From Polytrichum commune (Eukaryota > Streptophyta > Polytrichopsida > Polytrichales > Polytrichaceae): DNA of 64,000 nucleotides. The translations under genes and the position numbers were made by a program. Position 1 is the first letter of the stretch. Every line of letters starts with the position of its first letter. The stretch is taken from the NCBI GenBank assembly GCA_950295325.1, contig OX485806.1, positions 49,037,169-49,101,168 of the forward strand, read 5' to 3'. Of this stretch, positions 1 to 64,000 are shown in pieces. The notes under the pieces were generated by a model that made no database searches, was not told where the DNA came from, and was given only the letters and a program-made list of their open reading frames with translations.

Positions 1-317
1 AGCATTGGATACAACTACAGAATGAGACATAGACCACTCGATACATACCCTAGCACTAACTGTCTACAACTGACCAGCAAACAACAAAATGCACATGCAA
101 TTTTGTGGATCTTACAAAAGTGCATGCCCCTGTCTGCTCTGATTCTTGCAAGTCCTTTGCTATTTCAGTAATCTCGGGATTCCTCTGTCTCTTCTTCCTC
201 TGTCATCATGAATACGCATTGGTTCAGTGGCCCACATTTCAATGTCACCAAGCCCAACTCAACATAATGTACAAGGAATACTAGAAAATCAATACTAAAC
301 ACTACTAAACACATCAC

Positions 318-1247
318 ATACCAACTGCGTTTTTTTCCCAACTTTGCCATCCCGCCCAACGTTGGACTGCTTCTTCACAAACTTCCTTGCATTTTCCATT
401 CTGATTGCCTTTTTTTTGTTTTTGGATTTGACCAGTACTCACAAAGGCATGCCCACTGATCAAACTCAATGTAAATCGGGCATTCTTTCTTTCCACCCAA
501 AAATCATGCCTTCATTTTGGACCTTTTAGTCTTCATTTGCCTCTTTACTGCATTTTTGAATCCCTTCTCTGATAGGTCGTTCCCCAAATATTCAAACTCA
601 TTGTCTAGGGCATTCCTCAGTTTCTCAATGCTATAGGGGGATTGGTCCTTCCACTTCACACAACTCACGTCCAAAATCCTAGGGACAAGGCTCCGAAGTG
701 CTTCGTCAAATTTATTCTTGCCTTCGCAACCTCCATCTATGCCTCCACCTGCCTTCACCCTCACCTTGTGCGGTTTCTGCCTTACAACTCACCTTGCATC
801 CACTGACTCCTCTATTTCCTTCATATGCGCTCTCCTTGCTGCCCTCGCCTCGCTCTCTGGCTTCAATGTGGGACCCTCGTTTTGTGGGGCCGCGGGAGCT
901 TGTTGTGGTTGCATCCAAGGACCAGGAAATTGTTGAGCCATCATCCATGGGGTGGGCTGACCCATCATCCACGGGTCGGGTTGTCCCATCATCCACTGTT
1001 GCTGCTGTGTGGAAGGCGGCGCCAACCATGGTTGTTGCATCCACGATGGATTGGTCGGGAGTGCAGCTTCTGGTTGAGGAAGAGCTATTGTTTTTGGTTG
1101 GGAGAGGTGTACCTTCGTGCAAAGAACAAACATCATCATGAGGGCAAAGCTACATTCATTTCGGAATTCAGGTGATAGTCTTGTTTTAGGAATGGGAAGC
1201 AACACACATGAGAACGGGCTGACCTTGCAATTATGAAATGCTTTCAC
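318..1247 (-). pseudogene. CACTA-associated Transposase_24-like ORF, decayed
   Basis: One reading frame on the minus strand runs through this stretch with three in-frame TGA stops, near 789, 504 and 375. The first part (about 900-1010) is rich in Met, Pro and Gln, with a repeated PWMMxQ unit. A charged helical part follows (KNKFDEALRSLVPRIL, SIEKLRNALDNEFEYLG), then FDQWACLCEYW and NPKTKKRQSEWK, ending in a Gly/Lys-rich tail. The order of a W..L..YW block, a Lys/Asn-rich block and a Gly-rich block resembles the Transposase_24 (Ptta/En/Spm) domain of plant CACTA elements; this is recognised by eye and not by a search. The first TGA sits in a good splice-donor context (CAAG/GTGAGT), so it could be an intron boundary rather than a lesion. 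No full element could be drawn around it. Confidence 0.45.
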
Positions 1248-1249
1248 AT

Positions 1250-4200
1250 CCAGAAATTACCACATCGGATATTCTGAGACAAACCTACAAAAAACATGAA
1301 AATTACCTTTTTGGCTGGGCTCTTGAATATTTGCCTTGTGCGCCTCTTTGTTGCACTTGACCCTGGCAGATCCTCAGTGCCTCCTCGCAGTGAGTGAACA
1401 TCTTCGTCCTCTTCCTCATCTGCAAGTGAAAATCCAACCACACAATCAGGCACATACAGACAGTTGCGGTGGCAATCACGGTCATGCAACGTAGAGCTTG
1501 AAATATAGTGCAGAAGCTCATCGGAACAAATAATCCAATATTCTCCAATGTATCGACTATACTTTCAGAAGATTTCATGTCCCGTCACCGTGCAGAAAAA
1601 TACCGAAATTGGAGCCACTAGAATCCCCCATGCCTGTTCAATCAGAAATTGCAACGTGGTTTAGGGTGGTCGTTCCAAAGGAATCAACTCTAGTGCCCAG
1701 CCAAGAAAGGATGTTAGTTGAAGCCTACAGACTATGGTATAAAATCCGACTTCGTGAATGCAGTGTGGCCTCTACCTCCATCACTGCTGGAACTCTAGCT
1801 AAATGTCAGTTGGTCAACAATCACTACACAATATAGGATGTGGGTTTAGGGAATGTATGGGTTTTGAGTCCTGGGAAGCCAGGCCTACTCGGCAATACAC
1901 CACCAATAACATCTGCCCAAACAAAACTCGTTAGTGCATGACTAGTGAATGACTAGTTGGATATGCAGGCAATGACTAGTGAAAGACTAGTGAACCACTA
2001 TGACATCCAAATACGACTAAGCTATACATGCTTCCATAAACACCATGGGAGAAAGACTTCAAATAATGATTGGCATTTGCATTATTGGGAAACAGTAGTG
2101 GTCAATTTGGTGACTAGACTAATCAATTTCAACCTGCTTTAATGAAAAATTGGCCCAATGTGGCACTATGGCTAATTAAGGGCAGATATGTAGAGTAATA
2201 ACGGCCCTTAAGTAACAGATTCAAATGAGGTGCACATACACTCACTGCATGGAATATGCAAAAGATTAGCATCTGTATAGTACAAGTTCGTGCAGAGTGA
2301 AAATCATATGTTACCATCTTGATATAATTCTAGTACATTTAGTATCAAAAAATGAAATTCACATCAATTTCATTCCATTTCAACACAAACCAAAAACTAC
2401 TCCAACATATCATATAAGTATTTGCTAACGAATAGCTAAATGGGTAACATTTGCCTACTAAAACACTATGAAAAGTGGTTGCAGATGTAGACCCAAATAA
2501 TTTGACAAACCAGTAATGTCCCAGCTGGCATGATTCTAATTGGTCCACTTGCCCAACCCAAAGTAATCCACATACCTTACGTAGACAGAGAATACTAGGC
2601 GGATGGAATAAATGCCATGCTTATGAAGCCCTCTAATGTACTTGACTCCAAGCCGTACTTTGAGAACAAATTTACATAGAAAATAAAGCAAAACGTAAAT
2701 AAACGCTCGATAAAATTGATGAGATCTATTCAAAATCTGACATGATAGGAGTCACCCTGACATGTGTTAGAACCATCACAAAAGAGCAGTGCATCATACT
2801 TTGGAGAACTTAATATAAGGAATTCAAACTGTGATAGTGCTAGTGTGCGTGAACTAAGCAAGTTTGCCAATTTTTGGCTCAAAATCCTAAGTCTATACGA
2901 TTCCACGTTTGCGGACTGAAGTACTAAATCAAAAAATGTTACTCTTTGCTTACATACAGCTAACAACACAACCACACAATGACACATAAAGCACAAGATG
3001 CAACTGCACAATGACACATAGGGCAAATGGAAAATGGTATCCCTTATCAGATCCCAGAAACTAAATTTCAATGGGCATCTCACATCTATTTCAATTTCTG
3101 GACTGACACCTTGATATTGTAGTTCTTGACTAGTGTAATTATCGTTTACATCCATGGAGTCATCAGCAGGCTCATTAGTCAATCCCATCACCATCCTTTA
3201 CTCCATTGTTTTATTAGTCTCAACATTGATTTCAGACAGAAGCTAGCATGCACTCTACAGATTTTGTGGCCGATCCAAAATTACGTATCCGATTCTAGCA
3301 ACGTATTGACTTTTCCTACATTTGTATCAATATTGCAAAGCTATAAATCCATGCTAAAAATTGCAGACCGACTCTCCACTCACTTACCCATGTTACAGTT
3401 TTATGGAAACCATGGTCATGGTTGATGGGGCTCACATGGACTGTACTCGTCCTTGGTCTTTGTCTCTGCTGACTCCTCCTCTCCAACCATGTCCTGAAGA
3501 TCTTCCCGGGCCTCGAAGGTTGCTGTTTTCCGCAGTAGTCTGTGGTTGCGGCGCACTCGCACCCCCGGTGCCGCCTGCACAGCGATCGAAGCCGACTTCG
3601 AAGTTGACTTCAGTGCGCTGAAGCTATCACGCCTGCATTGAACACAATGGATAACATGTGACAATCACTTAAAAAATGACCGATACAAAATGAACGATAC
3701 AAACCTTCATCACATCGCATTTTCAGCCTTTCAAAATCACACCCTAAATCAACTAAGCATCGCTCGCAGAATCGCATATAAGTGTAAATGATACAAGCAA
3801 AAATCGCTAATATTTTAGGAGCTTCGAAACGTATCAAATCTTTAAATCCGACAATCTTAAACTCAACTTATAGCTGGGTTTCATAGTCACATTACTTGAT
3901 CTCTACAAATGGAGCAGTCCCTTTAACCTTCCAAATATTCCTACGTTGTTTGTTAGGGCCTCAGATGCCAAGGGAGAAAGCAGCCTTCACGAGACAGAAG
4001 CAGTCTCGATGTTGGTGAACTTTTAGGAAGATTCTCTTCGATATTTCATGTGCAGACATTCTCAATTTTGCAGGTATTGAGTACTATGCCCGTGATATAT
4101 CACCTATTCAGTTCAACGGATTTCCAGGGTTATCCTTTATGTGCACTAGGTTGAAAAGCCATGTATTTTGTGCATGCACCTTCGGATTCGTTCAAATTGT

Positions 4201-4367
4201 GAATGGATCGGGTGGGAACAACCTTTAAACCAAACCGCATCCACATGCTTCCTCTCTACTGTCAAAGCTTTTCAAATCCTACCAATGAATAATGTAAAGG
4301 AGTATTGTCAGAAGGAAAAATTGAACTAAAACCTTGAAGCTCACAACAGGCCACACAAACTGGCCGG
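1250..4367. other. Repeat-rich stretch, no gene recognised
   Basis: Only short open frames occur here. Two minus-strand stretches (about 3060-3194, acidic, and 3416-3620, Arg/Glu/Lys-rich) have a protein-like composition and might be further exons of the CACTA-type ORF just to the left, but I cannot assign them. GACTAGT motifs lie within the stretch. The sequence near 3817-3842 (around TTAGGAGCTTCG) recurs in diverged form near 5730-5756, which suggests dispersed element debris. Confidence 0.4.
1936..1996. repeat. GACTAGT motif cluster
   Basis: Four copies of (T/A)GACTAGT lie within about 60 bp (near 1940, 1951, 1974 and 1985), separated by short GTGAAT-like spacers. The part around GAATGACTAGTTGGAT is repeated almost identically near 21810, inside the CACTA transposase region, so the two loci share ancestry. 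Clusters of a short motif are typical of the subterminal regions of CACTA elements, where the element-encoded protein binds. That role is inference here. Confidence 0.5.
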
Positions 4368-4668
4368 TACTTTGGTATCAGTAGGAAAAAACTGATATTA
4401 CAAGTCATATGAAGCAAACAAGAATAAGATAGAAATTGTTTTAAAACCTTTGAAAGCCATGCCTCTAGTCTTAGACACATGCTTCTTCTCTGCACCCATT
4501 CCTCATAGGATATGCAACACGCAATTAGTGCTACATAACACGCAAATCCAAAGCGTGCATGTGGCCATTTCACTTATAATGATCGGAACTCATACGAAAA
4601 TCTAGATCATTGCTAAAGTGAAGACTCTATTGAATTATTAATGGATCATATAGCAATATTAAAAGGAT
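4368..4668 (+). repeat. Dispersed repeat A, copy 1
   Basis: About 300 bp matching 15403-15698 in the same orientation with scattered substitutions. Shared landmarks are CTTTGGTATCA at the left edge, CACCCATTCCTCATAGGATA in the middle and CAATATTAAAAG at the right edge. It has no coding content that I recognise. It is probably a fragment of a transposable element, because both copies lie near GACTAGT clusters and other shared pieces. Confidence 0.75.
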
Positions 4669-7630
4669 AGGATTACACTTTCCCCTATCAAAACAAGCCA
4701 GTTGCCACATGGATCACCAAAGATATTTAAAAAACAATAAAACCATGCAACAACATCTCTTCCATTGTTTCCATGTAGGCAGGCAATTGTTCTCAAAGGT
4801 TGCAATGTGGATATACAGTGTAATTGCAAGCATGCTGCTTTAGGGTCTAGATAAAATGCATGATGAACTAGTGACCCCTCTTCAAAGTCTTATAAAAGTG
4901 CAATAGCCTTAAAGTGTTAAAAAAGAGGCACACTTAGTAACGATTCTCTACCAACAGACACCATTTGCTAAGGTTTTAAGTCCAAGCTAGAGAGTAGCAC
5001 ACTATTGAATCACATTGCCCTGGACCCAGGGCAAGAAGACTAGTTTAATTAATAATGGATCCACCTTTTATCATACAGCTACACCAAGTACCTGGAATGA
5101 CTATGACCAAAAATGTTGTTTGGACATCTTTGTGTATCAACAATTCAGAGGGAGTGTTTTGTAGGGTGCTATGACTTGACTAGAAAGTGCACCAAGTAAT
5201 GGATTACTAAAAATTTACTCACAATTTGCGTGATCCATCAGATAAGTAAGTCACACTAATAATATGTACTTTTCATAGGAGTAAATCCATATTATTTCAA
5301 TCCGAAACAGACATGGGCATGAAATATGTTTTATGGGTGTTGCCATGTATATGGAAAGACTGACATGCTTACTTCATTTGAAGTTGTCCCTGGAACCTTG
5401 TTTCTGGCTCTCAAATTACTATTTCATTGTCCACACTCTGTCATGTAAACCATCATATGAATTTCGGAATAGCAACCCCTCGTCACACCCTAAACCAGCT
5501 TAATTTACAAATCCCTATCATCACAATCCTTAGAATCGCAGTCTCAATACATAAACAAAAGACTCATTTCAGAATGGCAACAATCAGGTACACACCCTAC
5601 ATCAGCCTAACTTTCTTACCCTTAGCATCACAAACCCTTGGAATCACAATCTACAAATCAGGTAAAATGAGCTTCATTTTACATTCATTTTAAATGCTTC
5701 AACCGTTGGATCTGGGTTAGTCCTATAAACTCTTAGGAGCTTCGGAAGGTATCAAATCCCACACAAAACATGGAACAAAAATTGGCCACACAAATTGGCC
5801 ACACAAACCGGCCACACAAGTAAGCCGGTACTTTGTGTGCGCCCTAAACTTCCACCCTTATGCGTCGTAGTCAGGGTGAGAGCCTAAGGCTCACATGTAC
5901 TCTATTTGATCCCACTCGCACCTCTTGACTAAGCCCTCAGTGTTCAACCAGTATAATTACCGAACTCAAAGCTTTATTCATTTGACAAGAGGTCCTAGTA
6001 TTCAAAAATACTCCTTGCTCTTGTGCTCGTTGCCACTCACAACATCCACAAAACCTCAACAAACACTCCAAACCTAAGCCTACAACATTGAGCCACTAAA
6101 TTACCCTAAGCTATTTTTCTAATAGCATTGAGCAACACCAACCACACGGTGGCATGCCCAAGCCCACACTCAAGCTTAACGCCGCCTGCTTATCCACACA
6201 AAACATAGTCCACTTAATGCCCTAACCCACCCAATCACAACCCCATTTACTAATTGCCCCACTCTTCCAACTCACTGGGACCCTTCAAGCTATTGTCCAC
6301 CCTTTTTACCTCCCCATGGGGATTTCGCCCATGGGAAAACTCAAAAAGTGAGAAGGTTCACTGATTCAACAATGTGGCAGCCAAGGGTGAATTAATTCAA
6401 CAGTCCCACTCATGGGCAGCAATAGGCAACCTCGGAGGACTTAGCCTCTCGGCAGCGGTGGCCAAAGCGACACTTGATTGTAGCTCTCTAGGTATTGTTG
6501 GCATGACAATTAGGCAACCAGCCTCACCTCGGATTTATCACCCCCTTCCAGAGTTTTGTAATCTCTGCTTACAACTCTCAACCCTTCAAACCCAGCTCGG
6601 AATCTAGCAGATTTCCTTTCTTCGCTGCCCTCTCAACGTTCTGGGAATGCCGGTTTGTTAGCTCTGTAATGTCAGTTGTCGGTGCTTGAGAGGCTGAGCT
6701 CCGAGGCCAGGTGAGTCCTAGCCACATTCCATTAAGATCCCTATGATTCTAAATCCAACCGGTTGCATGGCGAGGCAATCAACCCTGCTCTCGTTCCTTA
6801 CCAATGCTGCCACAGATTTTTCCCAAATGATCAGTGAATTTCTTGAATGTTTGAGTTTTGTTCAGCTGAGCTTCACTTGACCTGTTATATGCCAATCCTT
6901 ACCGACCTTTGCCTAGGCATTAGTTGCTTCACTGGGGCTCAATTCACTGTCGCTAGAAATCCAACTCCAACGCCTCCATTTGTCACCGCCCAACATCCCA
7001 CTCGCATCCTTTCCCTTCCAGCGCTCGAAGGACAATCACTAACTACTCGGCCCGGAACCTGCCACTTCCATCTCCTTGGGTACTAAGACGAAGAGCAGTT
7101 GCTAACCTTCACCTCAGAGCTACCTCAGCTCTCCTCCTCCTCATTCAGTTGCACACCAGAAAGAATCCAGCCCCCTGGGGAGCTAGCGCGCAGCACCGTG
7201 CCCTCAGTTCCCAAAGGCTCGCACTAGCGCCGCAGTCCTTCCGACTCCTCTCGAAACCCAGAACCCTGGAACAGAACTAGGGGGAGCCGAGAGCCCCCCT
7301 GGACCCCCCTTGCCCAGACTGAAAATCCGGATCTCGTTCGGTTCCAAGTGGAACCCCCTCTTTGCAATAACACCAAAACCACCTAAAACAAACATCACCC
7401 TATTTAAATGGAACAATAATCAAGAATTTTAATCACTTAACTAACTGAATACAACCTAAGTACAACCCCCCATAAATTCTAACTACACTTATCTATAATT
7501 TGATCCCTACCTCACACTTCTAGCTTCACGAACTACAACAACTCCTACCCAAGTGTTCAACTCAACTCCAACTTAAACACATAAATCTCATTTTTTTTAT
7601 CCTTTTGAATGTTCAGGTGTCAACCACATA
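4669..7630. other. No gene recognised
   Basis: No open frame longer than about 90 codons and no recognisable domain. Short pieces (for example 5690-5756) resemble sequence at 15840-15900 and 3817-3842, so this is probably old repeat debris. The segment 7100-7340 is more C-rich than its surroundings but holds no convincing gene. Confidence 0.4.
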
Positions 7631-7631
7631 T

Positions 7632-7689
7632 AAATTTTAGTTTTTTTTATGGAATTAGGCGTACGTGTGAGCACGAATTGAGGCTCACG
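7632..7689. repeat. 58-bp direct repeat, left copy
   Basis: Matches 15347-15402 in the same orientation over 56-58 bp with a few differences. It runs from AATTTTAG and a T-run through TATGGAATTAGGCG to AGGCTCACG. It contains a partial inverted repeat (GTGAGC and GCTCAC). The gypsy-1 integrase frame runs towards it on the minus strand, so it may be the 3' end of that element. Confidence 0.7.
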
Positions 7690-7699
7690 TAATTGGTGA

Positions 7700-9198
7700 C
7701 CATCAGGAGATGGATTTAGAATGTCTTACTCCGCAGGCAAGATGTCGTTTCAAGCCTTGTATTCTTTGCACCGATTTCCGGAAGTGCGTGTTGGGAAGCT
7801 TTCACCATTCAATGTTTCCAATTGCAATGAATTTTTTGGGAATGCCTCCCGAACAAGGTATGGCCCCAACCATACTGCATCAAACTTACCCGGAAATTCA
7901 AGCTTCCTAGTAATTTAAATCATCACCATCATACCTGGCCATAGTGCCATTTTCTTGTGTCGCTTGTCAAAAGTGATTTTCCTTCGCCTTTGGATGGCCT
8001 CGATGTGTTGAGCACTCATTCTCCTTCTCTCGTCCAATTTTTCAAGTGTTGTCAGCCTATTCCTCAACGATTGACTATCCGTGAGACACGACTCCACCGC
8101 GACTCGTAATGACTCCACCTCGAACTCAATGGATTGTATGGCCTCCAACCCATACACCAATGAAAATGGTGTGGCTTGGGTTGTCACTTTAAAGGTCGTT
8201 CGATAAGCCCATAATGCCGCAAGTAACTTGACATCCCAATCCCTCTTAGAGTCGTGAATTGTCTTGTGAAGGATGCTCACCAATGTCCCGTTAATCCGCT
8301 GCGTTTGACCATTGGTCTGCGGATGATAAGGTGTTGTTATCCTATGATCTATCTTGAACTTATCTGTCATTTTCTGAATCCTCTCATTCAGAAAATGAGT
8401 TCCCCTCTCACTAACCAAAATCTTGGGACATCCAAATCTTGAGATGATGTTCTCATACATGAATGTAGCGGTATTGGCGGCTGTATTCGTCTTTACCGCC
8501 TTAGCTGCCGCCCACTTAGTCAAATATTATGTGGCCACAACAATGTAAGCCATACCTTTTGAAGAATGGAGGTGGACCTCTCCGACATAATCGATTTCCC
8601 ACTTCTCAAAAGGAACTAGAGATAAGGACACGTGTAGTGGCATTTCCATTCGGAGATCATTCCTAGCATACATCTGACATGCGTCGCATTTTTTGACATA
8701 CTCCTTAGTACCCTTAAATAAGTCGGGCCAAAAATACCCTGCCCTCAGTATCTTTTGGCATGTTAATAGTCCAGAAAAATATCCACCACATGCACTATCA
8801 TGGCATGCAGACAATATGGAGGGCACTTCTACCTCCGACACACAACGTCTTAGTAAGCCATCAACTCCTCTCCTAAACAATCTATGCCGTATCACCACAT
8901 AGTGTCTGCTATTAACTTTGACCTTCCACCTTTCTTCCCTTATCCTATCTCCAGTTAGCTGCTGAGTTGTTAGAAATTCGACAATGTCTGAGTACCAATC
9001 TGCCTTAGCGGTTACCAAGAAGAGATTGTCGTATTTCAAGCTATCGTCAACTGGACTGGATCCAACATCATCGGACAACATTGATAAGTAATATGCTTGC
9101 AAGTGCATACGCCCAGGCTTATACTTCACGGTGTAGTCAAACTCTTCCAACAGCAGGACCCATCTAGCCAACCTCCCACTCAACTCCGCCTTGTTGAT
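7700..9198 (-). pseudogene. Gypsy-1 RNase H end and integrase
   Basis: The frame begins with the RNase H tail (SGRLARWVLLLEEFDYTVKY). The integrase H2C2 zinc finger follows (HDSACGGYFSG, CQKILRAGYFWP, CDACQMYAR) and then the core. The core has DYVGEVHLHSSKG for the first Asp and PKILVSERGTHF where the second catalytic Asp is replaced by Glu. HPQTNGQTQRINGTL follows; the usual catalytic Glu position here reads Gln (Q-R instead of E-R). A TAA at about 8524 splits the frame. After the track of the core, KLEFPGKFDAVWLGPY (about 7880-7850) is the normal C-terminal integrase domain, so the protein once continued to about 7740. Confidence 0.8.
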
Positions 9199-11176
9199 TT
9201 AAAACTTGATGGCAATGTGATCGACGAAAAAAACCACTGGATTACACATAAGATAATGGCGAAATTTCTTAACTGAGAAAACCATGGCCAAACACTCCCT
9301 TTCAGTGATATAATAATTCCTCTCTGTAGGAATTAACTGTCGGCTCGCATAAGCCATAGCTAGGTTGATCCTTCCCTTTGTCTCCCATCGACTGACATAA
9401 TGCACTACCTACAGCTATCGCATTAGCATCACAAAACACGTGAAATAGCTTTCTCCAATCTGGCAGCCTCAACACCGGGTAGGTGCTAAGCTTTGACCTC
9501 AACTCTCCAAATGTCCGTTGACATGCCTCTATCCACTCAAACTTACAATCCTTCTTAAGCAATTGCGTGATAGGTACCACAATCATTGCATAATCCGTGA
9601 TCAACGCTCTATACCACCCTACATGTCCCAACAACTTGGCTATGCCTTTTGCATTTGTTGGAGCAGTCAACTTATCTATGACTGCTATCTTTTCCGGGTC
9701 CGGCTTTCTTCCTTTTTCACTCACCACATAGTCTAACAACACTCCTCTTTGAACTCCTAAAAAGGTCTTGTCTGGATTCAAAACCAACTGCATTTTCTTA
9801 CATGTAATAAAAGCCTCTCACACACATCCTAAGTGTTGACTAGAAGTCGACTGAGTGCTAAAATCATCTATGACGACTGTCATGGGGTTGTATAACAAGT
9901 CGGTGAAGATGTACATGACCAGCCTTTGAAACATGGCGGGAGCATTGCACAATCCAAATAGTATGACCACCCATACAAACGTGCCTTAAAGAGTGATAAA
10001 TGCCGTCTTGTGAATATCTTGCAATGCGATGGAAATTTGGTTATACCCCGCATAATCATCCATAAAGGTGTAGCGAGCATGTCCTCCTACCTCCTCTAAA
10101 AGTAGAGTGATAAATGGTAAGGAAAAGTGGTCCTTCTGTGTGCAAGCATTCAACTTTTTGTTCTTCTTCTTTACTAGCACCATTGGAGACACCCAATTTG
10201 TGATCTCTACCAACTTTATAAACCCGGCCCCCAACAACCTCTCTAACTCTGCCCTCATTAATAACTGCAACTTTGGGTTCATCCTTATATATTTTTGTCT
10301 GATTGGCCTAGCACCTAGAATCAAATGAATGCGGTGCTCCACCATCTCTCGAGGTATGCCCTTAAGCTCGTCGTATGACCATGCAAATGTGTCACTGAAC
10401 TCATCCACTAATTCACTATACTCCTTGATTTCATTATCCTCCAACTTAAACCTCATCTTCATCTGCCTAATTTTCCCATTCCTAGTTTTCACTTCCACAT
10501 ACTTCCAATCCGCTTCAGATACATGGGTTTGCTCTGTCGTGTTTCTATACCAATATGGGAGAACCTTAGGATAATCCTTGACATCCTGACCCACCAGAAT
10601 GCCCGTCGATGTAGTCTTGAAGTGCAAAGGTTCCTCCAACTTTAAAGCCTCTATAAATGTTTCCTCTTTCTGAGGTCCATCTACATGCACTAAACTGACA
10701 ATGTGTTCCTCTATCCCATCTACCTATGGAGTCAATTCTCCCTGTATCCATTCCTCTTCCGTGAGCACCTCACATGGCTCCAACAATTTGTACTCTTCTG
10801 TCCTTGAACTATCCATATCATCCTTCAAATATTCATGGTGAGAGGTCACCAACACATCACACACCGACTATGGATAATCTTTCAACCACTGAGCATACTC
10901 ACCATTATCACTCCAATGATAAAAACTAAGACCCAGATGGCCCAACCTTGCGTCTAGCTTAGCTCCTTGGCTACTTGACTGGACGACTCCCACTAATGTC
11001 TCACTTTTCCTGTCATCCTCTTTGTCTCCCTCTTCTTCATCTAAAGATGTGACTATGTCTTTCCTCACCCAACCACTTAGTGACCATATAAACACCCTGA
11101 CTTTATTATCTATAGGACCATAAGTTATGGACGGCTTGGCTCCTCTCCAATCCACTATGGCGTCCGCCATTCTCAA
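9199..11176 (-). pseudogene. Gypsy-1 reverse transcriptase and RNase H
   Basis: Read on the minus strand, the segment shows IREPVVEH-like lead-in text, GFIKLVEITNWVSPMV, KKLNACTQKDHFSLPFI, YTFMDDYAGYNQI, FGLCNAPAMFQR and the catalytic pair in VIDDFS (about 9860). RNase H follows, with FHVFCDANAIAVGSALCQ and, after a frame change near 9400, ITERECLAMVFSVKKFRHYL. In-frame stops include TAG at about 10868 and 10727, TAA at about 10006, TGA at about 9820 and TAA at about 9199. The protein would copy element RNA into DNA, but this copy cannot be made intact. Confidence 0.85.
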
Positions 11177-12930
11177 CCATGGTCATCCCAACAAAATGGG
11201 AAATGTATCCTTGTTAGAATGCATTTTGATGACATGAAAAGTGACCACATACTTCTCTCATCTTGTACTAATTCTACGGTCCTTGATCATCCCCAAAGGC
11301 ACTGCTGGACTTTGGTTTGCCATGTTGATGATGAAGGGTGATGGATTCGTTAGGCTAAGGCCCAACCTCTTCATAGTGTGCTTTGGTAAAATGTTTAACC
11401 CACTACCTCCATCTACCAATACATTGGGCACAACCTTGTCCACCACCATGACCTCTATTTCCACCGCCTTGACATCACGACCTCCTCCTTGCAATTGAAC
11501 TCTAGTTGCCACCCTAGTCTTCACCTTTCTCGTTCTCCTAGTCATTTGCATTTCCTCCTTAAGAGTTTTACAAGCCATGGGCGAGATTTCCAACAATTGT
11601 CCAAAGGTGATATCGGCCTTAAACAAACTAAGGTCGGCCCATAGGTTGTATCCATTCGGCTTGTCCTCCCTTGTCCTTCTCATCCCATCAAACTCGTCCA
11701 AATGAATGCTAGGTCCTTCCCATTCTCCCATTTCACTACCCTCTAGATCATGAATGACATTCGGCCTCTCCCTATCTTGAATAATCTTATTCTCTACTTC
11801 TAATGCCTTAGTGATTCTCCTAGCTATTTTAGCTACCTTTTCTAAATCTGAAAGATGAGGGGCCTCATTCGAGGAGTGCTCCTCTTGCCCCTCCATTTCA
11901 TTGTCAGGTTGGATATTACCTCGCATTGCTTTAGTGGTGACTGCTAATGCCGGAGCTTCGTGTGTAGTTCCCTCATCCATACTTCTCAATTCATAAGTAA
12001 TTACATTAGCATTTGGAGGCCATTGGTTGTGTTCTTCTCCAGGTGGTACTTGGAGAAGAAAATATTCTTCCGGATGATCATCCACGGTGCCATCCATAAA
12101 CTTGACATCTTGAGAGTTCGATGGACCCGGGTTATTAGGTGGAACTTGCCTCCTATTGTTGTGGACCCACTGGCCTACTCTGAATAGGAATGTATCCATT
12201 AGTCGTCTGTAAACCCGCTGGAAGATGAAATATCTGCATAGCATTCCCATGGTTATAATAAAGATTTGGTGGCCTAAGCTCATTAGTAGGTCCACCCTGT
12301 GGCGTGGCACCTCTCATGTTGTCTCTAGCTTGTTGGTATGGATTGGTCACCGGTTGAGGCATTCTAATGACCTTGTCAGGTTGACGACACTCATCAGAAG
12401 GATGATATCCTCCACAATTACTACAACCATAACCTTGTCCTTCATACCAACACTGACCTTGTGCATGCCATCTCCCCACAAAAAGGATGGAACTCCTTTC
12501 TCTCTACATTCTGACCACCTTGTCGTCTAGGGGGAGGTCCCCTATAATTGCCCTCACCATACTGATTCTGACCTTGGACTCTCGGGTTTTGTGGAGGTGG
12601 GTCACCATTGTTCTTTTGATCACGATTCTGCCCAACTTGACAAAATTGCTCAGTATGTTCAGGTTGGCTACACTAAACACACCACAATCCCGAAGCATGT
12701 ATACCCGACTCAACTGGAAGAGGAGGACCAAGTTGTTGACTCCTAATCATCAATGACATCTGATCTGTAAGACTTTGCATTTGCTTAATCATAGCCTCCT
12801 GAAATCCCAACTGACTAGCACCTAACATTCTCTCCACCTCCTCAATGTGTGTACCAACCCTAGGAGCGGACAATGTTAAGATTGGTGTCGGTTCCCTAAC
12901 CACTAGAGGACGTGGACCCGCGTCAATGAG
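11177..12930 (-). pseudogene. Gypsy-1 zinc knuckles and aspartic protease
   Basis: Two nucleocapsid zinc knuckles are visible. The first (about 12630-12680) has Cys-x2-Cys-x4-His-x4-Cys spacing but is broken by a TAG between its first two cysteines. The second, CSNCGGYHPSDEC (about 12390-12430), is slightly short. The retropepsin follows with VLVDGGSGLNILP (about 11430) as its active site (D-G-G rather than D-T/S-G, which is common in plant gypsy elements). The closing LLG-PWLR motif (about 11175-11195) has a TGA in place of its conserved Arg, as expected from CGA to TGA. Another TGA ends the frame at 11258. Confidence 0.75.
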
Positions 12931-13088
12931 AGCATATGGGGCTTGACTCCCATACTTACCTGGCTCTCATTCCATTACCCTAGGACGAATAGGAATGAAT
13001 TGAGGGATCAACTCATCCTCTCTCCTCCACAACTTCTCATAATCTCTATCTATGTGCTCCATCTCCCTGGCCGCCACCTTAGCGGCTG

Positions 13089-13865
13089 CTAAGGTCTGAG
13101 GATTCCTCTCCAATACGCCCTAATGGTTCCCGCCTTAAAGAATCTTTGATTGAAGATTTGTTTTGGTGTGTCGTCATTGAGCATTGTGCCCACAAACCGT
13201 GTACACACTAAATCAAACCTCCTAATGTATACCGAAATCTCCTCTTCCATTCCTTGTTTCAACGATGCCAATGCCCGAAGAGCTGTGCTCTGACCAACCT
13301 CCGGCCTAAATTCATTCAAAAACTCCCTCTGTAATTGCTCCCATCCTCTAAAGTGTTCCTCGGCATGATCTCTATACCACTCATAGGCCTCACCTTGTAG
13401 AGTGGTAGGAAACCACACCAACTAATATCCCGGATTAGTGACAAGAGAACTAGCCAACCTCTCTATGTATCTCTCCATATGCCTAGAGGGGTCCTCATCT
13501 TTGGTTTTATAAAACTTAGGGAGGTGGGGTGGCATATCCACCACCGCTAAATTTTGTGGGACCAAAATTGGTAGACCTCTCGGCCTAACCAATGAATCAA
13601 TGGGTGGTACAAGTGGTATGGGTGGTGGATCCATTCCACCTCCATCTTGAGCCATGGTAACTGGTGTGTCCACTCCTACTTCCTTATCAATTTCTATCGG
13701 AACCTCTTTCATAATTGCCTCGCTCCCCAATGGCGTTTCCTCACTCAACTTGAAATGAGTTGCCTCTTCCTCAAGCTGAGCCTCTACCTCTAATGTTCCT
13801 AACAATGGACTAACAATAGGTTCCACATTCAAACAATTCTCTAATCTAACTTCAACATCTTCCAC
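13089..13865 (-). pseudogene. Gypsy-1 gag (capsid) region
   Basis: The minus frame from 13865 has an acidic N-terminal part with many Glu, then a Pro-rich linker, and then the retrotransposon gag block: WFPTTLQGEAYEWYRDH, FRGWEQLQREFLNEFRP, SLKQGMEEEISVYIRRF and RFFKAG. This is the plant Retrotrans_gag pattern, the structural protein that forms the virus-like particle. A TAG at 13424-13422 splits the frame just before the WF motif; the original codon may have been CAG. After RFFKAG the coding register moves to another frame (ERNPQTLAAAKVAAREMEH), so an indel lies near 13120. Confidence 0.8.
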
Positions 13866-14120
13866 AACCTCACTAATCTAAGAAGAAGAAGAACTCCGGT
13901 CTCCGGAGGAGGCCGGAGTAAATAAAGTGTCTGTTTGTAGGACATCCTAGGCCGTGCCTTACGGCACTGGCGTTAGATGTAGAACTACTTCGCCCTTTGC
14001 AGGACGTAAACACTATATCTAGTAACCAGTAGTAAGTTCCGATAGCCGGTTGTTATGTTTGGGGTAATTAGTGCAGTATGTGAATTCTATAAACTGTATG
14101 GTGATATCATGTGTAGGGAA
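13866..14120. other. Spacer between gypsy-1 and LINE remnant
   Basis: A purine-rich start (13877-13920) with a short CTCCGG inverted motif, then unassigned sequence. It might be gypsy-1 leader or LTR remnant, but no second copy is visible in the window. Confidence 0.3.
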
Positions 14121-15250
14121 TTATGGGGGAGGGTGGTTATGTGGGTGGCCTATTATGCATAATATGTCCGGTTTGAATCTAGCACTACAGTGGCATCTTT
14201 GGGTATCACATGTATATGGGAGTAGCCATGGGGGGACTGTATTTTCTTGGGGTATTTCATTATGCGTTCCTGCATTCATTAATGTATAATGTCTTGATAT
14301 TTGGGTTGATAAAATGAGTTTGCATATTTCCCATACCGCTTTGTTATGCATTTTTGTGATTAGTGCATGGATGTGTTGTTGTTTGCATTTAAGTAATACA
14401 TGTAGCCATGTGTCCGCATCCGTTGAGTTACAGATAGGGCATGTTCTCGAAGGGAAGGCTTCTCTGCCAAAGAAGAGTTGTTTTCGGGCGTGGCCCCATA
14501 TTGTCCGGTTCTGAATTTTATCAAACATATTTTTTGTTTATCTGTTATGACGGGGTTCGTCCAAAAATCATTTGATAGTGTTTTATCTATGTCATTGTTT
14601 TGTAGCCATTTGTGTAATTGGTGTGTTTGATTAGCTATAATTGTTAAGTTTTGTTCATTGTCTTGCTTGAGAATGTGTTTACTAAGATGTCTTATAGGGC
14701 CCTTGTCAGGTGTTTCTTGCATGGAGTGCCACGAATCTTTTTGTAAATAATATGGTGTAGGGTGTGCATGTTCATATGGAGCTGCGGCATCCCTATGGTC
14801 TAGTTCACGTCCTTGTTTGGCTAGCGCATCTGCTTGATCGTTTCCTTCTATATTTGTGTGGGCTTTTATTTTGTGTAATGTGGTGATTTGTGTACGAGAT
14901 ATTAACATTTTGATCATATTTTCTAGGATGATTTTGTCCGGGTGACTGTTATGATTAGTGGGGTGTTTGATTTGAGTATTTAGAAGGTATAGGATATTTA
15001 GGCAGTCTGTGAATATGTGGGCTGGCTCATTTCAATATGTTGTGGTGAGGAGTTGTAAGGTGTGGTGTATGGCCATCATTTATGCTCGTAGAATATTTTG
15101 TAATCCTGGTAATATTTTTGCTATTTTTAAGTTTTTGAAAGGGTTGTAAATACCATATCCAGCTTTTTCGTGTCTCCATTGTCCGTTGTTTATTTGTTTG
15201 GGTGGTTTGAATGATATGTCAGTATAGTAGCAAAATTGGGGTGGGAATTC
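14121..15250 (-). pseudogene. LINE remnant: RNase H domain and Cys/His C-terminus
   Basis: On the minus strand a non-LTR retrotransposon tail is readable in pieces. An RNase H domain starts near 15240 (YTD-SFKPP equivalent, frame-shifted) and continues with AGYGIYNPF, MMAIHHTLQLLTTT, AHIFTDCLNILYLLNTQIKH and KIKAHTNIEGNDQADALAK. It keeps Asp/His positions typical of type 1 RNase H. A frame change near 14530 leads to a C-terminal CPICNSTDADTWLHVLLKC block, the Cys/His motif found after RT in many LINEs. In-frame stops occur at about 15075 and elsewhere. The reverse transcriptase itself is not in the window, so this is either a fragment or a rearranged copy. Confidence 0.7.
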
Positions 15251-15346
15251 AAGCGGTAGGCATTGTTTTGGGTTAATATTCCATGGGTTGGTTGGGATTT
15301 GGGTGTTTGGCGACGGGGGTGGGTATGTGAGTTTGGTCCATTTTGT

Positions 15347-15402
15347 AATTTTAGTTTTTTTATGGAATTAGGCGTGCGTGTGAGCACGAATTTAGGCTCA
15401 CG
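15347..15402. repeat. 56-bp direct repeat, right copy
   Basis: Second copy of the sequence at 7632-7689. Its right edge (AGGCTCACG) abuts dispersed repeat A at exactly 15403, so it marks an insertion or recombination breakpoint within repeat A. Confidence 0.7.
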
Positions 15403-15698
15403 CTTTGGTATCAATAGGCATCAACTTTCATTTCAATACATATGAAGAAAACAAGGATTAGATATAAATTGCAAAAAATCCTTTGAAACCCTAGCATCTA
15501 GTCTAGACCACATGTTTTTTCTATGCACCCATTCCTCATAGGATATGCAACACACAATTAATGCTACATAACCAGCAGATCCAAAGCGTGCCTGTGGCCA
15601 TTTCCCTTATAATGATAGGAGCTCGTATAAAAATCCAGATGAGAGCTAAAGTGAAGACTCTCTTGAATTATCCAAGGATCATATTGCAATATTAAAAG
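15403..15698 (+). repeat. Dispersed repeat A, copy 2
   Basis: Same orientation and landmarks as the copy at 4368-4668. The left part of the repeat family that precedes CTTTGGTATCA in copy 1 is absent here and is replaced by the 56-bp repeat. Confidence 0.75.
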
Positions 15699-17256
15699 AC
15701 AACATATTATAGAAGTCCACGAAGCTTCACATTCACTGGAGATTCTAGTACCAGGTGAGATTTATACCAAAACCTGAAACATGTCTAACCTCATTTTAGG
15801 GTTTATTATGTCGCCTCAACTGACAAACCTTAAACCCTAAATTCATTTGTCAACCCTTCAAATGCTGCAATTGTTGAATGTGGGTTGGTCTTAGAAATAC
15901 TATCCAAAATTACATAACCATCATACTCACTTTTGAATAGCAACACAGACTCACTTCCTAGATCGACTTAGCATTACTCATAGGATCAAGAAATCTCAAC
16001 ATTGCACACATATTAACACACGTTATTCATGTGATATATCATAAAGGTTGCAAAGCTAGAAAACTCACACCATTCTGAAGCAAACTGGGAGCAGGTTTGT
16101 CAATATTCAACGAACGCCATTGCCTTGTTTTCCGCAGGACTCCATCGAAAGCGGTAGTACACACAATCAAATAAATAACTAAGCATCACTCACAGCAACA
16201 CATAGCATAATGCTTAAGGGTTGTAAGATGCACTACTTGAACCCTAAACCCTAGATTCATTTTACATCCATTTTACATTTAGAGTACATAGCAGAATCAC
16301 AGCAAGGGAGATGGGTAGTAGGAGCGATGTGTACTATGAGAGACGAGCGCAGGAAGAGATAGCGACCATGTGATGTGCGTTCCCGACTCCTGCTTGAGGG
16401 GTAGAGTGCGTTTTCGAAACCCCAAGCGCAAGAATGAGGGATCAACTTCGACAACACACTACGACCCCTAAGGAGCCACAAAGAAGTGGACTCCATCTGC
16501 ACCGTCCATATGCATGGCTGTAATTTCGCCACGTGCCCTTTTCGACTTACTCTAGATCCAGTACACAACGTTAAAAACCCCAACGTCCCCAAAGCCCGAC
16601 TTTGCGGAATCGGCCAGCCGCGGAGCATATGGTAGCCCCGGGGGTTGAGCATCGCCGGAGTTGGTGGCACCCACAGGTTGCAGACATCGCCATGCCCTAA
16701 GATTGACAATTTCGCTAATCATTCCAATACATTCGGTTCCAACCTGACAACACTTAGCAGGTACGATACACTTACAGACTCACTGCCGCTTGTTCCATGG
16801 GCTTCATAAGCTCCTTGATTTTTGCAACTCGTTTGTCGCATTCCAACTCGTAGGAACACCTACAATCCACGTCCCCATTGTCATCTTCAGTGGGGCCATT
16901 GAGAACGGGATGGCCACGTTTCCCCTTCGTCATGGGAGGTCTGAGAGGTGACCGCACCTCTTCCATATCCTCAGCCTTATATGGACAGAATCGCACTAAC
17001 TACCTCCATACTCTCTACACATACGTGAACAATCTTAGTCACCCATTGGACCTCCCAACAATCTCATAATATTGGCTGAAGGGGATACTATACAGTGTTT
17101 CCTTGATTACATTTGAGTCTTGGAGCCCTTTCCCTTGAGCCCAGACGTGCAATACGCCATGGCCATGGATTGCATGGTATTTAGGGGTGGGGACCTAACG
17201 GATACAATTCGAGGCGCTAGGGTTTGAATATGTAGACTGTTCCAATTTAAAGAACG
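15699..17256. other. No gene recognised
   Basis: Two minus-strand open stretches (16257-16709 and 16772-16996) show no known domain. The second is charged (KRVAKIKELMKPMEQ) and might be a transposon-protein fragment. CCCTAAA-like short runs (15829, 16243) and pieces similar to 5690-5756 indicate repeat debris. Confidence 0.35.
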
Positions 17257-17259
17257 TTT

Positions 17260-17375
17260 AATTAATGACTAGTGAGCGACTTGTGAGCGACTGGCGAATA
17301 AATCTTGATTGACTAGTGAATGACTACTGAATTACTTTCGAGGGACTACTTTATGACTAGTAAATGACCAGTGAT
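17260..17375. repeat. GACTAGT motif cluster
   Basis: Five or more exact or one-off copies of TGACTAGTGA (17266, 17278, 17309, 17319, 17353 and 17365 region) in about 110 bp, with GCGAC/GAAT spacers. It lies 2.3 kb upstream of the CACTA transposase remnant on the plus strand and could be its left subterminal region. Confidence 0.5.
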
Positions 17376-17379
17376 ATTC

Positions 17380-18660
17380 GAACCCCTGATCACAGTAGCA
17401 ATTATGTCGCGCACCTCTCCATGAGGAGTGCCCGAAACACCATGGGCACAAGGGGGACCCCGGAGTGACACCCGGGACTTGTGGCGCCGTTGGTGAGAGG
17501 GCCCAAGTGATCCTAGTGTGGGTGAGGGCCCCGGGCGTTGGGAACGCCTCCCACCCACGAAGACTAGGAGGCACAAGGGTAAGGCCATGAGCTATGGGTA
17601 GCTCATGGCGTGGTGATTCTAGAAAGCTCAAGAACACCTCAATCGGAGGTGTGAGCTAGGAGTTATGGCCATTTGAGTGGGGCGCTGTCCCGGGACAGCG
17701 CCCTGGTACAGCAGTGCCTGGGAGTGATTCCCGGGACTGCCAAGGTTCAAACAGGCATAACTTCCTCAATACTTGCCCGAATGGGGCAAGTGAGGAGTCC
17801 ATCAGCATCTACGTGAAGCGTAGATGAAGATGGAGTGGTTGGTTGTTATGATCAGACATCATACAAGGAAGTTATGATGGTCTGAAGCTGCTGGGGGGTT
17901 CTAGGCCCAGCAGCTAAAGGAAAATGTCCACTTGGCCCCAACTCTTGGTAGAGAGACAAGAGGTTGGTTGACGGTGGGGTAGGGGCCCCGCGTGAAGTCC
18001 TAGAGGCTTATATGGGTGAGGTGGTGTGGCCTCACCCACCCGAGGCCGAACGGCACGGCCTCCATTGGCATTGGCCTAATGTGAGGCCATAGTTGCCTAG
18101 TATGGTTCGGGTTGTTGTAGTGTTGCTCCGGCAACGCGATGATCAACATAAGATTGGACTTCCATGGATGGAAGTCCACATCTAAGGATTGGTTACCGAT
18201 TAAAGGGGTTGGTTAGCGATTAAGGGGTGAGTCCCGAAAGCAAAGTAGGAGGGTTGGTTCCCTCCTATGAACTATTGGTCCGGGGTAAGAGGAGCTATCC
18301 ATTAGCATGGCGGAATGCGAATGGTTAGCGCTCGTAACCTTTGGTAGAAATGAAAATTGGCAAGATTGTCAAGGGGGGCTAGCAAGGGTTGCGACAAATT
18401 ATAAGCTCATGAAATATGTATTTAGTGTTGTTTCAAATCTCTGGCCTAAGACATGTCCATAGACATCTTAATTATTTGGAGGATCATTTGGCTCTCTTCT
18501 GAGGGTAATCAAACACGGTGTTGGCTTCCCACATTGTATACCCTTCTCCATTTGTGATATTTGCAATTGCAACCTTTTCAAATCTCTTTGTATTTGTGGA
18601 CAAAATCCGCTGCTGCTAGTGACCAATAAAATTGTGTCTTGTTTTATTTAACACCCTGGG
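17380..18660. other. GC-richer block, possible LTR or non-autonomous element
   Basis: A block of noticeably higher GC than its flanks, with no coding frame recognised. It contains a perfect 24-nt palindrome and several short direct repeats (GGTTGGTTA, GATTAAGGGG). It ends with AATAAAATTGTG near 18628, which resembles a polyadenylation signal. A long LTR or non-autonomous element is possible, but no second copy is present in the window. Confidence 0.25.
17680..17703. repeat. Perfect 24-nt palindrome
   Basis: Self-complementary around the centre of CCCGGG: the left half reads GGGCGCTGTCCC and the right half is its exact reverse complement. It has no loop, so it is a palindrome and not a hairpin transcript signal. 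Confidence 0.9.
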
Positions 18661-19489
18661 TCCTTCAAATTACAATAAGCTTCCATTCACCATGGTATCT
18701 CCAAATTTTTTGACAAGTTTTGTTTCTACTCTGATTGAAACATTGCTTGAGGAAAATTTGGCCAGTGATGCACACATCTAGGTTTGGTTCAACTATCAGT
18801 ATAATATTATTAAGGTATGTGGACTTTCTTGGTTATCTGCCGTAACTGGACTGCTTCATTTCAGTGGTATGTGGCTAGGTTAGAGCTAGGAGTGGAATCC
18901 AATTTTTGAGCATAACCAGTTGAGATCCTAGTGTTTCCAAATCCACTTGGTTACATGTTGATATCGTTCAGTTTTTCTTTGTTAATTCGAGATATACTTC
19001 ATGAGATTCATGTAGTATGACCAATAATTTTCCTGGAGTCTTGCCTTGTTAACTATTTATTCCTCAAACTCAACCGGTTCATCTGTTACTAACGGCCAAT
19101 TGTCCCTGACCATTAGTGAAGGCCAACTCCACAAAGCTTCCCAATCCACTTGATATTGGGATCTAAAATTTCAGAGTGGGCCTGCATTTCAAAAAGTCTT
19201 GCCCAGCTCTCCACTTTGCAACTTAGTCTGCAGGGCCAACTTTCTTTTTCTTCATGTCTACGCTGAATAGTCAACATGTTGGAGGGAATTTACATGTCTG
19301 TTAAATGAGCTCAAGAATCTTCACTTCGATGATGAACAAGAATATTCACATGAGCTTTGACAACTATGAGCATAGTACCTACAACTTATTTGAAATTCGC
19401 AATCATCTCACATTAATTTGTGTTTGGCAAACCACAAGAAGTGGGTACACCACTAAAATTGTCCATTTAAGACCCTCTTACCTTAAATT

Positions 19490-19575
19490 CAAGGTTAATG
19501 ACTAGTTCATGTTGAGTGTTGTCTGCATACACGTGAACAACTAGTGTGTGACTAGTGTACGACCAATTCATGACA
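19490..19575. repeat. GACTAGT motif cluster
   Basis: Four copies of (A/G)ACTAGT in about 80 bp (near 19500, 19541, 19551 and a degenerate copy at 19561), immediately upstream of the CACTA transposase frame. Confidence 0.5.
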
Positions 19576-19641
19576 GATGAACAACCATTAAATGGGTGGT
19601 GGGAACCTTGTTTAAAGACCACATATCAAAGTCACTAATAT

Positions 19642-21165
19642 GTGCATAGTGGCAAGCTTGCAGGTCACATGGACGGAGGAAGACTCCCTCTTAATGACAA
19701 GAGACGGCAACAACATCGTGGCGACTGTCTGTGGAGGAGGGAGCAAGAGAGGTCCACATCGTATAACCTGAAACAAATTCATTGCCCATGCTGCAAATGC
19801 AAAGGACGAGTTCAATGCTCTATTGCAAAAGTAAAAGACCATCTAATCAGAAATTGGAGGGAACCCACATTCAGAGTGTGGAGGGGGCCTGGAGAGAGGG
19901 ACGGCTCCGATGAGGAGTGGGAACAGGAGTTTAGGAGACCCTCAAGACCACATGACGGACACATCGACAAAGGGTTGGATATGCATGCCATGCTTGAGGA
20001 AACATTCTAAGAAATTGATGAGGCACCGGCCCACCCCCCTACATAGGAAGAAAAATTTGAGGACATAGTAATGGATGCATTCACAGTCGTCGATGAGCTG
20101 GCCAATGATGAAGTTCCACTTTCGGACAATGAGTCAGAGGATGAGCCTTTGGGGGAAAATGGTGATAGTATTGCAGAAGAAGACAATTATGGTGATCCTC
20201 ACGAGTTGGAAGAAGCCATTGAGGAGCTGTACCATGGAGCCCAATCTTCCATATTGGCAGCCACAATATTGATAATGACTTTGTGTACGATCCATGGTGT
20301 AAGCAACAAATTTGCGAACCAGTTTTTCACCCTCTTCCGCGAACACCTTCTACCCAGTGATAATATGTTACCCAAAAACCTTCATGCTGCAAAAGTCTTC
20401 ATTCAGAAATTAGGATTGAATTACAATACAATTTATGCATGCCAAACAAGTTGTGTTTTATTTGGAGGGCAATATGAAGGTGCCACCAGTTGTCCAAAAT
20501 GTAAGAAACCACATTACAAAGACGAGGCCAAAAAACAGAGGCTTTGGAAAGTACTTAGACAATTTCCCCTGATTCCAAGACTAAGACGTATGTTCCATAC
20601 ACCAACAATATCTAAACTCATGGTGTGGCATGCAAAGAACACAAGCACAGACGGATTGGTAAGACATCATTGTGATTCAAAGGCATGGAAACACGTCCAT
20701 GAAAATGTAGATTTTAGTTTTGGCCAGGAAGACCGTAACATTCACTTAGGAATGGCAGCTGATGGAGTGAACCCTTTCAAGTTGCAACGTACAACTTGGA
20801 GCACGTGGCCGGTAATGTTGTTGAATTACAACATACCCCCATGGTTGACTACGAAGAAAAAATTTATCATGTTGGCGCTGCTAATCCCAGGAAAAAAATC
20901 TATGACATCCCAATTTTTTGATGTGTACTTGGAACCATTGGTAGAGGAGTTGATGCAATTATGGAAGGATGTGGAAACTTATGACGTGCTCAAAGAGGTG
21001 GACTCAAGGGCTTTCAAACTTAGAGCAGTTTTGATATGGACCATACACGATTTTCCTGGTTATGGGACAGTTGCAGGTGTTGCACATCAGGGCTATGTGG
21101 CGTGTCTTGTGTGTGGGCCACATTTTAAAGGTGAACATTCTGTCGAACTTGGAAAGCAAACCTAG
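19642..21165 (+). pseudogene. CACTA TNP2-type transposase, N-terminal and catalytic part
   Basis: The first part has a Transposase-associated Cys/His pattern (IHCPCCKCKGR, VKDHLIRNW). An acidic linker follows, with two in-frame stops (TAA at 20008-20010 and TAG near 20044) that each fit a lost Gln codon. Then comes the Transposase_21 region: NQFFTLFREHLLP, CQTSCVLFGGQY, CPKCKKPHYK, VRHHCDSKAW, LGMAADGVNPF (first Asp), LLIPGKKS, and AVLIWTIHDFPGYG with a later Asp. The protein would bind element ends and catalyse cut-and-paste transposition. A TAG ends the frame at 21165, and coding similarity continues in another frame to about 21295. Confidence 0.85.
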
Positions 21166-21295
21166 CCTTACGAGGTCTTTTACAACCTGGTCCACGAATG
21201 GTGGTGATGAGGATTTCGAAAGTGTTCCGACGGATATGTGACAGTGTTTGGAACCCATTGGAGTTTGAAGCTCTACAAGCGGACATTCACAGAGC

Positions 21296-22504
21296 ATGGC
21301 ACTTCTGGAGATTCATATTCCTCTTTCTTTTTTTGACATTATGACGCATTTGCTAAATCACCTTGTCGATGAATTGGACATGTGTGGTCCTGTCTCCACA
21401 AGGTGGATATATCCTATTGAAAGATACATGAAAACATTAAAGCATTATGTGCGGAACATGGCGGAGGGTTATGCGAGGGATGAATGCCTAGGTTTCATCA
21501 CGGAATATTTACACAAGTTTGAAGTAGTTGATCGCCGAGTTTGGGATGCAGATGAGGAGTACGGAAATGCAAAGGAGGTGCTGGAAGGGGCAGGAACAAA
21601 GTACTTGATGAGACCAACATTGAGAGATGTTGCCCACCAATATGCTTTGACAAATTTATCCCTCGTGGCACCTTGGCATAGGTGATCCTGCTTATGTTTT
21701 TTTGATTGCACATTCATGTCTCAGTGTGCCCTGTTGTTTTGGAAAACATGATCGCCACTGAAAATGACTACTGGTTGACCAGGTGGATGAGTAGTGAATG
21801 AGTAGTGAATGACTAGTTGGATGTACATGCAATTGAAAGATGAACAAGAAAAAAATCCCAGCATTTTCACGTTTGAAGAATGGATTAAAGACGTAGTGTA
21901 CAATCACCCTATTGACCCAAACGATGAGGATGACATGGACATGGTTATGATGTGCAGCAGACCGTCAGAGTTAGCTACACGATATACGAGGATGAAGGCC
22001 TATGGAAACCACTTTCGGGTGGAGGACCAACAATCAATGACGCTAAAAACTTATGACCGCGGTGTTGCCTCTGTGTTTCACATGCCTTCCGTGGGTTTGG
22101 AGGAGGTGACATTGAACTATGTGGGAGTACTAAAGGATATACTTAAATTGAACTATGGGCCACTTCGTACACTTGTCATATTTTTTAGGTGTGAGTGGAT
22201 GAAGCAATTTGACAACTGGGGCAATCCTACATATGTAAGAGACGAGGCTGGATTCATGGTCGTGAATTTCTGCCACAAGGTTCCAAAGATGTTGGAGCCG
22301 TTCATATTTCCCAGCCAAGCGACACAAGTATTTTGGTCAGACGAAGTGCAAAAACCAGGGTGGAAAGTAGTTTTGGTGAAGGAGGCACGCTCCCAAAGAC
22401 ATCAACAGATGTCTTCATTACCACCACCGAAGAAGCGGATGGCATGCATTTGGCGAACCATGTGCCTCCCCCGCCCACCACATTGTCTTTGGTGGGAGCC
22501 ATAG
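21296..22504 (+). pseudogene. CACTA transposase C-terminal part (DUF4218 and DUF4216)
   Basis: 21296-21685 carries the DUF4218 block (IPLSFFDIMTHLLNHLVDEL, GPVSTRWIYPIERYMKTLK, RNMAEGYARDECLGFITEY). 21809-22504 carries the region up to DUF4216 (YGPLRTLVIFFRCEW, FMVVNFCHKVPKMLEPFIFP, ATQVFWSDE). Both are in the same frame, separated by about 120 bp with several stops and a GACTAGT cluster (21785-21825), which may be intronic. The frame differs from that of the TNP2 part, so the gene is broken or an intron separates them. Confidence 0.8.
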
Positions 22505-22927
22505 AACTATCAGATTCTGATAACTCCTTAGCTAAGTTTTAGGTGTTGGAGAGTCATAATTAAGTATGGGTTGGTCAAGGGCAACACATAAATGACTACA
22601 CATTTGCTAGGCCAGAGTTGTCTTGGCACGTCACACCGGCATGGATGATGAATAACTAACCATAAATCAATATTTGGGGTTCTCGCTTGCACATTTCATC
22701 CATAAGTCATTTTAGTAATTGAACAATGACTAAACGCTTATACACGTCATCCCAAATTCAGCAGGCATGTGAGTCAGTCATTTACTGAGTTCTTTAGGAC
22801 ACGTAGTCATTGATACCATGGTTGGAATGGACAAGGTTTGTTGTAGTGTCATCACCCTGTCAAGGTCAGCAATTGCAATGATAGCCACAATTGTAAGGAC
22901 GCCCTCATTGAAGAGCACATTGAGTGA

Positions 22928-24830
22928 ATGTCCCAAGTCACTCACAACATAATTGTTCTAGAAGCTAGCAAGGACCTTATGGGTGAGTTCCTCTTCCGCA
23001 ATGGTTGTGATCCTCATCACTTGCTTACATTGGAAGAACTTGAGCATGTCTTTGATCCACGGGGAGGTCACTTCATTGTCAAGTTGACACCACGTGCGGA
23101 CAAAATTTGCTACCCCTATATTACATGCCATATATAATTTTAAAATTTATGATATTTTTTCTACATATACATAACCATTGATAGTATCTTTTGTATATTT
23201 TTTTGAAAATTTTAATCATCTTTATTTTTTTTAGTAATTGTTTTAGTTCAATTTTGTGTCATTCTAGTTAGAAATGGTATGTTTTATGAAAAAAAACAAA
23301 TCATCAAATTTAGTTACCACTTTTGACTATGTCATAGGTACTGTGTATATCTACTCATGAAAAAAATTTGATAAAATTTTGACCCATTTTGGTGGTGCAA
23401 CTTACCAAAAGAAGATTTTTTTTGGTCGCACGTGGTGTTCAACTTGACAATGGAGTGATCTACCCGTGCTTTGATCGCTGCAAGGAATTGAATTCCCCCC
23501 ACCTCTGAAACAAAGTTACAACGTTCAAATACTTACGTAGGTTAGGAGTTATGGATGGCATCGCTAAGCTTAGAGGTGTTAGCACCTGAGCCTATGTCTA
23601 ACGGAATCAATTCCCAGGCCAGGGTGACGAGACGGACAAAGTCTTTGTATTCAAGATGTCCGAGGTTGGCCCCGGTAGTGGGGTTGACTTGGTTAGGCGC
23701 ATGCAGCCTGGCGGGGATGTCAAGCATGCTTGGATCATATCTGACCATTTCAAGTGTGTGGTCAAGTGGACCACCCTAGCTTGCCTCATATATGACGAGA
23801 TGTACCAACGCGTCATGACCATTGCTTAGTGCGATTGCCAATCCGAGGACAAAGATACTCAAGTCATACCCTAAACCCCAAACCTCAACCACGTCATGGC
23901 TCGACATGGAATATCGAACCTACACTTCAAAGGCTTCATGGCAGACAATGCGCAAGCCAATTGGAATGCCGTGAGGATCGTCTATGGTTCCAAAGATTCC
24001 AAAGTTCCCATCCAAAGGCACGAGAAAACTTGCTACTTCCATTGGACCCAATTCTTGGAAAAACACACCAAACTCTATATCAAACACGACTTGTAATACC
24101 AACACAATTGTCTTTGTCTCTTGTACCGCGACGCCTCCTCTATATTGGAAGCAGAGACGAGGTACTTTGCTATCAAGGCTTAGTGAGTTTATTCCAATTG
24201 CACCTTTGAGGACGGTCTAAAACACTTTCAACTTTGGCTAGCCTTCAGGCATTTCCGCTATTGATAATGGGGTGGTTTCATGGAACTGGTGCGTCTCCAC
24301 TTTTATTATTTTGTCTTTTTTTTTCCTTTGTAAATTTCTTACACTAACACTCCATTACACATGAAAAATCATGACCGCCGAAGAATTTGCACAAATGCCT
24401 AATTGCAATGTTGTCAAATCCATTCACAACACATGGCTTTAAGCATTTGGCAACAAGGGTGGCAATCTATACATAGCAACTATGGATGACTACATTCAAA
24501 TTTTCCTTCAAGTCGTTGCATACCATCAATTCCTAAAGGGTGGCGTTGGCGGTGATGGCCCAAGCAAAAAATAACTCAAGTTTCGATGTGTTCAACGTCG
24601 TGCTCAACGAATTGGAAACCCAGTTGTGCTGCAAAAGGTTATCCTCGACATGCCCGGTGAGGAAGAAATTTGCACTCGTAATCCCCACCTTGAGAATGCC
24701 GAGGTGTTCGGATTGCAGAAGCGCAAGCCTGACACCCCCATTGGAGCCGACGAAGAAACCCATTGCCCCGGCACCGTCAATTTCTCTCGTCCTCGTGTCG
24801 CTCAGAGAATCACATAATCTCATGCTTCAT
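22928..24830 (+). pseudogene. MULE-like transposase family member, heavily decayed
   Basis: Several plus-strand fragments in changing frames read like one protein: DVKHAWIISDHFKCVVKW and CLIYDEMYQRVMTIA (about 23715-23826), HFKGFMADNAQANWNAVRI (about 23925) followed by CYFHWTQFLEKHTK, LAFRHFRY--WGGFMELV (about 24240), and GNKGGNLYIATMDDYIQIF (about 24450). From memory this matches an uncharacterised transposase-like family abundant in seed-free plants. Assignment to MULE is tentative and rests on the MAD acidic residue and general layout. Several stops and frame changes show that it is dead. The region before 23500 contains only short fragments and an AT-rich stretch (23130-23350). Confidence 0.5.
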
Positions 24831-24834
24831 TTCT

Positions 24835-26051
24835 ACCCACCATCGTCAAGGAGTCCTCTTTGTCTGTGCTAAAGGTTCAATTTATTGCTTAGAATTCCTC
24901 TCAACCTAAAATTATATTGTGCCCTAATGGATGTGGCCATTTGTGAATCTCATGTATACTCACAATTATTTTTTATAATAAATGTAATCTCATGGATGAT
25001 CTTTATTTTGTTTAAAATATTACATTACAATACTCAACTGTACCATGTGTTTCTTGCACAGTTGAACACTACATGTTCAATCTAACATGCCTTGTCTTTC
25101 TATCAACTTTATTTTTGTTTTGCCAACCTCCTAGATGCTTGGGGCTTCATTTCATTGTCCGTTCTTGATGGAGGTGGACCTGGTCGAAGCAAATCAATGT
25201 AGCAAACTGTTTTATTCTTCATCCGGTCCTTCAATGACAACGATGCGACAATAATTTTTTCATCCTCTCGCAAAATGACAAAGACCTCAAAGATTTGCCT
25301 ACCACCTTTACCTCCTTCTCTATGTCGTTCAACTTGTTAACATTCAAATCAACCGCATCATCTGCCTCACCATCCACACATTTTATTGCGTCTTTCTCCA
25401 GCACATCCGCTCGCATCTTATCATTTTTTGCATATTGTCACCGCCCTCCACCCTTCATGCTTGTGTGGTCGGCAAAAATGAAGTCATCTCGTAGTCATCA
25501 TTATATCACTTTGTAACACTTATATCACGTTCTGGCGATAGATTAAAAGGAACATGGGGATCTCTTAAACTTCTAATTTTCTTTCCTAGGCTAGCAAACA
25601 TGTCTCCCTCCTCTCCCATTGTATGCATGCATATCTACATTCATATTGTGTATAACTCTATATTATGTCTTCATATATATTCAACTAAAGATATGTTCCT
25701 AGACCACAAATAATAATTGTTGGAGTCCAAGATGTAGAGTTGAGCCACGAATTGGACAAGGACAAAAGTCGTGGAATAAAAACAAAGCAAGTTGGTCACC
25801 CTATGTATTTTTATTGACTTAATCTTCAATCACACCAATTTAGATAAATCCATTATATTTTATTCTTTTTTATATCATCTTCAATTTCAATTCTATATTT
25901 TACTATTATTTCATAAAATTTCTATCATTTTAACATCTCCCGGTTCCCAAACTGAATCAGAATTTTTCAAATTCAAGGCCCCTTTGTTTATTTAGGCCTC
26001 ATCACTCCATAGTAATAGGTCAAAATATTTTTATTATTGTTAGTAAAAATA
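24835..26051. other. No gene recognised
   Basis: AT-rich sequence without convincing open frames. The piece 25210-25420 on the minus strand encodes a short acidic helix-like stretch with no known relative. Confidence 0.4.
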
Positions 26052-26414
26052 TCAAATATTCCTGGTATTATTTTTGCTATGTATATGCAACGGCCATCCA
26101 TCTTGTGTCAACAATCCGCCAATGGCAAAGTACTTCGCCCCTGTATGCACCTCAAAAGGTTTGTCAAACTCCGCGAACTTTAGCATGGGCGGCGAAAATA
26201 ACTTGCTTTTAAGTTCCTTAAAGACTTGGTGACAAGGTTCAACCCTCTCTTGGGATAGCCAATTTTTCAACAAGTCACACAAGGTCGGAAAATCATCGAG
26301 CTTCATGTTCTTATATGCAATGGCCGTCCATCGTGCATCAGCATCCGCCAATGGCAAATTCTCATGAATGTAGTTTGGGGAAGGCCCATCTTTCCTAGCC
26401 TCCCCACATAACAT
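26052..26414 (-). pseudogene. Ty3/gypsy RNase H fragment
   Basis: The minus-strand frame contains VFKELKSKLFSPPMLKFAEF and KPFEVHTGAKYFAIGGLLTQ, the junction from RT thumb to RNase H of a Ty3/gypsy polyprotein. The catalytic Asp (normally D-A-S) is replaced (HTGAKY). A stretch of about 50 bp is duplicated: 26081-26130 resembles 26313-26362 (TATATGCAA(C/T)GGCC through CCGCCAATGGCAAA). The fragment therefore has an internal rearrangement. No other part of this element lies nearby. Confidence 0.7.
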
Positions 26415-26803
26415 TAAGTAACAATGCTAAGAGGGTACCCTTTGAGTACCCGCAAATTTACCTCAACAAGAAGGGAAAAGTTTGCAAAGCAAGGGTGAAT
26501 AAATGGATAATTAATCAAATATAGAAGCTTCAAAAAGGTATTGAAAAGGTTTCCAATGCGGGTGTCGGGAGACTTTTCCAAAAAGTGCAACTACCTTTTT
26601 GACCTAACCAACTTTCCCGTTGCTTTATAGCTATTTAAATTTGTTAAGATCGTAATTTAGCCTAGATTAGAACCTTTATCACCACTTGGCATTAGTTTTG
26701 TCCTAGAAACCGACATAATTAATACTAAGCATTGAAAATAACTACCCAAATAGATCTAAAATAACCTAAGTAAAACTCAAACTTAGTGTTACTTTTGCTC
26801 TTG

Positions 26804-26843
26804 AAAGAGCATCAAACCGGCACGCGCCGGTTTGATGCTCTTT
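26804..26843. repeat. Perfect 18-bp inverted repeat with 4-nt loop
   Basis: Arm AAAGAGCATCAAACCGGC (26804-26821), loop ACGC, then the exact reverse complement (26826-26843). The flanks are AT-rich and non-coding. A MITE tip, a small-RNA foldback or a recombination scar are all possible. Confidence 0.9.
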
Positions 26844-26849
26844 TAAGAA

Positions 26850-28780
26850 GGTCAATTCGGGCTTGCTATTTAATGTTATGCATGAGTTCCTTGGAGTTGC
26901 TCCAATTGAACCACGATCATTGTTTTTTTTCAGTATTCATTTGATCCATTAAGACCAAATTCAACTTGGTTCCTCCTACCATAGGAATCTTTGTCAATTT
27001 GAAATTCAACGTTTTGCCATCATGGCACATCACAAGCACACCGCAAGCGCACCGACTTGTGCCTTACATCTACCATGTGAGTTTCAAAGAAGGTGACCTT
27101 CACAATGACATGCATCTCATTTGCCTCATAGTGTGAAATCTTCACAAAAATCCAATGTCCCACATTAGAAGGTTACATGCATAGTCACCTCCTTTGCCTC
27201 ATGCAAGTTGCACTTTGCAAACCGCACCTTGACGAGTTTGTTTGCTCTACACGTCGACAAACCCCAACTTTCTTGTGAGTTTTTTGGCTCATGAAGGAGT
27301 GTGTTGCATATTTGCACCTACAATTGATTTTATAATGATAGATTCCTTACATAAATTTTTGATAGGAAAATTGCAAAATGTCAACCACTCATCAATAGCA
27401 TCACAACAAGATGATGGAATTTTAGTTGCATGCATAAGAACCATTTTGCACATTCCATCAACGAGAACTTGGAAATTAAATTAAAACTCCCCATCACAAA
27501 AATAAAAAATACATGTAAATAAACCAACACAATTGCCACACAATATGCACACTCCATATTAGTTCATAAACAAAGATTAAAAAAATCAATAATATCACAC
27601 ATACCTCCAAAACCTACCATAAAAACAAGGTGACAAAAAGGTTTGGCACAAACCATTGTTTTATCTCAATTAAAAACCATTCAAGGATAGGCCATTGGTC
27701 GTAATTCATTTCATGTTGGTCTTCACATAGCTACATTAGGCCATTTTACAAATCACATCCACTCAACGAGCTCCATTGGGATTTAACTTGGATTGGATTA
27801 AAAAAAACTCACATTACTCCCAACCAACAAGGAGCTTATTGTATGGTGTCCAATTATCACCAAAACATTCCCTTATACACTACAGGCTAAAGATATTACA
27901 ATCTCGGGCAACACCCAACAGACAAAATCCCAAGATACAAACTATTGTTTATGGGTATTGGTTAATATTGTAGTGTCTAGTATTTGCATAGGGTGAAGTG
28001 GTTCTACATCCAATGTCATCATCACTTAGAATGTGACCACATATGTTTAACAAACACACACTCTTTTCTTGTTCAATTGTTGTTGCTTTGAAACAATGGA
28101 TTCATCATATATCATAATTCATATGTTTTGTTATGTATGAAATTTAGTTGTGCTCTCGAGGAATATTCCAAACAAAATGATATTATATTTTAATGCTATC
28201 CCTATAGTTTTTGTATATTTAGGTGCTTCTGGTACATAATGATTTCACTATTTTTATGCACTTATAAATATGCAATGTTTTTTGTGTGAAAAGTTGTATG
28301 TATTTAATTTTGAGATGCACTTAAAATTTTGCAACTTGTCATTGATGTGATTGATGTGATCACATTTCCTTCTTGCATACTAAAACGTAAATTTTCATCA
28401 CAATCATCTCAATATGGCCCGTTAAATGTCATCATGTAAATTAATTATGCACCTCAATAATTACTTATCTGAATAACAAACAGACGTGACACTTCTAGAC
28501 CACTAGTTTAGACCGTTCGCCAATAGTGTACGTGACACTAAATACCGTAAATGGTGTAGTCGATGAGAGTGGCGATGGCGGAGGCGCAACAGCGAAGTTG
28601 AGAAACTCCGAAGCCACGAAGGAAGGGAGCGGAGGAGGGAGGGACGGGAGTGAGGCGGATGAACTGAACTGCTTTGGATTCTCCTCGCCTCCCGCAATGC
28701 TGCTCCTGCCACATTGATCGATTGTGTAAGTGAGTGAGTCAGGGCCGGGCCACCCACATTGATTGATTTTGTGCATGTGT
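26850..28780. other. Non-coding stretch upstream of the glycosylase gene
   Basis: AT-rich, no recognisable coding sequence up to about 28500. The last 300 bp become GC-rich and probably hold the promoter and 5' UTR of the gene that follows. No clear TATA box was identified. Confidence 0.4.
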
Positions 28781-28784
28781 AGTT

Positions 28785-31700
28785 TTGTGCAGATCGGTAA
28801 TGCATGCCGGGGGGGGGGGGGGGGGGGTTATGGGGTATTGGGGTGACGCGGATCGTTTGTTTGGGCGGAGCCTGAGTAATCATCATCGCAGCATGATGCA
28901 AATCTCGTCGGGGTCGTCGCGATGTGCAGGCGCCACGCAGGGGTGCGTTGGAGGACGAGGGGGCAGCGCCGTGGGCGACAAGATGTCCTCGGTGGTCACA
29001 CCCTCTGCAGCAGACAGACGGGGGGGTGCGGGAAATAATAAGGAGAGGGTGGCGACGACACCAACGCGACCTCCTTCTGCGACGCGCGCGTGCCGCGTGG
29101 GTGGTCTCGCGAATTTCAGTTCCGGGTCGGGGGGCAAGGCGAGCCCCGCAGCTGCGACGTCCACCAAAGCGTCGCCGAGGTCTTCGCCATCGCCATTGCG
29201 AACCGCCGCGGGAGCCCCTCGGCCTGCGTCGCCGTTAGGCAGCAGCAGGAGTAGTGGGTCGCCCCGTTTGAAGCCTGCTGCCAATGTGGCAATCCGGTCT
29301 GGATCCCCCGCACCTCCCAATTCTGTAAGCAACAACAATATCATCAAATCGCCATCGTCGTCTCTGTCTGCGTGGCCGTCCCGGGGCGAAACCAATGCGT
29401 CCTCATTACTGTCTGGGTTCTCTGGCCACTCGCTTTCGAAACCTGGTCGTGGTGCTGGTGTTCTAGTGAAGCAGCAATCTGCATCCTTAGCTCCAAGCAA
29501 TTCTTGTAATAAGGCTGTCCAGTCCTGTGTGGACAATGGGTTGCTGTCCACAAGACCCACTGGCAAGCCCGCTGCCAAGTCCCTCGTCTCACCTTCCGCC
29601 AAACTGGTTGCGCCTAGCACAGTACCCACCACCTCTGTCAGACAAACCAATTCCTTCGCAACGGCATCCTGCCCAAGTGGTAAAAAGGAAAACCATGACC
29701 TAGTGCCAGCAGCACGGAAAGTGGTGAAACCGTGGGCGTACCCGGAATGCTCAAAGATCAGGGCCGACTACAACTCAGATGCTCCCTCCCTCTCAGGGAA
29801 CAGTGGCGGAGCAGTGAGGAAGCCAATGTCACAGCAACAAGCGCAACGGCTGATGATTGCAGGGTTTAAACGAAGCCCCTCGGTGTCGTCTAAGCCAACC
29901 GAGTGCATTGTGCCCGAAGGCCTTCCTGTCTCCCCCAAAACCTTTGACTCCAAGAAACGGTGTGGCTGGATCACATCTCAAAGTGGTCAGTGCTTGTTAC
30001 AGCATTTCCCTGCCCTTGGGTCATTTACAGATATATGTAGATCGCGTATACAACCTCAATAGCCATTTTTGTCCATAGTTATCAGCTGAAATACTTGTTG
30101 ACTGGTATCGAACCTGAATGGATGCAATCTTCGTGCAATTTTATTTTGTAGTTTGTCTTCACGGCCTGCTAATATGCAAGATAATCTTCACTTCTTTCAT
30201 GTCTGGATCACATCGCAAAGCGGTCAGTGCTTGTTACAGCATTTCCCTGCCCTTGGTCATTTTCAGAGATATTTAGACTGTGCATACAACCTGCAACAGC
30301 CATGTTTGCCCATATTTATCAGCTGAAATGCCTGAACCTGAATGCAGTCTCTGCGCAGTACTGTTTTGTAGTTTTTCTCAATAGCCTGCTAATATTTAAG
30401 ACAATCGTCGCTTGTGTTATGGGCCCTCATGTGAAGTAATGATAAGAGGTGAATTAGTTCTTCGTTTTACTAATGTATTGATCTGTATTGAACAACTAAT
30501 GCAGATTTCTATCATGTTGCTTACCATGACACTGAATGGGGTGTTCCAATATACGATGACAAGTACATCTCTCTCCTTTTCTCCTCCACCAGATTGAATA
30601 CCTTTGTTTATTATTCAACCTTGTGTTCATCCAGACTTCATACTGATACATCTCAAGAGATTAGCCTTTGTACCTATCATTTAGTTTTACCATCTGCTAT
30701 CAAATGACACGAACACAGAAGAGACACTTCTTGCTTGTTCAGTAATAGGTTTTGTGTTGTTTCAGCTAAGGTACTTGGTCCTACGTCAATGTACATGATC
30801 CTCGAGATAAAGGCAGGAGCCTTGTCTTTGTCATTGTGGGTTCCACTGTTGTTTCACTTCCATTTAATCGTTTGGTACTGGATTTGCACATAGGTTTCTT
30901 TTTGAGTTGGTGGTGCTGCAAGGGGCACAGGCAGAATTGAGCTGGCCCACAATCCTTGCCAGGCGGAAAAATTTCAGGTTGTGCGCCTCTTTCTTAAAAT
31001 GTGATCAATGTTGTAGAGAACTTCTTGTAACTATACTCACTGTCAGCAATTGCAAGGCATGTCTTGAAGATGACTAACACAAGCAACTTGTGCGAGAACA
31101 GAGCAGCTTTTGTGAACTTTGAGCCAGCAGTGGTAGCCAATTTCGAGGAAAAGAAGATATTGTCTTTGAGAGCGGATCCCTCCATCTGCTTCCCTGAAGC
31201 AAAAATAAGAGGAGCTGTTGAAAATGCGGCACATGTTATCAAGGTTTGCTACCAAAAGCATGGTGCCTGTTGTCATATATCTTGTCATGATCGATATGTG
31301 AGTATCTTTCTGGATCTTGCACCACAGAAGTTATCATGGTCATAATCCAAGGCGCAATTCATGTTTCCTACTTTTCACTGTACTCTTGAGATATTGTGAC
31401 CATCATTTTATTAAAACTTGCTCACTTGTATATGTGGTAGCATATGTGAAAAGCTTGCATAGAGCTGTCTTTGCTTATAATTGAAAATGTGTTTAGGATA
31501 ACTCTAATACAATGGTGACGCTTCTCTGTCAGATAGTAGAGGAGTATGGCTCGTTCAGCAAGTTTCTATGGAGTTTTGTGAACCACAACCCAGTTGTGAA
31601 TCATCATAAGCTGGCAAAACAAGTGCCTGTCAAGACCCCTAAGTCGGAGGCACTGAGTAAGGAGCTTGTGCGAAGAGGGTTCCGGTTTGTAGGTCCGACG

Positions 31701-32054
31701 ACTATGTACTCTGTTATGCAAGCTGCAGGCTTGGTGAACGACCATCTTGTAACTTGCTTCAAATACCAGGAGGCGACTGCTGAGAGTGTGCCTCTGAAAG
31801 AGAGAGAGGAGGTGGTCGATTTGTGGCATTGTATCTCGATGCCTGAATGGAGGGGCCGACCAAAGGCGGTGGTGTTACAGGGCGGAGACTCTGTTATGTA
31901 TTTTATGGACGAAAAAAGGGATGCCATCAACGATGAACCTGTGTGGGCGGAGCTGCCCATGATTGAGGAGGTTAGAGAAGATGAATTAGAGAAAGGTGGG
32001 GAAGATGACGATATCCAAGATGGGTATATGGAATTTGAGATACCTGTGTGCTAA
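28785..32054 (+). CDS. DNA-3-methyladenine glycosylase I family protein (five exons)
   Basis: Helix-hairpin-helix base-excision-repair enzyme that removes 3-methyladenine from DNA; presumably nuclear. I assembled five exons: 28785-29985, 30505-30562, 30894-30977, 31102-31243 and 31533-32054. All introns are GT-AG and the phases agree, giving 668 codons with no internal stop. Conserved text matches bacterial TAG and its plant relatives: KRCGWITSQS (zinc Cys), VAYHDTEWGVP across exon 2 (zinc His, substrate pocket), FELVVLQGAQAELSWPTIL, VVANFEEKKI, IRGAVENA, FLWSFVNHNPVVN, RRGFRFVGPTTMYSVMQAAG and NDHLVTC (second zinc His and Cys). The first 390 or so residues are Ser/Ala/Pro/Gly-rich and poorly conserved. 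Translation from 28785 crosses a 19-G run, so the Met at 28893 (632 aa) is a good alternative start. The gene looks intact and is the only clear host gene. Confidence 0.9.
28809..28827 (+). repeat. Run of 19 G
   Basis: Homopolymer within the possible N-terminal coding part of the glycosylase gene. If it is coding it gives a run of Gly, and length changes would shift the frame. This favours the downstream start at 28893 or a 5' UTR location. The length may also be affected by sequencing error. Confidence 0.9.
29963..30420 (+). repeat. Tandem duplication of exon 1 end and intron 1 start
   Basis: About 29963-30200 and 30201-30420 are diverged direct copies. Both contain TGGATCACATC, a splice donor in the context GGTCAGTGCTTG, then CATTTCCCTGCCCTTGG and the same downstream intron text. 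The second copy reproduces the last codons of exon 1 (W-I-T-S-Q-S) and the donor site inside intron 1. Confidence 0.85.
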
Positions 32055-32059
32055 TTAAA

Positions 32060-34640
32060 CTCACAAAATAGCAATGACAGATAAGAAAGTAGCCAAGGTA
32101 ATGTACAAGTATGATGATGGTGGTTTTGGATTGATGTGGAATGATTATTATAGCGGGAAAAATATGTTGAAATTATGATGAATTGTGATTGTAGGTTTTC
32201 ACGTGTACCTTGGTCTGGCAAAACAGGTAGACTGTGATAAGTGGTGACTAAACAAACAGTTTTCTGAACCTAGCTGCCCACTGGGATGCTGGTAGATGTA
32301 CTCGCTGATTTGAGGCGGTTATGCATGCAGAAGAGGTAGGAAGTCGTATATGAGGAGTAGATACTCTTTAAGAAGTGGTTGGTCACTCAGGTCACTGGCA
32401 GATGGACAGGGTCATGCTATGTGGTACTTGACATTTTGTTCATTGGACCTTTATTTAATATTTCATTGTAAAGAGAAGTTTTACTAAGAACGGAAATTGT
32501 TCCATTCTTCTACATATGCTTGACTTGTGTAACCTGTTGAAGTTCACATTATTTGTGGGAACGTGAAATGTGTTACATTTTGATTGATTGACTGATTACA
32601 ACAGAATTGCAATACAACATGTTTCGATTGATAGATAATATGCACAAAGACAAACACAACTGACAGTCAAACCCTTAACTTCAGGGTATGAATCAACACA
32701 AGTGAAGGTCATTGTCAAATTATTTTGGATCTAGGTTGAATTGTAATTATGCTTTATGCACACTGGCTGATGTTATTTGGTCTACTTCTGATTGGAAGCA
32801 AAATAATTCAATTATTGCATTCCTTTCACCCGAACTGCCAATAAGGAGAGTGTTGAAAGATAGTTTCCCGTACGACTCAATTTCTTGCATAAGGTACTGA
32901 GGCCTTGGAGTGACACTTACAAGAATTTTTTCTATTTCAGGAAGGTTAATTAGCTTAGAGAATTTTCAAAACAATTCTGTTGATAGAGAATCTATGGAGT
33001 CTACAGAAAAAATTCAAAAACTAATTAATTCATGTGCAATCTACAGAAATTCTCAAAGTCGTCTTAAGGAAAGAGTCCTTTACTCTCAAACAGCTGGTCC
33101 TATTGATGTTGGATTGCAAAGTGAGAATCACCACAAAATTAGTTTTATTGTAGGTGAGGACATTCTATTAAATGAAGGTGTTGTCCCCCTTTTGTGGATC
33201 ACTTCTTAGACCGCCTTGTTCAAGGGGGCAGACATTTAACATCCCCGCATGAAATTTCGGGGGGTGTAAGATCTGGGTGGGGGCAACCCTCTTGGGAAAG
33301 TTTTGAACCCAACCAAAAACTGCTGCCCGCCCTGCCCAACGTCGAAAAAAAACAATGCCCTTTCATTCTTGAAGGCTGCTTGACTACAAATCCCATATTG
33401 AGTGCACTTCACCTTCAAGGTCCAAAATCCAATATATATGTTAATTGAGTAAATAAGCAATTAACTGGGATTTCATTGTCAAAGTGAAATTGTCAATAAA
33501 GCATGTAATTAACTTGGAAGTCAAAATATCACAAAACCCTCACTGCACTGAGGTTATAATTTTTGTGACTTATAATTTGAAATTGTCTTTGTCATTCTAA
33601 AATGACACTTAAATTAGTATGCTGATTTAGTATGTATATTTTATAATATTTCAGGTAATGTCATTTACTTTCACTGTTTCACATGTATTCATATGCATTC
33701 AAACTAATTAAGTGTGATTGAATGTAATTAAGTCTCATTAATCCTGAGTGATCCTAATTAATCCCAAAAATGTACTTAATGACTTGATGAATGTAAACTT
33801 TCTTGATAATGAATAGGGGAAGGAGACAACTATCCAGATAAGACGGGAAAATGAGACTTGATGTATACCCTTAATCCTCACATTCAAAGGAGAGAAGGAA
33901 AGAAAAAAGGCTTCTCACCTCCACCCACAAATTGCTCTGGAAGAATGTGCAAGGCTCCTGCAAAGGCTTCAACTTCAAAGGCACCATGAACCAGAAAATA
34001 AATAAAATGCTCAAACTATAAATTGAAGACATTTTCATTAGATATTTAGAATTATGCTACAATTTTGACATTGTAAGAAATTATAATTTTTTTTTGTAGA
34101 GTGAAAGAAAGACTTTTGAATATACATGTCGTCTTTGTTGGCCTCTAATAACAACATGTGAAGAAGTAGTGTTGGTTTAGGTCGTAGTTGACTTGGATCC
34201 TTCATTAGCAACCATGAATGAATTCTTTGTTACTCCAATTCTTGTTTCATTGTATCAAGTTTAAAGATAAATGCATAGCGTCAATTAGTATTATTTTGTT
34301 GTGTTCCTCCATTGTTGTGACCTTTGACTTCAATTTTGAAGTTCTATCTTCATATTTGCAATAACGATTGATCATTGTGTACACTTGAATTTTCCACATC
34401 TATTCTTCTATGCAAAGAGGAGCAGCTGGAGCGCATGCCAGGTGTACACCATGCACTGTTCAATGTACTCAATAAATAAACTATAAAATTAATTTTGATT
34501 TTTTTTCTTTAAGTTTTGCTCATCATTTTTTTTCATATCATCCTCACATTGTTGTACTAAGTCTTTGTAACTTTTATCTTTTAGCATATAAGAAAAATGC
34601 TTCTTGAACATCAATTTTAAAGAAAAATTATGCTTACATG
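32060..34640. other. 3' flank of the gene and unassigned sequence
   Basis: Contains the 3' UTR of the glycosylase gene, then AT-rich sequence. A plus-strand open stretch at 32910-33209 (99 codons) and a GC-richer piece with AAGGGGGCAGAC then CATCCCCGCATG (33218-33260) are unassigned. The latter resembles a polypurine tract next to an LTR, but no matching second LTR was seen. Confidence 0.35.
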
Positions 34641-34650
34641 TGTTGATTGT

Positions 34651-34755
34651 GTCATGTAAATAGCGATCGTGTGTCACTGCAGCTCGAGTACCAACCACCA
34701 CTAACAAACAACACTAAAACATAGCAAAGTCACACATAAACAACACACCTCGATA
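34651..34755 (-). repeat. LTR block X, outer copy
   Basis: 105 bp matching 35093-35197 with three differences, all transitions. In element orientation it reads TATCGAGGTGTG at its start, against TGTCGAGGTGTG in the inner copy. It lies outside the left R block, where no LTR sequence is expected. Confidence 0.85.
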
Positions 34756-35197
34756 GAGAAGTAAGAGAGTAGAACACTCATAATAGCTCTAAATCTCTTT
34801 CTAAATGCACACAATTAGTCAAGCTATCTCTCACTCCACCAAGGGAGAATCCAAGAGTGTAAGTAGAGGGAGAAGAACTCAAGATTTATTGCAAAATCAT
34901 GCAATCTACACCTCACATAAGCTCTCTCCACACACTAACTCACAAGACTTGACTTGGCAAGAATGGCAAGCCAAGGAGGAGGCTCCTCACTTAGGAGCCT
35001 TGCTCTCCACATCTATATTCATCCATCCAAATCTAGATGGATGAAATCCAACGGATAAGATGCGACCGTCGACGCCGCATACCGTGATAGTTGTCGTGTA
35101 AATAGCGATCGTGTGTCACTGCAGCTCGAGTACCAACCACCACTAACAAACAACACTAAAACATAGCAAAGTCATACATAAACAACACACCTCGACA
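34756..35197 (-). repeat. 3' LTR (blocks X and R)
   Basis: In element orientation this LTR starts with TGTCGAGG at 35197, directly after the polypurine tract, and ends at about 34756 with ACTTCTC. The R part (35094-34756) matches 40064-40403 with about 14 differences in 335 bp, of which about 12 are transitions. The start in TG next to a polypurine tract supports X plus R (about 440 bp) as the true LTR. Confidence 0.75.
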
Positions 35198-35210
35198 TGC
35201 CCCCTCTCAG
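35198..35210 (-). promoter_or_regulatory. Polypurine tract
   Basis: Element-strand sequence CTGAGAGGGGGCA, immediately followed by the LTR start TGTCG. It is the expected primer site for plus-strand synthesis during reverse transcription. Confidence 0.65.
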
Positions 35211-35634
35211 CTGACTATGGAGTCCCGCCAAGCAGCTAGGACCAACGCCAATCTAAAGGGCATGGATAATGAAAGATTGCTCCGCAACTAACTAGTTTGG
35301 TAAACGTTATTCAAAGGAATTGTAGGTTGGGTGCAAGGTGAGCCCCATCCTTAATCGCCTCTGATGTTTCGCCATCAGATCCCAAAGAATTAAATCCACC
35401 GCCTCATGTTGATTGCGTCTCTAAGCCATAACTCCTCATTTTCTATTTGGGCAGGCACAAGATGATGAAAACCACACATGATTATTGAGTACGATTAGTG
35501 GAAGCACCAAGTACCGAAGATCCTCGACAGCGAGGACAACTCCATTATCCAAATGGTAGAGAAGTCAAGGGTGGCCTCAAGCATGTCATGTGCCAACCGC
35601 GTTGACACTGATCATACAAGAGCATAGTAGCCAT

Positions 35635-38628
35635 TCATTTCTTCTCTCCACACACAAAACATGGAAGACCCTCTGGCACGACGGTCAGTTCAGGATGAAC
35701 TGTACCCTCAATAGGTAGATGATATGGGGCACAGTTTTTGGAATGCTCACGACATTCCCTGCCATTCTTGCCTTCCAACAACAACAAACCACTCGGCAAT
35801 ACCTCCTTCACCTGAAGGATAGTACGCCCCGCCCTGACATTTAATGTCGTAGGCGCCTCACGTTGGAGATAGACATAATTCCCCTGTCGGAATCTCCGCA
35901 ACTGAGGTCGGTAAGCACCACTGCGAATGCGTGCATAACCCAATGTGTCACGGTGCTGAGCAATGGACAAATTCTCCATGGCCATAGGCATGGCTCTCTG
36001 GAAGAATTGAGCCCGCTCCTGTAAACACTCTGTCCAAATGTTTGGGTCATCCAAGTCCACAACATGAGCTAACTTTTCCCGAATAGAACTCGGGAGAATA
36101 TGCTCACGTCCATACAATAACTGATACGGACTATAGGATGCCAAAGAGGCATGCATACTAAATCGATAGCCCATAGCAATCCAAGGCAACATAAGGTCCC
36201 AATCCCGGTGGCTTCCCCGAAGTAATCCATACTTCTTCAAGCCACACTTGGTTGTCTGAACAACCCATTCAGCCAAGCCATCTGCCTCCGGATGATCCCG
36301 AGAGGTGGTACGGTGATCTATGAGCGCCTTAGTGCACAACTCCTTAAAAACACCAAGGAACTCCCTTCCTTGGTCCGTCAACACCTCAGTCGGTGCTCCA
36401 AAACGTCCTAACACACGATCCAAAAAAGCGGCCGCGGCCAACTCTGCCGAGTTTTGGGGTAGAGCAACAAGCTCAATCCACTTGTTAAAATGCTCCACCA
36501 TCACCAAAACGTACTTTGCTCCACGTGGTGTAACCACCAATGGCCCTGCAAAGTCCAGCGACCAACGGTAGCCCAATCCCATGATAGGTAAGGGCTATAA
36601 CTGAGGTGATAAGGTGTTAAAGCTAGACCTGACCCGGTCACAAACTTCACACCTCCCGACATAGGCAGCCACCTGCTGATACATGCCAGTCCACCAATAT
36701 TGGCCACGCAACATCGAATGTGTCCTGCGTATGCCAAAATGGCCAAGTTCCTCGTGCACTTGTCGCACCAAAGAGGCCCTCTGATCCGGCCTAGGAACAA
36801 TACGCCTTGTGCCATCCGGCCACAATCGAAATAACAAACCGTTCTCCCAACGGAACTTTGTTACTCGATGTCCAATCCTATCCCTTTCCATTGCCAAAAT
36901 AGACAAAGGAAAGGTACCCTGTTGCAACTTATGCAATACGGGAAGATCCTCCCATATATCTGCAATAGCTTGAGGCCGATCAGTCTCATTATCCGAGCCC
37001 TGTATCGGAATCTCAACAGATGCACTAGAAAATAAAGTGAGGTAGGCAGCCGCGTGCCAACCTGGAACCGCCTCTCGATCACAATCTCCATGCCACCTGG
37101 CCCCAGTCAAGTCCTCATCTGAAGGACTTGGATTGCGTGAGAGTCCATCTGCATCCATGTTGGTAATCCCTGCACGGTGTACCACCTCAAAGTCATATTC
37201 CTGGAGTAACAAAGCCCACCTAGTAAGCTTGCCAGTAAGCTTATTCGACTCCATGAGCCACCGTAACGGCTGATGGTCAGTCACTAAAGTAAAGTGCTGA
37301 CCATAAAGATACGGCCGAAAATGGGCAATAGCCCATACCGCCGCCAATGCTTCTCCCTCGTAGGATGAATAATTAGCCTCCGCCGTGTTATTGCTTCGCG
37401 AAGCGTAAGCAACAACATACTCCCGACCAAAATCATCCTTCTGAGTGAGAACTGCTCCCAAACCCAATGAACTCCAATCCGTATGCAACTGGAAAGATTT
37501 GGAAACATCTGGACGTCGAAGCACCGGAGCCGTACCCAGTTTCTGCTTCAATGTCTCAAACGCCTGTTGTTGCTCACAATCCCAAGTCCACGGTTGGTCC
37601 TTGCTCGTGAGAATGGTGAGAGGCTTGGCGATCAAGCTAAAGTTCTTGACGAATCGCCGATAGTAATTCGCCAAGCCCAAGAAAGCACGAAGTCTCGGCA
37701 CATCAACCGGTGCCGGAATCTTCTGCAAGGCGTCCACCTTAGTTTGTTGTATCCCAAGACCTCCTAGAACAATCATATGCCCTAGATATGCCAGCCGGTC
37801 ATGGAAAAACTTACACTTGTCGTGGTGCAAGCGCAATCCCCACCGCTGCAACCGTTTAAAAACGGCTTGCAGATGCCTCACATGCTCCTGTGGTGTTGTG
37901 TTGAAGATGATCACATCGTCTATGTAACACCGAGCAAAGGGCAAGCCAGAGAGAACCTGATCCATCACCCGCTAAAACTCAGCGGGTGCATTTTTCAGGC
38001 CAAATGGAAGAAACTTCCAATGATAAAGTTGATCTTTCCCATCTTGATCAACTCCCCAAAATGCGGTCTTCACCCGATCTGCCGTAAATAATGGAAGTTG
38101 GTGATATCTGGATCTCAAGTCCAAGGTGCTAAAGACCCGAGAAAATCCGTTGGCATCGAACAACTCCTCCGGGATCGGCATAGGATACCGATCCGACTTG
38201 GTCTTCCGATTAACTGGACGGTAATCCCCACACATCCGCTTCTCCATCCAATTGCCAAAGATATCCTTCTTCGATGGCATAACCGTAGCACAAGCATATT
38301 CCCCGTTGGAAAGTTTGATTAGTCCTGCTGCCAAGAGCTCTCGGCAATGAGCCTGAACGCCAATCCGCTCGGAAACACTGAGCCTGTAAGGTCTCCGAAA
38401 AATGGGATGGTCGTCTTCCAACTGAATGTGGATGGGTTTTCCTTTATAACCTTCAAGATCCTGAAGGCTAAAAACAAAACATCTACGGTACGAGCGAATA
38501 AATGCTCGTACCTTCCGTGCCTCAGCACCAGTGAGACGAGGGCCTAATTCAAGTGGCTAATCATCAAACTCTGTGGTCTCCCTTTCCACTAGAAGAGAGC
38601 CACCTGGTGCTGGCACGGACTCTAACTG
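35635..38628 (-). pseudogene. Methyltransferase-element reverse transcriptase, RNase H and integrase
   Basis: Continuation of the methyltransferase frame. In order: linker and RT N-part (KPIHIQLEDDHPIFRRPYRL), RT core (FGLKNAPAEF, then the catalytic YIDD at about 37926-37915), RNase H (FQLHTDWSSLGLGAVLTQ, SSYEGEALAAVWAIAHFRPY, LVTDHQPLRWLM, DADGLSR), integrase H2C2 finger (HEELGH, CEVC) and core (SLDFAGPLVV, EVLTDQGREF, PEADGLAEWVV) giving the D, D, E residues. It ends in TGA at 35635 with no chromodomain seen. Stops at 38559-38557, 37974-37972 and 36597-36595 are all TAG. The one at 37974 replaces the Gln that normally follows NAPA-F in RT, so at least that one is a mutation and not a recoding site. 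Confidence 0.9.
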
Positions 38629-39888
38629 CTAATGAGAGGAGGGGGCATTAACCATGCCCCCAACCTCCGTGTTAGCAATAGAGTCCATCTCCTCTTCATC
38701 ACCACCAATATGTGATGATGAAGCCACCACCGGAGGTGAAGAAGCCAAAGCAGTATAAACTCGTTGAGCTCGGAGCTCCTCCATTACCTGCTGCTCGAAT
38801 CGAAAGATTCGTTCGGCTTCTCCAACCCTGACATCAATTCCCTCCTTCATGGATGTGGACCGTTGTGCCCCCTGACCAAAATCCTCTGCCCCCAGAGACA
38901 ATAACTGATCACCATGATGCCGTTGCAATGCAAGGCATAAACTAACAGTCCACACTATGGTATGGAGATCCATGGCTTGGCCCAATACGAAGCATCGTTG
39001 GCCCTCAGAAAGGCCAGGAGCTGCGGTGGTACCAGTGCGGAAGCCCATGGCACGCTCTCGTTCATCAGCCAAGGGTTCGGTGTGGGTTTTGGTGTTAGCA
39101 TCCCACACCATACCCGGCCCCCGATCGCGGAAGGCGAATGACTGTGGAAACGTCATAAAGGTGGGAAAGGCCCTCCCTGGTGCCCCCACTTTGTTGACTA
39201 ATGCCAACGGGGGTAAATCATCCCGAACAACCGGCAAAGAGGTCCGGTTTGGATCCAAGATGTTATCCACCTTCTGATCAAAAGGTGGAGGTACTATAGA
39301 AATTGCTGCGGCCAAAGTAGATGACGGTGCGAGGTTGGTCCAAATCCACTGAGGCCGGTGGGCATAAGAACCAATGCTCGCGGCATCTACAAAAATGGGA
39401 TCTTCAAGGTGTTGACGAACATAACGATCGCCTTTCAACACCTTGTCCGGAGAGTCTCCCAACAATGGTACATTCTCGAAGATATACCTTGGCGGGGTAT
39501 GTTGGTGGGAAAACCACCACTGCATGAGGCGGATGAGGTCCCAAAATAGACTAGACCTGGGATCCTCTAGACCTCGGCCGGCTCCAACACGTGAATGGCC
39601 CTGGCATGGCCATCCTGCAATTACCATATCCACCGGACCCAAGTGTCGTAAGTCGGCCTCACTGATGAGTGTAACATCATGAGGGAGACGTGAAAAACAC
39701 CCACGAATGGCAGTTGGAGGTAACTGCTGGGGGTACAATACCATCAGTTGGTGAAGATGGTGACGAGTCACACGGGTGGACACTTGAGAGTTGTCCACAT
39801 AGACATACCGTCTAACCGTGAGGCCAGCCTCCAATATGGCCGCTAAGCCTGTGCCGATGCCCCCAAACAGTTCCACCAAAGTAATTCA
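38629..39888 (-). CDS. C5 DNA (cytosine) methyltransferase domain in retrotransposon frame
   Basis: This 416-codon open stretch carries the motifs of a C5 methyltransferase in normal (unpermuted) order. They are motif I ELFGGIGTGLAAILEAG (residues 3-19), motif IV AGWPCQGHSR with the catalytic Cys at 92, motif VI FENVPLL (Glu 135), motif VIII YAHRPQWIWTNL (171-182), ERERAMGF (273-280) and motif X CFVLGQAMDLHTIVW (296-310). RSSLFWDLIRL after the Cys and the ERE-MGF block are closest in style to DNMT3/DRM proteins. Plant DRM is circularly permuted and this is not, so DNMT3-like is the better guess. All catalytic residues are present. It lacks ADD, PWWP, UBA or BAH domains. It ends at a TAG and was probably fused to the downstream RT. 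The stop upstream at 39888 and the lack of an ATG before motif I mean it cannot start cleanly here. Confidence 0.9.
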
Positions 39889-40053
39889 AAATGATGTGCA
39901 CACATCACAAGCACATATTTTTCCTCCTTGTTTCTCCACGAATCCGCAATGTTTGTCTTCCTCCACTCCAAAATTTCGCAACCACTTGTCTTCACACTCT
40001 TTCTCGAGTGTTGGAGCTCAAGATTTGAAGAAAAGAGAAGAAATCATCCACAT
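39886..40053 (-). pseudogene. N-terminal leader of the methyltransferase polyprotein
   Basis: An ATG at 40053-40051, about 11 bp inside the LTR, opens a frame in register with the methyltransferase. It contains about 56 codons interrupted by TGA at 40020-40018 and again at 39888-39886. Between the two stops the text is charged and Cys-containing (ECEDKWLRNFGVEED, KICACDVC). Both TGA codons could be former CGA. If so, the polyprotein began next to the LTR and had no room for gag. No relative is recognised. Confidence 0.55.
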
Positions 40054-40063
40054 TCTTGCCAAG

Positions 40064-40403
40064 TGAGAAGTAAGAGAGTAGAACACTCATAATAGCTCTA
40101 AATCTCTCTCCAAATGTATACAATTAGTCAAGCTATCTCTCACTCCACCAAGGGAGAATCCAAGAGTGTAAGTAGAGGGAGAAGAACTCAAGATTTATTG
40201 CAAAATCATGCAATCTACACCTCACACAAGCTCTCTCCACACACTAACTCAGAAGACTTGACTTGGCAAGAATGGCAAGCCAAGGAGGAGGCTCCTCACT
40301 TAGGAGCCTTCCTTTCTACATCTATATTCATCCATCCAAATCTAGATGAATGAAATCCAACGGATAAGGTGCGGCCGTCGACGCTGCATACCGTGATAAT
40401 TGT
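40064..40403 (-). repeat. 5' LTR, R block only
   Basis: In element orientation it ends ACTTCTCA at 40064, followed after 2 nt by TGGCAAGAATG, a plausible tRNA primer-binding site. It lacks block X at its outer end, so about 105 bp of the LTR are missing on this side. Beyond 40403 the sequence is unrelated to X. Confidence 0.8.
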
Positions 40404-41166
40404 GTAGGTTAAATACAATATTGTACCAACTTTTGCATCCATAAAAGTGCATAATTTTTTCATTGAAAATCTGTAAGGTTCTTTATGATTCATTTGGCCA
40501 ACTGATACTAGTGTGGTTCATTGTTTGGCCTTGGCGGTGATTCTTCCAAATTCATCTACATACAAGCAAACATCTACATATTAATTTTATATATATACAA
40601 ATTTCATAGTAAAAAAAAAAGTTTTAAGATTATTCATGACATCAAGAAAATGTATAAACACTACTGACTTACAAAATCATGCATCCTAATAATAAGCATT
40701 ATTGGAAGTAATCACCAAGCAATGCTCATTTGACCAGCGTGTATGTTTTGAAATTTTCATTTGATGTTCAACTTCAAGTCCAAAGTGTCACGTAACGTTT
40801 TCAAAAAAAAAATGAATGTCAATTGACATATGCATTTTATTTTAAAATGTGACCTCAATTTTGGGTTACACAATGTTTTAGAAAGACTAATATTTTGAAT
40901 AATTAAAATACAATCGTGATTTGTAGCATAAAAAAACTATCAATCGAGCGTAAGTATCCTTCAGTCATGCATGTTTTTCCAAATATTGAAGATGATAGTC
41001 CAATCCATTGCATGTACTTCAAGCTCACAAAGAGAAACTTGCATAAGAGCATCAAGGGTCTTGAAGCTCAATCTATTGCACAAATGGCTTTTGATTGCAT
41101 TATGTTTGGGTCAATTTGTATGTCATTCTTGTGTCACACAAATCCTATCTGACAAATAACTATACT
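40404..41166. other. No gene recognised
   Basis: AT-rich sequence with only short open frames and several A or T runs (40611, 40801). Confidence 0.4.
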
Positions 41167-41489
41167 CACTGCTAGAGATTGTGTACAATCTTGACATGTA
41201 ACAAGACATTTATTGAAGTAAACAAAGAGGTGACCTAATAGCATATATTACTAGAAAGTGTGTTGTCTACGACATGTCTTGGGGGACCATGCCCTACACC
41301 CCATGGATCGTCTATTTGGACATAGCCAATATGTTTAGGACCATTGCTTATGATGTCTAAATATACTAAAAATTTTACGGGCTCCACACTAAATTATTAC
41401 TTAACGTTAAAGCGTGCATGCATGTATAGGGCTATCATTGGTTGATATGTTGAATAATGAGTGGTCCTATTTTTTAACAAATGAGTGCC

Positions 41490-41686
41490 ATTTAAAAGAG
41501 ATATCCACCATCAGTAAGTCCAATCCTCACCTCCCGAGCCTTGCCATCTATAAGCACCTATAGTTCTAAGTGCCTAGCCACTTACCTAGTATGCTAAGCC
41601 AAGCGCGGGGGCCAAGGGATTTGATCCTTAAACCTCTTGGCTCCCACATAGAGGCCTTAGCCACTAAGCCACCACTCCACGCATGA
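41490..41686 (-). mobile_element. tRNA-derived SINE
   Basis: On the minus strand the head contains an RNA polymerase III box A (TGGCTTAGTGG, 41671-41661) and a box B-like GGATCAAATCC (41627-41617), 44 nt apart as in tRNA genes. The ends do not pair as an acceptor stem, so it is not a tRNA gene. The body continues to lower coordinates; its 3' end is uncertain. Confidence 0.5.
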
Positions 41687-41719
41687 TATATTAAAAGTAT
41701 TTAAAACATTTGTACATAA

Positions 41720-42500
41720 AGGCCCCAAGTTACTATTTATTTTTTATTTACTGTATACAATATAATATCAACTATATACGGCATATATTATTTACTGTCT
41801 ATTATTTACTACTTATAATTTATTATTAAGTGTTTCGTATTTACTGTCTATATTATCATATTTACTATGTACTGCCTAATATTCACTATTTATAGTTTAT
41901 AGTTTATTATTTATAGTATAGTATATTATATTTATTATTTTCAGTATGTTATTATTATCTATTGTATATAGTATATTATTTACTATTTATAGTATGATAT
42001 TTACTATTAATAATATTATTACTATTAATAGTCTGGTGTTTATTATCTATTATTATCTATTGTATATAGTATACTATATACTATTCATGATATGATATTT
42101 ATAGTAGATTATTACTATTAATGGTCTGATGTTTATTATTATCTTTATTCTTTATTATTTTCAGTATGTTATTATTATCTACTATATATAGTATATTTTT
42201 GACTATTTATAGTCTGATATTTAATTTTCAATATTCATAGTATATTAGTACTATTAATGGTCTTCTGTTTATTATTTATAGTATTTTATTATTATCTACT
42301 TTATATAGTTTTTTTTTTCAGTATGTTATTCTTATTTATTGTATATAGTTTATTATTTACTATTTATGGTCTGATATTTATTATTTTGTTATATTATTAT
42401 ATTAGTTCTATTAATGGTGTGCTATTCTTATTTAATCTTTATAGTATATTATTGTACTATTAATGGACTTTTAAAAAATTATATACTGGAAATTGTTTAC
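41720..42500. repeat. AT-rich degenerate tandem array
   Basis: About 780 bp made of irregular repetitions of TATTTACTATTTATAGTATG-like units with TTATTA and TCTATTGTATATAG variants. Open frames inside (for example at 42257) are low-complexity artefacts. Confidence 0.8.
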
Positions 42501-42582
42501 TATTTACTGTGTACATGATTTTCCACATACGCCCTAAAAATTACCGACCATAATTCATACAATCTATTGGGCAAATTGTCTG

Positions 42583-42620
42583 ATTGTTTATAGGACGATG
42601 TGAGTCGTCCTATAAACAAT
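42583..42620. repeat. 16-bp inverted repeat
   Basis: ATTGTTTATAGGACGA (42583-42598), a 6-nt loop, then its exact reverse complement (42605-42620). It lies 145 bp from the candidate CACTA-type right end. Confidence 0.9.
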
Positions 42621-42768
42621 ATCGGGGCGTCAATGTGTCAACAATGACCATTTTCCAACACTTATACTAGAAACATGTCGATTTTCTTTTTTTCATGAAG
42701 TGTTGGTCCAATTAGCACATGCATGCTAAAACAATGTATTAAAAACCCTTGTTTCTCTTGTAGTGACT

Positions 42769-43580
42769 TGATGGAATGAGTATAATTTTTTTGCCAAAAT
42801 TGCATAAGCTTAGGCCAATTTGTGTGCCATTCCAAATTGCGACCACATATGTGTCAAGCCTCAAATATCATTTTATTCTCACATTCATGTCGAAGTGTTT
42901 CCATAAATTCTAGGAGTTCTCCCTTACACATGTCACTTTCTTTTTCAGTGAATTGAAACTTCAACAATACCCATTCGAGCTACAATTCAGTATTGGTGAT
43001 TCAATCACTATCATCTTGGGGGATTCAATCCCTCTTATATTTTGCATACACATGCACTCATGACTTATTTATCGGGGGGCTATTTACCTTGCAGAAAATA
43101 TTATAAGGTATGGTATTTATCAAAATAAAGGTAAATTTTTGTATTTTAATACACCCTATCAGTAATTATATTTTTTTGGGGAATCATTTAAAATAACCCA
43201 ATTTTATTTATATTGCATTTTTTTCCTTATACCCCAAATAACCAATTTTTTTGACTACACCCCAATTTTTTCTTTCTTAGAGCCCAACTGTTGTCCATTT
43301 TTTTTTATCACGCCGCATTTTGTTTCTTACACCTCATTTTTTTCTTCATGAAGGACATTTCTATTCTTACAACTCCATCCAGTAGCACAGACCCTACCCT
43401 AGACCCACTACCCCTAGTAAATTTTTCCACGTTATTTTACATGTACTGACTAGATCAAAAAATGCCATTATATGTGATGGTATTTTTCATGTAAACATGT
43501 TTCATTATTTTAAAACCTCATATACTATATGTACATTTTTCTTGCAAAATTTATCTATAATAAATATATTAGACCTTATT
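42769..43580. other. No gene recognised
   Basis: AT-rich. 43190-43350 repeats short CACCCCAATTTTTT-like pieces. Confidence 0.4.
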
Positions 43581-43582
43581 TT

Positions 43583-45002
43583 TTATTCCATGTTGTTTCT
43601 ATGATTTTTGCCAATAACCCCCTCAAGACTATTATCACTTGGATAATTACAAGGGTTGAAGCTTTTGGTTGCATTGAATACTGGAAAGTTTGGAAAATGA
43701 TCATTCAAAGCATGAACAAGTCTTTGCACATAGGATGGACCCAATAATATGCATTGTTGTAGTTCATTGGGCTCGTCAGTTGCCAATGCATGAATAATAC
43801 AATCTCATGTGTTGTTTGCATACCTCAACTAAAGATTTCCTACAAATTTCTTCAAGAATCATCCCAAATTCTTGCTTGTATGACCAAACATAGGTCCACT
43901 CCTGGATAAAAAATGATGTGATAAAATTGAAATAGTGATAACAATGATTACACTAATAGTTGTGATACCAACCAGATCATATTGAAATTTGATATTCAAT
44001 TTTTTCAATTCTTGTAAAACATCTACAAACAAGTTCAAATAAAAGTGAAATAAAAAAACACATGATCTCATACTAATGCTGCTCTTCAACTCTGAATAAT
44101 TTCAGGAACACCAACATGCATTGTAGTAAGCGGGTCATGACATTACCTCAAGAAATACATCATACTACATGAATTTGTAAAATCACTACATAATCATCTG
44201 CAAATACATCCTTTAACAATCGTTTCAACTTGTTTGCGTTGATTTGTACTACGGCCCACCCACTTGTAAATTTTGTTGGCCAAACAATCCAACATTTGAA
44301 ATTTTGGAAAAATTCTAGTTGCATCTCCTGTAGCTAAAGCTTCACAATGTGCACTACAATACATATTTATGAGAGTTGGAACCTTTGCACGTATTCTAGC
44401 CGCTAGTCCTATACAATGTCCGGTCTTACTAGAAGTCTTATTAGTGGCTAAAATTACTTGGTTGAGAGACATCCAATGCATTTTCTCCAATAATCCGGTG
44501 ACAACCTTATACATAGATTTTGTTGTACCATTTCGAAGAGCCACAAGCTCAATAAATTTTGTAACATGAGGACCTTTTCATTATTTGATAAATAAACAAT
44601 ATAAATAATTAATTGTTGTTTAAGAATTCAATCAATGGCCTCATCTATCATCAAGGAATAAAATGGGAAGGATTGTGTCTATGTTAAAATGCCATTACTA
44701 ATATGCTTTGAAATTGTCCATAAAAATTCCAATGTTGCATACCTTGAAGTATATAAGACATATTTATCATTAATAGGCATGTTTGGAACTTATAATAATG
44801 AAAGCAATTGGCATGTGTCTTGATATCTCAAAATTGAACGATCATTCCATATTGTAAAATATAAAGCTTTCATCATAGTGGTGATTATTGATTGCTCTCT
44901 ATCTACCATGACATTTAGCCCGTGAATAACTAAAGATACATTTGCATGTTGAAGAAAATGTACAATCTTTATACAAGCTACCGAATTTTTGTAGTCACCC
45001 AT
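43583..45002 (-). pseudogene. hAT-like DUF4371-type transposase, decayed
   Basis: Minus-strand fragments line up with the DUF4371/hAT-like proteins that carry a TTF-type zinc finger in full-length members. They are an N-part (TIWNDRSILRYQDTCQLLSLL, near 44800), a middle (GHCIGLAARIRAKVPTLINM, YCSAHCEALATGDATRIFP, LANKIYKWVGRSTNQRK; 44194-44544) and a C-part (VQRLVHALNDHFPNFPVF, SFNPCNYPSDNS; 43583-43786). Frame changes and stops separate them. Terminal inverted repeats were not found. Confidence 0.6.
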
Positions 45003-48000
45003 TTTTCCATGAACCTTACCAATATATTTTTATACATTTTTGCAACTTATACTTGTTTCCTATCTAGAATCTACATGCATCTATTGTCAAGCATCGCATT
45101 TTATAGGTTATGTTGTTGGCCCATCATTTGGTATGTAATGTAACAACCATGGCCTATCAATCTCCCATGAAGCCTTTAAAATTCTTCTATACCTTTGTTA
45201 ATTGAGACTGACATGAGCATGTTCCATAATTATATTATTCCCAACTCCACATGATTGCATTTCACTTTTACTATCCATGTTATGAAAAAAAAATTCAGAT
45301 TGCTCAAGCCCTGGAGTTTTTTGACATGATTAAACTGAATGTTGAGATGAAACTCTTCTATTACACATCTCATTCTAATTAAGTTGATGAGCTCTTTCGC
45401 GGTTGTTGTTACTTCTAGAAGCCATATGTTATGTTTGCAAAATAATTCAATTTTAGTCATTTAATAAACATATAAAACAAACATAGTGATCTACATAGAA
45501 TTGACATGTCCGACCTTTACTTGATATAATTCTCATACCTAATGAACAATAAATTCAGTTCACCTCTATAAAATGAAAAGTATATTATTAGCATACAAGA
45601 AGAGTTCACTCCGTTTCTTCAATTAATATGGGAAGTAGGTTCAAAATGATACATACAAATCTACTGCCAACAATGACAACATGAGGAAAAAATGAGCACA
45701 TCACTCAAAGATTCATGATGTCATTCACTTCAAATATAAATATTCTATTTACATACATACATATACAAACATATGTATGCTTCTTAAAAACAAAGTATAG
45801 ACAAAAATACATTGAACCCAATTTTCAGTCTTTCACCACTTCATATCAATAAATAGGATAAGCCATACACAATTGGGTTTTACTTGAGTAACAAGTGCAT
45901 ATAAACTATGATTTGAGTTGATGATTTTCAAGTTGTTCACTGGTCTAGTAACGCCTTTCCGCTCTTAATTAAGGTCTCCTACATAACCATTTTGATGTGT
46001 TGGTAGGGATTAGTGGATCTTGCAAAGCATTTGCATTTGGTTTTTTTTTTTAAGTGCGTGGGTTCAAGAACGGAAAAGTGAAAGTTCCTCTCCTCTTGAC
46101 GTTAGAATTCAATTGTTCCACATCAATCAAAATATAGTATCAAAAACCAAATATGATGAGTCACGAGTCTAGCCTTCCATGTATACCCTTGGTGAAGTAA
46201 TTTTAGACATGAGAGGTTAGAGTTACTACAATTTCCCACATAAGTAAAACTAGTCAAGGTATGTTAAGGTTAAACCAAGCATTGTTGTGTGCACACTAAC
46301 TTCCAACTCCCGGCATAGATAATTATGGCTTGTGCATCGGATTGGGAAGTATCTCATCTGGTTAAGCAATTCACATGAATGAATCAATCATGCATATAGG
46401 CGTTTCAAATTTCGGAACCATCACCACCATCGTTGGAATAACTTAAAGATGCAAAGGGTATAGAACATCGCAAAGTGAAGATTTGTTTTTCTTTCAAGTG
46501 ATTACTACATATATAGACCCGCCCATTTGGGTTAACAAAGTGAACCTTTTAATGGTGGTCTATTTTGAGCACGTTCTCCAATCTCATCCGTAACACATGA
46601 TGATGTTTTTCTGGTGTCCACCCTCAACTAACTTACAATTAGTGACCTTACCATACAAAACTCAAATAATTTTATTTAATAAAAAAGACCACACCACACC
46701 CACTTAACCTTCAATCACAAGGTTCCAGAGACGAAACTTGGGAAACTTAATAAGAGATGGAGCTGGAAACCCCAGTGGGTGCCAAAGTTTTCAAGTTCAG
46801 GTTTCAATTAGGCCACTGAGAAGGTGTCAAGAAGGATCATTACGTAGTTTCCCAGGAAGTTGTTCACAATGACCTTCAAACCAGGACCAATGCTCCATGT
46901 GCTAGCTAGGAATTCACTTACAGAGACTCAATTACCAGGCAAATAGAAAGAAAAGCATCATCTTGTGTCAATAATGATGAGCCTACTTGGAGCATGTTTT
47001 GCGGTTGAGGCATCTGTTGGCATCATGATAAGCTAGGCTTCTATCAATGTGATGAAACACAACAATTTGTGCCAAAAGAGAATCTTGAAGAGTGGGGTAT
47101 CCCTAATATTTGCAAGTCATACAAAGGATTATTACAAGAATAAGGTTGTACTTAAGTATGTAAGTGAGTGTAGGAAGTTCTCCTATTGTTATGGGTTATG
47201 TTTTCCAGATACTTAAGCTGCAGTTTATAGCACTTAAATTGCCTAGTAATACGTGTCATTTCAATTTCTAGCGTGTCAATTGACGTGTGTTTTTTTCTTC
47301 ACAAGTCACAGTATGTGTCAACTTCTAAATTGTGCGTGTCAATTGACGTGCAATTTTTTTTTGTGCAAGTTTTTGCGTGTCAAAAGTTAAAAACTTGCAA
47401 AAACTTTGTCAAAAATATAGCTTGCCTCCGACTCGAGGTCCATCAGCGACACTTTTAACAGTGGAGATAATTAAATCCCTCACCATCCGATCGATGAGAA
47501 TATAAATCTTTATCTTGCTCCAAGAAGAGTATACTTATCCATTTCCCAATAATATTCTATGTGATTTATATATTCCATTCCATCATAACGAAATAGTATT
47601 CCAAAGGCTGGCCACATATCTCTCTAAGAGTCTAAGGTACCACACAATTATCCACCCCATACAAAATGTTGATTTACTCCATCAATAGGTTGAAATGTCA
47701 AATAATATATTTTAAATTCTTTTTCTTCAAATACCTCCTCAGTAGATTAATATATGAAGTTTTGTAGGTGATGCAATAGATATAATCTTTATTGATATTG
47801 TGGTAGGAGAGTCTCACTTCATGCCTTTATAGCAATAAATCTACATTACAATGGTCAACTGACTATATATGTTCCTCATAATTTTTTTCTTTTCGAATCA
47901 AAGAAATATTGATTGGAGACAACCACATTGATTGTACTTAAAAAGGTACGATGTAGTCAATGACAATACCGGATGGTCAAACATAATCAATGCTATGGAA

Positions 48001-49778
48001 TACTACTCCAGACACAATACAAGAGCAATAGCTTTTTGTCCATTTAAAAAAAAAATCAAGTACATTGGCAAATATATAACATATACTGTTTGGGTTTCAA
48101 ATTTTTAATTTATAGCCCATGATTGTCCAAAATAATCAAAATTTCAAATGCTATTAAACTCCAAGTTGGAGACCATAATCCTCACATTATCGGCATCCTT
48201 GGTGGATGCAAGGGAGATAAACGATCTGCAATCTAAGCGCTTCACATATTCTCTTGCCTTGCTCAAAACAATAAGACAAAATTGGTATAATTGTTTGTCG
48301 TTATTCTATCATGATTCACAGTTCATGGTTGGATTGACTACCATTGACACGAATTTTGATATCACAATAATTTGAATCATATTTAAAACATAGTAATAGG
48401 ACTATTACCCTCATAAACAAACAACACCCATATAATCTTGATGTCTTAGGGCATCTTTTTGAAAGAAGATCATCATCTACATTTCCATGTTTGTTTTTTT
48501 ATGTGTTGGACATTTTTGCCTCGATAACATTTTTACAAAATTGGTTTATTCTTTCTTTACGCAAAATACCTTTAATGGAATGGTGTAATCCACAATGGCA
48601 GCCACCTATACCAGTATGTTGTGCAACCAAGAAAAGGCAACTCATAGGTCACCCCCACCCAAAAATGTGAACCCAACCCACATATCCGGCTACCAAAAGA
48701 CTACCAAAATAGTGGTGGTCAACCAGAAGGGTTGACATCGCAAATAAAACAAGAAAAACTAGCTCAAACTGGAAATGGGTTAGAATCACCCACATTCAAG
48801 TGAAAACGGCGGTAGACATGGATGATACCAACACCGTTGAACATGGTTCATCTAAACACAATTTTCTCTAGTGCTAGTCAGCATGTTGACCAACAAAGGC
48901 ACCCATTGATCAAGCGTTTGTTAACCCAACTTGCATGATGCAATAATTTGTGAAATTTTGATGGGAAGGTATTTTGTGAATACAACCGGCGGCAACAAAT
49001 ACTTATATGAATATGAAAGTTTATAGCGTGCATTTCACATGGTGGACTCCGTTTGACATGGTGGATTCCATTTGTGATGGCACAACATATGGTATAACAC
49101 TATGAGTTGCTTATAATTTTGTTTGTCATGGGGAGAGTGGTTTGTTTAACTACACCAAAAAGCTAGCAAATTTCAACACAATTGAGGTGAAATGAAATGT
49201 GGGGATTGAAAGAATTTAGGACCATTGTCAGGTCCAAGCGAGCCTTATTGAGTGTTCAATGAATTCACTACTACATGAAACACCATCTCTTTTATATGTA
49301 CGACGACCGAGTCCTTACTGTGATATGCCAAACTATCTACTGATATTCTTGGGCATTCCACTACCAGTTCCGTTGGTTCTACAATAATGATGTCATTGTA
49401 CCAATATTCTTAGTTCTTTCTTACCTCTCACTATTCTCTCCAACTATTACATGGAAACTGGCTTCAACGTTAAAACCATATACCTTCCAGAAAATTTTAA
49501 TTTTTAGCTGCGTATTTAATTTGCAAAATGTTTTCCTATTGGTCCCAACTGCAAATTACAAGCCCTTTTCTACCATATTACTTATATCATACGTACTGGT
49601 TCAACATATACTTATAATTCCCTTGACTTATTTCAAATTGGTACTATTTTAGATTCATTCCATGGGGTGGCTTCTTAACCACTCACAATAATTGTGCCAT
49701 ATGTCTTCAATGCATTGGCACGCCAAGCGCATTTTTCGAGGTTCCTTGGTGGACATGCCCACAACGCTGTACACTGTC
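45003..49778. other. No gene recognised
   Basis: AT-rich, unassigned. CACTACTACATGAAACACC at 49268 resembles a CACTA element tip but has no partner nearby. 47220-47400 contains short reiterations of GTGTCAATTGACGTG. Confidence 0.35.
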
Positions 49779-49822
49779 TTTTTCTATCCCCGCGACTCGG
49801 TTTTTCTATCCCCGCGACTCGG
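49779..49822. repeat. 22-bp perfect tandem duplication
   Basis: Two adjacent copies of a unit that starts TTTTTCTATCC and ends CGCGACTCGG. Confidence 0.9.
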
Positions 49823-52800
49823 TTTTTCTTTCTCTTGTGAATGGACTGGACTTGTTCCATGCAACCTTATAGGTTTCCCGACCTTGTGCTATAGCCACCA
49901 CACAATGTAGCTTAGGAGCAAGCATGAACAAGACCAACAAGAAGAGGATCAGGAGGACAACTGGAAACAAGAGCTGTTGAAGACCACAACGAGCACCAAG
50001 GAGAAGACAATGAAGAAACGGCCACGAAGGAGACAAAGTTCCCCCAAAAGGAATGCAGGGGAACAAAGGTAGTGTTGGGGAACCATCAAGTACAAAACCC
50101 CACTCTTCGGGGATGAACAAAGACCCCCGGTCTTCAAGCACAAACCAAGACCCTGAGGCTTTGGACTTTTTGAAGACCCCTTGATTTTAAAAGATAGTCA
50201 GTAGAAACTATTTAAACTGACACATATTTGTTGAAAAAAATATTAAAAAAATAATTAGATTTCAATATCCAAATAATAGATACACCAACACTAAAAATAG
50301 TCCAATCGTACATATTGTCCTATATTAAAATATCCCAAAGATCACGGAATAATTAGGTAATTTTTTTAAATTTCACATACTATATAAATAGGGAACTTAG
50401 AGATCCTTTTGCACGCCATTTGGCCCTCGATCAATTTATATGAAGTGTCAAAATGAGGCAATATGAGACTTGAGGCAATTTGTAACTTGAAAACAACTCA
50501 TGAAGCATTTTTAAATCTTAAAAGTGCCTTTGAGACTTAAGGCAATTTGTGAAGCACTTTGAAAATTGAGATACTTTGAAACCATAAAGCATGTTGAGGC
50601 TTAAAGGCACTTCAACACTTGAAGATAAATTAGGATTTAAAGCAAGATCAAAATTTGAGACAACTTGGAAACTCAAGAAATAAAACAAAAAAAGAAACTG
50701 AATTGTTACATACATCATGTACTTGTGAAAGATAATCAATTTTGTAAGACAATTGAAACATAAAAGGAAAGTTGATCAACTGGATCAATTAAAATCAAGA
50801 AAACTTACAAAGAATTGATCAACCAGATCAAGAAAATCAAGAGAATATCCTTGACCAAACATATAACTCAATTTTTTTAAATCCAAAGCTTGGATGTTCA
50901 AAACTTGAGTAACTCCATCGAAATTGCTTGAGATCAGTAATCATGAGGCTCATTTATCTTAATTAGTTACCAAGGTATGTGACACATTTACATAATGATT
51001 TGAGGAGATGAGGTGAGATCATTTAACCCAAATCTAAAGACATACAAGGTTTGCTTGGTGTGAGTAGAGATCACCATTTGAAAGAAGGCCTAAAAGTTAA
51101 TTTTGTGAAGGCGGCCAAGTACGCGAGATCGCTCGTCGCCTCACGCTTGAATTTTTACCTAAGATTTCACTTCATAAATGACAATATACCAATCAAGTAT
51201 GATTTAGATATCGATAAACATACCCTCAATCATGAATGACAAATTTATGAAGAGAATTTAGGAATTGTGAGTAAATGAATCTGGAATGAGAAGTAAAATA
51301 ATTAGGCATTTGACTTCACACATACAAATTAGGATTTAGTCATAAACACTCATATTAAATATTATATAAAATAAAAGGTATTGAGAAATATTAAAAAAAA
51401 TTACTCTAGAAGACGCTTAACCTTGACATTAGAATTTCAAGGAAACATAACTTTGTAAAACTTGAGCACATATCTTCATAAGGATTTTAAGATTGTTTCT
51501 AAAGGATAGAATTTGAAACCACATTAAATTTCTACAAATTAAGTTATAAGACATATATACATGTGATCCTGGAAATAGTTTAAAGGAGCTCATAGTATAC
51601 TTGGAATAAATGATCAACAAAATCACGTTTAAAGATATTAATACATCAAAGTTTTAGACCACACCTAACCTCTAAAGCTATAAGATTTGTGTTCACCAGT
51701 CAATAGCAAGTTACATCAGCTAAGGCTAAGGAAGTCTAGTGATTGAAAGGTCACCTAAACATTTTGGCGACCATGTTGGGGATCACCACACAAACGTTAT
51801 AACGAAGGAAGATTATAGTTGGTTGTTTCTAATGTTTGTTTATCATAAGGATTTCAGATGACATGACACAAATTAAGAAAGTGCACACTACTATTTTGGA
51901 AGAAAAGATAAGTTTTAAGCTTTGAGTTCTTTATTATTGCAAGTCCTACTTTTGAAAAAAATTCTTAAAATAAATATATATGGCTATGGATATGGATATC
52001 AATGCTCCAAAATTTTATAATTAGGATATCATCCCATCAAAATATTTGAATTTCAATATTACATAATTGAAGGGTCTTCAAAATGTAGGCCAAAAAAATA
52101 CACTTCCTTTGAAATATGTTAAATTTTGCAGCCTTATGTATAGGCGTTCGAGTTGTACAATCTTGAGTTCCACATGTCCAAGCATTTCAGTTGCCCAATT
52201 GATCTTATCCCCAAATTATTAACTTTAAAATTTCATGTCCACAAAATCTTCAAGTTTCCAAGTCCGGTAAGGAAAATTCAAGTAGTTGAGATCCCAAGCC
52301 TTTCATTGAGTTTCGAGTATTTGGGCTCTTCATGTTTCTTTATTTTCTTCAAGCCTTGTAAGTGTTATGAGTGCTTTAAATTTTTTTAAGAAACTCAAGT
52401 AACCAAGTTCTTCTAATTTCAAAAATATAAAGTAATAAAGTTGTTCAATTTCTTCATAAGTCTCAAGTAATAAGTCCTTCCATTTCTTCCAAAATCTCAA
52501 ATAACCAAGTTGTTCACGTAGGATGAATCTCAAATGAAATCATGAGGTAAAAAAGTAAGCATTTTGAATAAAAATAATCATTTATGCTAAGCTCTCCAGG
52601 TGAAAGTAATCCTTTATGCTTAGATCTCCGAGTACAAATGATCATTGTTTGCGGAGGCGTTTTAGAATAAAAAAGACACTCATATGTGATGCGTGTGGCC
52701 AAATGAAGTGAGTTAGGGCCCCAAAGTTCCCCGCTTTATATAATCCTCAAATCTCAATTTATTATAATTTTCTATATTTATTAAATATAATTATAGTATA

Positions 52801-53755
52801 TATATATATTATAATTTTAATATATGCAATTTACCTTTTCAAGATTAAAGGATAACTGTCTCCTAATATTTAGAATCCATTGACATTAGACAATTGAGCA
52901 GTCCTCTAATTAAATCTCAAGTCTAGGACTTCTTTGAAATCTTTAGGTCTCTAAATCTAAGTCTTTGATCTTCAAGTGTTTTCTAAGTCTAAAGAGGTCT
53001 TCATGGCTTCCAAATTAGGGAATTCTTTGCGGCTTCAAGTATGGGGGTCTTCGTAGTTTCAAGTCCCCTGGTTTTTGAGGCTTTAAGTTTCGTTACTTGG
53101 CAACCTCCCCCCATCAGTGTTCCCATGGTTTCCTTTACGTTCCCGAGCCCATTCCCAGCTTTCTTCCTTGGGCCCTTCAAATCCCCAAGGTTGTTTCCAT
53201 GGGAACTTTGTTTTTTTTTTCCTTCTCCATTTGATTTTGCTCCAAGTTCTTTGTGACTCCTCTAAGCTCCTTCGCTTTGTGCTTCTCCAATTTTCCTACG
53301 ATAGTCCTTACCTCCCTTGTGTTGGTCTTAGCCACATGTTTTGGTATCTCAACACATTTTTAAATCAACAAGGCCAATTAACTAAAACAACAAATGGCAT
53401 GAGGGATGTCATCCAAATTTTTGCCAGAATCGTTAATATTTCAATTTGAATGATTAGTGAGTTAAAATCTTGTATATGAATGTTGATGTATTAGTGAACA
53501 AACCCTGAAATTATTAATTATTAAATCAAAAGAGGGTTAATAAATATTAAAGTAAACATTCTAACTATTGGCAAGGTTTAGTAAAGGGGTCATAGACATG
53601 TGAATAATGTGAGGAAATGGTTGGAATTAGGCTATGGACATATGCTACTTTGGATGTTGAGCTTCTGCTCCCCTCACCCTTACATGTTTTTGTAGATCAT
53701 TAGTTGTCAAAGCATAGTACAAAAAAACTCAAGAAGCCTATGAACAAAAAAATCC
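49823..53755. other. No gene recognised
   Basis: Mostly AT-rich. 50440-50660 loosely reiterates GAGGC(A/T)-TTTGAAACTT-like phrases, and 52780-52830 is nearly pure AT. Open frames are short and show no domain. Confidence 0.35.
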
Positions 53756-53759
53756 CTCT

Positions 53760-54430
53760 TGAGAAGAGAGTGGATTGTTTTTGGTAATATACTTTTGTTT
53801 AAGTACCACTATCCAAAAGCAAGTGTAGGGTGTGAAGCCCTTGTCATTGTGAAGTTATCTTGTATACTTATCATTTGAGTGTGTCCATTTCCATAAAGAC
53901 CTTTGCGGAAATCAAATTACCTACACTCTTGGAAAGAGAGTGGAATCATTGAGTGAATATTTTGAATGACACCATTGTCTATCATTAAGTTAGTTTTAGG
54001 GTGAGAAACCCTTTGTTGATATTGAGAGTTCCTAGATAAACAATGAATTTGTCTCATAATCTTGTATGTTGGGCCATAATCTAAAGTCAAAAGAGAGACA
54101 TGGAGAAAGTGGACCCCTTTTGATATTCAAATTTGTCGCATTACATAGTCTTTTGGACACCCTCATTTTTGTGTGATATTTTGTTATAATTGAACGAATG
54201 GTTGTGCTAAATTGCTTTGTCTAATTGTGGAATCAATTGTCTTATAGAGAGTTGATTAAGGAAGTGGAATGATTGATGAATACAATTGTCTAAATAGTTT
54301 TCAGGGTATGAAGCTCTTATTGAGTTGGAGAATATTTAGATAGAGGCTGACTCTATTGCATAAGCTCACAAGATGACCATAATCTAAATTCAGAGTTCAG
54401 TGCGAAGCTTCCTATTTTATGTAAGACTAT
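53760..54430. repeat. Degenerate tandem repeat, about three units
   Basis: Phrases AGAGTGGA(A/T)T, GGGTGTGAAGCCCTTGT or GGGTGAGAAACCCTTTGT or GGGTATGAAGCTCTTATTG, and CCATAATCTAAA recur near 53766, 53936 and 54264. Downstream of the gypsy-3 coding region on its strand, this may be an old LTR or 3' region. Confidence 0.4.
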
Positions 54431-55483
54431 TAACCTTGAGTAATAAAATGATGGTGGCCATTTGCTTAGCAAGATTGGACAATCCATTGTATTGTTCTTT
54501 GAAATGAGAGTGGTTTGAGAAGTTTGAGCTTTACAAATTTTTTATGAGTTACCAGGGAGGTTCATCAAGGAGGGCAACGACCATGATTGATACAAGTCCA
54601 TCGTCCTTTGGAGACAAAGAGGCTAGAACTAGGGCGTGTGGTGAGACCATGGACAAGTGAAAAATTACAATACCTTTACTTTATTGTCCATCGGCCCCCC
54701 TTAGAATTCAAGCTATACGACAAAAATTAAAAAGGATTGCCATGTGTATCGTCTATCCAGTTTTTTAATTTTGATCTTGAAGCACTATGAGTGTTTATGA
54801 CCTGGTCTAGGGCATTGTCAATATAAAAAAGAGGCTATGGATCTTTCTTTGTGGCTGCATTTAGGTATCAAAAGTTGATACATATTTGCTATTTCCAATG
54901 TTTCTTTGGCTTGACTATTGTGACAACTATGCGGTTTCCTCGATAGGTTTTATGAATCCAGCCGCTAATAGCTTGTTCAAATTTTGCCTCACAATGGCAG
55001 TGTAGTTTGGATTCATTTGATAATGAGTTTGGTGAGCCGGTTGCATCAAGGTGTCTAAATTGATTTTGTACTCCACAATATGTGAATCCTTTGTAGCTTC
55101 TGGTAGGTCCATGCAAAAATATTCTTAAATTCCTTGAGCAGAGACTCTCCTTCCTAAACATACTTGGGTTTTAACACTCCATGTAGCTTAACACATTTGG
55201 GTTCCTCTTTTGTCCCCAAATTGATCTGCCAAATTTGCTCAGCATCTAGAACCATGCATCCTGCAATCTTCATGTCTTTGACCTGTTCCTAAGCTGGGGT
55301 AGGATTGACATCAATATCTCCAACCACAATTTTTGAAAAAAACTCTGGATAGTTTATTGTAATCGAGGGAGGATCCAGTATGGGAGGTAAGGTAGCGGTG
55401 CCTATTGGAAACTATTGTGGCTATGTCACAAGCAAGGTATCTTCTAGCTCATCAGTGACGCCTTCTTGGAAGGCATAGCAAAC

Positions 55484-55486
55484 TAA
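55484..55486. other. Target-site duplication TAA, left
   Basis: TAA directly before the Harbinger end, matched by TAA at 62395-62397. Confidence 0.75.
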
Positions 55487-55499
55487 GGGGGTGCTGGGC

Positions 55500-58385
55500 C
55501 GGGAGCGGGTTAGGGAACGGCATAACCGGGAGCAAAGGGCCGGGTAGGGATTCCGGCCACGCCAGCAGGGAGGCCTGTGCCGGGGGCCACAGTCGCCGGG
55601 CCTGTGCCGGAAAGACACAAACTTCATCCATAGTTTTATGTTCCCCCCCCCCCCCCGCGAAGGGGTCCGAGTCCTCCCGCGCACAGAGTGCTCTGTGCCA
55701 TCGCACGCTCGGAGGGTTGTGCGGCCTCCTGTACACTCTATCGAAATCGTGGCAACAACTACGGGAGATGGAGCAAGGGGCGGCAATCGACAGCGAGCTC
55801 CGCGGCCTGCATTTCGGGTGCAGAATTCCTCCATCTGTCCCCGCGCTTGTGCGCGGGCTAGACTTTCTTTCCCCCTGTATGTCGTCTTCTTCTGTTGTTA
55901 ACGCTCCGCCGTGGTCGCCTGCTGCGCCTCCGCCAGAGCACATCTCCGCCTCTCCCCTCCATCGGCCAATTCTGTCTCCGAAATTTCCATTCTGCTCGCA
56001 CAATGCAAGCGGCTCTGTGGTCATTTTTCGAGAGGCCTTGGCGCATTGTCTGCGCAGGGTTTAGGGTGTGGTGCACCGAATGGAGACTGTTCAACCCTTC
56101 CAGCCTTCTTGCAGTCGGGGTCGGGATATCTGCAACCCAGCAATGAATTTCCTGGTTATCGGCATGAATCCCTGCCTCTCTGTTTTCGTTGACCTCCAGT
56201 TCGGGCATGTGTGTTGTGATTGCCAGCACCTCCCATCTGCACATTGGGGTCCTGAATTCCTACACCTGTGCTGTGCCAGTGTCAATTTAGGAATGCACAT
56301 CCCTGTGGAATCTGGCATTCGGTTCTCACATCGCGAATGGTTGTGCTCGCAGGGCGGAGGACTATTGGCGCGGGTACAAACTTTTTTGCTTTGCTTATTA
56401 TTCGCATTCTCTGGAGCACGTTCGGGAGTTCCAGGAGTCCAAACTCGGTGCGTGTGCTTCCTCTCTCCCCTGTTCTTCCAGTTTTCTTCCTGTAAACTGC
56501 AGCTTTGCTTCGAAGTTGTTTATGGGTTGTTGATGGCTCCGCATTGGTTTTCGTCGTGCAGGACAACTTGTATGGGCCCGTCATGCCGGCCGCCCTTGCC
56601 CCTCTGCACATGCCATCCGGGTCACTTGTATGCAACTTCTCCCCCTCCTGGAGATGTATTGCAGGTGGGAGTTGGAAGAAGACTGCAGCAATCTCGAAGC
56701 CTTCTTGCTCCGCTTCGACTCTGAGGCCGAGCTCGAGTCGTATGAGCTCGGTCGTGCTCTTCTGCACATGGTTCGGGACGATGGTGGCGGGTTGCCACCG
56801 TTGCCGCCACGAGTACATCGCCAAGAGCCGCATGAGGTCGTCGAAGACCCCTTCTATGCTGTGTGCGAGCAGCTGGCCGCAGTTGACTCTGCGTTTCGCA
56901 ATCTCCAGCCACAGGTGCTTGCAGTTGTGGGTTACATTGGACAATTCATAGTTGTCGGGAACATTGAGTCCGCCTTCGGGCGCTGTTGTTGTTCGTGTCC
57001 GCCCTGCAGTTGCGCACCGCTTGCGGTGCGCCCATTTTGCTGCAGTTTGTTAATACAAACCTCCTTGCGGTGGCTTTCCTGCGAGCCACCTACCATCATC
57101 CTCCACATTTCGCCTGTTTTGCCAGCTTACGCTTGCCTTCGGAAATACTCCTGACTGTGTTTGCTTTGCAATTTGCCGCTATCTTCCTTTGTTGTCCCCT
57201 GCATGCACTAGTGTTTGCTTTGGCTTGTGGCATTTCGGTGCCCTGCACAGTTGATCGGACTCGGTTTGTGTGATGGTTAGCGGAATAGTTGGTTACGAGC
57301 TTGCTGCTGCCTCCATTTGTCGTTGGCATTGTGTGTGCGATTGTCTGTGCGTTCGTTGACAGATTGTCTGTGCATTACCGTCCCATCCTGCTTTCAATGT
57401 CAATCCAGCCACTACCTCACATTGCAAGGCATTGGCTCGTGTTGTTTTGCAACATATGTTGTTCATATTGTTATTATTTTGTGTGTGGGCTTCGCGGTCT
57501 GGCCCTCTTTGTTGGAGACCAGAGACAAAATTATTGTGTTCGCCGGAGTCTGTGTGTTTGCGGTTCAATTTCACCGAGCTCTTCAAAAAGTTTGCCAGCC
57601 CTGCTCCGCATTTTGAGTGTCATTCATTTTGCTTTCGCGAATGCGCACATCACTTCGATGTCCACAACCACAATGCTCGACCATATCCCCATTCATTTTG
57701 GACACCAGACAAAATTGCCTTCAAACAAATTCATCAACACTGTGCATACACACTGGCTCTTCAATGCAAGCATGTTCCAACATTTGGTCATAAATACCCA
57801 GGTGCAGTACATGGCGCGCTGCATGCTTGATGCATGAACGACACTACTATCAATGTTGCCACTCAACTGCGAGTGGCAGCCATGAGGCAGCCGCATTACT
57901 AGTTCCCAGTTATGACCACCGCCTATGCTGGTGCTTGCACTATGTTTGTAGCGTCCTAGAACTAAAATGTTGTTGCCGCTGGTGCAATTGCCATTGTTTG
58001 GAGAATGTATTCGACATGGCTGCGCCATGGACTAGATAGGCCTCCTCACAAACTTGTGTGTGCCTGAAGGTCCGAAAAACAGCGGGTCGTGGCCCAGCTC
58101 AGTCCGACCCCGATGTGGAACCTCCCCCATCGACTCGCCGGGCTCTCGATGTACCTGCCTCTGTGCGGGAAGTTCCAGCTCCTCCACCCATGCCCTCCGC
58201 TGCAACCCCCCCGCTGGAGGCTCGTCTTGGCCTGTATTCACCGCTACCGCCAGCACCAAAAGTTTCGGGTGTTCGGCCACTGCCGCCATTCGGAGCAGGA
58301 ATCAACATCCCTCTGCACCCCCCCCCCCCTCGAGAGTGAAGGGGCAATCAGTACACCGAAAATCGCCTCGGCCATTCCCGTAATC
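55500..58385. other. Long 5' region of the Harbinger element, no gene recognised
   Basis: About 2.9 kb of moderately GC-rich sequence upstream of the transposase. Open frames up to 218 codons exist on both strands (for example 56068-56724 plus, 56282-56944 minus), but they overlap each other and show no domain. I regard them as a by-product of composition. A run of 14 C lies at 55643-55656. Confidence 0.4.
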
Positions 58386-59792
58386 ATGGCATGCATTAAC
58401 ATGTCCCTTGCAATTATGCACATGTACACAACAACATCCGAGGCAAGCAGAACACAACTTTCATACAAAAAACGCTCAAAAAGATGGACCGAAGACCATG
58501 GTGTGCACGCGGCACCCAACCCTTTTGCAAGGCATGCGCCCGAGGAGGACGAGCTGGAGCACCCTCATACCAAAGAGCTATTTGATCTGCTTGCTTGGCA
58601 CGTCCATGTGTTGGATGCCAAGTGGTATGTCAAACCACGCTCCACATGCTGGTTTGAAGAGTACTTGTTCAACATTTACACTCCCGACATGTTCTACGAC
58701 ATTTTGCGAATGCGAAGGAGAACATTTGACCGTTTGGTGCACGACCTGCGCCCATTCATTGAAGGACAACATACCCATTGGCGACAACCTGTTGGAGTAG
58801 AGAAAAAAGTTGTTGTCACACTATTCAAGCTAATGCATGGTGTTTCAATACCTCTAGTTGCCGACAAGGCAGCCATAGGCAAATCCACCGTGCACCAAAT
58901 CTTGAGGCAGGTTTGCTCCGCCATAAGCAACAATTTTGGCCACCTAATTGCTTGGCCGGCCGGACGGAGGTTGGCGAGAGTGACATCCGCGTTCCAATCC
59001 AAGCAATGGTTCCCGAACTGTATCGGAGCCATTGATGGATCCCATGTGTATATTCAAGCGCCGCCCAACAGTATTGTCGCGGCCGACCACCGCAACCGGA
59101 ACAAATCGTTCTCTATTTTATTGCAGGGCGTGGTGGATTCCAAATGCCCCTTCACATCAGTTAACATAGGGCAGCCAGGGAGTTTGCACGACAGCGCACA
59201 CTTCAAGTCATCTGAGCTATATCGTAAGGTGGAGGATGGAATTATGGGAGGATTCCATGACGACCCACTAACATGGCCGGCGGGACTCCCTTTTCCGCCC
59301 TACATTGTCGCAGACCGCGGGTACCCTCTCTTGAGCTGGTGCATAACACCTTTCAAGACGGGACCCATGGGGACACCTCTCACGCAGGAGGAAGCATGGT
59401 TCAATCGCAAGCATTCTTCAACCCGTATGAGCGTTGAACGGGGGTTTGGGATACTCAAAGCAAGATTCAAGGAAATTGGGTCCAAAACCTCTCTCAAACT
59501 AGAATTCTTACCCACCGTGGTGCATTCATGTTGCGTGTTGCACAACATCCTGCTTGCGAGCAAGGATCGTACTCTAGACCAAATTCTAATGGACTGCCAT
59601 TTGCCGTCAATGGATGTCAACGACACCGCCCGTGCTCAAGAGGACGAAGCTTTCCACCCTCCAAGGCCAATGGGCCTTGTGAGCGAGGAAAGAGCGTTGT
59701 TGGAAGGGAAGATGGCGAGGGAGGACATTCTAGACTACCTTGTGCGCATCCAAAATGCTGATCACGTTGCTAGGCATCCACAAAGAACATGA
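58386..59792 (+). CDS. PIF/Harbinger DDE transposase
   Basis: Cut-and-paste transposase of the DDE_Tnp_4 family, acting in the nucleus with its Myb-like partner. From the Met at 58386 it has 468 residues, close to family size. The frame is open further upstream to 58089, but that part is Pro-rich and unconserved. It has an N-terminal helix-turn-helix-like part (MFYDILRMRRRTFDRLV, AIGKSTVHQILRQVC). The catalytic core follows: IGAIDGSHVYIQAP (first Asp), FTSVNIGQPGSLHDSAHF (second Asp in HDS), YIVADRGYPLLSWCITPF and SVERGFGILKARFKEI (Glu). There are no stops or frameshifts, so it may be functional. The last 23 bp overlap the end of the opposing Myb-like gene. Confidence 0.9.
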   Translation: MACINMSLAIMHMYTTTSEASRTQLSYKKRSKRWTEDHGVHAAPNPFARHAPEEDELEHPHTKELFDLLAWHVHVLDAKWYVKPRSTCWFEEYLFNIYTPDMFYDILRMRRRTFDRLVHDLRPFIEGQHTHWRQPVGVEKKVVVTLFKLMHGVSIPLVADKAAIGKSTVHQILRQVCSAISNNFGHLIAWPAGRRLARVTSAFQSKQWFPNCIGAIDGSHVYIQAPPNSIVAADHRNRNKSFSILLQGVVDSKCPFTSVNIGQPGSLHDSAHFKSSELYRKVEDGIMGGFHDDPLTWPAGLPFPPYIVADRGYPLLSWCITPFKTGPMGTPLTQEEAWFNRKHSSTRMSVERGFGILKARFKEIGSKTSLKLEFLPTVVHSCCVLHNILLASKDRTLDQILMDCHLPSMDVNDTARAQEDEAFHPPRPMGLVSEERALLEGKMAREDILDYLVRIQNADHVARHPQRT

Positions 59793-60921
59793 CAATAAAG
59801 AAAAATGAAATTGCGAGAGGTAGAGATTGAACACTGAACCTTGTAAGGGCATCCATGGAGGACGCCATCATGAGCAAGGCGGTCGTCATGTTCCCCAAAT
59901 TTTTTGTTCTTTCCGCTTCCAACTCATAAAGTTTTTGCTCCATGCTGAAAGTCTCCGCGTCCTTCTTTGCTAACCTGGCCTCCCGGGCTGTGTCGAATGC
60001 CATTACATCAGTCCTCCACACGCGCTTGTCCTTATCCTGCGCCTCCACACGTGAAAGGTATTCACAGTTGAATTCCTTAACAAAATCCACCAAGTTGTCA
60101 GTGCCGGAAGATTTTCGCTTCCGGCCCGTCGAGCCGGGTGTCTCATCGCCGGGTGTTGTCGGCGTCGCAGTGCTGGGTGTGGTGCTTGCGCTTGCAGTGG
60201 GACTACATGCTGGAACACAGCTGGGAGTGAGTGCAGCAGGTGGGCTGCGGCCAAAAAAATTCCTCAACGGTGCAGCTGGGCGATCGGAGTCCACGACATC
60301 CACTGGTTTACCAAAAATCTGCCGTTTCCCGACAAAGGTCTCCATTTCTGCATACATGAATTCCGTGAATTCCAGTGGCATCTTCCTGGTTCTAGACAAC
60401 TCCTTCTTCTCTTCTCTGCTCATGCCCCACCAATTGGCAGACCCCGAGCCTTCAATGTAATCCTTTAATTTTTTGTACTCCTTTATCAGCCCATCCCACT
60501 TGTTTGTAATCTGGTCTGCATCCCGCGCACGGAAACCAGGCACGCCCATGCAACCCGCCAAAACAACTTTCCATGCCGTGCTCCCATATACAAATTTCGC
60601 AAGTGAAGGTCTATTACAATTGTGCCTCCCATCCCACTCAATACGTTTCTGACCTATGAGGACGAGCATCTCGGACTCCGTCCAATTGGGACCCCGTGCC
60701 TTGTGAGGAAGCCCAGCCTGCGTTTGCGACGGAGCAGAGGACGCTCGACCACCAGACGACCCAGCACGGCTACGTCCACCCCTTCGTGTGGCTGCAGGTG
60801 TCGAGCAAACGGGCAACTGGGTGTCTAGGAAATCAGAGCCAAACTCGACGTTTGCATCTTCAAGCTGTTGACTCCCTGGAAAAGGCGAAGTATCACCCAA
60901 GTCCACAAAGTCCTCCATCAC
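59770..60921 (-). CDS. Harbinger Myb/SANT-like DNA-binding protein
   Basis: 383-residue minus-strand ORF, intact, encoding the accessory protein that PIF/Harbinger elements use to bind their ends and import the transposase. A trihelix/Myb-like domain covers roughly residues 75-180 (PNWTESEMLVLIGQKRIEWD, TAWKVVLAGC, ADQITNKWDGLIKEYKKLKD, YIEGSGSANWWGMSREEKKE). It is followed by a Ser/Thr/Pro-rich linker and a C-terminal helical region (DKDKRVWRTDVMAFDTAREA, ETFSMEQKLYELEAERTK) likely to be a coiled coil. It is convergent with the transposase and overlaps it by 23 bp at the 3' ends. Confidence 0.85.
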   Translation of the reverse strand: MMEDFVDLGDTSPFPGSQQLEDANVEFGSDFLDTQLPVCSTPAATRRGGRSRAGSSGGRASSAPSQTQAGLPHKARGPNWTESEMLVLIGQKRIEWDGRHNCNRPSLAKFVYGSTAWKVVLAGCMGVPGFRARDADQITNKWDGLIKEYKKLKDYIEGSGSANWWGMSREEKKELSRTRKMPLEFTEFMYAEMETFVGKRQIFGKPVDVVDSDRPAAPLRNFFGRSPPAALTPSCVPACSPTASASTTPSTATPTTPGDETPGSTGRKRKSSGTDNLVDFVKEFNCEYLSRVEAQDKDKRVWRTDVMAFDTAREARLAKKDAETFSMEQKLYELEAERTKNLGNMTTALLMMASSMDALTRFSVQSLPLAISFFFIVMFFVDA

Positions 60922-62394
60922 TCCTGAACCACCCCTTCACACACAGAGAAGACAATCAGTGCTCGCACACAAAAGGTCAATGAAGAACATACATTGCCGG
61001 AGAAACGGCAGAGTCGACAACGCACACACAGAGGCAGTAGACATGACAGCAACTAAACATCGAACAGGAAATTCGGCCATCAACAGAAATCACGACACAT
61101 CAAAAATGCAACATACCTGCATAGCGAAGCTTCACAACAATAGAAGCAACGGCAAGAACGGGTGCATGCACCAGTTGAGAGGTATCAAAAAACCCGATGC
61201 GCACGAAGGGCTTCAGCACCAACTGATGTTGACTTTGATTGCAAGCGCGACAACACCGTGAAGCTCATCATATTCGAAGCGTGCACATGTGTGCCTGTCA
61301 ATCTGGTGCACATGGAATTTGCGTTGCAAAGGTCAGCTGCAAATGTCGGCCAATGCGAGACATCGCCAGCAAAGGCAGGGAAATTGTCAGCAGGCCCTGA
61401 ACAAGCAGGCGGTGCGCACCAGCTGGTGGCATGGGGTCAATTGCGGAAACCAGATTTCAACATCGGCAAGGCACACAACAATTGCAGGGAAAAGGAAATC
61501 CCGCGACAACAGCCAGGGGCAGATGTGCCGAAGGCCTCACAACACACCCCGTAAGCACATACAAGCAACAACCCCATTGTGGGTGCACCAACCCACCCCA
61601 CAAATTCTGGCCTAAAGCCTAAACCCTAAAGAAAACAGCGCATTTGATGCCACAGGAGAGACAACGACAGTGCACATGAAGGCCATTATTTTGGGAGTGG
61701 GCCTTGACCAAGCTTGTACAGGGAGGGAAAGCCCTCACACCACCAGCACATAACCGCTAAATCGCGCAATGCGGACACACGCGCAATCCCGACACATCAA
61801 CAATGCAAGCGGAGGTCCATGGCGAAAAAAACGACGCACTTACCAGATGGAATCGCCCAGGAGTCTTCGAAGCACGCCGGTGCAGTGATGCGATCGCAAA
61901 AACTCCCGCCAAAACGCTCGAAATCGAAAACGTCCTCCAAAGCACACACAGACACCTGTCCGTGTGCATCCACAAAGTCGACAATCTCCAAACCGGGACG
62001 ACCAACGGGCATGGCGCTCCGGGGGCACAGAGATGTGCGTGGAATCGGGTGGGGCTCCAGGCGAAGTGAGCTCCGGACACAGGTGCAAACCCTGGGGAGC
62101 CCAGGCGTGCGGAGCACGACCCCGTCAACACAAACAGGGCGGTGGCCGACAATATCTGTTAACGAAAACGCGTTTTCATCCATTGTCGCCCCTAACGTTG
62201 GTTTTGAGCAACGGTTGAAAACCCTTCATTCTGTGGGTTTGGCTCCGTTTGCTTACACGGCAGATGGCCCCCGCCTACCTCTGACACACCTACATGCGGC
62301 ATGGTCTGTAACCAGTGGATGCGACCCCCGTTAACTCTGAAACGCCAGCCACGGGACCAATACCGGGTTGTACACCCCTGGTGCGGCCCCCCCC
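60922..62394. other. Right flank of the Harbinger element
   Basis: Upstream region of the Myb-like gene up to the element end. Open frames on both strands (61714-62334 plus, 61757-62152 minus) overlap each other and match nothing I know. It probably includes the promoter of the Myb-like gene. Confidence 0.4.
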
Positions 62395-62397
62395 TAA
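62395..62397. other. Target-site duplication TAA, right
   Basis: Partner of 55484-55486. Confidence 0.75.
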
Positions 62398-62673
62398 GAC
62401 TTCCAAATGTTTGGTGTTGTGTTCCACTTTCTTGGTCACCGTTATAACACGGGTAGTCCCATTACCTTTGATTATTACCAAATTCATACCCCAATCATGT
62501 AATAATTTGGCATTTTTTAACATTGTTACCAAATTTGTCTCATTAACATGGAACACAAAGCACTTACCACACCATTCTTCATCACTATGAATGTCATGAT
62601 GTAGAGGGTCCCATGGATGTTAATTCCAACATTCTCCACCTATCCTTAGTGGTAGTCTGGTCTGCCATACTTA

Positions 62674-63168
62674 GGGGCGGTTTACACTATGGACCATGAA
62701 GTCGTCCCACGTAAGAGGCCTATTTTGCGTGGGACGACTTCATGGGACGACTTCCATGGTCCGAGTTACTAAAATATTATTTTTCATGGTTCGTGGGCCC
62801 TTCACTAGGTGTAAACCAAATGTGGACCATGAAGAATGACCATGCACCAAAAAGTGGAGTCATTAACTAAGTTGGAAAAAAAATCATTAAAAAAATCCAA
62901 AAAATCATTAAAACGGTATTTTTCTGACATGGGCCCTTGCTATTTTTCCTAGACCACCTCTTTTGCTTGTCCCAACGGAAAACCCGTTGGACCATGGCAG
63001 TGGATAGAGTAGGCTTAAAAAAACAAATTTGTGGATTTCAACCTCCGTGGTCACTCTGCCATTTTTTCCTTGGTGTAAACCCAAGTCGTCCCGGGACGAC
63101 TTCAACGTCCAATCACATCGCTTAGACGGCCGTGGGATGACTTCATGGTCCATAGTGTAAACCGCCCC
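62674..63168. mobile_element. Tourist-like (PIF/Harbinger) MITE with 38-bp terminal inverted repeats
   Basis: 495 bp, flanked by TTA at 62671-62673 and 63169-63171. The terminal inverted repeats start GGGGCGGTTTACACTATGG and match over 38 nt with one mismatch (31st position). No coding capacity. The terminal sequence differs from that of the 6.9-kb Harbinger next door, so that element is not its obvious parent. Confidence 0.9.
63083..63102. repeat. 20-bp palindrome inside the MITE
   Basis: AAGTCGTCCCGGGACGACTT, perfectly self-complementary. GTCGTCCC also occurs near both MITE ends and in an internal foldback at 62699-62760. Confidence 0.9.
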
Positions 63169-63420
63169 TTAAGTTATCGGGTGTTGGCTTTGGGGACAAA
63201 AACCCTAATTCTGCCTAAGGTCTTTTGTGATGATATTGATATTGGATCCCCCATCCAACAATACACCCTCTACCGTCTTTTTTCCTATCTGCAATAAAAA
63301 CTACTTCCATTTGAGGATCAATGCTTACTGTAACTACTATCTCTTCTAGAATCATGAACGCACCTTTTTAACTGATTTGACTTGGTTTACGTGCAATCAG
63401 GTTTTGCATAAGGACTGGGG

Positions 63421-64000
63421 CTAGTTGCATTAGTAGTTTAAGAATAAAAATATACTTATTGTCAAGAACTTGTGAGCCTATATCAATCAATGGCCGGGGA
63501 TTCATGGCACTCAAGTAAAGTTATCTGGTAACAAAAATCGGATGAGTCCATCAAAGAAGCTCGGATGGAGCTTACTTTAGTGAAACGCCTCCGAGTTGGC
63601 ATGTAAGACCTATTTTCTCCCTCATAGCTATTGTGAATTATTATTTATTTTGTAAATATCAATTAGTTGGCAAGGGACAATAATGTGGCTTTGGATGCCC
63701 TAAGCCTATTTTCTAACATCCCATGAGTTGTTTCCAAGGCCATGATGTGGCTTTGAATTCCACATGGTTATTTTAATAAATATCATAAGATATCAACGTG
63801 TACAATATATAATTATGACTTGTTGTCATAGACATATTTTTGTTCATAATTCATTTATTTTGCATGGGTGTGATTGCTCAAACAATTGTAATATGTCAAA
63901 ATAATATATATATCACCTTATGGTAAATTGGTGAACTAAAAAAAATAATTCAATAATATATATATATAAGGACATTTATTTTAAAATAATTAATATACAC
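63421..64000. other. No gene recognised
   Basis: AT-rich sequence with TATATA runs at 63906-63966. It may contain further upstream parts of gypsy-3 near 63421-63520, but I cannot support them. Confidence 0.35.

What the first reader, a model, noticed from the sequence alone, without database searches (positions are those of the whole stretch)
34649..40403. LTR retrotransposon with a DNMT3-like cytosine methyltransferase at the front of its polyprotein
All main C5 methyltransferase motifs (I, IV with PC, VI ENV, VIII, ERE-MGF, X) are visible in unpermuted order, in the same reading frame as and upstream of a Ty3/gypsy RT-RNase H-integrase. LTRs flank the unit. Retrotransposon capture of methyltransferases is reported for Klebsormidium and Symbiodinium, but the arrangement here (methyltransferase first, no gag) and the likely land-plant host could be new. 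An element that writes methylation on DNA could affect its own silencing or protect its DNA.
Basis: partly seen in the sequence, partly recalled or inferred. Interest (0 to 1): 0.92.

Follow-up and report, generated by a model that had tools for sequence, protein, structure and literature searches.

The report
Plant jumping gene carrying DNA methyltransferase
This is a worn, shortened copy of a retrotransposon that carries its own DNA-methylating enzyme; relatives occur in liverworts, moss and green algae, and the best-preserved one points to unusual ways of being translated, copied and inserted.

Summary
"MTase first, no gag" is a deletion: an intact relative (L001; ORF2 84% identical) encodes gag-like-protease-MTase in ORF1 and RT-RNase H-integrase-PHD finger in ORF2. 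The ends are not plain LTRs but split repeats (B-coding-A-B-A), the DIRS-like order published for Klebsormidium KnitGypsy-Dnmt3. The MTase is no chance host insert: 201 of 252 related proteins from three searches carry it, with hosts including Marchantia, Calypogeia, Riccia, Sphagnum, Closterium, Klebsormidium and volvocine algae. In MTase and pol trees one well-supported branch separates elements with the MTase before RT from those with it before integrase. New inferences, from two DNA sequences: a conserved UAG in readthrough context between MTase and RT; a covarying 13-14 nt self-primer; insertion ends at a palindromic A|B junction. This copy is defective: no gag or protease, five further in-frame stops, one motif VIII arginine lost. 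MTase activity is untested; the Klebsormidium enzyme was inactive in yeast (inconclusive, published). New variant of a known kind.

The parts
34646..34649 (.). Target-site duplication, left copy (ATTG)
   Evidence: Identical to 40399-40402, directly abutting the TGTC...GATA ends
34650..34755 (-). Repeat A, 3' terminal copy
   Evidence: Direct repeat of 35092-35197, 98% over 104 nt
34756..35089 (-). Repeat B, 3' copy
   Evidence: 96% identical to 40065-40398, 13 differences of 334
35090..35091 (-). Dinucleotide at the palindromic A|B junction (CGACA-AC-TATCACGG)
   Evidence: Aligns with L001 CGACA-GC-TGTCACGG
35092..35197 (-). Repeat A, internal copy, next to the polypurine tract
35198..35207 (-). 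Polypurine tract (AGAGGGGGCA)
   Evidence: Purine run directly before A, also in L001
35527..35661 (-). Decayed PHD finger at the end of ORF2, two in-frame stops
   Evidence: PF00628 E 4.8e-4, below its curated cut-off, on 35548-35634; intact PHD in L001 ORF2, E 4.3e-10
35686..36696 (-). Integrase (H2C2 zinc and DDE core), one in-frame stop
   Evidence: PF17921, PF00665; custom HMM
37096..37611 (-). RNase H
   Evidence: PF17917 E 2e-38
37648..38445 (-). Reverse transcriptase, one in-frame stop
   Evidence: PF00078 on both pieces
38629..38631 (-). Conserved UAG between MTase (ORF1) and RT (ORF2), followed by CAGUUA; predicted readthrough site
   Evidence: Same place and frame in L001, UAG-CAAUCA; 12 of 15 window-type MTase tails end in the same alignment column; background 6 of 1666 TAGs in the window
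38632..38922 (-). C-terminal tail of the MTase region (mostly low confidence, one helix)
   Evidence: AF2 model
38923..39885 (-). DNMT3-type cytosine methyltransferase domain
   Evidence: PF00145; DNMT3A/B by profile and fold
39886..40050 (-). Leader remnant; the gag and protease region is missing between here and the MTase
   Evidence: No gag/PR match in the window by tblastn; present in L001
40051..40064 (-). Predicted primer-binding site, complementary to repeat B
   Evidence: 14-nt complement, 0 of 5000 shuffles
40261..40274 (-). Predicted self-primer within 5' B (probable start of the RNA)
   Evidence: covaries with L001
40065..40398 (-). Repeat B, 5' terminal copy
40399..40402 (.). Target-site duplication, right copy (ATTG)

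Best explanation
A defective copy of a Ty3/gypsy-type retrotransposon family of green plants that carries a DNMT3-type cytosine methyltransferase. The intact member seen as DNA (L001) encodes ORF1 = gag-like region, protease, MTase and, past a UAG in the same frame that is conserved in the window, ORF2 = RT-RNase H-integrase-PHD finger. Because the MTase lies ahead of the stop it should be made in gag-like excess, freed by the protease, and packaged in the particle (inferred). There it would most likely methylate CG sites of the new cDNA, so that the copy enters chromatin already marked (inferred). The PHD finger on integrase probably reads the H3 tail and steers insertion, as a chromodomain is thought to do in chromoviruses (inferred). 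First-strand synthesis is probably self-primed: RNA starting inside B folds back on the site just after B (covariation shown; priming inferred). By the logic of reverse transcription the LTR is A+B, yet the inserted unit runs B-coding-A-B-A with a 4-bp duplication, so integrase probably cuts at the palindromic A|B junction, perhaps of a circle with two LTRs (structure shown once here; mechanism inferred). This copy lost gag and protease and could not move on its own.
For: Domains in one frame. DNMT3 class by sequence (E 4e-28, then DRM 2e-14, HhaI and DNMT2-type about 2e-8) and fold (the 50 Foldseek hits listed are all DNMT3 structures). Intact relative L001: ORF1 1346 aa without stops over the contig join, UAG-CAAUCA, ORF2 1047 aa in frame, PHD E 4.3e-10. 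Window ORF2 versus L001: 83.6% over 1038 aa in one match. 12 of 15 window-type MTase tails end in the window's stop column, three end earlier, none runs past. RNA after the stop folds better than shuffles (z -3.4 and -2.8). Self-primer: 14 and 13 nt, 0 of 5000 shuffles each, three changed positions all compensated. Purifying selection: dN/dS about 0.13 on the MTase and 0.06 on ORF2 (dS saturated). Catalytic Cys kept in 134 of 138 and Glu in 151 of 159 relatives with a residue there. Duplication and ends. Published Klebsormidium element: same repeat arrangement, Gypsy domains, DNMT3 (PMC5890265, section 9). SymbioDIRS-Dnmt3 MTases methylated CG in yeast (section 10).
Against: Only two DNA sequences of the family were available (window and L001), so readthrough, self-priming and the unusual ends rest on few cases. 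L001 cannot show its own insertion ends: the contig closes on itself. In the same published yeast test the MTase of the closest described relative, KnitGypsy-Dnmt3, gave no methylation, nor did SymbioLINE-Dnmt; the authors call this inconclusive because human DNMT3B also failed. The window MTase has Q where 153 of 169 relatives have R in motif VIII, so this copy may be inactive. Nine proteins in the pre-integrase pol clade have no MTase between RNase H and integrase, so it is not essential there. The gag region of L001 has a CCHC knuckle but no Pfam match, and its protease match (20.5 bits) is under the curated cut-off. No activity, expression or methylation of this family was tested here.
Confidence: 0.68

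Rival explanations
1. An ordinary Ty3/gypsy element into which a host DNMT3 gene piece fell by chance in this one copy.
For: This copy lacks gag and protease and has several in-frame stops.
Against: Natural ORFs join the MTase to PR, RT, RNase H or INT; 26 of 257 sequences examined show it directly after PR or before RT. MTase and pol trees split the same way; L001 is intact.
Confidence: 0.02
2. The repeats are a rearranged locus (unequal recombination between tandem copies, loss of 5' A), not the true inserted unit.
For: Seen at one locus only; a tandem A-B unit with deletions could give B-int-A-B-A. A 4-bp match of the flanks has a 1 in 256 chance.
Against: The unit is flanked by a 4-bp duplication and its ends are the sequences that meet at the A|B junction in L001. 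The same arrangement is reported for Klebsormidium.
Confidence: 0.25
3. The MTase is an RNA-binding or structural fusion partner of gag, kept for particle assembly and not for DNA methylation.
For: It sits at the gag side of the stop in L001; it diverges about three times faster than ORF2 (dN 0.306 against 0.105); the K. nitens relative showed no DNA methylation in yeast (inconclusive).
Against: Catalytic residues are kept in nearly all relatives compared; SymbioDIRS-Dnmt3 MTases methylate CG in yeast.
Confidence: 0.24
4. The stop after the MTase is a true end, and ORF2 is made by re-initiation at a nearby start codon, not by readthrough.
For: P0148, an intact relative, begins its RT ORF, by eye, a few residues after the stop position.
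Against: Both available DNAs keep the frame across the stop and keep UAG-CAR-YYA although the bases differ.
Confidence: 0.2

Closest known systems
KnitGypsy-Dnmt3 of Klebsormidium nitens (PMC5890265)
   Same: DNMT3-type unpermuted, intronless MTase in a Gypsy-type coding region; DIRS-like order of repeats; purifying selection on the MTase
   Different: Paper places the MTase in the Pol ORF; in L001 it ends ORF1 before a conserved UAG. PHD finger, self-primer and volvocine relatives do not occur in the sections read (6, 9, 10, 11 and abstract). Its figure was not seen.
SymbioDIRS-Dnmt3 and SymbioLINE-Dnmt of Symbiodinium (PMC5890265)
   Same: Retrotransposons with a cytosine MTase; split repeats in the DIRS type
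   Different: Tyrosine recombinase or LINE machinery; here a DDE integrase and Gypsy RT
Tf1/Sushi and plant Tcn1 chromoviruses (PMC6317226 passages)
   Same: Predicted self-priming from the element's own RNA
   Different: They carry a chromodomain; here a PHD finger and an MTase
Orchid Ty3/gypsy elements with an m6A demethylase domain (PMC9289625 passages)
   Same: Gypsy element that gained an RNA-mark enzyme
   Different: Different enzyme, placed in an additional ORF, in Phalaenopsis orchids

Membership tests
DNMT3 methyltransferase | Sequence and fold nearest DNMT3, motifs in unpermuted order | tested here: met
   Profile best hits DNMT3A/B/C; the 50 listed fold hits all DNMT3 structures; motif order read from the ORF
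DRM methyltransferase | Permuted motif order | tested here: not met
   Order is unpermuted; DRM chains matched only the first third of the domain, E 2e-14
Host plant DNMT3 (DUF3444 type) | Tree position inside host DNMT3 genes | not tested
   Genome search did not complete; no plant host DNMT3 sequence was in hand
Ty3/gypsy retrotransposon | RT-RNase H-integrase order with H2C2 and DDE integrase | tested here: met
Ty3/gypsy retrotransposon | Two equal LTRs bounding the inserted unit | tested here: not met
   B at one end, A-B-A at the other, duplication outside; one locus
DIRS retrotransposon | Split direct repeats | tested here: met
   one locus
DIRS retrotransposon | Tyrosine recombinase | tested here: not met
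   DDE integrase found instead in window and L001
KnitGypsy-Dnmt3 | MTase in the Pol polyprotein ORF | tested here: not met
   In L001 the MTase ends ORF1 and a UAG separates it from RT
KnitGypsy-Dnmt3 | Tree position with K. nitens MTases | tested here: inconclusive
   P0066 (K. nitens) lies outside the pre-integrase clade (100/99), as does the window, but groups with Closterium only at 86/29; not shown that P0066 is a published copy
Chromovirus | Chromodomain after integrase | tested here: not met
   Pfam (E up to 0.01) finds PHD and no chromodomain in L001 ORF2, P0148, P0220 and P0179
Tf1-type self-priming element | RNA 5' end complementary to the site just after the 5' repeat | tested here: inconclusive
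   14/13-nt complement with compensated changes is there; that it is the RNA's 5' end was not tested

The most novel reading that the evidence does not exclude
An ancient green-plant lineage of retrotransposons in which a DDE integrase inserts from a cDNA circle, cutting at a palindromic site inside the LTR (A|B), so that integrated copies have DIRS-like split repeats. The element makes a gag-linked DNMT3-type methyltransferase in bulk by leaky termination, to mark its own cDNA, and self-primes its reverse transcription. The MTase has travelled with the pol genes across streptophytes and chlorophytes with a single change of its place in the element.
Probability: 0.32. Interest if true: 0.85.

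Novelty: new variant of a known kind. Interest (0 to 1): 0.66.

Why it matters
Retrotransposons that carry the enzyme used to silence them were described for dinoflagellates and one charophyte as independent captures. The spread found here (liverworts, moss, zygnematophytes, volvocine algae, many environmental samples) points to an older, persistent association, although direct descent and transfer between hosts were not told apart. It offers an annotated gene in a tractable plant (Marchantia MARPO_0008s0049: CCHC knuckle, protease, MTase) on which the purpose of self-encoded methylation could be tested. The split repeats with a DDE integrase would also make an old question testable: whether circular cDNA can be a real substrate for a retroelement integrase.

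Tried and rejected
Chance insertion of a host gene: rejected by natural fusions and by L001. Alternative genetic code (internal stops read as amino acids): not supported, because L001 has sense codons at those sites; the host's own code was not tested. Viral or phage origin nearby: phage tblastn gave 161 records, none at 60% identity and none covering 80% of the query; the ten listed lie at 23-30% identity and up to 53% coverage. The single-protein scan of viral contigs found none; with an alignment 16 viral-contig loci gave partial MTase matches (37 to 218 residues, 28-59%), not followed. The five other genome-contig loci (four Streptomyces, one Saccharothrix) gave partial matches of 38 to 106 residues, not followed. 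A search for the A|B junction and for the ORF2 profile in viral contigs found no relative. Host identity: not resolved; only a plant-type DNA-3-methyladenine glycosylase exon. Direction of the MTase's change of place: not resolved; the DNMT3A outgroup branch is very long, and the quick and careful trees root it on different sides. tRNA and Rfam scans of the window were empty.

Literature: nine searches. No listed title or passage seen describes this family in bryophytes or volvocines, or a PHD finger with an MTase in Gypsy. Stop-codon readthrough in retrotransposons was not searched for. The library holds open-licence papers only, so this is weak evidence of absence. Seen of each paper: PMC5890265 abstract, passages, sections 6, 9, 10, 11; PMC12344493 passages and section 5; PMC6453930, PMC8226279, PMC9033089, PMC9289625, PMC6317226 and PMC2864245 passages; the rest listings only.

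Full report
What is there. The element lies on the minus strand, 34650-40398 (5,749 bp), flanked by ATTG on both sides (34646-34649 and 40399-40402). Reading 5' to 3' on that strand: repeat B (334 bp), a 179-nt leader, an MTase ORF (38632-39885), a TAG, RT (two pieces), RNase H, integrase, a decayed PHD finger, a purine tract, then A (106 bp), B, A. The coding pieces keep one frame. No second copy of the element was found in the window.

The methyltransferase. Pfam gives PF00145 (E 1.4e-11). A profile of 41 sequences matches DNMT3A/B/C best (E 4e-28), then DRM (2e-14), HhaI (1.6e-8) and DNMT2-type enzymes (1.8e-8 to 1e-7). An AlphaFold2 model (mean pLDDT 82.7, about 95 over the domain) has DNMT3 structures as all 50 Foldseek hits listed, of 178 with E up to 0.001 (TM by target up to 0.82). 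Motif names are recalled. In an alignment of 177 sequences (the window and relatives with over 40% of the domain) the motif IV Cys is kept in 134 of 138 relatives with a residue there, the motif VI Glu in 151 of 159, and the second motif VIII Arg in 153 of 169. The window has Gln at the last, as does P0014; P0001 and P0003 have Trp and Glu.

The family. The MTase ORF found 74 proteins, an alignment of 16 found 76, and the integrase-PHD part of P0087 found 208 of which 120 were listed; 252 distinct proteins in all, of which 201 carry the MTase and 123 the PHD finger by home-made HMMs. The first two searches used the MTase itself, so 201 is not a frequency. Named hosts: Calypogeia fissa, Sphagnum troendelagicum, Riccia sorocarpa, Marchantia polymorpha, Closterium (two strains), Klebsormidium nitens, Pleodorina, Volvox (two), Tetrabaena and Haematococcus. 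Most of the rest are metagenomic. Among the 252 proteins and five window pieces (257), orders were: MTase alone 96 (the window ORF included); PR-MTase 20; MTase-RT 5; MTase-RT-RH-INT-PHD 1; RT-RH-MTase-INT-PHD 31; RH-MTase-INT-PHD 10; MTase-INT-PHD 31; RT-RH-INT-PHD 11; INT-PHD 34; the remaining 18 in smaller classes, four of them window pieces and three proteins without a match. Many are pieces cut by contig ends. P0047 is a deletion fusion of MTase to integrase.

Two places, one split. 115 MTase domains were thinned at 72% identity to 71. In the careful tree (70 rows with DNMT3A and L001; UFBoot/SH-aLRT) one branch (100/99) separates 49 rows (47 pre-integrase, 2 of unknown place) from all 13 pre-RT rows, with K. 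nitens and three liverworts on the pre-RT side. Three long-branched pre-integrase rows were dropped before this tree. With them, the quick tree puts the 12 pre-RT rows and 7 of unknown place together at SH-aLRT 96, but leaves five pre-integrase rows next to that group at weak support. Sphagnum was not a row in either tree. The tree of RT+RH+INT+PHD (51 rows, quick) splits 10 rows from 41 at SH-aLRT 100. The 10 are the window, four pre-RT rows, four ORFs that begin within 126 residues of RT, and P0219, which has no MTase in its ORF. The 41 are 32 pre-integrase and 9 with no MTase between RNase H and integrase; three of these nine ORFs start at RT or RNase H, so an upstream MTase cannot be excluded there. 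So MTase and pol seem to have descended together, with one change of place; its direction is open because the outgroup is far away. K. nitens P0066 groups with Closterium only weakly (86/29), and whether it is one of the published KnitGypsy copies was not tested. If it is, the capture is older than the K. nitens lineage named in PMC5890265 (section 9), or the element moved between hosts.

An intact relative. A scan of bacterial and archaeal genome contigs with an alignment of 21 window-side MTase proteins gave six loci; one, L001 (9,285 bp, CADCWO010000201.1), is a whole element in a contig labelled cyanobacterial, presumably contamination. Its ends repeat 127 bases, so it closes to a 9,158-bp circle, as an assembler can make of a repeat-bounded element. 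ORF1 has 1346 aa without stops: a gag-like region recognised by position and a CCHC knuckle (no Pfam match), a protease (LDSGAQ; Asp_protease_2 20.5 bits, under the cut-off of 24.3), and the MTase. A relative, P0015, passes the protease cut-off (26.2 bits). ORF2 has 1047 aa: RT, RNase H, integrase, PHD (E 4.3e-10). The window's ORF2 matches it at 83.6% over 1038 aa in one piece, its MTase at 60% over 380 aa, and no gag or protease match (E up to 1e-3) exists in the window. Apart from the UAG next to the MTase, the five stops in the window's ORF2 (three before and two in the PHD finger) stand where L001 has sense codons.

The stop between MTase and RT. In L001 ORF1 ends with UAG CAA UCA and ORF2 follows in the same frame; in the window the same place reads UAG CAG UUA. 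Both fit CAR-YYA, the tobacco mosaic virus type of leaky context (recalled). That context follows 6 of 1666 TAGs in the window and 2 of 190 in L001, these two sites included. Of 56 database proteins with over 40 residues after the MTase, 15 have window-type or L001-type tails (BLASTP E up to 1e-5); 12 of the 15 end in the same alignment column as the window and L001, three end earlier, none runs past. Whether each such end is a stop codon or a contig end is not shown by the protein alone. Other branches (P0036, P0093, P0127, P0179) run from MTase into RT without a stop, so the feature is not universal. RNA around and after the stop folds better than shuffles (z -3.36 and -2.84; 0 and 1 of 200 shuffles as stable). 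Readthrough is thus likely but inferred.

Self-priming. The first 14 nt after 5' B are complementary to a stretch within B. In L001 13 nt are complementary at the matching places; within those 13, three positions differ between the two elements and all three are compensated (read from the sequences printed). None of 5000 mononucleotide shuffles of either leader reached the observed length. Self-primers are reported for Tf1/Sushi and plant Tcn1 elements (PMC6317226, passages). That survey's main text does not contain words beginning with PHD or methyltransferase.

The ends. In L001 the order is purine tract, A, B, leader, as at the window's 3' side, and the A|B junction aligns: TTTACACGACA-RC-TRTCACGG. 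A purine tract before A and a primer site after B imply, by standard reverse transcription, an LTR of A+B. Yet the window insertion begins with B and ends with A, with a duplication outside. That is what opening a two-LTR circle at one A|B junction would give. PMC5890265 states for K. nitens that the repeats are arranged as in DIRS although the domains are Gypsy (Fig. 4 legend). A rearranged locus remains possible (rival 2).

Selection and decay. Between window and L001 dN/dS is about 0.13 for 375 MTase codons and 0.06 for 1033 ORF2 codons; dS is saturated, so these are rough. The MTase diverges about three times faster at amino-acid sites. The two B copies differ at 13 of 334 sites, 11 of them transitions, and the A copies at two of 104; CpG is lower in the window MTase than in L001 (0.62 against 0.79). 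Both are consistent with methylation and decay, not proof.

Function. I commit to cDNA self-methylation in the particle, with the PHD finger steering integration. The PDB chains nearest the L001 PHD finger by sequence include CHD4, Cph2, PHF12, UHRF1, KMT2C/D, KDM5 and PHF21A; that several of these read the unmodified H3 tail is recalled. PMC5890265 (discussion read) proposes cDNA methylation for its elements. Its yeast test found CG methylation by two SymbioDIRS-Dnmt3 MTases, but none by SymbioLINE-Dnmt or KnitGypsy-Dnmt3, which the authors call inconclusive because human DNMT3B failed too (section 10). Nothing of this was tested on the present family here.

What is known and what is new. Known: MTase-bearing Gypsy in Klebsormidium with DIRS-like repeats, restated in PMC12344493 as LTR Copia and DIRS (section 5). 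Not found in the nine searches listed: presence in bryophytes, zygnematophytes and volvocines; two positions that split with the trees; PHD finger; ORF1 placement with a leaky UAG (readthrough itself was not searched); covarying self-primer; the A|B junction as insertion end.

Noticed in passing
58068-60936: A DDE_Tnp_4 ORF (574 aa, +) beside a convergent, slightly overlapping Myb/SANT ORF (388 aa, -): an apparently intact PIF/Harbinger pair.
   Followed up: no
20047-22504: Transposase_21 and DUF4216 ORFs: a CACTA-type transposon.
   Followed up: no
7915-13877 (-): A second, decayed Ty3/gypsy element; two stretches match the ORF2 of L001 at 26-30% identity.
   Followed up: no
28767-32054 (+): Host-type gene with a DNA-3-methyladenine glycosylase exon (31497-32054, PF03352, E 3.5e-31); the only clear host gene among the ten ORFs scanned in that call.
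   Followed up: no
L001 and window 38632-39885: The MTase evolves about three times faster than ORF2 at amino-acid sites although both are constrained.
   Followed up: partly
P0145, P0151, P0155, P0158, P0164, P0177, P0201, P0219, P0224, P0227: PHD-Gypsy proteins with no MTase found in the ORF; P0224 (Haematococcus) lies beside an MTase-bearing one from the same alga, which suggests loss or a gene-model gap.
   Followed up: partly
L001 (CADCWO010000201.1), P0005, P0186: Retrotransposon sequences filed under cyanobacterial, Obscuribacterales and Spirochaetia MAGs: likely eukaryotic contamination.
   Followed up: no
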